64,000 nucleotides of DNA. Origin: Liolophura sinensis (lineage: Eukaryota; Mollusca; Polyplacophora; Chitonida; Chitonidae). How positions within the stretch are numbered: the stretch's first letter is position 1; each line of letters begins with the position of its first letter. The translations under genes and the position numbers were made by a program. Of the stretch, positions 1-64,000 are shown one piece after another. The notes under the pieces were generated by a model. The model made no database searches and was not told where the DNA came from. It saw only the letters and a program-made list of their open reading frames with translations. Location: the NCBI RefSeq assembly GCF_032854445.1, contig NC_088301.1, positions 32,286,402 to 32,350,401 on the forward strand, in the 5' to 3' direction.

Positions 1-349
1 GGCTGAAACTCTGATTTTATTGATGTCCCCATTCGTCATTGTAAACTCCAGCTGCTCGATTCCTTGGCTAGTTATCCTTCCATGTAATAATTAACAAGCG
101 ACATTTGCTCAGCTAAAACGACAATAGGATGTATTCAAGGCAGGCTGAGCTCAAACAAAGCAACGTTAGATAAAGAGAGAAAATAGGTTCACAAGGTCAG
201 TTTCATTGCCGCTGACGTGGTATTACTACAAGTGTGCTGAGGTAACATGTTAAGTAAATATTCAAAGCCTAGAAATAATGACCCCATAGTGTCCAGCATG
301 TTATATATAAGCTTTATATTGTCGTGCACGTACGTGGGAAAGTTTTCCA

Positions 350-450
350 GCAACCTGCGCATGGTCGTGGGTTTCCCCCGGGCTCTGCCCGGTTTCCTTC
401 CACCATGATGCTGGCCGCCGTTGTATAAGTGAGTATTCTTGTGTATTAAA
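350..450 (+). mobile_element. SINE family A, 3' fragment
   Basis: This matches the 3' half of the SINE found full length at 11712-11982: the stretch around 'ggtcgtgggtttcccccggg', then 'ctggccgccgt', then 'tataagtga'. The tRNA-like head is missing. Confidence 0.7.
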
Positions 451-1052
451 ACTACCAAACTTTGCTAATAAACAGTACCTAAGACCAGAACAAGTATCAG
501 AAAATAACACTGAAACAACATCTTAACGCATATACACAGAGCTATGGTAAAGCATAGGCGAAAAGAAGTTATGCACATAATGTACGCCAACAATATGGTC
601 GACACGAGCAAGGGAATTGAGAATGAAAACTGAAAACAATATGGTACACACAGCTAAAATAGAGACAAAGCCATAAAAAAACAGCCGATTCAGGAATTAT
701 GCAGTTTATTTTGTCAGGTTTATGCGAGCGAGTTTATCGGTCAAAGCCCGGAATATACACCGGACCTCACCAGATCCATGACAAACCTCATCGGAAGCAA
801 GACAGTGCCTCTAAATGTCAATAAAACGAGCGGATCAGCTACAAATGTCATCGCTTTGTCACGTGACAAATGGAATCGGGGCGTCGAAAAAGACATTCGT
901 ATTCCCGACGACAGCCATAATGGACATTCTAAAATAACACAAACTATAAAATTATGAAGGAAGAAAAGTATATGAATTTAGAAATGAGGACGGTTTCATG
1001 CGAAGTTTTTCATTGATGTCGAAAGGCAGGATTAGAAGCCATTTTAACTCTC

Positions 1053-1274
1053 TGATACACTGAGAGAAAAGTTTGGGTCAACTGACTCAAAAATGTGAGG
1101 TATAAGATTGAGCCAATTGATCTTATAACATGAAACTCATCTGGTTATATTGTTAGTCGGAAAACTCACAGGAGTCTTTAATGACTCAACTGATCTGGTC
1201 ATATGACTCATATTTTCTGAGTTGAATTATCTCAATTGTATTCAGTTGACCCAAATTTTTCTCTCAGTGTATCA
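1053..1274. mobile_element. 222-bp MITE with 33-bp terminal inverted repeats
   Basis: The left end begins TGATACACTGAGAGAAAA and continues TTTGGGTCAACTGA. The right end is its reverse complement with one or two mismatches, ending TCTCTCAGTGTATCA. If the element proper starts at CACTGAGAG, the flanking TA on both sides would be the target-site duplication, as in Tc1/mariner-type elements. There is no coding capacity, so it is non-autonomous. The superfamily is an inference from the TA alone. Confidence 0.75.
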
Positions 1275-2084
1275 CAAGTATTTGTGATCTCAATCCCGTA
1301 GTGTTTATTAGGAACATGTTTTTTTTTACTTAAGTCACAAGTTGCAAGGCCTTAAAAACCCGGACTCAGAACAAGTAGGGACCCAAACTGTGGCTAGTAC
1401 ATTGTTCTGCAGTGAAGAATCATTATACAAGGACTAATTGCACGGTCTTACCTTCGTTAAAGATTACGGTACTTTCTTTCAATGATCTAGCGTGCAAGTC
1501 TGTACTTCTAAGTCCCATGCGGCCTAAGATTCGTATCCCACTCGCAGACCATGATGGGGCATTGTAAACTGATAATTGCAAGATCTTCAAAACAATAAAA
1601 AAAAAACCACCAAATCCCATGTAACAGGACTATGTAACTATAGTAAATAAAGCCGGTGACTTGAAACAGGGAGACTGTTTCCAATCATGCACGAAAGACA
1701 ATGGCTATTCTATGCATAATATACGAATTAAATTTCCAACTCGTTGTTCACGAAGGATTTCTAGGTATTATACTGTCTATAGGTATCTACGTTTGATTGA
1801 AATCCGTTCATATGAAAAACTACGGTGATATACTGAACATGAAAGCCTTGACTCCTAAAGTGCCCGGGTTAAGAGATCGCAAGAGAGCCTGGGAGCTCTG
1901 TCCGTATTTTCCAACAACAGTGTTGCACTCAAGTCACACGTGGGGAAATTTATATTGGGTGCTGCGGTTTCTTCCACTATTAAAACGGACATAGTGTATG
2001 TGAAAAAGTCATAAGTATAGCGTTAAACAAATGCTTGGTGTGTATATGTACATATGCTTGGTGTTATACGTCGTACGTAACAAT

Positions 2085-2290
2085 TTTCCCCTCATATGAC
2101 AACAAGGTGGGCATATACACCGTGACTCCTGGTGGTAGGGCAAGTCCATGCCGCCAAAGTTCTGTCACTGCTGAAGTCTCATTTCGATGACACTATTTTT
2201 GAAGTTCTTAACTGACCCGACGCGCGGTTTGATCCCGGGTCTCCCGACTTCGAGGTGGACGCTGTAACCATTTGGCCACCGAGGCGGTAA
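2085..2290 (-). mobile_element. SINE family B, tRNA-derived
   Basis: Read on the minus strand this starts with a tRNA-like head: 'ggtggccaaatggtta', 'cgtccacctcgaagtcggga', then a B-box-like 'cccgggatcaaa'. The body that follows recurs at 9885-10195, 16760-17005, 30020-30245 and 33185-33510. The copy is diverged and shortened. Confidence 0.65.
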
Positions 2291-2892
2291 CAAACTTCTT
2301 GGGTACGAGATTGTTGACATACAGGCTTAAATGTCCAAAAATCTCCTTTATCTCTATCTGAGTTGTATTTTTTCTCCCAGTAAATAACAGCACACGAGAA
2401 ACATAATGTAAATGTCGTATGGGGCAAGAATCAGCCTACATTTATATCTGTCGTCTCCTCAATGTCTGGCCAATCCTCCCCTACACCTCACCTCTACCTT
2501 AACCCACCCCCATCCTCTACCTAAAAATAAACAATCATGCATCCGATAATGAAATACAGTCAACATATCATATTTAATTTTTTATATTGTTGAAAAGTTC
2601 AAAATATGTATGTAACCATACGACATTACGGTTTGCCATATCTACTAAGGCCTTGGTGCGAGCTCAGATGTTGGTACAAATGCTGGCCATTGGCGAGACG
2701 ACCTGCAGCCTGCAGCGGAACGAGAGTTCAGAAGGGCTTAGCCTACTTTACAGGTTCAGTGCTTTTAGTCATGGCCCGTGAGTTCGCCGCATTCTTCTTC
2801 ATCTGAGAGGACTTCTCACAGCTTTGGCTCAGACACTCCGTTGAAGATCTTGAGGCGCGATCTAGTCGTCCTATATATTTCTACTGTCCGCT

Positions 2893-2995
2893 ATGTTATC
2901 CAGCGTAGCCTTTTATGTACGCCTTCTTCCGCTGACATCCAGGACAGGAGTCCTAATGACTCGCACTCAACGCTCCCGGTCCCGGCTAACAGCAG
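2893..2995 (+). CDS. BBOX1-like: Exon 1 of dioxygenase copy 1: putative mitochondrial presequence
   Basis: This 103-base exon (34 codons plus one base) starts with ATG at 2893 and ends at a GTAAAC donor. The peptide begins MLSSVAFYVRLLPLTSRT and is rich in Arg, Ser and Thr with no acidic residue, as expected of a mitochondrial targeting peptide. It was chosen because copy 2 has a first exon of 106 bases (35 codons plus one base) with the same phase and a similar composition. Joining it to 7803 across a 4.8-kb intron keeps the frame. It has no direct homology support, so a different first exon in this intron is possible. Confidence 0.5.
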
Positions 2996-5051
2996 GTAAA
3001 CAATCTCAATGCAGTCGTACACGTAGACATAACCTGACCTTTAAACCAGGTCGTCTCGTAGGCTACAACAAGCCACTCGAATATCTGTATAGTGGATTTG
3101 GTGTTCTTTTTTTCTTGTTACGGTTACAAGCATTTACCCTCAGTCTATATTTTGCCCGTGATGAGGCTCTCAAAGTGACATAGCGAGCTATAGTCTATTT
3201 TTTGATGACAGAAGTGATACATATTTTCAAATCTGTGAAGTACAGCCTATTTATACTCTAGCCAAACATGTTTAATGTGTCATATGTCGTGAATGACAAA
3301 CCAGTACACAAACCTAAACAGAGCATGCCTGGGTAGCCTACATTCTGCATATAGTTTTACCAGAAGTTCATTATCTAGAAGTATGCAACTTCCCCATAGC
3401 TTGGCCCCAGGGCACAGTACATATGTTGTCATCTGTAGAAGGTCGCACCACCTGCTGGAGAAATATGCCAACCTCTTGAGTGGAAATTGTGAACTGAATC
3501 ATGAGAAATCTAAATGTAAACGCCTGCTACAAGAACTGGCCACACCTTGAAGCAATATCTCTGTATTTAAAAACTACGATTTGGATAATCATTGTTGGTA
3601 TGCAGTTATAAACCCATTGACTATTTTTATATTTCAAAGGAACTCTAAATGAGTTACTATCAATGACATTGTTGTCCTTTTACAAATCTCTCCGCCATCG
3701 TAATTTCTTTAAGTCTATTTTAAAACAGCCGCTATTGGATCCCACAATGCATCAGCCGTTTCTCAACGTTATCTGCGCAATAGAGAGAGAAAAAAATATA
3801 TGGCTGCGCAGATAAGTGCCGTGGAGACAAGCTATAGGGAAGTTGCACACTTCTAGGTAATGGACTTCTGATTCTACATAACTCCATCCACAAAGTAATT
3901 TCAGCTAAATGTTTTGAGGTGATTTGTCGCAGTGTGTTTAGCACAAATTATTAATTATTAGTTAAGTGGTAGGTACAGCTTGAGAATAACACACCGTGGT
4001 ACACGAGATTCAACTCTCTTTTCACACGCTTGGTCCACTCTTTTTTCACATGCACACTCCACTTGTCCCCAACCCCCTCCACTTCTCACACACCCCTCTC
4101 CACTTCTCACACGCTCCTCTCCACTCCTCAAACACCCCACTCCTTTTGTGGCACAACCTACTCCTTTTGTCACACATCCCATTTTACTTCTCACACACCC
4201 CACTCCTGTTGTCATATATCTCATTCTACTTCTCACATGTCCCACTCCTTTTGTCACACATCCGACTCTACTTCTCACACATTCCATTCCACTTCTCACA
4301 CATCCCATTTCACTTCTCTCACATTCCACCCTACTGCTCACACGTCTCACTCTATTTCTCACACATTCCATTCCACTTCTCACACATCCCATTTCACTTC
4401 TCTCACATTTCACCCTACTGCTCACACATCTCACTCTATTTCTCACACATCCCACTCCACTTCTCACGCATTCCATTCCTTTTCTCGAATATCCCATTCC
4501 CTTTCTTACACACCCTATGCTCTACTTCTCACACACGACCACTTCGGTGATCTAACGGTTAGAGCGTCCTCCTCGAATTCGGGAGACCTTCAGCACTGAG
4601 CGGTTGGAGCAAGAAAACAGGCCCGTCTGGCCTGGTGTCAGTATAATATGACTGGGTGAGTTGTCATGCCTGGTGTTTTACGGCATGATACTTAAGTGAC
4701 GACTGCACTTTGAAAGCGTGAACTCACCAGCTACAAGAAGACACAGTATATCTACACACACTCGTCATCATATGACTGAAAAAAAATTGTGAAGTACGAC
4801 GTAAAAGTCAAAGCATACATACATACATATTTCTCACACATCCTTTTCCATTTCTCACATATCCCATTTCATTTCTTACCCAGGCCACCCAAGAGCACGC
4901 ACACACATCGCGTGTCCCTCTTTAAAGCTAAAAGTTAAAAGTAAATACGTCTATTTCAACAGTTTTAGTGCAATCGTACCCGTGATCTACTTTATTAAAG
5001 TAAGACATTCGTACCTGCGTTGACTGATAATGATAATATACTACATATAGG

Positions 5052-5120
<69 letters not shown>

Positions 5121-8100
5121 AAAAACTTAAATTAGCAATTTTTGATTTTTTTTTTGATTGGTGTTTTACGCCGTACTCAAGAATATTTCACTTATACGAC
5201 GGCGGCCAGCATTATGGTGGGTGGAAACCGGGCACAGCCCGGGGGAAACCCACGACCATCCGCAGGTTGCTGGCAGACCTTCCCACGTACGGCCGGAGAG
5301 GAAGGCAGCATGAGCTAGTCTTGAATTCACAGCGACCGCATTGGTGAGAGGATTCTGGGTCATTACGCTGCGCTAGCGCGCTAACCGACTGACCCACGGA
5401 GGCCCCAAAAAGAATTTTGTATTACCTTAACTTATACTTTGTGATGTTAGTACAATTATGACAATTATACCCAAAGTCACTAGGTGTAAGTAGTGCCTCT
5501 TATTACCAGTTGCAGAACATCCTCCACCACCACACTATTCCGCCTCCGAGTGGAGTTTCACCACACCTGCACGTACACCCCACTCTTCAGGACAGCTCTT
5601 CAGCGTGGACAATTTCGTCTCTCTCCTAACCAACTAGCTGGCTCCTTCTCCGGCCGTAAGTGAGAAGGCCGGCCAGCAACCTCCAGATGGTTGTGGGTTT
5701 CCCCGGGCTCTGCCCGGTTTCCTCCCGCTATACTGCTGGCCGTCGACGTATAAGTGAACTATTTTGAATGTGGCGTAAAACACCAATCAAAAAAATATAC
5801 AAAATTCAGTGCATACAGTTTCAAGAGCTGGACGTTTTCGGCCACTGTCACAAAATCATACATTCAACATTGTCAGCCTAAGCCTGAATCTGGGGCACCT
5901 GTTCCTGAGCAATGTGTGACGACTCGATTGCTGAATTTATCATTGTTCTGCATCGTGCAGGAGGTGCATACGTCATGCGTCTGCCCACAGTACGCCATCG
6001 CAAAAGTCGCTATGAAAAACAAACCACAGAGCTCAGGTCCGAAGTTTAGCGTGAAAGGTTCCTTATTTGGAACCACATACGATAGTCAGTGAAACGGCCT
6101 GTCGCACTATGATAGCTTTATTTCTGTAAATCACGCGCAAATTCGCAATAATTATACGACATCCCGCAGTCGATGAATGCCACTCATGAAGTGGCTTATG
6201 AGAAAAGGTAGGATGTCGAGAATTTGGCTGATCGACAAACTGACCGACTGACAGACCGACAAAGTGATTTATAGAGCTGATTTTCACAGTTACAAACTCT
6301 TATCACATACTCAAATATGAGAGAGAGCAAGATATATCCATCATCACAACATGGGCATCGATTGCATTCTAACTTACCGTTTACCAGTAGGAAAGAAACT
6401 TTAAAGGACGTTGTTACAGCCAGTGTTGATATAAAACCAGTAATGAAGTAGCTCACCAAAAATAACCAGTAGTGAACACCCAGTGGTGAAATAAAACCCT
6501 TTATTACCAATGAAAACATGACCAGTACTGACATACCAGTTATGAAACAAAAATCAACCAGTAATGATATAAAACGTATTTTTTTCACAACTTGTTGATT
6601 TTTATTTCACTACTGGTTCCGGTTTATTATAAGTCCCTTGTAGTTTATCATCTTACACAGCAGAGCACAACAGCATACATGTACGATCTTTTGGATTTCT
6701 ATCCTCCACTGTTTCGACATTGTTTGTCCAAAGTTTTTGCTTTGATTCCCACTTGATTAACATCATATAAAGGCCAATATACATTCCACGTTATATATAC
6801 ATTTATAACGTACAGTATATGGAACTACTCAGGCTAAATTGAAGTATAACTTATAATTCCTTGCAAATCTTTTATTCGGGTATTGCCAAGTTTGTCTACA
6901 ACGTGAAGCTAAAAGCTCGGGAAGTCATTTTTCTGCCCAAAGGAGTCATCACAATTACAGTATAGCTAACAACGCTTCAAGGGGCCGATCTAAACAAACA
7001 CAACTTTGTCCTAGACACCTTTTTCAAGCGCAGTGTGTAGTATAAACATTTATATTTCTTGCTGGAACATACAATGCTATTTAACCTATTCGGATAATAG
7101 TCAAAATTGTATGTACTCAGCATGATCAACAGTTTCATGCCACTTTACACAAATGACCTGTCTCCACTCGTCAAATAAAAGATAAAGAAATTTTAAAAAG
7201 TATATCTAAACTCGTATATGAAAAAATTTTCATTTTTTGTCACCACTGGTTGTTTTTTACTTCAGGACTGGCATTTCATAACTGGTTAATTTTTATTTCA
7301 CTAGTGGTTTTATTTCATTACTAGGTGTTTTTTTTTTATTTCGCTACCGATTGTTTTTTGGGAGTTATTTCATTACTGGAGTTTTGTATCACCACTGGTT
7401 GTAACAGACGTTCCTCGTGCATAATAGGACATTTACCATTTTCTCATTGACAACTTTTTCTGGCACTCAACAACGACAGCAACAGCAACAAAAAACATTT
7501 AAACTGCATGCTGATATTCTTCCGATTCTTAAGTTTTTTCGTAAATCATGTCACCATATGACCCTATAACATAGACAGCAGCATTTCTGAAAAAAAAGAT
7601 TTAATGTAAATCTCCCTTAAACCACCTTGTGTATCCATTTTATTGTTACTTTCTTTACTTTAGGTATGCAACCGTAAAGCGAGGGGAGTTACGAAAATTT
7701 GATTTTAGATAAAGCTTTGAACACTTTGAATGTGCTTAATTTCTTGTACATGTATGTACTTTACGGTAAAAGTGATCATTGTGTATGCGGTGGTGTTTTC
7801 AGTCAAAAGGCCCAATGAATTGCTGCGAGAAATGTGCTTCTTGACACCGGCTAACCCAAAAGTCAGCTCTAAAGTCAAATACCAGGTAAGAAAACATTCG
7901 TCCAGAAGATAAAATTTCTTGAAGGAAAAGACAGTTCAGTGCTTAAGTAAGAAGCATCGCTAGATAGACAGCTGGATACTATATATAATATATCTATAAG
8001 ACTAGACTAAAGTATGTTTACTCCTGCATTTAGACTTTAGAATTCATTCAGATGTTTGAGATATGTACTCTGACGGCACATCACCTTTTTATCTCTATAT

Positions 8101-11100
8101 CCACATGCAGACAAAATTTTTGTGAACAGATATACCAACATTAAAAGCCGGGGTAACTGGCGTGTGTAAACATGAATTAAGTGTACCTATGAGGTTCTTT
8201 AGTCCGCTATTCAAACGTTTGAATACATTTAACTTTCATTTAAAACAGCCAAAAATATAAATGACAGTATTTCATTGAATGGTTTCCAGTTGCAGTCAGC
8301 CGATAAGCCATAACTTCACTTTTTAGTTTTCTGTCGCATTGAAGCAGCTGCACCCTTGGACTGAAGATACGATAATCCTAACACGTTGTAAATTATACAT
8401 CGGCATGGAAACCATGCGTTAGATACGGCCGCTTAGCGATGCCCATTCAGTAACTCTCATCCTAGCCACTGTATAATTAAAGCTATAAACATGTATATGC
8501 AGATTTTTCATGCTTTCATGAAACTTCCGCTAAGGCTCGGTATGGTTGGCTTCTGATTTAGATCCACTCAGTTCAAACTATTTTGGGGATATTGCATAAA
8601 ATTTCAGTTTAATATTATTAAATATTTAATATTGAATTAAATTTTCCGGATTGCAGTGATGTAGGCTTATTTATATAGTTATTTTAGTTTATTTTATAGT
8701 TTTTGAACACTTGGTCTGGTTTTCACAGTAAAATACTATATTCGACTGGATCTATCTAAGTTATTTGGAATCGTGAGGAATCGTCAGGGCAAATATTTTG
8801 CTACCTCAAATGGAAAATGAAAAATATTCACTTGATATAATGCGCATGTTTTTTTTTATTCTCTGTAGGAAACCATCACTCCACCGTCTTTGTCAGAATG
8901 TGATGGAAGCGTGGTAAGCCTTTTCTGGGATTCCGGTTTACATTCCAGGTATAAATCAGTTTCCATTAATCTCTTAATTATATTAATGCTAAAGTTAACC
9001 CGCTTATGACAGTCTTGTGACTTTACACAACAGCTGTGTAAAAACATGTCATTCTCTAGATCGCTTGAGACTGCTCTACAATGCTTCAGCGTTTATAGTA
9101 GCGTACATGTAGTTCTAGTGTTCTAAGATGCAGTCAGATCTTGTATTCTAAGCTGCAGTATTCTTACGTTTTACATTGCACTACGTTTTACGTTGCACTA
9201 GGTTTTACATTGTACTACGTTTTACGTTGCACTACGTTTTACATTGTACTACGTTTTACGTTGCACTACGTTTTACATTCTACTACGTTTACATTGCTCT
9301 ACGTTTTACGTTGCACTACGTTTTACATTGTACTACGTTTTACGTTGCTCTACGTTTTACGTTGCACTACGTTTTACATTGTACTACGTTTTACGTTGCA
9401 CTACGTTTTACATTGTACTACGTTTTACGTTGCACTACGTTTTACATTGTACTACGTTTTACATTGCTCTACGTTTTACGTTGCACTACGTTGTTCTACG
9501 CTAAAATGTTTCTGTTTATCGCTGCTGTTCTTTTGTTGTACGCTACAATGCCTCTGTTCATCGCTGTAGTTCTTGTGCTATATGCCACAATAAGAAAAAA
9601 GTAAATACATTGCTCATTGTGACAAACGAAACGGTGTATTGATAACTTATGGATCTATTAATTTATTTCATTTATTTGTATTGTGCGCCGTATTTCACTT
9701 GTGACATATACTGTCAATATGTTAGTTCTTTTGACTAGATTCCACAGCAGCTGGTTACGTCACAACTGCCACTGTGCTGACTGTAAACAAGAAGGGAGTG
9801 GCCAGAAATGCCTGGACGCCGCCCACTTGCCGGATAGGTTGACCATTTCGGAGGTTGTGCTGAAAGGTATGCTATGTATATCTTGAGTTGAACGTCGTAC
9901 TTAACAGTTTTTCAGTCATTTGACGACGAAAAGTGATTAAGTGCGTGTACATATATATTGTCTTCTTGTGGCAGTCCGACTCCATGCTGCCAGTGATGTA
10001 TCATGCTGACGACACCAGACATGACACACCATCCAGTCATATTATACTGATACTGGGCCAGTCATTCATGTTTGCTGAGTGCCAAGCGATTCAGCAGCAA
10101 GTATGTTTTTTAAAGTCTTTGGTATTACCCGACCCGGGTTTGATCCCGAGGTCTTCCGACTTCGACGCGGACGCTCGAACCTTTAGGCCAGGGTAAAGGT
10201 ATAACCCGTACATGTTTGTTTCTAAAATAAATAGGGTAAACCTCAACTGACATTATGTTAACTGACATTATAGCAACTCACACAAAAGACGCCATCACCA
10301 TGAGCTCTTTAACACATACAGTCTTTGCATTTCAGCTGAATTCTACCTCTAATGTGTGAGTGAAACGTGTGACTTGTTAGTGGCTCTGGTTACTTTTCTC
10401 ACCAGGGGACAAAATTGAGCTCCGATGGCGGGAAGAGCCCAATCACTTTGGTTATCTCCCCTTACAGTTCCTGAAAGACAACAGTTATGACGAGTCCACA
10501 TTAACACGCAAGCAGGTGGATAGGAGGCCTCATGCATACCAAGATGTGAGTAATACTGTCAGGTAGATATATATGATTAGAACGTTTAAAGAATCCTTTA
10601 CACCCTTTGCCAAGGATCCCATTGTTCTTTACGCTGACACTCGTAATTCAAATCACTGTGGAGAACAACAGATTTACATGTTTCCGTTTATCCAAAATTC
10701 GAACTGGAAATTTTTCATGAATTATGAATCCTGGTGTGGATTTTATGCTGTCTTTAAGTGGATGTCGTTTGCTGAAATCGGCTCGGATCATATCTGACAG
10801 CCGTTGTTATATGACCTATATACTTTTTTATTTCTTCATTAGACGCACTTGAGGGGCCTCCGTGGCCGAGGGGGTTAGCTCGCAAGCACGGCGCATTGGC
10901 CCAGGAGCCTCTGCCAATGCGGTCGCTGTGAGTTCAAGGCCAGTTCATGCTGGCTTCCTCACGGCCTGTTCGTGGGAAGGTCTGCCGTTAACCTGTGGAT
11001 GGTCGTTGGTATCCCCCACTCCCCCACCATAGTGCTGGCCGCCGTCGTATATGTGAAATATTCTTGAGCAATCAAATAAATTTATTTATTTATTTATTTA

Positions 11101-14100
11101 TTTGATTGGTGTTTTACGCTGTACTCAAGAATATTTCACTTATACGACGGCGGCCAGCATTATGGTGGGTGGAAACCGGGCAGAGCCCGTAGGAAACCCA
11201 CGACCATCCGCAGGTTCAAATAAATAGATATGCGCACGTGTAGCTGTCAGTGTAGTCTAACGTGCATTGAAGACGTGGGACGTCACATGTGGTAAAGTTA
11301 ATCATGAACTTGGTTTAATCCAAGCACTCTGGTTTCCGCCACCCATAAACCTAACCGCCATGGTATAAGTAAAAAAATCTAAAGTATGGGGTTAAGCAAC
11401 AACTGAATAAATAAATACATCAGATGTATCCTGTCGTTTTGAGCCGGTTTCACAATGGACTCCGATTGTTTACATACATATCTACATCAAGCTCGTTTGT
11501 ACATTTTGTTCACATCTTCAACTCTGTGTGTGTAGTTTTAAATTTACCATATTGTTTTTAAGTCCATTTCCCTGAGCTTTCCGCGGTTGGTGTTGTGGTG
11601 TATAAAAGATAATTGTTTGTTTTAGGAAGGCATGCCTAGGGTGCGTTTCAGCGACGTAAGAGCCTCGACAGATGGACTTTTTAGGTAAGTCTCTAGGCTA
11701 TATATCACGTTGGGGCCTCCGTGGCTCAGTCGGTTAGCGCGCTAGCGCAGCGTAATGACCCAGGAGCCTCTCACCAATGCGGTCGCACCAATGAGTTCAA
11801 GTCCAGCTCATGCTGGCTTCCTCTGCGGCCGTAAGTGGGAAGGTCTGTTAGCAACCTGCGGATGGTCGTGGGTTTCCCCCGGGCTCTGCCCGGTTTCCAC
11901 CCACCATAATGCTGGCCGCCGTCGTATAAGTGAAATATTCTTGAGTACGGCGTAAAACACCAATCAAATAAATAAATAAATATATATCACGTTCGTGATA
12001 GCAGGCGCTTTCCAACAGGAAGGAAACCAACGGAATAACTAGCTAGCTGTGGAAAATGATAAAAACCATTCATGTTAAAAACCGTTACAAAAGCTTATGT
12101 TGTTCTGATACAGTTAAAGATTAGGTTTACAGAAGATTCAAGGAACTACGTTTCAGACTTTAAAGGTGGAGAAAACATAAAAATGATATAAAGTTCAGCT
12201 GAAAGAGTGCAAAAAGTTATTCCTTTATGTGGTTTTCTGTATTTTTTCCGATTTTTCCTGAAGGAGAAAAAGACACTTGAAAATAATTTTTGTATGGTTG
12301 GTATTTGGGACCACCTATTGGTATCTATAGTCTTTGTTTAAAAATGTCATAAATGAGGATGTAACACAGGTTTAATAAATATTTTTGCACTAGAATTTGT
12401 TCTTTTCAGATAACAAATTTATTAAACCTAATTTTAGATCATATTTATATTTTTAATATGTTGATAAATATTATCATAATTTAGGTTAAATGTTTATGTT
12501 TCGTTATAAAAAACAAATTTACATTCAAATAAATTTATTAGACAAGCGTCACATCCTTATTTAGAACATTATTATTCAACAACGATAAATGCCAAAAGTT
12601 GGTCCCAAATACCCACAATACAAAAATATTTTCAAATACCATTTTCTCTTGAAAAAAAAAACATCCAAAAAAATATTAACGATCATATTTGCAAATAAGT
12701 TTTGACACTCTTTCTTTGGCATCATTTTTATGTTTTCTTCTCATTTAACTGTCTCTGTATGATGGGAACAACTTAAGGTAATTTAAATTTAACTGTCTCT
12801 GTATGATAGGGACAGCTTATTTTTTTAACTTCTTGTTTGCGCATATATGGTGGAAATAATTTGGCCAATTTCATTCGACGTCTCACTATATATGGTGTTC
12901 CCCTTAATAAAGTCAAAGGACACCTGCTGTGAACAGTTCAGAATAGAAATCTAACTGAGATCAAATATGACGTGACGTGACCATACACCGATTGTCTAAC
13001 ATTGCACCGATCAGATATGACGTGGCGTGACCATACACTGATTGTCTAACATTGCACCGATCAAATATGACGTGGCGTGACCATACACCGATTGTCTAAC
13101 ATTGCATCGATCAAATATGACGCGACGTGACCATACACCGATTGTCTAACATTGCATCGATCAAATATGACGTGACGTGACCACACACCGATTGCTAACA
13201 TTGCACCGATCAAATATGACGTGACGTGACCATACACCGATTGTCTAACATTGCACCGATCAAATATGACGTGACGTGACCATACACCGATTGTCTAACA
13301 TTGCACCGATCAAATATGACGTGGCGTGACCATACACCGATTGTCTAACATTGCACCGATCAAATATGACGTGACGTGACCATACACCGATTGTCTAACA
13401 TTGCACCGATCAAATATGACCATACACCGATTGTATAACATTGCATCGATCAAATATGACGTGACGTGACCATACACCGATTGTCTAACATTGCACCGAT
13501 CAAATATGACCATACACCGACTGTCTAACATTGCACCGATCAAATATGACCATACACCGATTGTCTAATATTGGACCGATCAAATATGACCATACACCGA
13601 TTGTTTAACATTGCACCGATCAAATATGACGTGGCGTGACCATACACCGACTGTCTAACATTGCACCGATCAAATATGACCATACACCGATTGTCTAACA
13701 TTGCACCGATGAAATATGACCATACACCGATTGTCTAACATTGCACCGATCAAATATGACGTGGCGTGACCATACACCGATTGTCTAACATTGCACCGAT
13801 CAAATATGACCATACACCGATTGTTTAACATTGCACCGATCAAATATGACGTGGCGTGACCATACACCGATTGTCTAACATTGCACCGATCAAATATGAC
13901 GTGGCGTGACCATACACCGATTGTCTAACATTGCACCGATCAAATATGACGTGACGTGACCATACACCGATTGTCTAACATTGCACCGATCAAATATGAC
14001 GTGGCGTGACCATACACCGATTGTCTAACATTGCACCGATCAAATATGACGTGGCGTGACCATACACCGATTGTCTAACATTGCACCGATCAAATATGAC

Positions 14101-17100
14101 GTGGCGTGACCATACACCAATTGGCTAACATTGCACCGATCAAATATGACGTGGCGTGACCATACACCAATTGGCTAACATTGCACCGATCAAATATGAC
14201 GTGGCGTGACCATACACCAATTGGCTAACATTGCACCGATCAAATATGACGTGGCGTGACCATACACCGATTGTCTAACATTGCACCGATCAAATATGAC
14301 GTGGCGTGACCATACACCAATTGGCTAACATTGCACCGATCAAATATGACGTGGCGTGACCATATACCAATTGGCTAACATTGCACCGATCAAATATGAC
14401 GTGGCGTGACCATATACCAATTGGCTAACATTACACTGTACTCAATGAATTCAATCAGTTTCAACTTTAATATCTGTTTAATAACAATCACACTGTCGTC
14501 ACTGCTCTGGTTTTACTCTCTGTGCTGTAGTCTTTAATATTATATCCTCTATTTTTGTTGCATTGTCCAATTTTTCTGAGATTATCGTCGAAACGATTAT
14601 AAAGTGAAACGTTTTTAACTGTATGCGTAGTTTACGACGGTATGTTGTTGTTGCTGCAGTATGATGTCGATGGTGCATGAGTTTGGTATGTGTCTGGTGG
14701 AGGACATGCGCACAGCACGGGGAGGCGCCATTGAGGTGAGTGATACAGATACCCTTAATTAATGTTAGCAGTGAGGCGAATGCGCTGTGAGGAGTATGAT
14801 GACGCTTCATCTGCCTTAGGCTCCCCCCAAAGCTTTTCTTCATTATTTCATGATAACCACTTTCTGGTCAAATGTTTATGCAGGTCTCCTAAATTATGAG
14901 AAGTCTCTTGCTGGCTTAAATAAAGCTTGGCTCTCGCGGCAGCAGATCAGTATGTATACGGGCTTACTTTAGAACCCTATATAACCCTGCCTACCGCCGT
15001 ACAAGTCTAAACAATTTTTGATTAACACAAATAAATAAATCAAATACGTCAAAGACATGCCCGTGTTAAGCTACATCCATTTCGTTGTATTGTGATCCTA
15101 GAAAAGGAGCCTTGTATGAAGCAGTGCTAAGGAAGCGGGTTGTGTCAGTCGTTTAGGCACACGATATGCGGGTACAAACACTTGAACAGGTAATTTGTAC
15201 TAGGTTTCTCTCGCTGTTCATGTTGATAAGCAGTCGAAGAAGCTCCTGTTGCCGCCTATACCGTCTAACGTTCGTTAAAGGCGTGCTATATCACACGTTG
15301 GTAAGTTCGTCAGTAACTTGCCAAAGTTCAGTGGTTTACCCCAAACACTCCGTTTTCCTCACCCATAATATTGATCGCCATCGGGGATTGAAAAATTAAT
15401 GACTATGGCCTTAAACAACAATCAAATAAATTAATAAATAAAAAAAGGTTGTGACATTAGTTTAAAAATAGCATTGATCTTCCATGTAGATCATCAACCC
15501 ATCAACTGGAGTGTTAACTTTCTTCTTCAGCTGGCGGAAAAGATCGCTCCCATTCAACATACAATATACGGAAAGGTGAGTCAGTCTCCCAGGCAGTTTA
15601 TTTGGAAATATCTAGATTTGTAGCTGGCGAGAAGGGTCATACAGCGTTGGCCACGCGCGAAAACAAGGGGATTACAGGTCGGATGGCACCACATCCATTC
15701 TGTCCTCTCGGATCAAGCTCAGCTCGACTTCTAATAAATGTATTAATTTTGACAGAAGGCCTGTTGTCTGTGTGATGCAAGAATGTGTTATCGAAACAAA
15801 ATACTGTCATATTCAACATAAATAATCTGTTAGCCTAATATAATCTTTATGTTGAATTAATAAAATATGTGTGCTGTATGCAATAGTGTAATCTGCTGCA
15901 GTAAAAGAATGCATTATAGCATCACTCAAACAACCGACTTTCTGTTAAATTTAACACATTATTTTTTGAGAGTCCCGTTTTACTTATGGTCCTGTCCGTC
16001 TGTCTGTTTGTCTGTCTGTTTGTCTGTCTGTCATCTTTATGACTGTAACATTTCTGAACCTATTGAAACCAAATTCGTGAACGTGTGCTTTTTTGCAAGG
16101 CACAAGTATATCTTTTGAAGATTTGCTGGGATTTACATCAAAAGCTGCATAAAATATATTGAGGAGGGATTGAGGAGTGTTGCAGTTGTACTATTTCTGC
16201 CTCTGTTATTTTTATTTGCGTCTCGTTTGACCTCAAAAGTCAGTGCACCTTGATAGACACGTCTAACACCTACCCCCACCCCCCCCCCCCCCCACCCCGA
16301 CCTACTAACCACACACTGCAGCAAAATATCTCGAATTATCCCCAGGTTAATACATAGCGCTTTAAATACTTGACTTAATCACGGGTATCTCATGGTTACA
16401 TGTTTAAACTGAAATATTACCATCAGTCATCTGAACAAAATATAGACTAGTCAACACATGTGATTTTGTTCTCCATGTCACACAGAGGTTTGACGTTGTC
16501 AGCACCCCAGACCCTATCAACATCGCCTACAGCTCTGTTCGTCTTGACCTGCATATGGATTTAGCTTATTACGAGTCACCACCGGGGCTGCAGGTTTTCA
16601 ACTGTGTCAGGTGTGTTTTCTGAACTCTCCCGATTTGCATAGCTATGGATCAGCCTAATAAATAACTAGTCAGCGTTTGGTTTGGATGGTACGTTAATTT
16701 GACGCATGCAGCCTCTTCACTCCACGACTGAATTTGAGCAAAAATAAAATTAAAAAAAGAAGGGTGGCCCGATTGTTAGAGCGTCCACCTCGAAGTTGGG
16801 AGACCCCGAGATAAAACCCAAGCCCCAAAGAATGTCAGTATAATGTGATGAGGTGTCATGTCTGGTGTCTTCGGCATGATACTTCAGTGGGGGCATGGAC
16901 TCGCTCTGCCACAAGAAGACACATTATATGTGCACACACCTAAAATTGTTAAGTACGACATAAGACCTCAAAGAACACATATGTACATTTCATGGCTGGT
17001 ACACGAACCTGTGTTGAAACGTATGGCTAAATAAAAAAAAACATGGATACTATGTTTTGCAAAAACAACAGGGATGATCTTAATTTCGTACCTTGACCAG

Positions 17101-20100
17101 GTTTGACAATTTGGTCGTGGGAGGTGAAAGCATTTTCCTGGATGTGTTTCCGCTAATGGAGGACTTCCGGTCTACCTATCCCCAAGAGTTTGAGGATTTG
17201 GCCAGAATTCCGGCTACTTTTCAAAAAATACACTTCAACAGGTAAGAAATTCTCCGTTATCTTTTTATATATCACACCATATTGCAAATAAATCGGGCAC
17301 CTGACAGTCTCACTAAAATCAGATGTAGCAGCCTGAAGTCAGATCTGAAGAAATGCGTATTCCTGCCTGATCAAATCTTAGTAGCAAACACAACTGGTGT
17401 TCGATACACACATATTTGAAAAGGTCCGACTTATTTCAAGATTTTCAAAATATGGATGTAAGAATTTGATTGGGCCAATACCAGACGGACTGAACGTAGT
17501 TGTTTCGTTAGATATAGTCAGTGACAGGTTTGTATTGTGAGAGACTACCGGAGCTGACTTCACTGATCGAATAATATCACTCCCCACGTGACTACCGTGT
17601 AAGGTAACTACAACATAGTTGAGTTCCTCAGTACATAAGGCTTGCATCACACAGAATATTCTTTAAATATCTTCTTCTTACATTGCACCAGCTACGATAA
17701 AACTATACCTTTAAATTGATAAATTCGATCATTTTTTTTTTTCTGAAAATGTGCAGTGTATATCAAACAACATTGAATATAATGATCTTCGATGACATTT
17801 TCGTCTCCGGTTCGCAGGGTCCGTCCAGTATATATGACCTACCAAAGACCACATGTTGCGATAAATGCCGACAAAGAGGTGAGGGAATGCTGATGTATTT
17901 TGCTTAAGATATACATGAAAAAGTACTACGAAGAGTAGGACTTTAAGGAACAAGAAGAAAGACATGCCAGAAAAATGAGAGAAAAATATTTTTGAGGCTT
18001 ATTTAATATTTCTTAATAACCTCTCTGTTTTACGCATATTTTCCGACGGAAATGAATATTCGGAAATGACGTCATCGATGAACGCGGGACCAGCTTAGAG
18101 CCCCAATTCAACAAATTTGTTTTTACAGCTATCATAATTGCCGTAGCCATAGCAGGCTACTTAATTTCCGGCCTGACCGCTGGGGGCCTTTATAGGAAAA
18201 CTGTAGTTTAAAGCCAGTTTTACGCCCCACGAAGAAAGCTGATAAATTTTTTGTAGTTTTATATGTTAGGACAAATCATGTACTACGTATTATGAAACAA
18301 AAATCAAACGTTTCGTATATCCTTTAAGTGTATTATGTGCTCGCGTTTGGCCGTTTGCGCAGTCCAAAGTTCGTTGAAGAATATGAATATGTACGTCATA
18401 GCTAGTTAAAGTTTGTAAGTAACTTGCTAGTGGTGGGTGGTTTAAATCCAGCACTCCTTTACCCTCAAAATTCATCACGGAGTTACAGAATTACCCTGCA
18501 CATCTTTATGCATTTAGAATATATGCCTTCCATTTGGGAATTACAGATTACTGGTGTGTTTTGGTCTCCCGCATTCGAAGGGCCTTTGTCCGTCCCAGAA
18601 GTAAGTCACGTGTTTTCATGTTGAAGCTCCAGTTATTGGTATACTAGCTCTGTAAACTGTATAAATATGTGCTTTCAAAATTATAAATTGTTAAAACAAT
18701 GTTTGTATTTGTTATTCCCCTACAAGTATCGGAGGGGACCATACGCTTACACATCATATGTCACTCCGTAAAGATTCAGCTCTCCGGACTTTTTTTTAGA
18801 GTGAGTGAATGAGTGAGTGCTTGGGGTTTAACGTCGTACTCCTTTTTTTTAGAAGGTATGATCGTATTGGATTGAAACTTGGTGCATAACTTCTCCGTGG
18901 TGATTTACACATCAAGTTTGAGTTTCGGTCAGTTTTCGACAGAATTATAGTGCTTTTTGTCCTAAGTTTTCTTTTATTCTGAATTGGAACCTGGTACAAA
19001 CCTTTATCAAAACATATTTCAGACCAAGTTCCAGCCTTTGGCAGTTTTACATTGCTGTGGTTAAGTCATACTATTTACATTGACGTAACTGTTATTCTGA
19101 TGACTCAAACCGTTAGGGAACACTGTCGCAGTACTTCCAGAATGCTTGTTAATCCCTTTAGAAGTACAGATGTTGTCAGAGTTCCCTTTGTTTTCACTTT
19201 TCACATGTATTGTACATTTGATTGTTTGGTTATTGTCGTTTATTCACCCTACTTTGCAAAATGTTTATCAATGTTCAAGCGTACGTCGAGAAAGAGAACG
19301 GTGTACAATCCAGAAAGAGGATTTGTTTCCATCGTGCGCGTTTTGGATTCAAGAATTCAGAATACACCTTTTCTCTTAGTACATATAAGGTATACGTACA
19401 AAACTGCACTCTTTTCTAACTGATATATGAAGCTATCAAGGAAATTGTGTACAACCGAGGGGGTGAGGTTACTCACCGCTAATGGTCGAGAGTTCAAGTC
19501 TAATTCAGGCCAGTATTGTCAGTGATGATTTGCATTGTGAAAAAACGAGTCATTAACCATTTGATATGTTCCCTGAATACGATGATAATGTCAGTTTTAT
19601 ATAAATAATAACGCAGTAAAATCTAAAATACAATTGCATTGTTTTGTAATAATATTGACTGATCGCTTAGTTTAATGTAAAGTAAAGCTTATTCTTTTGT
19701 AATGATATTGATACTGATCGTTGTTGTTGTATGTGACAGAAAGATGTTGAGCTATACTATCGAGCGTATCACCTATTGGCAAAGGCCATCAGCGCATCAC
19801 CCTTACGGGTAAGTCTCATTGTATATCGATCCGTCCCCATCGTGGTTCTTCTCTCCTAAACACATCGTCATTTAATCGAGTGAAACGCTTATAGCTACAT
19901 GTACGGTCACGGGCTTGAAGCAATTTAACAGGCAGAAACAATCTATCCAAATAAATAGTTGATGAATATCAATAAATACAGTTTGATTCAAAACAAATTA
20001 TAGATTTCTTAATTATGGACAGCAGAGGCGAAACATAGGTTGTATGAAGTCTGATAGCACAAGTACTTTCCACTTTTGTATGAGCGGAGGAAAACGTCCT

Positions 20101-22023
20101 GATGCCGGAAACCGCTAGATGCTGGAGTGATGTCAAAATTCTTACAGCGTTCGATTTCCTCATCATATTGGTCCGCTTCGCATTTAAGTGCTTTCATTAT
20201 ATACATTGCAATGTGATTCTCACGTTTGAAATCTTTTAATTTAAACCAATCCTTTGAGAAGCGGGTAAGTATTTGAATTCGATAACGATTGCTGTATTTT
20301 AAGTGCGGGTAGTAAGACTTTAGCATAAGCATCGTATCCAGACAGTGAACGTAGTGCATGATATAAAAGCGCGGCGATGTTCATAGTGTCTGGCTGGATT
20401 TCATAATGTGCTATATAGATAGGCCTACAGTGTACGTGTGTGTTGACAGCCTGACCAAAATCAGGTCTAGCAACAGATTCATATACAGACTTGTCTCAGG
20501 CTTAAGCTCTAATCAAAACAGTTCAACTTATCCCCTCCATGCACTATTTAGTTCTCGCCACGAAATGGCTAAAATATTGGCGTTTAAGCAATACTCAACC
20601 ATTCATTCGTTCCGTGTTTTGGAAAATAGAGTCGGTTCTTTCAACATTTGTACACTGATGCTGATCGGTATTCGGTTTCCAACCAAAAAGGGTCAACGGA
20701 CGAGTAAGTTCTGTACTACAGATACAGTAATCTGCAATTCAGAATACGGAGAACATCGCCTTATGTAGGCCTAAGCGGCAAGTCGGAGAAATTGGTCACA
20801 TAGTAATTTGTTGTTTGACAAGAAGGTTAATAGTCCTTTTAGTTCTCGATAATGATTTGTCTAGGGCTTTGTCAGGTGATTTGTTAGGTGTTTTTTTTCG
20901 TTAGTTTGTCAGGTTGCTTGTCAGGTGGTTTGTCTGATAGTTTGTGAGGTGGGTTTGTCAGTAGGTTTGTGAGGTGGATTGTCTGGTGTGTTTTTTCGTT
21001 GTTGTTTGTCAAGTGAATCTTTAGCAGGTTTCTCTGGTGGTTTGTCTGTCAAGTGTGCTGGTTACCCCAGGCTGTTTCTCTCCACATCCTGACATGTAAG
21101 GGGAGTTAGACAAAACTGATCCAAGGACATTCATCTGTTTAAGCTGTGATGAAACATTTTAATAATGTCCCTTAACGAACCCTTATTAACGAATAAAGAT
21201 CCAAAGAGGTAAAACTTATCATCTAACTTCATCGTGTTTCCTTCCAACAGAGAACTATCCGTCTAAATCCGGGGAAGCTATTGTCTTCAACAACAGACGA
21301 ATACTACACGGGCGTAATGAGTTCTCACTCAATGGCGGCCAAAGACATTTTGAGGTAAACTATAGATTAGATACTAGAATTAAGGTTTAGATGCCACATT
21401 GTTTAATGGAGATTGCAACGCGCTCGTGTATATCAGTCGTTGTGTCGGTATCTTGATCAGCACCTGCAACAGTGTATATTTTGGTAAATACATACAGTTA
21501 CAGCAGTAGTATTTCTGACAATATAAGCAACAGTATCTCTCACGATATCAGTAACTGTGTCTCTGACAGTATATATCGGAGATTATGTCTCTGATAATAT
21601 CAGCTACAGTATTTCTGACAACAGATATCAGCAATAGTATCTCTGACAGTATGAGCAACAGTATCTCTGATAATATTAGCTACAGTATTTATGAGAACAT
21701 CAACATCACAGTATCTGTGAATATTATTAACAGTAACTATAAACATTAACATATCGTATTTCTGGCGATATTAATATCTCTGACAATATCAGCTTCATTG
21801 TCTGGTTATCAGTATTAACATCTCTGATAATGTCAGACACAGAACCTGGGACATTATGTGCTCCAGTATTTACCAGTATCTTTAAGCTTTGAACTATGTG
21901 TGATTTAATTTTCAGGGGTGTTATATGAACATTGACGAGTTCCTGAGTCACTTCCGGTTTCTGTCACATAGCAAAGGTAGACTAACCTCTGTGAAACGGG
22001 TCGGCAATCAGTGTTGGTTCTGA
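2893..22023 (+). CDS. BBOX1-like: Gamma-butyrobetaine dioxygenase-like protein, copy 1 (15 exons, possible frameshift in exon 14)
   Basis: Fe(II)/2-oxoglutarate oxygenase of the BBOX1/TMLHE family, which hydroxylates gamma-butyrobetaine or trimethyllysine in carnitine synthesis. Exons read: 2893-2995, 7803-7885, 8869-8948, 9739-9866, 10406-10545, 11626-11684, 14660-14735, 15531-15575, 16486-16610, 17101-17241, 17818-17878, 18547-18600, 19740-19808, 21253-21354 (or 21251) and 21916-22023. All borders have GT-AG, and phases agree with the paralogue at 25005-39864. The model gives 457 residues. Residues 1-34 are a basic leader. The N-terminal zinc-binding domain shows WLRHNCHCADC (about 94-104). 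The catalytic fold has the iron ligands H261 and D263 (LHMD) and H407 (LHGR), and a likely 2-oxoglutarate-binding Arg near 419 (QRHFE). The C-terminus is VGNQCWF. Exon 14 has lost one base relative to copy 2, so it may be a pseudogene in the making or may use a shifted acceptor. Exons 1 and 2 are less certain than exons 3-15. Substrate is not decided by sequence alone. Confidence 0.88.
3361..3870. repeat. Inverted repeat pair, arms about 55 bp
   Basis: The segment starting at 3361 (cagaagttcattatctagaa) is matched, with few changes, by the reverse complement of about 3811-3870. The arms enclose roughly 400 bases. It sits in intron 1 of dioxygenase copy 1 and may be a non-autonomous DNA element. 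No target-site duplication was identified. Confidence 0.55.
4019..4545. repeat. Degenerate 21-bp pyrimidine-rich minisatellite
   Basis: About 25 diverged units resembling ttctcacacatcccattcca. Because the unit length is a multiple of three and stop-free, frames of about 180-190 codons stay open on both strands. Those frames are by-products of the repeat, not genes. A few more units occur at 4828-4880 beyond an inserted SINE. It lies in intron 1 of dioxygenase copy 1. Confidence 0.85.
4540..4815 (+). mobile_element. SINE family B inserted in the 21-bp repeat
   Basis: The head reads tcggtgatctaacggttaga then gcgtcctcctcgaattcggg, a diverged tRNA-like A-box region. It is followed by 'ctggtgtcagtataatatga' and ends in 'gtgaagtacgacgtaaaagt'. 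It splits the pyrimidine minisatellite, whose units resume at about 4828. Confidence 0.7.
5052..5116. repeat. (TA)n microsatellite
   Basis: About 32 uninterrupted TA units immediately precede the A-rich 3' end of the SINE on the minus strand at 5150-5406. Confidence 0.95.
5150..5406 (-). mobile_element. SINE family A, full length
   Basis: Read on the minus strand it begins ggggcctccgtgggtcagtc, an A-box-like tRNA head with 'ggttagcgcgctagcgcagc'. A B-box-like region, a middle domain 'ggtcgtgggtttcccccggg' and a 3' end 'cggcgtaaaacaccaatcaa' follow. This is the commonest repeat in the window. Confidence 0.85.
5640..5797 (+). mobile_element. SINE family A, head-truncated
   Basis: It starts within the element at 'ctccggccgtaagtga' and ends 'ggcgtaaaacaccaatcaaa'. 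Sequence differences from the copy at 11712 suggest an older insertion. Confidence 0.75.
6406..7414. mobile_element. About 1-kb foldback element with long repetitive inverted arms
   Basis: The left end (ggacgttgttacagccagtg at 6406) is the near reverse complement of the right end (actggttgtaacagacgttc at about 7394-7413). Both arms, about 200 bp each, are built from short units such as 'accagtaatgatataaaa', read in opposite orientation in the two arms. The roughly 600-bp centre has no coding capacity. The architecture fits a foldback or MITE-like DNA element in intron 1 of dioxygenase copy 1. Confidence 0.65.
7803..7885 (+). CDS. BBOX1-like: Exon 2 of dioxygenase copy 1
   Basis: This 83-base exon lies between a 'gtgttttcag' acceptor and a 'gtaaga' donor. 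It is read in phase 1 to 0 as KRPNELLREMCFLTPANPKV and onwards. The peptide is linker-like with no recognised domain. Copy 2 has a 68-base exon of identical phase at this place, also unconserved, which supports it as a fast-evolving segment between the presequence and the zinc domain. Confidence 0.6.
8869..8948 (+). CDS. BBOX1-like: Exon 3 of dioxygenase copy 1 (start of N-terminal domain)
   Basis: This 80-base exon reads through GSVVSLFWDSGLHS and splices to RFHSSWLRHNC in exon 4. That reproduces the strand-then-WLR pattern of the BBOX/TMLHE N-terminal domain, and the paralogue has GGILNVKWQEGPDA at the same place. Confidence 0.85.
9166..9500. repeat. 17-bp minisatellite
   Basis: About 19 tandem units alternate between two forms, acgttttacgttgcact and acgttttacattgtact. 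The regular frame-neutral composition leaves long open frames of 86-142 codons in all three plus frames. These are artefacts. The array sits in intron 3 of dioxygenase copy 1, about 240 bases before exon 4, and is followed by a two-copy repeat of about 46 bp to about 9590. Confidence 0.92.
9739..9866 (+). CDS. BBOX1-like: Exon 4 of dioxygenase copy 1 (zinc-binding Cys cluster)
   Basis: It encodes FHSSWLRHNCHCADC. The C-x-C-x2-C cluster matches the zinc ligands of the BBOX1 N-terminal domain. It also reads ..LDAAHLPDRLTISEVVLKG, as in the family. The donor is gtatgc. Confidence 0.93.
9885..10195 (-). mobile_element. SINE family B, near full length
   Basis: On the minus strand it begins with the tRNA-like head (ggcctaaaggttcgagcgtc, then an A/B-box region with 'cgggatcaaacccgggtcgg'). 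It runs through the family B body to 'gtcgtcaaatgactgaaaaa' and 'gttaagtacgacgttcaact'. It inserted into intron 4 only about 20 bases after exon 4. Confidence 0.8.
10406..10545 (+). CDS. BBOX1-like: Exon 5 of dioxygenase copy 1
   Basis: This 140-base exon, the same length as in copy 2, encodes DKIELRWREEPNHFGYLPLQ and completes the N-terminal zinc domain. The His in EEPNH aligns by eye with the fourth zinc ligand of BBOX1. Confidence 0.92.
10853..11216. mobile_element. Two SINE family A copies, tail to tail
   Basis: A plus-strand copy (10853 to about 11080, head 'ggggcctccgtggccgaggg') is joined through a shared (AAAT/TTTA)n tail to a minus-strand copy (about 11090-11216, head missing). Together they form an imperfect inverted repeat of over 100 bases per arm. 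They are in intron 5 of dioxygenase copy 1. Confidence 0.85.
11626..11684 (+). CDS. BBOX1-like: Exon 6 of dioxygenase copy 1
   Basis: This 59-base exon, the same length as copy 2, encodes EGMPRVRFSDVRASTDGLF. It is bounded by a tttag acceptor and a gtaagt donor. Confidence 0.9.
11712..11982 (+). mobile_element. SINE family A, best preserved full-length copy
   Basis: The tRNA-like head 'ggcctccgtggctcagtcgg' and 'ttagcgcgctagcgcagcgt' holds an A box. The B-box-like motif is 'gagttcaagtcc'. The 3' end is 'cggcgtaaaacaccaatcaa' followed by (ATAA)n. It lies 27 bases after exon 6. It is a useful reference for the other copies in this window. Confidence 0.88.
12168..12747. mobile_element. About 580-bp near-complete palindrome (foldback element)
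   Basis: Left-arm motifs such as 'gaaaacataaaaatgat', 'gtatttgggacca' and 'ggatgt' reappear in reverse complement and reverse order in the right half, ending 'atcatttttatgttttc'. The centre of symmetry is near 12455, so arms of about 280 bp with some divergence cover the whole element. No coding capacity is seen. It lies in intron 6 of dioxygenase copy 1. Confidence 0.75.
12960..14433. repeat. Intronic satellite, about 30 units of 50 or 40 bp
   Basis: The 50-bp unit consists of catacaccga, ttgtctaaca, ttgcaccgat, caaatatgac and gtggcgtgac (or gtgacgtgac). A shorter 40-bp unit lacks only the last ten bases and is mixed with 50-bp units between about 13400 and 13860. The distal units (about 14110-14430) carry the variant 'caccaattggctaac'. 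The array occupies half of intron 6 of dioxygenase copy 1. Confidence 0.96.
14660..14735 (+). CDS. BBOX1-like: Exon 7 of dioxygenase copy 1
   Basis: This 76-base exon encodes MMSMVHEFGMCLVEDMRTAR and aligns with the 'LKKVGIVRL' strand that opens the catalytic domain in BBOX1. It follows the 50-bp satellite by only about 225 bases. Confidence 0.9.
15531..15575 (+). CDS. BBOX1-like: Exon 8 of dioxygenase copy 1
   Basis: This 45-base micro-exon encodes LAEKIAPIQHTIYGK, matching the 'AERISLIRETIYGR' helix of TMLHE. Copy 2 has the same length and phase. Confidence 0.92.
16272..16298 (-). repeat. Poly-C tract (G-rich on minus strand)
   Basis: A run of nearly pure C with single A interruptions. 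The minus strand carries several runs of four or more G and could form a G-quadruplex. It is in intron 8 of dioxygenase copy 1. Confidence 0.8.
16486..16610 (+). CDS. BBOX1-like: Exon 9 of dioxygenase copy 1 (iron ligands HxD)
   Basis: It encodes DPINIAYSSVRLDLHMDLAY then ESPPGLQVFNC. LHMD holds the His-x-Asp iron-binding pair of the double-stranded beta helix. The following PPG-x-Q-x-x-x-C matches BBOX1 'PPGVQLLHC'. Confidence 0.95.
16760..17005 (+). mobile_element. SINE family B
   Basis: The head 'ggtggcccgattgttagagc' and 'gtccacctcgaagttgggag' is followed by a family B body ending 'tgttaagtacgacataagac'. The orientation is the same as the gene. It lies in intron 9. Confidence 0.78.
17101..17241 (+). 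CDS. BBOX1-like: Exon 10 of dioxygenase copy 1
   Basis: This 141-base exon encodes the Gly-Gly turn and helix (VVGGESIFLDVFPLMEDFRS) and PQEFEDLARIPATFQKIHF, corresponding to 'TGGDSEIVDGF...' in BBOX1. Confidence 0.95.
17818..17878 (+). CDS. BBOX1-like: Exon 11 of dioxygenase copy 1
   Basis: This 61-base exon encodes VRPVYMTYQRPHVAINADKE, conserved as ENPVYMTFQRPHILLNHRDE in copy 2. Confidence 0.95.
18547..18600 (+). CDS. BBOX1-like: Exon 12 of dioxygenase copy 1
   Basis: This 54-base exon encodes ITGVFWSPAFEGPLSVPE. Copy 2 has IAAVFWTQQNEGPLAVAE at the same place. Confidence 0.93.
19740..19808 (+). CDS. BBOX1-like: Exon 13 of dioxygenase copy 1
   Basis: This 69-base exon encodes KDVELYYRAYHLLAKAISAS then PLR, the helix before the last beta strands. 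Confidence 0.93.
20830..21075 (+). repeat. Degenerate repeat of 'ggtttgtcaggtgg'
   Basis: Irregular tandem units built on tttgtcaggtgg occupy part of intron 13 of dioxygenase copy 1. No coding signal is seen. Confidence 0.6.
21253..21354 (+). CDS. BBOX1-like: Exon 14 of dioxygenase copy 1 (third iron ligand; 1-base deletion)
   Basis: The exon carries IVFNNRRILHGRNEFSL, with the His of LHGR as third iron ligand, and ends QRHFE with the probable 2-oxoglutarate Arg. From the expected acceptor (exon start 21251) it is 104 bases, against 105 in copy 2. That frame starts RTIRLNPG, like the family, but shifts at the G run 21280-21284 and loses LHGR. Using the AG at 21251-21252 as acceptor (exon start 21253) restores the frame at the cost of the first eight residues. 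Either that site is used, the gene is broken, or one G is missing from the assembly. Confidence 0.8.
21490..21830 (+). repeat. Degenerate repeat of 'cagtatctctgacaatatca'
   Basis: Diverged units of roughly 35-40 bases fill most of intron 14 of dioxygenase copy 1. Confidence 0.6.
21916..22023 (+). CDS. BBOX1-like: Exon 15 of dioxygenase copy 1 (C-terminus and stop)
   Basis: It encodes GCYMNIDEFLSHFRFLSHSK and ends VGNQCWF before TGA. Copy 2 ends with the same VGNQCWF. Confidence 0.95.
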   Translation, partial: GCYMNIDEFLSHFRFLSHSKGRLTSVKRVGNQCWF

Positions 22024-22101
22024 ATAGTCATGGATGACTGCCGAGGATGGGACATATAGAAAACCCGATGTCATAACGGTGTTTAACTCTTTCCGCTTGA
22101 C

Positions 22102-22221
22102 CAGTTCTGCAATTCTGCCGCCGTATACCTTCAGTTCTGCAATTCTGCTGCCGTATACCTCCAGTTCTGCAATTCTGCCGCCGTATACCTCCAGTTCTCC
22201 AATTCTGCCGCCGTATACCTC
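22102..22221. repeat. Four 30-bp tandem repeats just after the stop of copy 1
   Basis: The unit is cagttctgcaattctgccgc then cgtatacctc, four times with single changes, starting 78 bases after the stop codon. On the minus strand the units read as a 10-residue repeat (ELEVYGGRIA) inside an open frame of 131 codons (21982-22377). That frame also overlaps the antisense of exon 15 and is probably accidental. Confidence 0.9.
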
Positions 22222-23249
22222 CAGTTGCATTCTTTTCCGGGTTTTGTGGGATTTACGGGATATTTCTTTCACGATTTGCTGGCGTTTTCTATTGTTGACT
22301 GAATGCTTCAACATAAAGGAATCTGTTGCCAACGAGTGCGCCCTCCCCAGAATTAGTTGTGATATTGATGCGAACATTGTGGGGTAGTTATATAAACTTT
22401 GAGGTCAGGCAACTCCAAGTTTGGTACATGAAAATCGTCTTAACAGGGAACATACCGGTACGTTAGTGTGCGTGAGAATTAATATTGGAGAAACATGTAT
22501 ATGTAAACCAGCAACCAACTACATGTGTACATTTGTGAATGCTCACTGCAGACTGTTTTTATTACTAATGTTGGTTTGTAAGATGTTGCCAAGGTGGCAG
22601 TTTCGTTTTCAGTAAAGTCAGGCGGCGTAAGGTGGTTGTTTTTAATTAAAATCCCCCATCTCTCAGTACGTAAGTCAAACAGTATTGTGATTGGTTTTAA
22701 GCAACCACGTATATTAGTATCCATGAAGATCTCGGTCCAAGTTGGGCGGTCAAATGGCATAATGCTAGAAAGTGTGTCAAGTACATATAAGACGGCGTAA
22801 TTAGCAGACTAGTCAAGAATATTACACCCGGTAACAATGCAGCAATATCAACAACAAAAATCATTAGCGTTTACCGCCTTACTAAAGAACGTATCACTTA
22901 GGCCTGTATGATGATTGCCAGTAACCAATAAAGTAAATAATTAAACTGGTTTTTCATGAACAACGACTTATAACTATTTGTTCGCATGACGTGTTGTTTC
23001 ATCATTTTCAGGTATATGAGGTTTTTTATATACCTGAGGAGACCGATGGTTTACAAGGTCCGGGCACTCCATTTTCGTCCACCCATGAACTTGAGCGGGG
23101 TTTTATCTCAAGTTTCATTACCGTAATCACCACTTAAATTAATAAATTTACGACCTTTACATTTGCGTTACTCATTGTACACCTAAATGATACTGCCCTC
23201 AGGAGACTGCAACTTCAAATGACCATCATTGTCAACAAAAAATACTTTA

Positions 23250-23720
23250 AGCAACCATGAATGGTCCAGAGAGATTTCATTCAACAACGGTAACGGTAAA
23301 TTTTGAGCAGGGAATCATTGTCACAACAATTAACTTTCAACAGAAAATCTATTTCACACCCATGAATTTTCAAGAGGAAATCAATTGCACAACCATTAAT
23401 AAATATTAACAGGGAACCAATTTCACTAACGAATTTTCAACAAAGATTCAATTCCATAACCATTAACTGCCAACAGGGAATCAATTTCACAACCATCAAC
23501 TGCCAACAGATAATCAATTTCACAACCATTAACTGTCATCAGAACGTCAATTCCACAACAATTAACTGTCACAAAAGAATCAATTTCACAAACATAAACT
23601 GTCAAGAGGGAATCAATTTTACCAACATTAGCTGTCAACAGGGACTCATTTTTTGACAACTATTAACTGTCAGCAAGGAATCAATTCCACACCCATTCTT
23701 TACTAACAGAAATCAACTTC
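23250..23720. repeat. Degenerate repeat of about 33 bp
   Basis: About 14 units resemble 'aaccattaactgtcaacagg' then 'gaatcaatttcac'. The minus-strand frame at 23426-23659, with an 11-residue periodicity (EIDSLLTVYVC), is produced by the repeat. Confidence 0.75.
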
Positions 23721-25004
23721 ACAATCATTAATTATCAACAGGGATTCAGTTCTACAACCATAAATTGTCTGACTGAGAATACCTAGACTCCTATTTCTAT
23801 GTTTGCACCCGCCCTCATTTCATTCGTAAATTGTCACAAGATATTCCTTTGGTACGTGTTTAATATTCATGGTTTATTTGAACGTTGTTATATACAACAG
23901 GGGTCGCCAGATGTAAGTTCGGCAGAGTGAATGTATACCACTCATTAAATATCAAAGGAGATATATAAATATACCTATGTTGGCAGGTTTGCACTGATTT
24001 CAGTAAACCGGTTAAAACTGGTTTTCCTGTGCCAGAAAAACACGGGTCACCTGTGCGTACCCTAACTTTACCAATGTATACATATGTCTTCGATGTTACG
24101 AAATATCAACCTAAATCACACAGTAGACGTTGTCCTATTTCAAATCTTTATTGCTCTTTTATACCTTTGTGTAAATGGAGTTGGAGGGGAAGGGGTGCAC
24201 GAATATGTGTGAAGCTTAAAAGATAATAAGCTTAGGTAAATAATAAATAAACATGTGAGAGAAAATAAGGAGATCAGAAAGGTAAGCACACAGAAAAGCG
24301 TTGTATGTAAGTACGCTAGATTAGGCAAAAGTTTGAGAATTTGACATAGTTAGACAACGTAGATTAGCTCCAATTAACGTAATCACCTGCACCCATAAAT
24401 CTGAAAAGATTTACTGTTGGCCGACACTGATTTAAGACGTGACGTGAATATGTTTTTATTCGTGGCGTGAATATGGAAGTCTGCCAAGAAGCCAACAATT
24501 TGACTAGCTTATCAGTTTTCTATAAATTTGTAATTTTTACTTTCGCGCAGTGCAACATCTAACATATTTAAGAGATTGCTTAGCATAATTATGTTGCCTG
24601 TAGCTTTTGCTATATGAGTCCTGAAACTGGACAATCTTCATGTAAATGCAAAACCGTAGTGTTAATTACTAGTATAAAATAATAGCCTATACATTAAAGT
24701 ATAACTTTTCCTTTTTTTTTTTGTTCTTGTCTTTGAATGGGATATAAGTTTTCTAAAGAGACGCACTATCTATCGTATCCTGACCCTGCATAGACCTATA
24801 CTTACCAAAATCCGCGTAGGCGAAAAAAAAAGCTTGGGTTTCATTTATGCTGAAAGGAACACCTGTGTACATTCCCATGGCGACCTCAGAATCCGGCTGT
24901 AACCGGTTCCCGTCAGTTGCCTTCATAAAACCATCATCGAATGTTGTTGCGTTCATTAGCCCTGGGAAATTTTTTGTCATTCACACCCCAAGAGGTCGCA
25001 CACG

Positions 25005-25110
25005 ATGTTCTTCAGAAGGGCACTCGCTCAGATTCAACGGCATCATCCACTTTCTGCACGACTTCCCTGTACCACCAGACCACCGCGTTCCACAGTGGAA
25101 CTTCTCAAGG
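25005..25110 (+). CDS. BBOX1-like: Exon 1 of dioxygenase copy 2: putative mitochondrial presequence
   Basis: The ATG at 25005 opens a peptide beginning MFFRRALAQIQRHHPLSARL. It is Arg-rich and free of acidic residues for over 25 positions, and ends after 35 codons plus one base at a gtagga donor. The phase-1 end fits exon 2 exactly (split Asp codon). Longer open frames over the same bases (plus 24847-25173, minus 24753-24980) do not fit the phase and were not used. Confidence 0.65.
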
Positions 25111-28100
25111 GTAGGAACATCAGTGTTTTCTTTAGACTATATGGTATTTGTCATAAGGCAAATTTCAAATTAATCCATCGGATTTGAGACTTTCCACTGT
25201 TTCATCACTTATGACTCAGAAAAGGTGTACCATATTGATCAAACGTTTACACAAACACTACTTGCAATTTATTGAATATGTTTATGTATAACTTATGTGT
25301 AAAAAAATATGTTCTGAACATTTCGAACACAGTCAACGGACTCCGGTATAGGGTGAATGAATTATCTAGATCAACATCTTCAAGAATGTATAGGACTTTT
25401 AAAGGTACCTTCTTGTTTTTTATATGATCATGTTATTGTTTTCTTTGTGGGATTTTCTTTGTTATAGCAGATACCTCGTATAACACACCACTCACTTTAA
25501 CCCAAGCAGTCTCCCTTTCCTCTCTTACTCAAAACTCCGTAAGTATCACATTTGATGTCTTTGCTTTTATAGGCGGCCTATACGAAGCAGAGATTTTAGT
25601 AGTTTTCTTTTTTGTCACTCGGCCAGTTTTCCGTAAGGGAAAGTTAGGTAAGGAGAAGACAAAGTCATCTACATGTATTCCTGTGTATTGAATTGCGCTT
25701 ACGAACCATATTAATATATAGGAGAGTTTAGAGATTGAACTTTTTTGTCGCTAAAGATGAAAAATGTCCTGTTGCATCATGTGACTTGTCAAACATATTT
25801 GGCAACTTTGGTTGACATTAATTTACCAAGAATCTGTATCGCCGTGTTCCAGAGACACACAGGACAGAGCTTTCCGTCGGAAACTTCGTAAACTCACAAA
25901 CGTCCAGTTCCTCATCCTTCTCCGTTTCCGTCTACTCTGAATCATATAATGAGAAACTTTTAGCAAACGCTATGTAATCAAAATTTGCTGTCTATCATTT
26001 CTGACAGGTCACATGGTAATTTTTCACCGTCAATGACAAAAGAATTCGAGACCCAAACTCTCATATTAATTGGCTTCCTTAGCCGTTGGAAGTTTCGCTC
26101 TGCAGAGGTCAGACCCTTGGATAACGACGTCGTGCGTTCAAATCCAGCTCGCATCGGTTTGGCTGAGCACCCGTTGCTGCAAAATAAGCTGCTAGCTGTA
26201 TAGAAATTCATTTCCCAGCAGAAAAGAGACGGGTTCTTGCTCGCTGTGGCAGTGCTTTAGCAGCCATAAGCACTAACGGGGGCTTCACAGCTTTACAAAA
26301 TTTGAGTGTACTTGCAGTGTGAGGGTTTTGAGGAGTAGAGATCTGTCTTACTGGTACCCTGGTCAGCCTTAAACATAGCAGTGTGGAACCGTTCCTGAAG
26401 TCGAACACAAAATAATACTACGGCTTGACCTTTAGGGGTTTGTCAGCTGCGCATGTTTCTCACGTATTGGTATGACGTTGTTGTAGCTTGAGGCAGAGAC
26501 TGGAGCAAGTATCGGGGTCTCCAAAGATGGCGGCATATTGAACGTCAAATGGCAAGAAGGGCCAGACGCCAGGTATTTTCAATGTTCACTATTCTCTACG
26601 ATAAATCTAGGACAGATTTTTGTTTTTGGCGTCATCAACAACTCATGACATGACGGAAGCCATGTAACCCTTCAAAGTCATTGTAAGTACGAAAAAGGCA
26701 TCTCTAAATGACGAGTGACAGTCGAAATGGCCCTAGGCTAAATGTTTTGGCACAGTCATTTTCTGATTTGGGATCCAAGTCATTATTTGAAACATGAAAC
26801 TGCGAAATATTTAACCTACATGTATCTGTTTGGCTGAAACAAGCGGTTTGTACAGCGTCTACAGTTTGACCCCTGTGCTGTTTTAATCTGTAGTGTGAAT
26901 GTCTCGTCTCATCCTACCGTTTTAATTTCTGTGTATGGTGTAAGTGTATGCCTACATTTTTACTCTACTCTATCCTTATCTGGGAGCATGACTTATGTCT
27001 ACAATACTATAAAAGATGTACAGCAAAGATAGTAAAACCAGAACAGCGACGACAGTGTGACAGAAAGCAAATAGCCAGACTTAACCAGTAAAATACGACC
27101 TCTTATCAATTTTCTCAGCTGCGCGTTTATTTTCAGTAGAAGCAGTCTCATCCTACCATTTCCACAGAATAGGCATTTTCAGACTGGCTTAATATTTATT
27201 TCATCAATGCTAAGCTCATATTTTTAATAATGTAACGACGGACATATTACGGATTTACTGAGTACCTGAAAAATCGTCTGGCTCCTGCGCCATCCGCAGC
27301 CACAACAGCGAGAACCGGGTTCAAACCTATGACTAACACTTAATGGCAAACACGCTGGGGCGAAAACAACATATTGCTTTAGTTCTTCAGGTGCCCACAA
27401 CTGTAACTTATCCTACTATGTCGAAAATAGACTGTGTTCGTAGAACATGAAGATATACAATGTGTGCATTTTCTAAATGATAAGTTTGTTTGTAAATAGT
27501 CACCTGTACATTACTGTTCGGATAAGTTTTCCCATGTGGTTTTACTTATCTGTGTTTTGATAAGATAGCACACTTCTATCAGTGTACTGAACCCAATGGC
27601 TCAAAAATATTAGCTGACAACGTCACTTTAGCCGCCATGTCTTAGGTCCTCGCTGGATCAGTCGACTTTTATTTTTGGCCATCTGTGGTTCATTTCACTT
27701 GCTCCACTTCAAAAAGCAATAACAGCGCTTTGACACTTTCATCTGAATTGAATAATAATAATAAACTAGATCCTCAATTTAAAGAGAAGAATGTAATCGA
27801 CACAGAAATGACACTCCGAATAATGATCTGGATACTTAAATTAAAAATTCTCAAAAGAATCTAATCCAAACAGCAAAGACATTCGGGTGATGATCGCCTT
27901 ATGCCAAGAGCCGTTCAGACTTTCAGTCAGTTTCAAGAAATGTTTAGTTCTTAGTGGCGTAGCCCATGTACCAAAACGTTCTCAATTGGGTGAAAATGTA
28001 CGTGTCTGGGTGAAAAAGGTTTCTTGTTTCGGTGAAGAGGTTTACCTGGGTGAAAAGGGTTTCTTGTTTCGGTGAAGAGGTTTACCTGGGTGAAAAGGGT

Positions 28101-31100
28101 TTCTTGTTTCGGTAAAGAGGTTTACCTGGGTGAAAAGGGTTTCTTGTTTCGGTGAAGAGGTTTACCTGGGTGAAAAGGGTTTCTTGTTTCGGTGAAGAGG
28201 TTTACCTGGGTGAAAAGGGTTTCTTGTTTCGGTGAAGAGGTTTACCTGGGTGAAAAGGTTCTTATCTGGAGGAAAACGTTCTTACTAAGTGAAAAGGTTT
28301 ACCTGGGTGAAAAGGTTCTCACCAGGTTGGAAATAGTTAACATTCGACGAGCTATAACAGGACTTATTCTCCTTTCTGAAGACATGGAATAAAGATGGCG
28401 GAAATGTCATCCAAAGCACACCTTACAGACACGTCTGGAACTCAGTATTTATCAGTTCAACTCTCGTTTTCTAGTTTACTCTACTTCCACGAACTGTGTT
28501 TCTACCCAAGTGAAAACAGTTAATACCTCACTTGAGTTTTTACCCAAGCGAGAACTGTATCCCCCCCCCCCCTCCGACCCCAAAATGAAAACATTTGTGA
28601 AAACTGTTTCCACTCAGGTAAAAAGAAATTATTTACCCAGGTGCTAAGCAAAGAAACTACCTTCTACATTGTTCGTGCAGGTTCCACGGTGTATGGTTAC
28701 GTCATAACTGTCACTGTGACCAATGCCGAGCCCCGGCGGGACAGAGGAAGAAAAACGTCTTGGATTATCCAGAGACGGCAACAATTTCAGACCTACATCT
28801 CCATGGTATCGTAATTTATTGATTGATTTATTTTATTGATTTATTTATTCATTTATTTGTTCATTCTTTTACTCAGTTATTATTTTTTATTCATTGATTC
28901 ATTCATCCATTCATTTATTTATGTAATGATAGCGGTCCAGATTGTTGGCGGAGCTGTACCGTGTCCAGAGTAAATCACCGCCATTCACAAAATACCTGAC
29001 AATCCTCCTAACTTAAAGCCACATACGATTCCACTGCCTCACTGATCAGATGCTGATTGCGTGTGGCGATAAGGTTGTAAACAGTTGAGTCACTGAGTGG
29101 TTGATTTACTAGGACAAACGTAAGAGAGGCCGCTTACACAAAGCGACTGTAGGCTAAGTTGATTGTAACTATCTCGGCAACACATGTTAAAAATATATGT
29201 TGCCATGGTAGTTACCGTCAACTTAGCCTACAATCGCTTTGTGCAATCGGCCCCAGGCCTTTACAGTTAAGGCTGTTAGCTCAGTATTTGTATAATACAC
29301 AATGTTATTCGCCAACAGCAGGAATTATTCCCCAGCATCAGCAAACATACATAGCCAATATGTACGGTATCTTCACGACTTTGTCCAACACTGACTCAGT
29401 GTAAATTTTAAAGCGCTGGAACTGAACGCTGGGTTTCCTCCCACAACAATGCTGGCCGTCTCGTGTAAGTGATATATTCTTGAGTAAGGCGTAAAACATC
29501 AATCAAATAAATAAATAAATACTAAATGTTTCTGACATGTATGTTTAAATGCTAAATGACATATTTCAAGTTCTATGGAACTTGCATAGATGCATAGAAA
29601 TTGTCAAACTGGAGGCCAAAAAGGCGAAAATGGCAACACGTGAAAGCCGACACGCAAAAAATACCCATGTTTAAAGATAGTAATAACTATATTCTACAAT
29701 GGAGTGGTTTACCTTAAACCAAAATGCATAGGACTATTTTCCCAACTTTGTACTTTTGGTGGGGGGGGGGGGGGGGGGGTGGTATTTAAATACCACCATA
29801 TAAAAGTAATAGCTATGCCTGAATCGAAAATATTTCTGCATAAAACAAGGACGTCATTCGTAATCCTAAATAACAATAAACGGCATCACATTCGAGCCTA
29901 TTTCTTGGAACATGTGTGAGACTAGCCATTGTATCAGTGGGCTATTATCGATTTGCCCGAACTTTTTATAAATGGAAACACGAAACAGCAGATTCAAGCT
30001 ATCTTAGCAATTGTTTTAGTTATATGACAAGGAGTGAATAGGTGCGTGTGGATATACCGTTTCTCCTTATGGTAGAGCGAGTCCATAACACCAAAGTGCT
30101 GCCGCAACTAAAATATCATGCCGAAGACACCAGGCATGACACCTCACCCAGTGACATTATACTGACACCGGGCCAACTAGTCCTGTTTCCTCGCTCTGAC
30201 CTCTCAGTGCCGAGCGCTAAACGAAGCAGCAACAAGTATCATTTTTAACGGAAGATTGGAACATGGCGTCCTTTATACACAAGACTAAAGTGAGAGTTTC
30301 ACTTTAATGCCACGTCAACACCAGATTAACTTTCTTTTCTCATTTGATCTAGATTAGTTGTTAAAGCGGGTTTTATGTCAACTATAAATTCTAGGTAGTT
30401 TGACCCTGGCTTTAAGTCTTCCATTTCCCCCCTATTGCAGACGACTATGTTGCGCTGTCTTGGTATGAAGAAAAGGGTCACGTGACTCGTGTGCCACTGC
30501 AGTTTCTACGTCAGCATTGCTACTCTAAGGAGGTATTGGAGAAGCGAGATATGGATTCCAGACCAAAAACCTATTCACAGGTGCTATATTAAAAATGCAA
30601 TTTCATTGAGCGTTTCAATTCAGGGCAAAATCTGTGTTCGGCTCATTTGTTTATGGATCTTTGGGTGCCTAAATTTTAACAAGCTGAATATCTGGATTCA
30701 GGCTGCAGTCAGGATTTTTTGTTGTTAGTACCCGTACAGTAAAAGTGACACAAACATAGCATCTTATTTGCTCTTATTTTCAGGAGGGTATCCCCCAGAT
30801 ATCCCTGAAGGATGTTCAGAATTCCCAAGAAGGTTTACTCAGGTAAAAGGTTCTATCATTATTTATTTATTAATTAAATTTATTAGATTGCTGTAGTCAA
30901 TAATGTTCAAACACCATGTATCCGCCTGGTTTAAAGTCTTTAAGCTCAATTAGTTTGCAGTCGTAGCCCTTTAGCCGATTTTAGTCAGTGTATACCTTGT
31001 GAAATCCTCGACACCCAAACACTGTATGATTCATCAATCAAATATTTAAAGGCATTTGCAATAATTCTTTTCAAGAAAGGGAAATTTTAAAAATAGGTCA

Positions 31101-34100
31101 AGAAGTCCGTCATTGATCCATGACATTACGCCATGTTTTAGATGGCTGGAGTACATCAGCGACTACGGAATGTGCCTCGTTAAAGACATCCCCACCAAGC
31201 CTGAACAAATTGCTAAGGTATTCTCTGAAAATAATCGTATAACGACTTAATTCTGGACTTTCTGTGTGTGTACATATTGGTTTGAATTGTGGGACATACC
31301 ACGGAGGTCAGTTTTAGTACCCGGAGTACCACCGGCTTTTGGCGAGAAACTGACAAACTTTTTAATATATGTCATACAGAGGCAGGATTCACTAAACTCT
31401 CATAACGTAATGCTCACTAAAAGTTGTGCGCAACCGGGAGATCGCCTTCGCCGAGCTTTTACGGCACCTAGAACCGTAAAAGTGAGGGCATACCGCTGAT
31501 TCCCTGTCCGGAGCTGGGATTGAGGCAACACTTCTTGTTAAATTGGTGTTTAAAGCCGTACTGAAGAATATTTTCACTTATACCAGGATTATGGTGGGAG
31601 CTATGGGTGAATGAATCCACGGAGTAAAACACCGCACTTCGCTAAGTACCTAACACCTTCTAACTCAAAGCTGCAGTCAAAGTAACGGAAACTGGATTCG
31701 ACCTCATTGGTCAAGGAGCTGCGAGTAGGAGCGAACTATACTCCTTGCAACGCATGTGTCGCTCTCTGCAAAATAGCAAATTTTGTACAGAAATCTTGAA
31801 CAACGCCGAGGTCACTGAGGTCACGGTGATGAGGCAGAAGTGATGTCAGAAAACACAAGCAATCCGTCTCAATCGTTGCCTCTAATAATATTTTATACAT
31901 ATGCATTCTCTTTATCTAAATTATGTACAGTATGATTCTAACAAGAAACTAGAGCAATTTTATTGAAGGACTTTGATTACATAGTTCCGCGGGAGGACAC
32001 AAGTGATGACGCAAAGCCTACACAAGTTTAAGTGCGTCTTACAGGTTCCAAAGGTCAAGCTTGTCTATTGGTGGCAGTGATGTAATGCGAAAGCAACGCA
32101 TGCGCTGTAAGGAGTATGGGAGCGAACCGCTTCCCAAACTCTTCTTTGCATTTATTTGTATATTTAATTGATTGATGTTTTAGGCCGTTCTGAAGAATAT
32201 TTCACTTATACGACGGCGGCAAACATTATGTTGGGAGGAAATTGGCACACATGCAGAGTCAGGGAGAACCTACGACCGTCCGCAGGTTGCTGTCAAGCTC
32301 TTCTTTGTGAAAAGGTGGTTTTTCAATGAAATGACATCGTGGCATTCACCTTGTGACTAAAAACAGCGCCGGAGACAATCTAGCCGTGTAAATCGACATT
32401 GCCTACGTACATACCAGCCTTCAACCAAACTGGACATTTCAGGTAAACAATCGCAAAGCTAATTTGAATAACGCTCAATACACAACACCAAGGAACTAAG
32501 ATTCTATATAAAAAATGAAATTAAGACGAGCTCATGTGAGTCCCCAGCTCCCGTAAAATATTCCGTTGTTTCACAGGTAGCAGAAATGATTGCCCCAGTG
32601 CAGAGTACAAGCTACGGGAGGGTAAGTGACCACTGTGTAGTGTCTGGGGGTGGAGTGAGCAGTTTACATTCATAGCTAATGATCACATAAAAAAAATCAC
32701 AACACGGCTGATTCTTTACATGTGAGATAAAATAATCCTTGTGCTAAACACCAATCGAAGAAGCCATTTGAATGCAATAGTTTGAACTGGTTCATATGAT
32801 TTATTCATTGATGGGTGTATCACGGTTTATAGTCATTATGCGACGTGAGTCATTTTTTGATCGTACATTTGTAGTATGACATTTTGTTCATCATTATTAC
32901 CGTACCATTGTCCTATATGTGCGATTATCGTACATGTAAGACGTCTTAGTGAAACTGGGCCCAGGTTTGTGGTTAGCACGTCAAGCACGCTACAGTGACA
33001 ACGGTAATCTCGTGGCTCCTTGTTACAGACGTTCCAGGTTGTGAACGAACCAGACCCTATCAACATAGCTTACAGTGTGTCCAGACTAAATCTTCACATG
33101 GACCTGCTAAACTACGAATCACCCCCGGGACTCCAGCTTCTACATTGCCTCAGGTAAGTAGGCCACTCTCCTGCTAAGAATGAATGAATGAATGCTTGGG
33201 ATTTAACGTCGAACTTAACAATTTTTAAGTCATATGACGACGAGGAGTTATTAGTTGTGTGTAAAAATACCGTGTCTTCCTGTGGCAGGGCGAGTCCATG
33301 TCTCCAATGTGCTGCCGCCACTGAAATATAATGCCGAAGACACCATGCATGACACCCCACACAGTCACATTATACTGACACCGGGCCAACTAGTCTAGTT
33401 TCCTTGCTTTAACCTCTCAGTGCTGAGCGCCAAGCGGGGTAGCAACAAGTACCATTTTTAAAGTCTTTGGTATGACCTGACCCGATTTTGACCCCTGGTC
33501 TCCTGACTTCGTTCCTGCTAAGACGGTGTCCAGTTATACAGAGTCTGAATTGGGCGTATGTTTTCTTCTGATCCATTGTTAAAGGCTGTCTCACTGAAAA
33601 AGGTAGGGTAAGTGCGGTTGACACTTCACTTAGTGACTTAGAAACTTTTTATCCCAAACGTTGAAGAGAAAGAAATGGACGCTACGTGATCAGTACTCTC
33701 TGATAAATGGTGTTTGACCTGCATCAGTCTGATATCGGTGTCATTTGAACATCCTTAAACGGTTCTTTAAATGTGGAAAACGATATCGTTGTGGTACAGA
33801 TGTGGTTTAATGTACAATTAGTTCGGTATATTATACTGTCAAAAGCAGCATAAATAGCGTTGCTCGTAATAAATATAGGTAAGGTGACTGATAGCTGCAG
33901 ACTATATTACACGACCTAAATAATAGGCCCCCTAACTATCTGATAGCGTCCCGCGGAGGGGTTCTGAAGACGCGGAGGGCGATTTCACGTCATCTGTGGT
34001 CGCGCAGGTCGAAAGCCTTCGGCTTGGGCACGAAAGTTGCGGTTTTATTAAAACCGGGCTCTCCTGTATGGTCGCGAAAGTCACGATCAAAAATGGACAC

Positions 34101-37100
34101 TAACATTCACCACGTATTGGCATCCATGTCTATAAAAGTCACATTATTACATTTCTTGGATCTAGATCTTCATAGAGTAACATTGTAGTAATGTATAGCT
34201 CATAGTCAATGAACCGAGCACTAGTCCAGACTAGCGTCTTATCCCCGGCCTGAAGCTATGAGAATTAGATCATATGTCTGCTGCCGTTATCATAAGTATA
34301 TGGTTGATGATTCCAGTTTTGACTCCTGTGTGACGGGAGGCGGGAGTCATCTGCTGGATGTCTTCCACGTTGCGGAGAGGTTCCGGGAGAGTCACCCACA
34401 GGAGTTCCGGGATCTGGCCAGGATCCCAGCTACCTTCCAGAGGATCCACTTTGAAAGGTATATAGACCTACATGCACCCGACTTTATGAAACTTTCCAAG
34501 TTAACTAAGTTCAGTAAATGTTTTTCCCCATGGAGTGACTTTCCAAAAAAAATGAGCCAATTAAATTCTACTTAAGCACGGTTTTCTGTTGCTTAACCCA
34601 GACATGACACCCCACCCAGTCACATTATACTGACACCAGGCATGACACCGGTCCAGTCACATTATACTGACACCAGGCATGACACCCCACCCAGTCACAT
34701 TATACTGACACCAGACATAACGCCCCGTCCAGTCACATTATACTGACACCAGGCATGACACCCCACCCAGTCACATTATACTGACACCAGGCATAACACC
34801 CAACCCAGTCACATTATACTGACACCAGGCCAACCATTCCTGTTACTCTCAATCCTATTCCTTACTCTAATATCTCAGTGCTGAGCGTCCAGCGAGGAAG
34901 CAACAAGTACCAAGTCTTGTGACCCGAACCGAGGTGGACCAGTTGATTAGAAAATGTGATTCGTTTAAAAACATTTAAAATACCATAAAAGATTCTCACT
35001 GGCTAAACCAAAAACATCATCGACTAAAATAAAAAAAAACACTTCTGTATACATCGTTCTTTGAGAAAATCACAGCCATAGTATTACCAAATATAGGCCT
35101 ATGTATTGCCTGTGTCCAAGAAAGCAGAAACTCTCGATGCTGCTCTGATTTTAATCTCCATTCTGTGGTCATTTACATTCTTCATAACTGTCTTCGTCTT
35201 TCTTTTGTTCTATGCAGAGAAAATCCCGTGTACATGACCTTTCAGAGGCCACATATATTACTGAATCACAGAGACGAGGTAAATACTGAAGCCCACTCAA
35301 ATTCTCAAATATGAGAAGTATAACTGTGCGAAATTGTGTCAAAATGAATGTGTTGTAAGCTACGTTATTGTTAACACATTCAGTGACAGCAACACTCCTG
35401 AACAATTACAGTATATAATTTCGGTGTGGCCTATATACTCCTATTACTAAGTTTTTGTTTCAACTTTTCTGGCTGCGGAATATATTGTGTTTAGTGCAGT
35501 ATTTAGTTCTTACAATTGAATTTCATTAAACGTGGAACGACTCAAATAAATGTTTCCGGGTTTATTTATTATTTATATTTATTATTATTATTTTTATTTA
35601 TTTGTTTATTTATTTTTTGAAAACTTGTATGCAGATTGCGGCTGTATTCTGGACACAGCAAAACGAAGGTCCCTTGGCCGTTGCGGAGGTAAGCAACTCA
35701 TTAAAAGCGACAGGGTCGTCGGTCATTGGCTGACAGCAAAGACAGGTTTGATCTTGAGGTAAAGCCGAATTGACACACTACACTTAAAAGTACATGTCCG
35801 GCGCTGGCTTAGTCATTCAAGATGGTACATTGTTTTGTGGCGACAGGCCCTTACCAATGAGTTCCAGCTCTCACTGCATGGTTCAGCTGAGGATTTAGGT
35901 CATGAGGTTTTTTTTAGGACAAGGCCGAATGTGGTGATTACACTGGGTATATTCCGATTCCCAGATGAAATAAACCAACAGAAAAAGCTTATACAATTTT
36001 CTAAATGTTCTGAAGTCCAAGATATTTTGTCTAAACTAAAAGCAAAATCCTGTGTTATTCTCAGGAGGACGTGGAAGCTTACTACCGTGCCTATCGCCTG
36101 TTTGCCGCGCAGATAAGATTCTCTGACATGCTGGTTTGTATACCATGATTTTTAGCTTGAAAATCGTATTGTAAATGTAAAAACCTTACATATAGTGTAT
36201 ATTACACAATAAATATGGGAAAGGGGCTGGTGAAAGACGCTTTCCTTTAACTCAGTAGAACACAGGAGGTGCGGGTTCAAATCTTGCATTGGACAGAGAA
36301 TGTTGAATTTAGACGCTCACCGTTCTTGGGGAATGGGATGGACGAGTGGGACTTGGTGACAATACGTCGCCAGCTACGCAACTGTGGCCGTTTGTGTAAT
36401 CTAGCGTTAGATGGAGATCAGTGTCTGATCCCACAAAAGCTATTCCTGACTTAAGTCAAAATTTGAAGTATGATCTCAAAGCTTATTTTGGGGTTTTAGA
36501 AATTAAAATTTTGTATCCCTCATCAGTATTAACTTAAGAAAATATGCCCAAATTTCAACTTCCATTACCAAAAACTAAGCATCGTACAGAGTTTTAAATT
36601 TTAAATTAAGTCAGAATGGGCTTTGTGGATCCCCAGTTAGCTAACACCAAGATGGTGCGCATATTTGAACGTCATATGTCGGAAAGTTTGTCGGGTTTCC
36701 AATAACACTGGCCGCGTGTAGGTGAAGAAATCTTGAGTATGATGTTGAACAACTATCAAATAAATAAATATACGATAGCACCATGGGAATGATGAAAAAA
36801 AAGATTAAAGAATAACAAAACTTTTCTGGTCCAAGATATACACTCAATTGCACCATTCCATTTTAATGCATTAAAGAATTTTATTTATGTGATTGTGATT
36901 ATAACGAAAGTATAAAAGACTACAGCATAGAGAGTAAAACCTGAACAGCGGCAACAGTGGGACAGTTGGCTCATTGTCACACCTAACCAGTAAAATAAGG
37001 CCTCTTGTCAGTTTACCTCAGTCAGGGTTTTATTCTAACCGTTCATGTAAATACTTAAATCGTAGCAAATAACACGTCCCTAACACCATGGCAGAATTTA

Positions 37101-39864
37101 TATGGTGACAAAAATATGCATTGCTGTAATTGCAATATATCTGGCATACAATTACTCAAGACTTCTTCACTTAGAAGAAGGCAGTCAGTTTTAGAGGAGG
37201 CCGGGGTGGATATAGGAGTACTTTGGTTCAACCACCGACCAAATTTCCCATTTGACCTACAGGTATTGCACATCATATTGGTGGATAAGTGGGTAAACCC
37301 ATTCAAGTATAATGAAGTAATATTACGCAAACAGCCACGCGCGGCATCCACGGCTTATTGTCACCACATCCTGACAATCAGAGAGACTGAATCTATAAAT
37401 TTCTTTTCCAATTAACCACCTCAAGCATGTGTTCGATTGAATGTAATGAATGGAGATCAATAACAAGTGTGAGCAATCAAAAGGAGAATCTAAAATACCG
37501 CACAAAATGACAAAGTGTCAGAATGTTGAACGTAACAATTAACTTATATGTTTACCGTGCTTACCTGAATTTTAATATGTCAACTTGTAGCCAAGAAATC
37601 AGCTGAGAACTTTTAAAACCGGATAAGGTCTAGTTCACAAGGATTGCCAGCAGTATCAGTAAATATAACGTATTTTTGGACCGGATTGTCGGCCTATTCA
37701 GTCGGTTATTGTAGTTTGTATTTAATTAATCGCATTAGCAAATAACGAAGTCACAAAAAGACTGGACGGGCTAAAGTTTGGGTTAATTTCTTTGTTGTAT
37801 GGTTTATTACCAGAAATGTGTCAAGTTGGAACCAGGAGACGCCATTGTGTTTAACAATCGGCGCGTTCTTCACGGTCGTGAAGAGTTCACCTTGAATGGG
37901 GGACGGCGGCACTTAGAGGTAATTTTAATTAGATCTTGTAGCAGGCCGGATGTTAATTATGATACAGCTGCTGACAGTAGGCTTAACCATATTAAAGGCT
38001 TCCCTTTGGAAGGAAGATGAGTTTAGGAAAAATGAGCGTCCGTCCATATAGAACCTATACTGTGTTAACTGTGTTAATCAACGCAGCAAGGAAATTTTCA
38101 TGAAACTTGCAGATTTTGTGGGACATTTTCCAGATACGAAAGCCTGTAGTATCTTAAGTTTGTTTTTCAAACCATTTTCCCCTCATATGTTCATGCTGAT
38201 GCTGGACTTAAACCATGCAAATGTTTAACTCTTTGACATGTTTTATAACTCTTATATGGGGTGTGTTGCTGTGAAGCTTCTATTACTTCATGGTGAGCAA
38301 GGAAAGCTGTTAAAATTCACCTTAAAATTCACTGGTTTTGCGGAGGACACTTTCAAGATGTTCACAGTATCAATTTTGGGGAAGTATATAAATCTTTTTC
38401 GTCTTCTTTAAAACAATGGTCAGTTGCAGTGAAAGCTGGACCTTGTTATGGCATATGCCTAGGGCAACAGTAACCATAAGAGTTTTATTACAGCAGGCTT
38501 AAATAAAAAGAAAAACGTTGTTATCGTGAATGTGTCCAGAACCCTGAAAAATAACATTGCAACTTTCGAAATACTGAACACATTTTTTCTGACGGGCAAA
38601 TTCCAAAGTGTGTCTTCTCGCGTGAGATTATTGGGTTCTATAAATATAAGCGTCAAGCCGGGCATTTATTTACATATGGTCATATAAAGTCGATAAAAAC
38701 CCATTTCCAACAAAAACTCCGTAAAACACCAGTTTCCAAAGGAATATGTATGAAATAATGTGTAAATAAAGTTGGTAACATGCAAAAGAGAAGCAGTCAA
38801 CAGTTTTAATTCAGTGATTTGAACTGAATGTCAGGCCTAGGATTTCACCAGTCGATCTGATCAAGACATCCAATTTTAAATTTCAAACCCGTAGTCAGTG
38901 ATTAATTTTCAGGTCGGAAAATATATATGTATCTCAGTCACCCTTTGGTTTCAACTATTCATAAAATGCTTTTAGAGTCCCTAGCCTTAAAAGGTTATGG
39001 CCTTCAGTTAAATTTGGCATACATCCCGCATATATGGTAGTACTCCATAGGCATACCGTAAACTCATCACAGGACTTCACAGACCTACCATAAACCTATT
39101 AGAGTACTCCATATAGGCATATACCATAAACTCCCCCCAGGACTTGTTAGTCCTACTATAAAACCATTAAAGTTCTCAATAGGCATACCGTAAACTCATA
39201 ACAGCACTTCATAGGCCTATCACAAACCCATTAAAGTACTCCATAGGCATACCGTAAAATCTTTACAAAACTTAATAGGCCTATCATAAACCCATTAAGG
39301 TACTCCATATGCATACGCTTAAGCGTTTGCAGTTCTTTATAGGCCTACTATAAACCTATTAGAGTACTCCATATAGGCATGTACCGTAAACTCCTCCCAG
39401 GACTTGTTAGTCCTACTATAAACCCATTAAAGTTCTCCATAAGCATACCGTAAAATCTTTACAGTACTTCATAGGCCTACCGCAAACCCATTAATGATGA
39501 AGAACCACAAAGAATGAGGAATGAATGAGTGATTACGACACTCAATCGTATCATTCAAACTTCAGTACTTTGAGGTCAGAAATTGTTAGATCGTTAGAGT
39601 GTTATGTATCTGGACCTCGAATCACTCCTGCATGTATAGTAGGCACTTGAATATTTTTTTCATTTGAATTACAGGCTTGTAAACCATTCATTCTTCGTCG
39701 TTATCAATACTAATACATGTATATAAAGTGATATCATTTCTTTTCCCCAGGGCTGCTACGTTAACATTGACGAGTTCAAGAGTCACTATCGGTGCTTGTC
39801 CCACGCGTTGGGTAGGCCTGTAGGGGAACCAGCCCGGAGGGTCGGCAACCAGTGCTGGTTCTGA
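25005..39864 (+). CDS. BBOX1-like: Gamma-butyrobetaine dioxygenase-like protein, copy 2 (15 exons, intact)
   Basis: A tandem paralogue of the gene at 2893-22023. Exons: 25005-25110, 25471-25538, 26487-26572, 28681-28805, 30441-30580, 30784-30842, 31142-31217, 32577-32621, 33029-33153, 34317-34457, 35218-35278, 35635-35688, 36065-36133, 37814-37918 and 39751-39864. Together they make 1374 bases and 457 residues with every junction in phase. Domains: basic leader (1-35), variable Ser/Thr-rich linker (36-58), N-terminal zinc domain with C97, C99 and C102 (WLRHNCHCDQC), and a catalytic double-stranded beta helix with H258, D260 (LHMD) and H405 (LHGR), and Arg near 417 (RRHLE). The predicted role is hydroxylation of gamma-butyrobetaine or trimethyllysine in carnitine synthesis. 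The leader suggests mitochondria, like TMLHE, while the Cys cluster looks more like BBOX1, so orthology is open. All key residues are present. Confidence 0.92.
25471..25538 (+). CDS. BBOX1-like: Exon 2 of dioxygenase copy 2
   Basis: This 68-base exon encodes a Ser/Thr-rich linker (TSYNTPLTLTQAVSLSSLTQ). It is supported by gttatagcag/gtaagt borders and by the phase match with copy 1 exon 2. It has no domain. Confidence 0.65.
26487..26572 (+). CDS. BBOX1-like: Exon 3 of dioxygenase copy 2
   Basis: It encodes LEAETGASIGVSKDGGILNV then KWQEGPDA, joining to RFHGVWLRHNC. The acceptor is ttgttgtag. It is the start of the N-terminal zinc domain. Confidence 0.87.
28010..28260 (+). repeat. 40-bp tandem repeat in intron 3 of copy 2
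   Basis: About six nearly identical units of 'gggtttcttgtttcggtgaa' plus 'gaggtttacctgggtgaaaa' are followed by decayed units to about 28330. The low divergence suggests recent expansion. Confidence 0.92.
28681..28805 (+). CDS. BBOX1-like: Exon 4 of dioxygenase copy 2 (zinc-binding Cys cluster)
   Basis: This 125-base exon, one codon shorter than in copy 1, encodes FHGVWLRHNCHCDQCRAPAG and ..YPETATISDLHLHG. Confidence 0.94.
29125..29256. mobile_element. About 130-bp hairpin MITE
   Basis: The left arm 'gaggccgcttacacaaagcg' continues 'actgtaggctaagttga'. It is the near reverse complement of the right arm ending 'acaatcgctttgtgcaatcg' then 'gcccc'. The arms are about 57 bp with a very short loop. 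It lies in intron 4 of copy 2. Confidence 0.8.
29428..29520 (+). mobile_element. SINE family A, 3' fragment
   Basis: It matches the SINE 3' third: 'gggtttcctcccacaacaat', 'gctggccgtc', 'ggcgtaaaacatcaatcaaa' and an (ATAA)n tail. Confidence 0.75.
29761..29779 (+). repeat. Poly-G tract of 19
   Basis: An uninterrupted run of 19 G within intron 4 of copy 2. It is potentially G-quadruplex forming and likely length-variable. Confidence 0.9.
30020..30245 (-). mobile_element. SINE family B
   Basis: A minus-strand family B body with 'gacaccaggcatgacacctc' and 'cattatactgacaccgggcc' visible on the plus strand. The tRNA-like head is lost at the 30245 side. Confidence 0.72.
30441..30580 (+). CDS. BBOX1-like: Exon 5 of dioxygenase copy 2
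   Basis: This 140-base exon encodes DDYVALSWYEEKGHVTRVPL then QFLRQHC. The His of EEKGH aligns with the fourth zinc ligand of BBOX1. Confidence 0.93.
30784..30842 (+). CDS. BBOX1-like: Exon 6 of dioxygenase copy 2
   Basis: This 59-base exon encodes EGIPQISLKDVQNSQEGLL. It has the same length and phase as copy 1. Confidence 0.92.
31142..31217 (+). CDS. BBOX1-like: Exon 7 of dioxygenase copy 2
   Basis: This 76-base exon encodes WLEYISDYGMCLVKDIPTKP then EQIAK, the first strand of the catalytic domain. Confidence 0.93.
32160..32312 (-). mobile_element. SINE family A, diverged
   Basis: A minus-strand copy with 'attgatgttttaggccgttc', 'tgaagaatatttcacttata' and 'cgacggcggcaaacattatg' visible on the plus strand. 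The head is missing. It lies in intron 7 of copy 2. Confidence 0.72.
32577..32621 (+). CDS. BBOX1-like: Exon 8 of dioxygenase copy 2
   Basis: This 45-base exon encodes VAEMIAPVQSTSYGR, parallel to LAEKIAPIQHTIYGK in copy 1. Confidence 0.93.
33029..33153 (+). CDS. BBOX1-like: Exon 9 of dioxygenase copy 2 (iron ligands HxD)
   Basis: It encodes DPINIAYSVSRLNLHMDLLN then YESPPGLQLLHC. H258 and D260 are the first two iron ligands. PPGLQLLHC is almost identical to BBOX1 PPGVQLLHC. Confidence 0.96.
33185..33510 (-). mobile_element. SINE family B, long copy
   Basis: It runs from 'atgcttgggatttaacgtcg' through 'gtcatatgacgacgaggagt' and 'gacaccgggccaactagtct' to the tRNA-like head read on the minus strand ('cgaagtcaggagaccagggg'). 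It begins about 32 bases after exon 9. Confidence 0.8.
34317..34457 (+). CDS. BBOX1-like: Exon 10 of dioxygenase copy 2
   Basis: This 141-base exon encodes FDSCVTGGGSHLLDVFHVAE and PQEFRDLARIPATFQRIHFE. Confidence 0.95.
34599..34945 (-). repeat. SINE family B with internal 38-bp amplification
   Basis: A segment of the SINE body ('caggcatgacaccccaccca' plus 'gtcacattatactgacac') is repeated about six times in tandem before the element continues normally with 'caggccaaccattcctg' and 'agcgaggaagcaacaagtac'. It is in intron 10 of copy 2. Other family B copies here have the segment once. Confidence 0.88.
35218..35278 (+). CDS. BBOX1-like: Exon 11 of dioxygenase copy 2
   Basis: This 61-base exon encodes ENPVYMTFQRPHILLNHRDE. 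Confidence 0.95.
35635..35688 (+). CDS. BBOX1-like: Exon 12 of dioxygenase copy 2
   Basis: This 54-base exon encodes IAAVFWTQQNEGPLAVAE. Confidence 0.93.
36065..36133 (+). CDS. BBOX1-like: Exon 13 of dioxygenase copy 2
   Basis: This 69-base exon encodes EDVEAYYRAYRLFAAQIRFS then DML. The donor is gtttgt, weaker than at the other exons. Confidence 0.92.
37814..37918 (+). CDS. BBOX1-like: Exon 14 of dioxygenase copy 2 (third iron ligand)
   Basis: This 105-base exon encodes KCVKLEPGDAIVFNNRRVLH then GREEFTLNGGRRHLE. It has the conserved PGD turn, His405 and Arg near 417. It is the intact reference for the 104-base exon of copy 1. Confidence 0.96.
39035..39495 (+). repeat. Tandem repeat of about 64 bp in intron 14 of copy 2
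   Basis: About seven diverged units contain 'ataggcataccgtaaactc', 'cacttcataggcctaccata' and 'aacccattaaagtactccat'. Two unit types seem to alternate, one with 'ctcccaggacttgttagtcc'. Confidence 0.8.
39751..39864 (+). CDS. BBOX1-like: Exon 15 of dioxygenase copy 2 (C-terminus and stop)
   Basis: It encodes GCYVNIDEFKSHYRCLSHAL and ends RRVGNQCWF before TGA at 39862-39864. Confidence 0.96.
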   Translation, partial: GCYVNIDEFKSHYRCLSHALGRPVGEPARRVGNQCWF

Positions 39865-39925
39865 AATGGCCCATCACGTAACAAACACTAGTAAGACCCT
39901 GCTACTGGCGCTGCAAACAAATTTT

Positions 39926-39956
39926 TTGAATTGAATTGAATTGAATTGAATTGAAT
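39926..39956. repeat. (TTGAA)n microsatellite, LINE 3' tail
   Basis: Six units of ttgaa on the plus strand mark the 3' end of the minus-strand LINE, 62 bases after the stop codon of dioxygenase copy 2. Confidence 0.85.
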
Positions 39957-39998
39957 GTTTATTCACCACACGTAAATATATGCATAATTACACATCTC

Positions 39999-40404
39999 GT
40001 AAATGGGGGGAATAAAGTCTGAGGGACTTGTTCTATTCCTGACTCATTATTATCAAATAATAATAATACATGCTTGGTGAGGAGCGATAATTATTGAACA
40101 ATTGTATTAACAAAAAACAAATTTACTTGGGAAAAAATTAACATAGAAATGTAACACTACAAAAACCTAAGTTAACTATACAATAGTGTGAATAATATTT
40201 TGTAAATGGGGGGAATAAAGTCTGAGGGACTTGTTCTATTCCTGACTCATTATTATCAAATAATAATAATACATGCTTGGTGAGGAGCGATAATTATTGA
40301 ACAATTGTATTAACAAAAAACAAATTTACTTGGGAAAAAATTAACATAGAAATGTAACACTACAAAAACCTAAGTTAACTATACAATAGTGTGAATAATA
40401 TTTT
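39999..40404. repeat. Two identical 203-bp tandem copies in the LINE 3' region
   Basis: The segment 39999-40201, starting gtaaatggggggaataaagt, is repeated at 40202-40404 with no difference I could see. It lies between ORF2 and the tail of the LINE. Confidence 0.93.
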
Positions 40405-40459
40405 GTAGACACCTTCTGTCTAGTGGATTCTATGACTAATTTGGATCAAATATTGTTTA

Positions 40460-43400
40460 TTAAAAACCTTTTAACCTGGATTTGAATAAGGACGTGGCAT
40501 TAAGTACTTTGAGGTCTGGAGGAATCCTATTCCACTCCCTTGGGGCTAATGATCTGATGAAATGTGTGGACAGATTTGAAGTTAGAAAACGTACATGCAG
40601 GTTGAAAGAATAGGATCTGGTTGAGTAATTGTGAACGTCAGATTGTCTTTTGAAGAGCTGTTGAAATTTGTGAGGAAGAGAGGGTGATTGGTGAGTGAAT
40701 TTATGTGTGAGTAGCAAGGATGAGTATCTGTGCATTTGTGCAAGTGGGAGGATTTTGAGGTTCTTAAATATTGGAGTCGTATGATCCAGTCTTTGTGAGA
40801 AAGTGATGAGGCGGATGATGCGTTTCTGAAGAATTACTAAGTGATGGAGATGACTCATGTATGTGTTACCCCATAAAGCATTTACATAGGAAAGATAAGG
40901 GAATATCAGAGAGTAGTACAAAATAAACAGTGTTTTTTGTTGACATTTGCTCGAATGTGTTTGATGATGCCAATATTTCTGGAAACCTTCTTACTAATAA
41001 AGTTAATGTGAGATGTCCAAGACAGCCTGGAATTTAAAAAAATCCCAAGAACTTGTGTTCTTGGCTATTTCAACGCCATGCAAATAAAGCGGTGGTGGAA
41101 GTGCCTTATTTTTGGGTACATTTATGTGAATGCATTTTGTTTTACTAATATTTACTAATATCCCAAGGGATAAGCCAATCGGAAATTTTATGCAACTCTA
41201 CAGACATAGTGGATACAGCCTCGGTGCTTGTAGGCGCATAAGTGCAGACACTTGTATCATCAGCAAATAATGTAAAATCCAGAATGTCTGATGATGCTGT
41301 GATGTCATTAATGTACAATAAAAATAATATAGGACCGAGAATGGAGCCCAGGGGAACACCACAATTTACCTTACGGTCTTTTGACATATTTCTCTCAAAG
41401 TGAACTGGTTGGGATCGCCCAGATAGATAGCTCTCGAACCACTGAGCGCTGTGAGCTCGAAAACCATAGTATTCCAGTTTTTGTAGAAGGATTTTTTGGT
41501 TGACAGTGTCAAAAGCTTTTGACAGGTCAAGGAACGACACGACAGAATGTTGTTTGGCGTCTTTGTCAACTACGAGCTAGTTGTATAGAGTGCACGCCGC
41601 GTGGGTAGTGGAGTGCCCAGTTCTAAAACCAACTTGGTTGGGCGAAATGATGTCATTGGCTGTCAGAAAATCATTCATCATGTTTACAACTGTGTTTTCC
41701 ATTATTTTGCTCAGACTAGGTAATAACGAGATAGGAAGGTAGGTTGTGATGTCACTGGTATTACCACATTTAAAAATGGGGGTAATTTTTGCAGATTTCA
41801 ACGTAGACGGCATACAACCCGACATAAGGAACAAATTAACTACATGTGTAAGGGGAGCTGAAATATCTTTTGCCACAAGTTTGAGATCAGACATGCAAAT
41901 ATCATCTAAGCCTGGAGCTGATGACTTTAGATTGTGTATAGTGGTTTCAACAAGACCAGGCGAGACAGGAGAAAATTGAAAAGTTTCTTCTACAGGCTCA
42001 CCTAGAAAATCTGAAAAATGTTTAGGGCTTGGGGGTATCTTAGCATCCAGACTGGAAGCAATAGTCAAAAAAGCCATTAAATCTATTGGAAACGACGCTT
42101 TTATCTGAAACAGATAAGCCATCAATATTAAAACATTTAGGCATGTTCTTGCATTTACCACGCCCTATTAGATCATTCAATACTTTCCAAGTTCCTTTTA
42201 TATTGTGATTTTGGTCATTTAGTTCTTTTTCGAAGTAATGCTTTCGCAAAAAAACGGTTGTTCAGTTTGTTCCTGTACGTCCTATATTTGACGCGAGTAG
42301 ATATATCGGTAGATCTCATACACTTGCGATAAAGTTTGTTCTTCTCGAATACAGACCGTAAAATACCTCGTGTGACCCAAGGTTTGCGAGTATGTTTCAA
42401 TGGGCTGTCTATGGTCACAACAGAAAAGCATGTGTCGTATGTTATGGATAATTTCCCAGTAAAACAGGATAAAGCCTCATTAACACCATCCGATGATAGA
42501 ACATCATGCCGGTCTATATTTTGAACATTTTCTTCTGGAGTCTTTTTTCGAAAAGAGTAAGTTGATGTTTCTTTCGAAAAAGCATTAGTCTGGAAGATAT
42601 TGAATGTAAGGAAATGGTCAGATATATGTGTTAAAAAAATACCGGAGAAATTGCGTTGAGTATGCAAGTTTGTGAAGATGTTATCTATAAGGGTAGCAGA
42701 GCGAGTACATACTCGAGTAGGTTTTGTAATGGAAGGAAAAAGGTAATGACACTTCATTAGTTCAAAAAAATCTTTTGATGGTAAACGGCTATCACACTTG
42801 AATAAGTCTATCTTGAAGTCATCCAAGATAATACATTTTTTGTTTGCGGGTATATTACGAAGGGCTGTGCTAAGTTTTTCATTAAAACGACACACGTTTT
42901 TGTCTGGAGGGTGATAAATAATTCCAACAACATAGACATTTGACGGAGCAGCAATCTCCACAAATATAGACTCATATCCACAATATTCATCCAAAAAAGA
43001 AAGATCATCGCGTAGAGTGCAACACCTCTTCCCTTCCGTTTATCTCGGGAGGCAGAATATAAAGTGTAGCCTGGCATAGAATATAAGCATTCGGTTAACG
43101 GGCAGAGCCAACTTTCTGAAAATCCAAGGACTGAAAAGTTAAGATTGAGAGTATGGATAAAGCAAGTAATTTCGTCAAAATTTTTTTTAAGCTACGGGCA
43201 TTTAAATGAAAGGTTAAAAACTGATTTTGATAATCATAAAATCGAGGGTTTCTAGCTATTGAGTAAAACCTTTAGGGCTATAGGAGTTGGACAGGTGAGA
43301 GTCTAAATTACCCCAATAGGCAATTTCATGTTCGTTGTCAACAATATGTGTTTTAGATGCATCATAGTCATTCAGTTCAATTGGATTGAAGCACATCTGG

Positions 43401-43546
43401 TCAATAATATCAAGATTATATGTTGAGACGGTGGGCGAGGCAGCTGATGATGAAGTTGGTGTTATGTAGGGAACATCATGGAATGGCAGGTGGGAGAATG
43501 AATTGTGAGGTGGAACAGGCATAAAAGAGTCTGTGTCATTATCCAT
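40460..43546 (-). pseudogene. LINE ORF2 (endonuclease and reverse transcriptase), broken
   Basis: Open segments on the minus strand: 43546-43256 (N-terminal extension), then in changing frames LNARSLKKNF and FSESWL of the APE-type endonuclease (about 43230-43080). Next come 42994-42215 with the rest of the endonuclease (TRSATLIDNIFTN, THISDHF), 42161-41577 with the start of the reverse transcriptase (PISLLPSLSKIMEN, GFRTGHST), and 41540-41145 with DLSKAFDTV, GVPLGSILGP and the catalytic FADD (about 41256-41267). The last, 40921-40460, is the C-terminal region (PYLSYVNALWGNTY). At least five frame breaks make it non-functional. Confidence 0.88.
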
Positions 43547-44149
43547 ATTTAGTTGAGTAATATGCGAATGATTCTGTACAATTATTCCACATAAAAAAAC
43601 CCAGGATGAGTGTCAATTATAGGTGTAAGGTACACATAGAGAAGTAATACACTTAAAATATACTTAACGAATACAAAGAAAGTGATTTGTAAAAGAGCCA
43701 CAATATATACACAAAAAACAAAAATTAGTCATACGGTTGTGTAGGATTTTCTACAAGTCACACGACAAGGTAAGTGGATGTAATTAACATGAGGTTTTAA
43801 GACAGAGTCGAAAGCACATAATCCGTGCAGTGTGGTTGGATATAATGATAAGATGCTGTGGATTGGAAAGCGTGCAGGCACTGTGGCTACGACACGGGGG
43901 TCACGAGCAGTGTCATGGCACAATTCATAAAGGGTCAGACCGGTTTTCACTGTACAGTCTTTCAGTAAGAACTTGTGAAAGAAGCATAAAAGCAGCGTGC
44001 ATGCCAACTAGTTTTAGAGAAGTGTGGTGTGCTATATTGAGGGAGCTACCGACAGCTACCCTCTACCTCCTGGTAATGCAACAGGCGTTCATGGGTACAC
44101 ATGGACTTGCTTACATCAGGGTAGTTCTGCATGTATATACCTCTATTAC

Positions 44150-44577
44150 ATGAACATCGACGCCTGTGTTCGGGGGCCAGATCTTCGGTTACAAGTACAG
44201 ACGAATCTTTCAGAAGTTCCTTGGCTTTAAATAAAACTTCTCTTCGCTGGGGACGCGTAATTTACCCAAAATATGGCGATTTTGACCCTCTCTTTGTTTT
44301 CCCACACGGTGTGCGTTTTCAATATTGATGTCCGTCAGTTCCAGCTTGTCTTCAATAACAGACTTTACAATCTGAAACGCATTTTCATCAGATTTTTCAT
44401 CAATTCCTCCGAAACGTAAATTATATCATGTACCTTGCATGGAGTTTGTGGAATGTCACTCACCGAATTCATCATAAAATCACGAAACTTTTTATCTTCA
44501 TCGGTTTGGATTTGGCTTCTTGTTGTCGATCTAAGACTTTTGTTGGGGTTGTCCGAATTCTGAGGCTTTGGTGGCAT
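44150..44577 (-). pseudogene. LINE ORF1 remnant
   Basis: The minus frame from 44577 begins MPPKPQNSDN. Downstream, in shifted frames, come IENAHRVGKQREG and AKELLKDSSVLVTEDLAPEH, which resemble the RRM-like part of L1-type ORF1 proteins. Frameshifts occur around 44365 and 44240. The region from 44150 to 43546 shows no further ORF1 similarity. Confidence 0.6.
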
Positions 44578-44720
44578 GGTGGTATAAAGCAGGTCCCAAT
44601 ATGTATGGCTAGGGTAACTTCTAAGTTAACAGCTAGGGCGTTGCTGAGCACTGCCAAAGCTCCACAAAACGCACGTCCTCACCCGAGGATGCTTTATTTT
44701 GCTATTTTGAAATTGTTCTA

Positions 44721-47527
44721 AAAGACAGACTATAAAAAACAATCCGGTTTCCTCCATCAAGAATCTGAGAGCTGACATATAATTGAAAATGTCTGGGGTA
44801 TTACATTTATTAAATAAATAATTAAATAAATAAAACAGGAAATCAGTGAACTCTATGTCCCAATATGAAATCCAATTTTATTACTCAAGTTCCACATTTT
44901 GAGACTGAAAAAAACAAGCCGGCGTAAAAGTAATAGAACTCTCCAGGCCTTACATGTACTTTCCAAGACACTTTTATTTGGTGTAAAATACAAGTTTTGG
45001 AAAGGTATTTCACGAATATACTTTTTTTGTTGGTTTGTTACAAAGGTGGTCGTTTCTGCATTATACGGATACTGATATCCTGATCCAGTGGATGGGGAAT
45101 GACAATGATGTGTGAGGAGGTATTGCTGTTGTGGGTCACCTTTGGATTACTTACAGCATGTCACAACACCAGCCACTTATAATTGACGGAACTCCATATT
45201 GTCGGTATTCTCCATGCTGGAAAGTCACTTCACTTCCATATTTGACATTCAAATGAAATAAACACTATGGTTTAGTTTTATTAAACCAATATTAACCAGG
45301 AATGATGAGGTTTATCATACTTATGCAAAGCAGACATCGGTGTTTTGGGAATAGAAATTATGAATAATACAAAATTAAAGAATGAGCAAGCTTATAACAG
45401 TGTATTTGAGTTTATTACTGAATCTGAAAACAGTAACACTTCCACAAAACCATGTGAACAAATTTGTGGTACACTTGGGACATCAACTAATGTCTCTTTA
45501 ACCCAGACAACATCATTTCCAAACACAGATGAAAGTCCATAAAATACTGCACAGAATGATTCAGAAGCTGTAAAAAGGGCGACACAATAATAAATTCATT
45601 ATATTGACATTACAGATATAGCGCACAACAGCTTTTACCTTTGAGTTCTTTCTGAACTCAAAACCTGTGCGTATGAAGATACTGATAAAAGGCCTTTTCT
45701 CAGACACAATGGCCACTCCAATCCAACCCGAACTGACCCTCGTTCTCAATACGAATGGTCGGGGTTTCCCAGAAGCTCTATCCGGTTTCCTCCCACCACA
45801 ACGCTGGGCGCCATCGTATGAGTGAAATATTCTGGAGTTACGCTGGGGGCGGGGGGAGGTCGCCCCATCGAAGATGGTGGAAGAGGAAGAATGTGGCGCA
45901 TATCAACAAATAATCAACTTAAAATACATTATTTCACCAATTTCCAGGATCTACAATGGATTTCATGGCAACACCAGATTTGTTTGGTGAAAAACTGTCA
46001 TTTCGCGTCATTTCTGTTAGTTTGAGGTGTTGGGTTATATAAATATATTGCACAAAATTAAACATCTCAACAGTAATTATAGGAGCCAGGTGCAAAATTT
46101 ATTAAACACCTAAAGACTAAAGTCAAAAATTCAAACACAGCTACACTGTTTTGCTCTATGAAGTTTAAATTTGTACAGATTCTTTACTGCGAAACAATGT
46201 ACCAAGCACAATTTGACTTCTTTCCTGTTCTGAGTTTGGCTTTTAAGCACTTGAAATTTTTGTTTTATGTTGCCTGACAAATTGGACACAGATTTGAGTC
46301 TGTGGCTATAGTGAATGAAAGTTGTAATTAACATAGGGAAAATACCACAAAAAAGAATTAGAGAATTGAAAGAAATGGTCCATCAATGAGACACAATAAG
46401 GACTAGGAAATGTGTCCTAATAAACAGTTTTAAGCACATGAAAAGAAGGGGGAATCCAATAACCAATGAAGTGCGCATGACACCTCCTGGAGTACCGGCG
46501 GGATAAGCTATGGCACATGTTACTCTCTGCAGTCACATGCTATTCAGCAAATTAGGAAAGTTTGTGACACCTGAAAATTTACAAGAATTTGAGGACAGCT
46601 TCAAGATAAAAAAAATAAACCAAAAATAAACACAATTTGGGCTGGACACTGGCCATGGGCTATCAGCCAAGTCTGTCCTGTTGTAGCACAGGCATATACT
46701 ATCCTTTTTATAAGCTGTTCTGGACAGGAGTACTGATGCCCACTTGAAACTGATCTGGCGTGTTGTGGAAACTTCCTTCAGACCTCTTTACCCTGACATC
46801 ATATGTGCTTTGTCACTATCTGCAAATAACGTGCTCTGTATTTGCTCAGAGACATTGTACCTGTTGTGTAAGAAAATATCACAAACCACTTAAAAAAAGC
46901 TCCACAGGAGCATGTTCAGATCTCTCCTAGTATCTCTTGACTAAAAAGGATGAAGTCAATGCATTGTTGTTAAACAATCCCTGAGAAACAAGTCAGTACA
47001 ACTTTACATCACAATCAGTAAATCACAAACACTTTGACTGTAATCGGAAAACTGTACAGGTACATCTGTAATTCCCATATCTTCCCTACCTCTTTTCACA
47101 GACAACATATGTAATATGTAACCTAGAACAAAATGCATTTAAAAATTATTACTGTTTACAATTACAAATTACAAATACCTCATAAGACTGATATATGTAA
47201 ACCAACTTGAGGCACGTTCATTACATCATTTGACCAAGTCTTTGATGTAACATCAACACTATTTCATTTGAATTTGTTTATTAAACCACAGGCAATTGGT
47301 AATTAATTTGAATACACTTTGCTATTGTGAGGTGTAGGGGCTTACATGAAATACATCCAGTCATTATGCTATCAACCCATCCCACTCCACCAGTGTATAC
47401 AAGTTAATACTTCCACACTGTATTAATACTGTACATGACAAAGACACCATGCATGTAAATGACTCTAATTTCAGTCACATTATTTGACCACCGCTTAAAA
47501 TCAACAGAAATAATGAGTCATTATCAG
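44721..47527. other. Intergenic region between LINE and MCPH1; no gene recognised
   Basis: Nothing here is recognised as coding. A family A SINE fragment lies at about 45740-45845. The part close to 47527 should be the 3' UTR of the minus-strand MCPH1 gene. Confidence 0.45.
47277..47282 (-). terminator. Candidate polyadenylation signal of MCPH1
   Basis: TTTATT on the plus strand is AATAAA on the minus strand, about 246 bases after the MCPH1 stop codon. No downstream element was checked. Confidence 0.4.
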
Positions 47528-47610
47528 TCAAAACTCTGGGCTGCTCTGCCTTTTAGGTCCACAAGTCAAATATCTGTCATATGGCTGCAGCTTAAACTCT
47601 GTGATTGTGT
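47528..47610 (-). CDS. MCPH1: MCPH1 last exon
   Basis: It encodes DTITEFKLQPYDRYLTCGPK and ends SSPEF before TGA. The helix matches the end of the third BRCT domain in human MCPH1 (DSITQHK..). The acceptor follows a long T-rich tract. Confidence 0.9.
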
Positions 47611-50600
47611 CTGAAAGAAACAAAAAAAAAAAGTTGTGTAAAATCTGAAGGAGTGGACTTTCATAAAATCTCTAACAAATCTTGTCTCTAACTGGATTTG
47701 AAAAGAAAAGCTCTCAACTGTCGTAATAATGATTTAGCATCAAACAACGAGAAAAAAATCCACAACTTCTAAAATGTAATTTGCACATTTTTTAAAACCA
47801 GAACATGTAATGGTTCTCATCAGTCAGTATGGAACTGGACTAACCATCTCATAACTAACCTTTACACTAATTCCTCAACCTTTTCGCATATGAAAGCACA
47901 ACTGTCAGTGCAATTTATACACATTTATAATTTGATTTTGGAAACAAATGTACACTGGTTGGATTGGCCAATTTCAGGGCTTCGCAAAAAATTATAATTT
48001 TATCAGTCTACACAGAATAATGCCTTCAGAATATGTTTGAATAAACACCTTGCAAACATGTGAAAAGACTGAAGAATTACAGTAATGTGTTGCCATGGAA
48101 GTGACAATTACCTTTAGTATGTCTATGAATGCTTTCTTTAATAAGGCTAGAAAAGGGACATATTTTTTCCTACCTAGAATCCACTGTGGTGAGACACTGA
48201 TGACATCAGGATGGAATTCTGTACCCACAACAACACTTGCTTTTCTCCGACATGTTGTAACCTGTCTCAACATATATGATTCGGCTGATTTTAAGACAAA
48301 AAACGAAAATACAATAATAATTTCATGTATACAATAGTTGTGAAGTTATCCCATTTTATAAGTGTCATGAAAGTCATTGGTGGAGTTGATGAGATCAAAT
48401 CTGACCTTCAAAGTCATTGATGGGGTGAAAGAGATCAAATCTGACCTCCGAAGTCATTGATCAGGTGAAAGAGATCAAATCTGACCTTCAAAGTCATTGA
48501 TGCGGTGGCAGAGGTGACATTTGACCTCCAACGTTATTGGTGGGATGGAATAAGACTGAGATTTTTGACAAAAATTGATCAGTGCAAATCCCTTTCCCTC
48601 TCAGGTATGAGTCTGATAGTTACTGAAACCCAACAAATTTAATTCAATAATTATTATTATTTACCAAAAAGACATTTTTGGTAAATATAGAAAATTTATT
48701 TAGATTGGTAAAAATGGGTTTTTTATAAAAAATCTTACAGCGAGAACTGCCCTAGAGTGCTCTACTACTGACCTGTCCACCACAAAGCTGTACTAGGCTG
48801 ACCAGGTTTTCTCGTGGGGGCTTTGTCTTCTTACAGATGAATATCTGTCCCACAGAAGAGAAGAATATTTTCTTGTACATGCCTGAGCTGCACTGGCATT
48901 CTTGGCGGGATAACTACAACAACAAAAACAACAACAAGCTGAATAGAGATATTTATGTTGATCAATCATCTTACAGCACACCAAAGAGCTTCTGTGGCCT
49001 GGTGATTTGGGTGCTAGCGCTGCACTGTGACCCAAGAGCCTATCACCAATGTGATTGCTGTGAGTTCAAGTCCAGCTCCAGTCGTACATGGGAAGGTCTG
49101 GCAGCAGCTGGTGGATGGTGGTGGATTTCCTGTGAGCTCTGTTCGGTTTTCTTCCACCATAATGTTTGCTCACCGTCTTTTCAAATAAATAAATCAAACA
49201 CAATACACCAATAGACTTTATAATATTTACAAGCCTGGAGATACTTATTTATTTGATTGGTGTTTTATGCCGTACTCAAGAATATTTTACTACTACGACA
49301 ACAATCAGCATTATGGTGGGAGGTAACCCATGACCATCCGCAGGATGCTGCAAGACCTTCCCCCTTTCGATCAGATAGGATGCCAGCATGAACTGGATTT
49401 GAACTCACCCCAACCTAGTGGGAGGCTCCTGTGCTCCAAGCCTGGAAATAAGCAGTGGGATAAGGACAATGTTTCCAAACTGTCATGGAAATAACATTGT
49501 AACTAATAATAATGTGAATAGCTAAAAGATTAATATGCCTGACAAACAATATGCCTATGTAGTTAACATATCAGTGCATGATTTCTTGTGTAGCTTTTTT
49601 TTACCCTGTAGAGTTGATATTAAAAATAAAACAAATTGTTCTCAGCAGTGTAGTGCTTTCTGATATGAAATGATAACAGTTTTCATCAATTAAAAAAAGA
49701 CTTTAAAAACAGGGTACACTATTTTTTTCTAATTACTGGAACACCTGGTCTGCTGTTTTTAACCAAAATACATTTAACTGAAGCAGGAATATTTAGTTTC
49801 TATTTTTTCACAATGGTTAGACCATCTAATGAACAATATAATCATATCTTTACTTTCTAAAAAGGTGGGAGAAGAATGTAATGTTCTGTTTTCAGCACTA
49901 CTAATATCTGCCCTAAAAATGAGAAGAATTAGGGTATAAAATCATTTTGACATTTCATTTAACACCCATCATTAATGAAACCACTGTGTCTTTACCAGTG
50001 AGAATGTCAGCAAATTTCAAAGGATCATATCTACACTGTATAAAGTTATGGTACGGTGTGGTATGTTAAGAAAATGGCTCACTTGGAGGTAATGGCTACA
50101 ATGTGGGGGGTACACATGAGCATTTCAGTAATGCTAAGAACACAAAACATCCCCAACAAGAACGCTGTTGTTCCCCCCAAGATCTACTCATAGCAACTAA
50201 AAATGAATGAGAGATTACACACAGGTTTGATAATGCTGGATTGAGTGGTAGTGTTATCTGACCTTAGCAGCAGGGAAATCTTCTCTCAACTCATACATCT
50301 CCTCATCCAACCACCTTCCTGCTTCTAATGACTGGAGAACCTGCCAATGTAATCTAGGAGTTAACCACTGCTAGTGGTACCAACAGTGAACACTAACATC
50401 ATTCTCTGTTTGTTACAGCACAGTTGCTTCCCTTTTGTGACCTGATGCTGATTAGGTAAAGTAACTCTGGAATTCTTGACCCTAATTACAAAGATCAGAA
50501 CATGTTTCCACACAATATTACCAGATTATGTTTTGAGAAATGCGATAATGAATTTAAGTTTCATAAAAACAGCAGATTAACTGCCTTTGTCACATCTTAA

Positions 50601-53600
50601 CAGTTCACCAGGCATTCAGTCGTGAAGAGCACAAGCCTCTACCATAGCAAAATGTACAAATTCCTGCACCAATTCATCTGCATTTCTGTCTTGTATCTCA
50701 CTTGTGGAGAATTGTTTAAAAACACTTTCTGGTAACATGCCTGCTAAAACATAAGCTTCTTGGCAGAGATCATGCACAGATTGTTTATGGAAGCAAGCAT
50801 ACCCATGTATAGGACAGTAACCAACAACCTCTGGCAATGGCATACAAAACATTAAGCGTCCTGCGTCCATCTCCACAAACCACGTGGGTGGTATCCTCAC
50901 TGACCACATCCCTCATATAGAACTGACCCCGCTCTGTGTTGTACAGCTCCTTAACCACAGATACCATCAGCTCCTGCTCCCTGACACAAACAACAACATT
51001 GATGTCAATACATCTCCTGCTTCCTGAAACAAACAACATCTATGTCCTGTACATCTATGGAAGGATTTTCAACAGAGGCATGTTTACGTCAATAAATCTG
51101 GTGGGAGGCTTGAAGCATTTTCAACACTTCTGTTTACATGTCAGCAAATCTGTAGTAGCATTTTCAACAGGATGGTTACTTCAGTTCTCAAGTTCTCCAC
51201 ATTTTGGTCATCATAGTCATTTAACTTAAATTTATTTATTTCATTGCTCTATGGACTCCATACTAAAGAATTTATCACTCATCAAAGGCAGTCAGTCATC
51301 AATCATCAAAGGCAGTTTCATGGGTGGCAGAAGACAAGGTGCCTGGAGAACAAAAGCCACCTATTCCACATGTGACACAAATTTTCATCTGAAGAGCAAA
51401 TCAAAGGTTTCCTCCCACCATAATGCTGGCTACCATCGTATAAGTGAAATGTTCTTGTGTATGTCATAAAACACCAATGAAATAAATAAATAAATGAATA
51501 AACATATCAACATATTCAGGAGTGCTTTATATTAATAATGCATTCCAAGCCCTTGATGATATTAAGCTCTAGGTTTTTGGTAGTCAAGTTATGGATGATA
51601 GGTCCAAAAACTCTTTTTAAAGCATTTTCCCAAAACAAAAATAATCTACCGATATTTTCTAGATTTCCCTACTTCTGTTGAGCAGAAAGAACAAATCTTC
51701 TCACAAGAACAGAATTGTATTTTACTGTCATAAGTGAAAATGTATGACATACTCACGGTGTATGCAGACTAGTCATCACAATAGATCTCTTAGGCTTCTG
51801 ACCATTTTTTTTTACAGCTTTTCTCCCCTCAGTAAAATGCCGAGTTCCCATCTTATTCTTCTCCTCGTCTGAACCGTCTGAACTTTTAGCAGAGCTGTTG
51901 CCAGATAGGATTGAATCTCCTTGTTGTTTCCTTTTTGCATCCACCAGCACTGGCTTAACAAACTGACAGTCAGCTTTACTACAGCCTGATCCGGAAGAAT
52001 TACCACTGTCCACCTCAGCTTGTTGAATGTTGGATCCAGCACCTCTGGTTATGTCCCTTGAGCCGACACTGGACTTGGATGACCCACCTGCTCTGTGTTT
52101 GAGACGTTTCTTACCCAGTTGAAACTCATCAATACTGGGCTTTGGAGGTGCAAGAGATGAACCAGTGAATGTGGAGGATAACACGGAGTCCTGGTAGGCC
52201 ACAGACATGGACAATCCTAAAAGAGATCCATTATTGCCTTTCTGTGGCACAACTGGTTCACAACTGACATCACAGTCTGATGAAACTGTGGATTTAATTG
52301 GCTGAGAATTTCCTTCAGTTTTGTAAGAACCAATCACATTGAATGTAGACCTGACATTTGTTGTGTGCTTATTGGCTGGCCCAACACTTGTGCTGCAGCT
52401 GATTCGTTGATCTGTCACATCTTCTTTGTAAAGGCACAAGTCATTGCCTGTCTTGTGCCTACTGATTGGAGTCACTGTCAAACTTCCACAACTCTGTCGC
52501 CTGGTTGTTCTGACCCTACTCCTAGTCTCTGTGCTGTCGCTTTCTGGCTCAACAGACCCAGGGGCTGTGATAGTCTTTCTACGAGACTTACGTGTGCACG
52601 GCCCTGACCTTACAACGTCAGCCATGGAGTAATCAGTTATGGCTGTTTGCTTTGAGGGTACTGGACTCTCACTGTTCACACTCTGGGAGAGTCTGGACAT
52701 CTTAGTTACCCGACTGTTCCCCTCCCACTCTTCTCCACTTTGTATCTCTTTGCGTTTCTTTCCTCTACCCTTCCTGTTACCGACAATCCTTCCCTTTGAA
52801 CCTTGTAAAAACAGTGGACTACAGGTGTATCCTTTAGACAGTGACAGCCCACTTTCCTGGCCCAGTATCATGGGACTATTTTCTTTTAGAGACAATAACC
52901 TTCTTGTTGCAGTCTTACTTTTCACTGCAGCCTTGTTAGTAGGAGACTCTGTTTTCTGGCCAGCACAACTTTTGTCAGATTTCAACAACAACAACCCTGA
53001 TGATTCCGCCTCATCAGATGCAGCCTCATCAGCATCTGAGGAAAGCATGTCGGACGAAACATCTGTCAAGGACATAAAAATAAAAACAGTTATATTTAAC
53101 AGTAACAAGAAATCAGAGCAGAAATTATTTATTAATCCAATTAATCTTTAATGTAATATTCAGTAATCTTTCACCTCTATATGATGGCCAGGTTTAAAGG
53201 TAGGTATTTGTACCTCACAAACCTCCTGACGTGTATTCACAGCAGGGGCTGGATTTGTTAGGGGGCAACCAAATGGGGCAAGAAAACACTTCTGTCAAAA
53301 CAAAGTTTATCCGAGGGAGCCAGCAATGTCATGCAAAATGTGTCTGATGCTTGATAATAAAATAATAAGTGTAAGATATTCTACTGTAATGAAACTTTAC
53401 TGAGTTATGGAAGAAAAGGGCTCAGTCTCTGTTTCTTGCCATGGATGGGTTAACCAAAACTACAGCGTAAGGAAACACATTACTTTTTAACCTCGCTTAC
53501 TCAAGAATTTTTCACTATTTACAGCGGCAGATAGGTTTATGGGACGTGGAAATCCGAGTGCCCACATTTTACAACAGTCTATCTGCAGGAACTTGATAAT

Positions 53601-56600
53601 CCTCCTGACTTCTTGCTGCAGCTAAAGCATCTGAGCCTGTAATCTCATTGGTCAGGCACATCACGTCAGGGGCTGATCTGCTTTGAAAAGATTATTACGA
53701 TAGCCTAATGAGCCCCCTCCCCCCCTCCACCCCCCACCAACGAAAGAAAGACTGGCTTTTATATGACAAATGCTGCCATATAATACACAGAGCCTACCTG
53801 GTTTACTGAACAACCTCCGCTGAAGCGATTCACAAACTTTACCACTCACTGGAGAATCCAGATATTCTTTACCTATTCAACATGTAAATAGAAAACATTT
53901 ATTTTATTTCACTTACACGATGGCAGCCAGCATTATAGTAGGAGGAAACCAGGCTGAGCCATGAGGAAACTTACAATTACCCGTAGGTTGCTGGCAGACC
54001 TTCCCCACGTACATGCAGAGAGGAAGTCAGGATGAACTGGACTTCAACTCACCCCGACCACATTGGTGAGGGGCTCCTGGGTCATTACGCTAACAACTGA
54101 GCCACAGAGGCCCCTATCGTTACAATTAAACATCTGCTTGATTTGATGGATTGCTGTTCATTTCACTGGGCTTATCACTTTACGCAAGAGTAACCGAATG
54201 ACTGTTATTTAATCCGATGGATTGGAAGGAGTGAAACTGGCGAAACTTCCGTCACATAATACACCGATTATGGCTCTCAATATGAATGCCCTAATGGTGG
54301 CAGACAAGTGATCTCAAAATATTTTCATACAAGACCACGTACATCTCCATCTCTTATTGCCACTATGGCCCAAACAACGATTTCACATTTACTGTACTGA
54401 GCTAACAACATCATGTGTCAGATTGATTGAAAGTCAAGCATTTGAATTGGCACCTTTATTATAATCTGCCCGGTTTCACCTAAATTATTGTCAGTGCCCA
54501 AGTTACACATTTTGCTGGATTCTGAGAGTTCTGCAGACCTTAAAAAGGTGATAACTATCAAGTTCATGACACAATACGCGATTCATTATTTACTGGTACC
54601 TGATGTATTTTCCTAACATTTTAAAAGGAAATTCATACAAGGTAATTACCAAGACATAACAACTTATTTGACACCAAGTTTTGAAGCTGATACCAGCACT
54701 GTTATCAAATAAGTAGTCCATAAGCAATTGCCTTGTTCGACTTATATGATTGGTGGCGAGTGTGTGGTAAACCACAGACCTTTGGCATCCTACTGACAAA
54801 CTTTTCCACTTGTAAGAGTCGGTCAAAGATCTACGGGATACCAGCATTGGTCCACTTGCCACCCATTGTTGAACAATGTTTGGTGAAATGGTTTAACTGC
54901 ATATCATTTGCACAAAAGTTTTCTCACCTGCTGACAGTAATCTGGCCTTCTGCAAACTCGCTAGCTTAGCCTTCATGCCTGGAGTCATCTCTGGTACAGC
55001 CAGCCTGATTGGACTGTTACATGCAGGGCTGCTAAAATCCTGCTGGCCAAGAGAACATTATCATACATTACATATCCAGACCTCTTATGCCACTGATGGC
55101 AACTTACCAGACACCTCTAGTATAATATACCACAGTCCCATACTGGACACAAAAATCTGCGTACACTGCCCAAGTCTATTACTCTACAAAGATGAAAAAG
55201 ATTTATATGTGCATTAAAGTAGACAGACAATAATTCCTCAGAATGTCAGTCTCAGTATTTTAATCATCACTATTTTAATATTTCCATTATTTATTTGATT
55301 GATATATAATGCCGTACTCAGGCATTTGTTATTTCTATCATGGCAGTCAAGTTTATAGACAGAGGAAAGGAGAGCGCCTAGAATAATCAAGATACCTGAC
55401 AAATCTCCCGATTTTACCTGTACCAATTTATTTATTGATTTATTTGATTGGTGTTTTATGCCGTACTCAAGATAATTTCACTTATAACATGGCGACAAGC
55501 ATTGTGGTCAGAGGAAACCCGGCAGAGTCCAGCGGAAACCCATAACCATCAGCAGGTTGCTAGCAGACCTTCCCACGTAAGGCCAGAGAAGAAGCTGTAC
55601 CAATTTTAGAGGTATATAGAAAGAAACATTTAAATTAATTAGTGTTATCTAATTACAATAGGTAGCTACACTGTACATTTGCAGTGGTTTTTTTGGGGGG
55701 TGGGGGGGTCAGCAGTATTTTTGTAACTACCGGCGTGCTTGGCTGTGTGTCCTCCACTAACACAGCAGCCCTGGCAATGCAAGGAGAAGGGCTCTCAGCT
55801 GTCTCTTTCCACCTCTCCACTAACCAGTTACGGGCTTGCATTTTCTGAGGCTTCTTTGCCAAATCTGCCAGTTCATCAACCAACTCCTGTGGTCGCCTAC
55901 ACTTGGGCCTCTGTTGAGAGAAATGACAATACAATGTTAATATGAGAACAGATATTAGCCCAGGCCTCTAAAATGTTGGGAAGGGAAGTCTGCATTGTGC
56001 ACTGTGGATGTTACTGCTACATTTAGTTGTTGACCCTTCTCACACAATTCCACTATTCCATCAACATCATTTTACAATTTATATTCAGATGCTTTGATGA
56101 TACATTATACTGTATTCCCCCTCAAGTTTGGCATGCAAAAGTCCACTTTCAGAAGAACATAAACGTTGAATCAGACAAAATCAAGAAAAATGTGTCATTT
56201 GAAAAATCCTATACTTTTTAGGTAAAGTACAGTAATCTCGTGTGTGAATAAGAGAAACAATCAATCTGGCTAGTATAAGAGAAAACACCTCAAAGGGGTA
56301 AGTCTGACCAGCTTAAAAAAAAAAAATATCTGGATATTAAAGCAGATAGAATGAAAAGCAAACTGCAGGTCAAATAAATAACATGATAGGATAATGAAAA
56401 AATCTATGAAACACTTTGAAAATGTATTATTTTTTTGGTTGAGAAATCATCTTGGATGAACTACATGTACATGTAACTAGCATAATTCTAACAAGTTTTA
56501 ATGGTTTTTCACATGCTAAAAATGTGAAAAATTTGGAAAAATTTCTTTGGTTATTACACTGTAATTTGATTGGAGATTTATGTCATAATCTTGATATTTC

Positions 56601-58572
56601 ACTTGTACAATGGCAGTCAGCATTATTAAGGGAGGAAATCTGGCAGAACAATAATTTCAAGAATAATTGCTTCTGTATCACTTCCTTATAAGAAAAAAAA
56701 TAATGTAAAAGAAAAATAGGAAACATGGGTTTAAAACGGATCTGGTCATTGTGCAATGCAATTGCACGATTATAAGGTACTAACTGCAGGAATGTGGGTC
56801 AACTGATCTAACGATGCACTGACAGATCAAGTCCATGTAGGACTGAACCACTCTGACTAACGGTGGATTACATACCCAAAGAGAAGAAAACCTTACAGTC
56901 ATGCTAAATCACACAGCCGCAGAACACTCTACAACTGCAACTACTTCGGTAAATCAATGACAATTTTCACCACCTCAGAAATGCCCTCATACGATAAGAC
57001 CCCCAAAATAATGTTAGGTATTTTTTGGACACAGTTCTCCATTCATTTCATTTGAAGCACACATTATTGTTTTTCTGTCTATGTACAATTCAAGCCTGGA
57101 ATCTTACCTTTCGTTTGACTAGGAAGAAGTGTGGTATATCGTCATCGGGAAGGTTGGCAGGGAACAGCTTCTCAGGCACATGTTCCTGGTTCTGTTTACA
57201 GCTGAAATTTAATTATACTTCCTTTGTATGCCTCACATATATGTACGATATATTTATTTATTTATTTATCTGATTGATGTTTAGTCATATGCCAGACATT
57301 TTCTCTTATATGATGGTGAACAAAATCATCTGTGGAGGAAACCAGACTGCCCAGAGTCAATCCCCACCCTTCACAAGGTACCTTACAAACTGCTTGACCA
57401 GGGAAAGATGTATTCAAACATCAAGTCAACATGGTCAAGGGCTTGACAGTTGTAACAAGCCTGTATGAGGCTCGTTTCATGGAGTATACCTATTTTTCAG
57501 TAGCCCCAAGCTAACTCCACTTTATATCTCTACAACAAACAATGTCATGGATTTTTTTTTAAAAAAGAGTTTACTTAACTGAGACTGCATCTTGATAAAG
57601 CCCCCTGTTAACCATCTAAGTCAACAAGGGGTTGAGCAATGTAGCAGTTTACGCAATGATTTCCATCTCTCGATTCTGATTTGGCCTTTGAGGACCACAG
57701 ATGCTGAACATTTTTCAGTGAGAACAGTACATAGTATGAATAGCACTGCGGCAAAACAAATTCCAACGGCAGAATTTGAGGCAGTTTTCAATTAAAATTT
57801 GAAGCCTCATGACAATGGTAATAAATATGTTACATGGCTCTGTGTTCGGTGATAAATTATTTATCAGACTAACCAGACGGAATGCCAGACTGATAAATCC
57901 TGTACCCCCCCCCCCCCCCAACATCCACACACAGAGATATACGACATACATGTACATTACCTACTGTAATAGGTAATCATCTTACCTGTCCACCCAGAGA
58001 ACAGATAGCAAATGAACACCTGTCTTCCGTGCTTTGTTCAGTGTCTTTTGTGTGCCTTCTTTATAGATGACATGAGTCACATTGTCTGTAAATTTTTTTC
58101 TAACAGTGGCCCCCAGCTGTTCTAATACTTGAGTTACAGATTTACTTCTGCTGTCTTTGCTGGAGAAAACATCCACATATGCAGTCACATCTGAAAACCA
58201 CAAATTTTTATCTACAATCAACAATCAACAATTCTATCATCCCTAAACCCATTGGTTTACTCTTTTTACACACAGCCTGAAATACATAACAGAGGGAATG
58301 AACAAGACCAAATCCCACTCAACTATGTACTTGTACTTTCCACATACAGATTGTTACGGTATTGAAAACGGCAACAGAAAACAGACTCAGTGACTCAATA
58401 TTACAATGTAAACAATGCTTTATATATATAAAATGAGACGTACAGTTTTACAGGACAGTTCAACAACAGCAACATAAAAAACATACACATCAGTATTACC
58501 GGTCTTTAAAAGTTTCCAGTTCACCTTTTCATCCCAAGGAACGTGTTCCAGGAGATCCAACGTAAAGACCAT
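47528..58572 (-). CDS. MCPH1: Microcephalin (MCPH1), 11 exons
   Basis: Exons 5' to 3' on the minus strand: 58572-58500 (uncertain), 58190-57986, 57201-57108, 55910-55731, 55042-54928, 53062-51757, 50980-50803, 50340-50263, 48892-48773, 48261-48174 and 47610-47528. Coding length is 2520 bases, 839 residues, all junctions in phase. Human MCPH1 is about 835. The N-terminal BRCT has DVTAYVDVFSS, VTHVIYKEGTQKTLNKA and LLSVLWVDR. The middle is basic and Ser-rich. The C-terminal BRCT pair has IVMTSLHTPEQE (phosphate-binding strand), THVVCGDGRRTLNVLYAIAR, GCWLLSYTWV, LVQLCGGQ and VISVSPQWIL. MCPH1 acts in the nucleus and at centrosomes in timing of chromosome condensation and in the DNA damage response, binding phosphorylated H2AX through the C-terminal pair. 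It is convergent with the dioxygenase genes. Confidence 0.93.
48174..48261 (-). CDS. MCPH1: MCPH1 exon 10 (third BRCT)
   Basis: This 88-base exon encodes VTTCRRKASVVVGTEFHPDV then ISVSPQWIL. W is the conserved BRCT tryptophan. The donor is gtagga. Confidence 0.92.
48369..48560 (+). repeat. 40-bp tandem repeat in MCPH1 intron 9
   Basis: About four and a half units resemble 'caaagtcattgatggggtga' then 'aagagatcaaatctgacctt', with increasing divergence to the right. Confidence 0.88.
48773..48892 (-). CDS. MCPH1: MCPH1 exon 9 (start of third BRCT)
   Basis: This 120-base exon encodes CSSGMYKKIFFSSVGQIFIC then ENLVSLVQLCGGQ. It matches human SAGPYRGTLF...LCELVHLCGGR. The acceptor 'gaatgccag' was chosen because it alone keeps phase 0. 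Confidence 0.9.
48985..49440. mobile_element. Two diverged SINE family A copies in opposite orientation
   Basis: A plus copy at about 48985-49196 (head 'tctgtggcctggtgatttgg', end (AAATAAAT)) is followed after 40 bases by a minus copy at about 49240-49440 beginning with 'ttgattggtgttttatgccg'. Both lie in MCPH1 intron 8. Confidence 0.8.
50263..50340 (-). CDS. MCPH1: MCPH1 exon 8
   Basis: This 78-base exon encodes VLQSLEAGRWLDEEMYELRE then DFPAAK, the linker between the C-terminal BRCT domains. Human has [20 protein letters not shown]. Confidence 0.94.
50803..50980 (-). CDS. MCPH1: MCPH1 exon 7 (second BRCT)
   Basis: This 178-base exon encodes EQELMVSVVKELYNTERGQF, THVVCGDGRRTLNVLYAIAR and GCWLLSYTW. 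It is the most conserved part of the gene in this window. Confidence 0.96.
51405..51500 (+). mobile_element. SINE family A, 3' fragment
   Basis: It carries 'ggtttcctcccaccataatg', 'ctggctaccatcgtataagt' and an (ATAA)n tail. It lies in MCPH1 intron 6. Confidence 0.75.
51757..53062 (-). CDS. MCPH1: MCPH1 exon 6 (large central exon)
   Basis: This 1306-base exon encodes about 435 residues. It starts DVSSDMLSSDADEAASDEAE (acidic), then a basic Ser-rich region with RKGRGKKRKE, TRKSRRKT and GKKRLKHRAG as possible nuclear localisation signals and a SIDEF motif. It ends KPKRSIVMTSLHTP, the first strand of the second BRCT domain. The TS of IVMTS aligns with the phosphate-binding SG of BRCA1. The borders are ccttgacag and gtgagt. 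Confidence 0.95.
53915..54117 (-). mobile_element. SINE family A, diverged but with head
   Basis: A minus-strand copy. The plus strand shows 'aggttgctggcagaccttcc', 'catgaactggacttcaactc'-like text and 'tgagccacagaggcccc' at the head end. It lies in MCPH1 intron 5. Confidence 0.78.
54928..55042 (-). CDS. MCPH1: MCPH1 exon 5
   Basis: This 115-base exon encodes QDFSSPACNSPIRLAVPEMT then PGMKAKLASLQKARLLSA. It has no domain. The acceptor is a CAGCAG tandem, so transcripts with or without the first Gln are possible. Confidence 0.82.
55436..55600 (-). mobile_element. SINE family A, head-truncated
   Basis: The plus strand shows 'tttgattggtgttttatgcc', 'gtactcaagataatttcact' and 'gcaggttgctagcagacctt'. 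It lies in MCPH1 intron 4, next to a more diverged relative at about 55285-55425. Confidence 0.75.
55731..55910 (-). CDS. MCPH1: MCPH1 exon 4
   Basis: This 180-base exon encodes RPKCRRPQELVDELADLAKK then ARNWLVERWKETAESPSP. It parallels the charged region after the first BRCT domain in human MCPH1. The donor is the weak gtagtt. Confidence 0.8.
57108..57201 (-). CDS. MCPH1: MCPH1 exon 3
   Basis: This 94-base exon encodes CKQNQEHVPEKLFPANLPDD then DIPHFFLVKRK. It matches the human segment around ESLFPA and KKKRK that closes the first BRCT region. Confidence 0.9.
57986..58190 (-). CDS. MCPH1: MCPH1 exon 2 (first BRCT)
   Basis: This 205-base exon encodes VTAYVDVFSSKDSRSKSVTQ, QLGATVRKKFTDNVTHVIYK and TGVHLLSVLWVD. 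It lines up along its whole length with the first BRCT domain of human MCPH1. Confidence 0.96.
58500..58572 (-). CDS. MCPH1: MCPH1 exon 1 candidate
   Basis: The minus frame MVFTLDLLEHVPWDEKVNWK then LLKT ends one base into a codon at a gtaata donor, which fits the phase of exon 2 (split Asp codon). The frame is open further upstream to an ATG at 58716. Human MCPH1 has only a few residues before this point, and 58.3-59.4 kb looks unlike its surroundings, so the true first exon may be elsewhere. Confidence 0.35.
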
Positions 58573-59465
58573 GGGATAAACACACAATTCACACAAGTCA
58601 CAAATTGTCCTAGACAGGTACTTCGCCAGGATAGCGAACGCGAACACAGTACACAGGTTACACAGAACTGGAACAGTCAAGCCTTTGAATGACGTCACAC
58701 CCGCAGAGCACAACACAGGGTAAATACAGGCATGGAGGTATAATCCACTTTAGATCAGTCACAGCTCCCGCAGAAGCTCACAAACGAGCCGTTCAGAGAC
58801 GTAGAGTAATGTCACCTTGTGGCAGAACGAACGTCCTTTGCAAAACTGAAAACTTCAGTTTAGAGTCCTTGACGACCTTGTCGGTCAGGTGAGGTCAGCG
58901 TGTTAAACAAATTACACAGTCCACACTGTATAATCATAATAAAGATCCGAACACCAATAAACGTGACTTCCGCAGAAATTCACATAAACCAGACATCAGT
59001 ACAACTGTGGTACACAAACGGTGCCGGCATAAAAATCTGTCCTCCCAAATGAAACTGGCATCACCAGCTCATATAAATATAATGGACTCGATACGAGAGC
59101 GTCACACACTCTCCTGGCTCCCAGTGGATGCAGCAAAAATACCTCCCCTCTGCACAGAAAACACGGCTTATATACGTGCCAGGTGGATTCAACTATTTTT
59201 AAACACAGAGTTTAACAGCCAATGAACAGCCAGTTAAATAAACAGAGCATTGAACAAGGTGCTTTCGGCCAGGTCCGCGCTGTACATATATAACAGGGCC
59301 TGTTATGCTTTCACAAAGGTCCGCAGACTAACAGTACACGAAGACGTTAAATAATCATACATAACAAGATACACAACAGGAAACAATCACCCCTGTGATC
59401 ACTCTTTACAATGATCGAGTTGGTTTTTGCTGAATATGCAGTGATGTTGAATATGTTGCCAGGTT

Positions 59466-59558
59466 GTGGTAATAAAAATAGGACACATATGTTGTTGTAA
59501 TAAAAATAGGACACATATGTTGTTGTAATAAAAATGGGGCACATATGTTGTTGTAATA
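59466..59558 (+). repeat. 28-bp tandem repeat
   Basis: About three and a half units of 'aataaaaataggacacatat' then 'gttgttgt'. The three overlapping minus-strand open frames here come from the repeat. Confidence 0.9.
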
Positions 59559-62500
59559 AAAATTTGATATAAGGGATGGGAGGAGAGACCATGCACTGTC
59601 AGGGATCACTGGGTTTCATTAATTGTGACCTGTCAAACAATGAAGTAAACAAGATCATATGAAGAAACAACCCCTGATCTTGAACTGAAGCTGTTTAGTT
59701 GGTGTAGTGAACTCAAGTTATGGGTAGCATGGCTTAAATGTTCCCTTAAAGCAGAGTTGCTGTAAGTTAATCTATTAGGATATGGTATAAAGAGCTGATT
59801 GACATGGTTGCATGTCGTTTGTTACGGATGTTTTATTGCCTTGAATTGAACATTTTCATAAGGAGAACTGACTGTATATTCCTTTTGGGCCTTAGAAAGG
59901 ATGAAGCCAGGTCTCAGTCGGTAAGACAGACCGGAAGCCAGAAACTATGTGATCTCCTTAGTAACAAACAGCATGGGTGAAGAAAAAGTCTTCCCAATGT
60001 TAATGAATAGGAAAATGCCTATTTTTGAATCACTGTCAGCGATCTTGTATCCGTTGTATTTGTATAATTTTCAGCTTTCCAGGTAGTTAGAGTATTTCTG
60101 CTTTCATGACATTATTTGGTACAACTGGACCTTATTGGTTGCTAGCCAAGTGGCAAAAAGTGACCTTTTTAGTCACGTAACCCCCAACTTCAGACTCGTC
60201 TTAAACAATGCCTTATTACTAGCCCACATGACAACTGGCTTACACTGCCTTCAGCAGGGTAGAAGGGGATTGGTATAGATCTGCATTGCATGGATCACTG
60301 TATTATCAAGTACAAATGTAATTCTGACCTTTTCACAGTGTGCATGTAAAATATTTACTTATTTTATTTATATTTATTTATTTTAGACATGCCTCTTAAC
60401 AAATATCACAATTCCATTGATATATGGGACAATGAGAGGGTGGGGGAACGGGGTAATTACAAACAAAAGTTACTTCGATATACATGAATGTACCTTTCTA
60501 AAATTAATTTTTTTTTCTTTTAGGTTTTCTTCTTTCTTTCTTTCTTTCTGTTTTTAACAAAAGAACAATACATCACCTTTTAAAATCTGGCTTTCTTTCA
60601 TTTCTTCCTCTAGTTTAACCCCAGCAGAGCCTTGTTCCATAGTAATGTTTCAGACTTGTTTGTGTCATTTATACAAACCATCTGAGAAAATATAGCCCTG
60701 GAGCAAAACAAAATATGGTCAATTACAGATGTACACCACACATACATGTACGCCCATGTTCTTATGTTACATTTTTTTCTTCATGAGAAAAAAAAATAAA
60801 AAAAATAATACACTATCCTTCTGTGCATTCTGTACTGGTATATGCATATGTTAATATCAGATATTTCTTCTCTTCCAAACTTATAATCCAACATTAATAG
60901 TATACACATGTCAGACAGATTGGTTCATTGATTGTGGAATGTTTAAGCCTACCAGTTACCTAAACAAAAGGTTTGTCTGATTTGTCCCACCAATGTGCCA
61001 AATAGTTGCATGTTTCTACACAGTATTAGCATAGGATAATACATCATGTTCATTGTTGTGTACGTTAAGCATAGGTGTTTAATAATGTTTAGAATAGACA
61101 TGAAATGCCCACAAAAAAAAAATTCAAAGATATATAATAAAACAGACAGTAACATCTTTGTCTCTAAATCAGGTTGTCATCAAGGCTGTACGGCTAAGTG
61201 TTCTAAGTGGCCTGCTGTATATACATGTACATGCCTCGAACAAAGGCCCTCGTATCGATCCAACAGGCCCGGATATACTACTACAAATGTACTGTATCAT
61301 GTATGGACAAATATACTCTGCCGCAACATGTGAACTTTGATCTCACTTCGCCAAGCATGCCTTGATACACCAGTCAACAATGAAAATTTTTTTACAGAAT
61401 GAAATCTTTACAACAGACAGCAATATAGCTGGCCTAGAAAGGCCACAATTTCTGCCTCTCTGGCCAGGGTACGGTTAGCCAGCTACCCGTCCACCCATCT
61501 AAATGGACTGGTGAAACAGAAAAATGGTACTATTTGGACAACCTGTTTTGAGCACTTTTAACATGGGAGAGATAAGAAAAAATGAAATCTGGACACTCTG
61601 CTATAAGAAGATGGCCTCAAAAAGGGATGCTTAGGCATCCTGTTTCGCATTTCTGGATAACCCCCTGCTGGCTAAGTGGGTATATGTTTATGGTAAAGAT
61701 GATCGTAAAAAGACTGAACAAAGTCCTTTGCGCAAGAGGTTATCTGATAACCTTGGTCACTCATTCACAAAACATGACGTAAGTGATATTATGGGTCCAG
61801 GGATGGAATAGTCAGAAAACAATAACGCTAAGCCGTGAGTATTATCAAGTACAAATGAAATTCTGACACTGACTCTGACAAAGCACTAATTAATGCTTTG
61901 ATTAATTATGTACATACTGTTGATACATCCGACAAACTATAGGTGGTTTGAGACTCAAATGACATCAGGAAGTGCAGATGAGTGTAAAATTTGAGGAGAA
62001 ATGTCTCTAAAATCTGTGAAACTTTGTTTCCGACCTGGTCTTTCTACATATATATACAGTAGGCTACACTTGAGGTTGTATGGCCAAGTCTGTCGGATGG
62101 ATACGAGGGCCTTTGCCTCTGAGAAACACCAAGCCAAATGTGCAGAGCTTTTAAGGTTGAACGTAATATATACTAAACCAAAACAAGGGAGTCTAAAAGT
62201 TTACACTTAGTAAAGGCACACTGAGTAAAGGCAACATCTTTTATAATATATTTCCAAAAACTTTTCATACTCTGGGTGTCATACCTCTTTCTGTAGCTTG
62301 AATTAATGTGCCTAGTGTGATTGCATCAGGTCTATTTTTAGCCACATCAGCTTTGGGTGGCAACAATTGAACCCATGACAAATATACCCAATCCACCTAT
62401 AATAACTGGAATACACATTTTCTCAATAATGTTTATGTCAATTCAACGGCCCACCCCAGCCCAGCTCATCCTCAGATCTCTGCAGATATCACGCCTTTCA

Positions 62501-62746
62501 TGCTGTTTACCTAATTATGTTGTTGTTGTTGCACGGTATTCATTGCAAAACAGGATAACCAAAAAACTGTTTCCGTGCATGATTAGACAGCCAGCTGTAC
62601 CACTTACCTTTAACTGTAAACATACTCTGAATTTAACACTTAAACAAAATCCCGAGAAGCATATTTGAAAACAAACTGCAAGGAAAAAGGTAAAGTGAAA
62701 TCACAAGTCGATCAAAGTATGCATTCAATTTTCCCTCGCAACAGTG

Positions 62747-62782
62747 AAAGCGGAAGCGGAAACAAGCCAATAGATGGCGCTA
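62747..62782 (+). promoter_or_regulatory. CTCF-like motif beside paired ETS-like sites
   Basis: The sequence ccaatagatggcgcta at 62767-62782 fits the CTCF core CCASYAGRKGGCRSYV at all but one position. About 20 bases upstream is gcggaagcggaaac, two overlapping GGAA ETS-like cores. The same bases include a CCAAT box. The combination suggests an insulator or promoter, possibly for MCPH1 or a gene beyond the window. Confidence 0.35.
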
Positions 62783-64000
62783 TGATTAAATACATGTAAA
62801 CATTTTCACTTGTCTGTCAGACAGGCCAACTAAGATGAGGAATGGTTTAATAGGAACAGATCTTAATCAAGATCAAATGTGAAGGTCTGCACTTTTTATA
62901 GCCTTAATCAGTAACAAGGTAGAAAGGGTATGGCTTGGGAGCCCGGTGATATACCAGGTCATTAGTTTGCGTCATGAGAAATGTCAAAATGTCAGTTGAC
63001 CTGAAAAATGTTCCTTTTATAAAATTCTCAACATACCTTTTCAGGGTAAGACTTTTTACCAGAGTGAGATGTATTGACTGTTGGGTCTGTTGATATATAT
63101 ATGTGAGATGTCAAATGAGGACCAGAACTGACTCCGAATAATGCAAGTGTTGTGAGGAAGAACCAGACCAAATTTTCAAAACCGCACCGGTAATAGTTAA
63201 AACCTCATGTCGGATAGTAAAGATATGTATTCTGATGTGATTTTTATGGTGTGGAAATGGTACACACAAATTCGTGGCCCTTGTTGGTTCATTTAGCTGA
63301 AGTGTCACTCACACTGTGGCAGATCAAACCTTAGTTGTGAAGTGGGCGAACTCTCATTCAGCAATGCATTTGCGAGAGTTACAGAGGGAAGCAGGCCCAA
63401 ATGTGTCGGATTGACAGTAAGGAACATTTGTTGCTGTTCACACTCACATTAAACTTCCCTGGCATAAATTGACTTTAACTGTGTGGCCTCTGCAATTAAC
63501 TGATCTTTTGTGAGACTGAAATCCAGTAGATCAACTTATAAGTTTCACGTAATATACACAAGTAGTGTAACTTTGAAAAATGAAAGCGTCATTCTGACTC
63601 ATAACTTCAGAATTTTATTATGCCATCATCTCAGCCCATCACCTTGCCCAAAGATGAAAAAAAAAATTCCAAACATGGCAGACGTTGATTTGAATGGTCC
63701 TATTTGAAAGTTTAAATGGCTGGGTTACTGTTGAAAGATGGTCTGCCAATGCTGGCTTTGACATATTACATTTCGGGCGTTTAAGGAAATTGGTGGATAG
63801 CAAAAATAAGGTAGGGTTTGACCTTTTTTTTCATGAAATTGTCCGTGTGGAAGTCTATATGACCAAAGGTGGGTATTACGGTAGGAACGTCCAGCTTAGC
63901 TTTGGGCTAATGGCAATCATGTCTGTTCACCCAAAATACTAGTAATCACATTTTTAGTGAGCCCGTCTCCATCATGTTAACAAGATTGACCTTCAGGCCA

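What the first reader, a model, noticed from the sequence alone, without database searches (positions are those of the whole stretch)
21241..21354. One-base loss in exon 14 of dioxygenase copy 1, possibly rescued by a splice acceptor two bases downstream
Exon 14 is 105 bases in copy 2 and 104 in copy 1 from the homologous acceptor. In copy 1 the family-like start RTIRLNPG runs out of frame at a G run, which would delete the LHGR iron-ligand His. The acceptor reads cagag: using the second AG (exon start 21253) removes two more bases, restores the frame and keeps LHGR and QRHFE but loses the conserved NPGD turn. So this is a pseudogene at an early stage, a compensated gene with an altered active-site loop, or an assembly error in GGGG.
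Basis: partly seen in the sequence, partly recalled or inferred. Interest (0 to 1): 0.7.

Follow-up and report, generated by a model that had tools for sequence, protein, structure and literature searches.

The report
Young frameshift in a duplicated enzyme
One of two neighbouring copies of an animal carnitine-type oxygenase gene has lost a single base near its active-site region, which most likely silences that copy (or is a sequencing slip); the nearby spare splice site looks like a coincidence and not a repair, so the finding is ordinary.

Summary
The acceptor reads cag|AG, and a start at 21253 would reopen the frame through LHGR and QRHFE. Both copies are TauD/GBBH-type oxygenases; no other stop was found in 416 codons of copy 1.

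The rescue is not supported. The 21253 site (GAG) scores -3.1 on an acceptor matrix, below the 28 modelled acceptors (-0.9 to 12.9); 21251 scores 7.0. G at -3 occurs in 0 of 28. A latent frame-restoring site exists at 15 of 27 introns and the same +2 AG at 3 of 27, this exon included. The peptide read from 21251 is equalled by 1 of 1000 shuffles against a family profile; the 21253 peptide by 523 of 1000.

Best reading: an uncompensated, very recent null allele or incipient pseudogene; its premature stop in the last modelled exon removes the second iron histidine and the 2OG arginine. A base-call error is the main rival and cannot be excluded without reads. Interest is low.

The parts
2893..2995 (+). 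copy 1 exon 1, candidate: MLSSVAFYVRLLPLTSRTGVLMTRTQRSRSRLTA, basic, like a mitochondrial presequence; phase-1 donor
   Evidence: 3 candidates listed in the stretch searched; two tie at 9.4 and share this donor, the other starting at an inner ATG; 6 R/K, 0 D/E; prediction only
7803..18600 (+). copy 1 exons 2-12: 7803-7885, 8869-8948, 9739-9866, 10406-10545, 11626-11684, 14660-14735, 15531-15575, 16486-16610, 17101-17241, 17818-17878, 18547-18600; all open with GT/AG borders
19740..19808 (+). copy 1 exon 13 (KDVELYYRAYHLLAKAISASPLR); donor CGG|gtaagt, with a weak GT four bases further on
21251..21354 (+). copy 1 exon 14, 104 bases, one short of copy 2
21251..21252 (+). second AG of the cag|AG acceptor (would start the exon at 21253)
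21271..21274 (+). GGGG, the run where the reading frame is lost
21304..21315 (+). codons for LHGR (second iron-ligand His of the family), out of frame when spliced at 21251
21916..22023 (+). copy 1 exon 15, ends RVGNQCWF-stop in the family frame
21926..21928 (+). premature TGA reached when exon 14 starts at 21251 (last modelled exon)
25005..39864 (+). copy 2, 15 exons, intact 458-aa reading frame
37814..37918 (+). copy 2 exon 14, 105 bases, KCVKLEPGDAIVFNNRRVLHGREEFTLNGGRRHLE

Best explanation
Copy 1 is a TauD/GBBH-type Fe(II)/2-oxoglutarate oxygenase gene that was kept under protein-level selection until very recently. In this sequence it carries an uncompensated one-base loss in exon 14. Splicing at the strong CAG acceptor (21251) gives a frame that keeps RTIRLNPG, goes wrong at the G run and stops at TGA 21926-21928 in the last modelled exon (shown from sequence, given that splice). 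The protein would lack the second iron-ligand histidine and the 2-oxoglutarate arginine and so be inactive (inferred from the BBOX1 alignment). The stop is in the last modelled exon, so decay of the message by the junction rule is not expected (inferred; exon 15 as last exon is a model). The second AG is simply part of the AGA codon that begins the exon. Read as biology, this is a young null allele, possibly still segregating, or the very start of pseudogene decay, with copy 2 intact beside it.
For: Acceptor matrix: 21251 scores 7.0 and 21253 scores -3.1, against -0.9 to 12.9 for the 28 modelled acceptors scored one at a time; base -3 is C in 22, T in 6, G in 0. [quoted passage not shown] Census: latent frame-restoring site at 15 of 27 introns, same +2 AG at 3 of 27, this exon counted in both. 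Family profile: RTIRLNPG is equalled by 1 of 1000 shuffles of its own bases, NYPSKSG by 523 of 1000. BLOSUM62 sums against copy 2, BBOX1 and TmpA: 23, 25, 17 for RTIRLNPG; 0, 6, 7 for NYPSKSG. The turn is conserved in the 76 aligned relatives: L 76, P 75, G 73. No stop in 416 codons; 22 of 28 residues after the G run match copy 2 (my count), with differences 6, 1, 20 at codon positions 1, 2, 3. If decay had been neutral since the loss, no further lesion means under about 1.2-1.7% substitutions per site (indel rates and mutation weights assumed).
Against: No reads, RNA or second individual could be examined, so a base-call error is not excluded and splice use is not measured. The splice matrix is built from only 28 acceptors of these two gene models. 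The lack of other lesions is equally expected if the gene is intact (error) or compensated. The protein spliced at 21253 still passes Pfam TauD (94.2 bits, cut-off 27) and loses only about 12 bits to the read-through form on the TmpA model (230.7 against 243), so it could fold. The family profile is made of bacterial relatives 64-93% identical to TmpA, distant from this animal gene.
Confidence: 0.6

Rival explanations
1. Base-call or consensus error: the genome really has the full-length run and copy 1 is an intact gene.
For: The single change is in a homopolymer and the rest of the model is open, which is what an error in an intact gene looks like.
Against: The run lengths in the window fall off smoothly and long runs are kept: G runs of 4, 5, 6, 7 number 59, 17, 5, 1 and C runs 68, 19, 5, 1, with C runs of 12, 15, 15 and a G run of 19. 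I computed no expectation for these counts, so this is a mild argument. A four-base run is short for such an error. The sequencing technology is not known to me.
Confidence: 0.25
2. Compensation by the second AG: splicing at 21253 gives a 102-base exon and a full-length protein with the RTIRLNPG strand and turn replaced by NYPSKSG.
For: The frame is exactly restored and LHGR, QRHFE and the terminal exon return. Profile score 139.9 against 119.3 for the truncated form; Pfam TauD 94.2 bits. Splicing at a tandem NAGNAG acceptor is reported to remove a stop codon in human CFTR E831X (PMC2951375, abstract and outline seen), so splice bypass is possible in principle.
Against: GAG acceptor 2 bases after a CAG, scoring below every modelled acceptor; alternative AGs at 2 bases are described as rare (PMC1449888, passages). 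The peptide is at chance for the family, 523 of 1000 shuffles, and scores below a masked turn, 139.9 against 144.0. A +2 AG is not special here: 3 of 27 introns.
Confidence: 0.07
3. Compensation by the GT four bases inside the exon 13 intron (donor at 19812), which also restores the frame (ASPLRVKNYPSKSGEAIVF).
For: The frame is open to the normal stop, and the profile score, 144.1, is slightly above that of the 21253 form. Shifts of 4 bases are the most frequent among minor donors in a human catalogue (PMC8055015, passages).
Against: Donor score -4.9 against 10.0 for the normal site. Such a GT is part of many donors: a frame-restoring donor was found at 13 of 27 introns, and a table in PMC2423196 (passage) gives the GYNNGY pattern in 47% plus 5% of 113,356 constitutive exons.
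Confidence: 0.02
4. Slippage on the G run (polymerase or ribosome) gives some full-length protein with the normal sequence.
For: A one-base backward slip on GGGG would re-pair fully and lead into GAA GCT ATT GTC (read), giving the family-like protein, which scores 153.2 on the profile.
Against: Any loss inside a homopolymer has this property; four G is short, and no stimulating structure was sought. Not tested.
Confidence: 0.03

Closest known systems
Disabled tandem duplicates (young null alleles and incipient pseudogenes; kind recalled, no call)
   Same: One disabling lesion, otherwise open exons, and an intact paralog next door.
   Different: No test of segregation or expression was possible.
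NAGNAG tandem acceptors, including the CFTR E831X bypass (PMC2951375, abstract)
   Same: Two AGs close together at one acceptor, with the downstream one removing a coding problem on paper.
   Different: Spacing is 2 and not 3 bases, the second site is GAG, and no transcript was available.
Gamma-butyrobetaine dioxygenase BBOX1 (PDB 3ms5, 4bg1) and TmpA (6npb)
   Same: GBBH-like N domain plus TauD domain; copy 2 residues 68-442 align with TmpA and 75-438 with BBOX1, with HxD and HxR motifs in register.
   Different: Copy 2 falls below the equivalog cut-offs of BBOX, TMLD and TmpA, so the substrate is open; a basic N-terminal exon suggests mitochondria (inference).

Membership tests
TauD/TfdA-type Fe(II)/2OG oxygenase (PF02668) with GBBH-like N domain (PF06155) | Pfam scores above the curated cut-offs | tested here: met
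   Copy 2: 118.9 (cut-off 27) and 49.8 (22.8). Copy 1 exons 2-13: 65.6 and 42.5
Active TauD/TfdA-type Fe(II)/2OG oxygenase (copy 1) | Second metal His and 2OG Arg in the reading frame | tested here: not met
   Copy 2 has LHGR and RRHLE; copy 1 as spliced at 21251 loses LHGR and QRHFE. Met only if spliced at 21253 or 19812
Gamma-butyrobetaine dioxygenase (TIGR02409) | Equivalog cut-off 414.75 bits | tested here: not met
   Copy 2: 263.4 bits
Trimethyllysine dioxygenase (TIGR02410) | Equivalog cut-off 268.3 bits | tested here: not met
   Copy 2: 196.9 bits
TmpA (NF049936) | Equivalog cut-off 400 bits | tested here: not met
   Copy 2: 270.6 bits
Pseudogene or null allele | At least one disabling lesion in a homologous coding frame | tested here: met
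   One-base loss and premature TGA 21926-21928 in the sequence as given
Pseudogene | Further decay (extra stops, frameshifts, lost splice sites) | tested here: not met
   0 in-frame stops in 416 codons; the modelled introns keep GT/AG
Tandem alternative acceptor | Both sites of usable strength | tested here: not met
   7.0 against -3.1 on a small matrix
Tandem alternative acceptor | Transcripts that use both AGs | not testable with these tools
   No RNA data available to me; no genome held

The most novel reading that the evidence does not exclude
Copy 1 lives on through a switch to the downstream GAG acceptor, so that a one-base loss was answered by a two-base splice shift and the oxygenase now carries a wholly new seven-residue strand and turn ahead of its iron-ligand histidine.
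Probability: 0.05. Interest if true: 0.45.

Novelty: new member of a known kind. Interest (0 to 1): 0.15.

Why it matters
As it stands it is a caution: a frame-restoring splice site can be found on paper at 15 of the 27 introns modelled here, so such a site alone is not evidence of rescue. If rescue were shown by RNA, it would be a neat case of a splice shift cancelling a frameshift next to an active site.

Tried and rejected
Other nearby splice sites for exon 14: within 12 bases the only frame-restoring acceptor is the +2 AG and the only frame-restoring donor of exon 13 is the +4 GT. Skipping exon 14 keeps the frame but removes both LHGR and QRHFE and gives the lowest profile score of the seven forms, 114.9. 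A third copy in the window: 27 hits of the copy 2 protein, of which 26 lie in the two models and 1, at E 0.20 on the other strand, does not. A further exon after exon 15 at about 23013 was considered by eye and dropped, because both copies end in RVGNQCWF-stop. Closer relatives: the first genome-contig scan and one viral-contig scan confirmed none; the second genome-contig scan confirmed 442 stretches and kept the best 80, of which 75 passed my length filter of 330-600 aa (5 dropped), and TmpA was added, 76 in all. Papers on this gene in molluscs or gastropods: two listings, 4 and 7 papers, none with a title or abstract start on this question; this is no claim that nothing is in print. The listing on BBOX1 residues led; the listing on tandem acceptors; one search found none of its words. 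Listings on compensated frameshifts, homopolymer errors and mollusc null alleles were not followed up. Structure prediction was not tried, because a spliced protein is not one contiguous reading of the window. A call for tRNAs found none.
Full report
What is there. The window looks eukaryotic, with no genome held, and carries interspersed repeats of a type that I associate with molluscs (recalled, no call). Two tandem plus-strand copies of one gene were modelled: copy 2 with 15 exons (25005-39864, 458 aa, no internal stop) and copy 1 with exons 2-15 (7803-22023), plus a candidate exon 1 at 2893-2995. Pfam places both in GBBH-like_N plus TauD. The PDB sequences found are TmpA, human BBOX1 and DfmD, but copy 2 misses the equivalog cut-offs of BBOX, trimethyllysine dioxygenase and TmpA, so the substrate is not known.

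The observation. Exon 14 is 104 bases in copy 1 and 105 in copy 2. Read from 21251, copy 1 gives RTIRLNPG, which lines up with KCVKLEPG of copy 2, then leaves the frame at GGGG 21271-21274 and stops at TGA 21926-21928 in exon 15. In the printed alignment LHGR falls on His347 and RHLE on Arg360 of BBOX1 chain 4bg1 (my count); the paper passages seen place Asp204 and His347 at the metal and Arg360 at the 2OG carboxylate (PMC12067446). The acceptor does read cag|AG, and 21253 does restore the frame.

Is the second AG a rescue? Three tests say no. First, strength: with a matrix built from the other 27 modelled acceptors, 21251 scores 7.0 and 21253 scores -3.1; the 28 acceptors, each scored without itself, run from -0.9 to 12.9. 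The published model seen in passages (PMC1449888) says that G at -3 is strongly disfavoured and that alternative AGs at 2 bases are rare. Second, a census: if one base were lost in the exon after each of the 27 modelled introns, 15 would have a frame-restoring AG or GT within 12 bases, 4 by acceptor and 13 by donor, and 3 have the very same +2 AG; exon 14 of copy 1 is itself in these counts. Third, the peptides: against a profile of 76 relatives, RTIRLNPG is equalled by 1 of 1000 shuffles of its own bases, NYPSKSG by 523 of 1000. So selection shaped the 21251 frame; the 21253 frame bears no trace of it. On the other side, the 21253 protein would still pass Pfam TauD at 94.2 bits and outscores the truncated form on the profile, 139.9 against 119.3, so the rescue is unlikely on splicing grounds and not because the protein is impossible.

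How old is the loss? In the 28 codons after the run, copies 1 and 2 differ at 6, 1 and 20 sites of codon positions 1, 2 and 3; in the 253 codons of the nine equal-length exons (e5-e13) the figures are 98, 73 and 165 (exons 2, 3, 4, 14 and 15 were left out of that count for unequal length). This is the mark of purifying selection over most of the time since duplication. With no further lesion seen (0 stops in 416 codons, 13 introns with GT/AG), neutral decay beyond about 1.2-1.7% substitutions per site is unlikely, under assumed indel rates of 0.08-0.15 per substitution. That is in the range of within-species diversity in many marine invertebrates (recalled), so a segregating null allele is plausible.

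Error or real? Counts of G and C runs fall off smoothly from 4 to 7 and long runs are kept, which speaks mildly against systematic collapse; no expectation was computed. Reads are needed.

Verdict. The anatomy was read correctly, apart from a ten-base slip in the coordinates of the G run. The most likely account is an uncompensated, very recent loss in copy 1, with base-call error as the main rival. The splice rescue is most likely a coincidence of an exon that begins with an AGA codon.

Noticed in passing
12828-14556 (copy 1 intron between exons 6 and 7): Long array of a 50-base repeat with some 40-base units; 21 registered 300-base windows at 61-100% identity.
   Followed up: no
39994-40399: Two head-to-tail copies of a 203-base unit, 99% identical, just after copy 2.
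   Followed up: no
41145-43039, minus strand: Pieces of a non-LTR type element: one RVT_1 match above its cut-off (64.9 bits, 41145-41576) and an RVT_1 and an endonuclease match below theirs.
   Followed up: partly
51753-53147, minus strand: 464-codon open stretch, serine-rich by eye, with no Pfam match at E 0.01; may be a large exon.
   Followed up: partly
21997-22020 and 39838-39861: Both copies end in the identical RVGNQCWF after a variable linker, a tail that lies beyond the end of the BBOX1 and TmpA alignments.
   Followed up: no
329-432, 5149-5304, 11084-11252, 11830-11986, 49235-49326, 51406-51500, 55426-55594: Dispersed copies of one SINE-like element (GATTGGTGTTTTACGCCGTACTCAAGAATATTTCACTTATACGACGG...), apparently in both orientations.
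   Followed up: no
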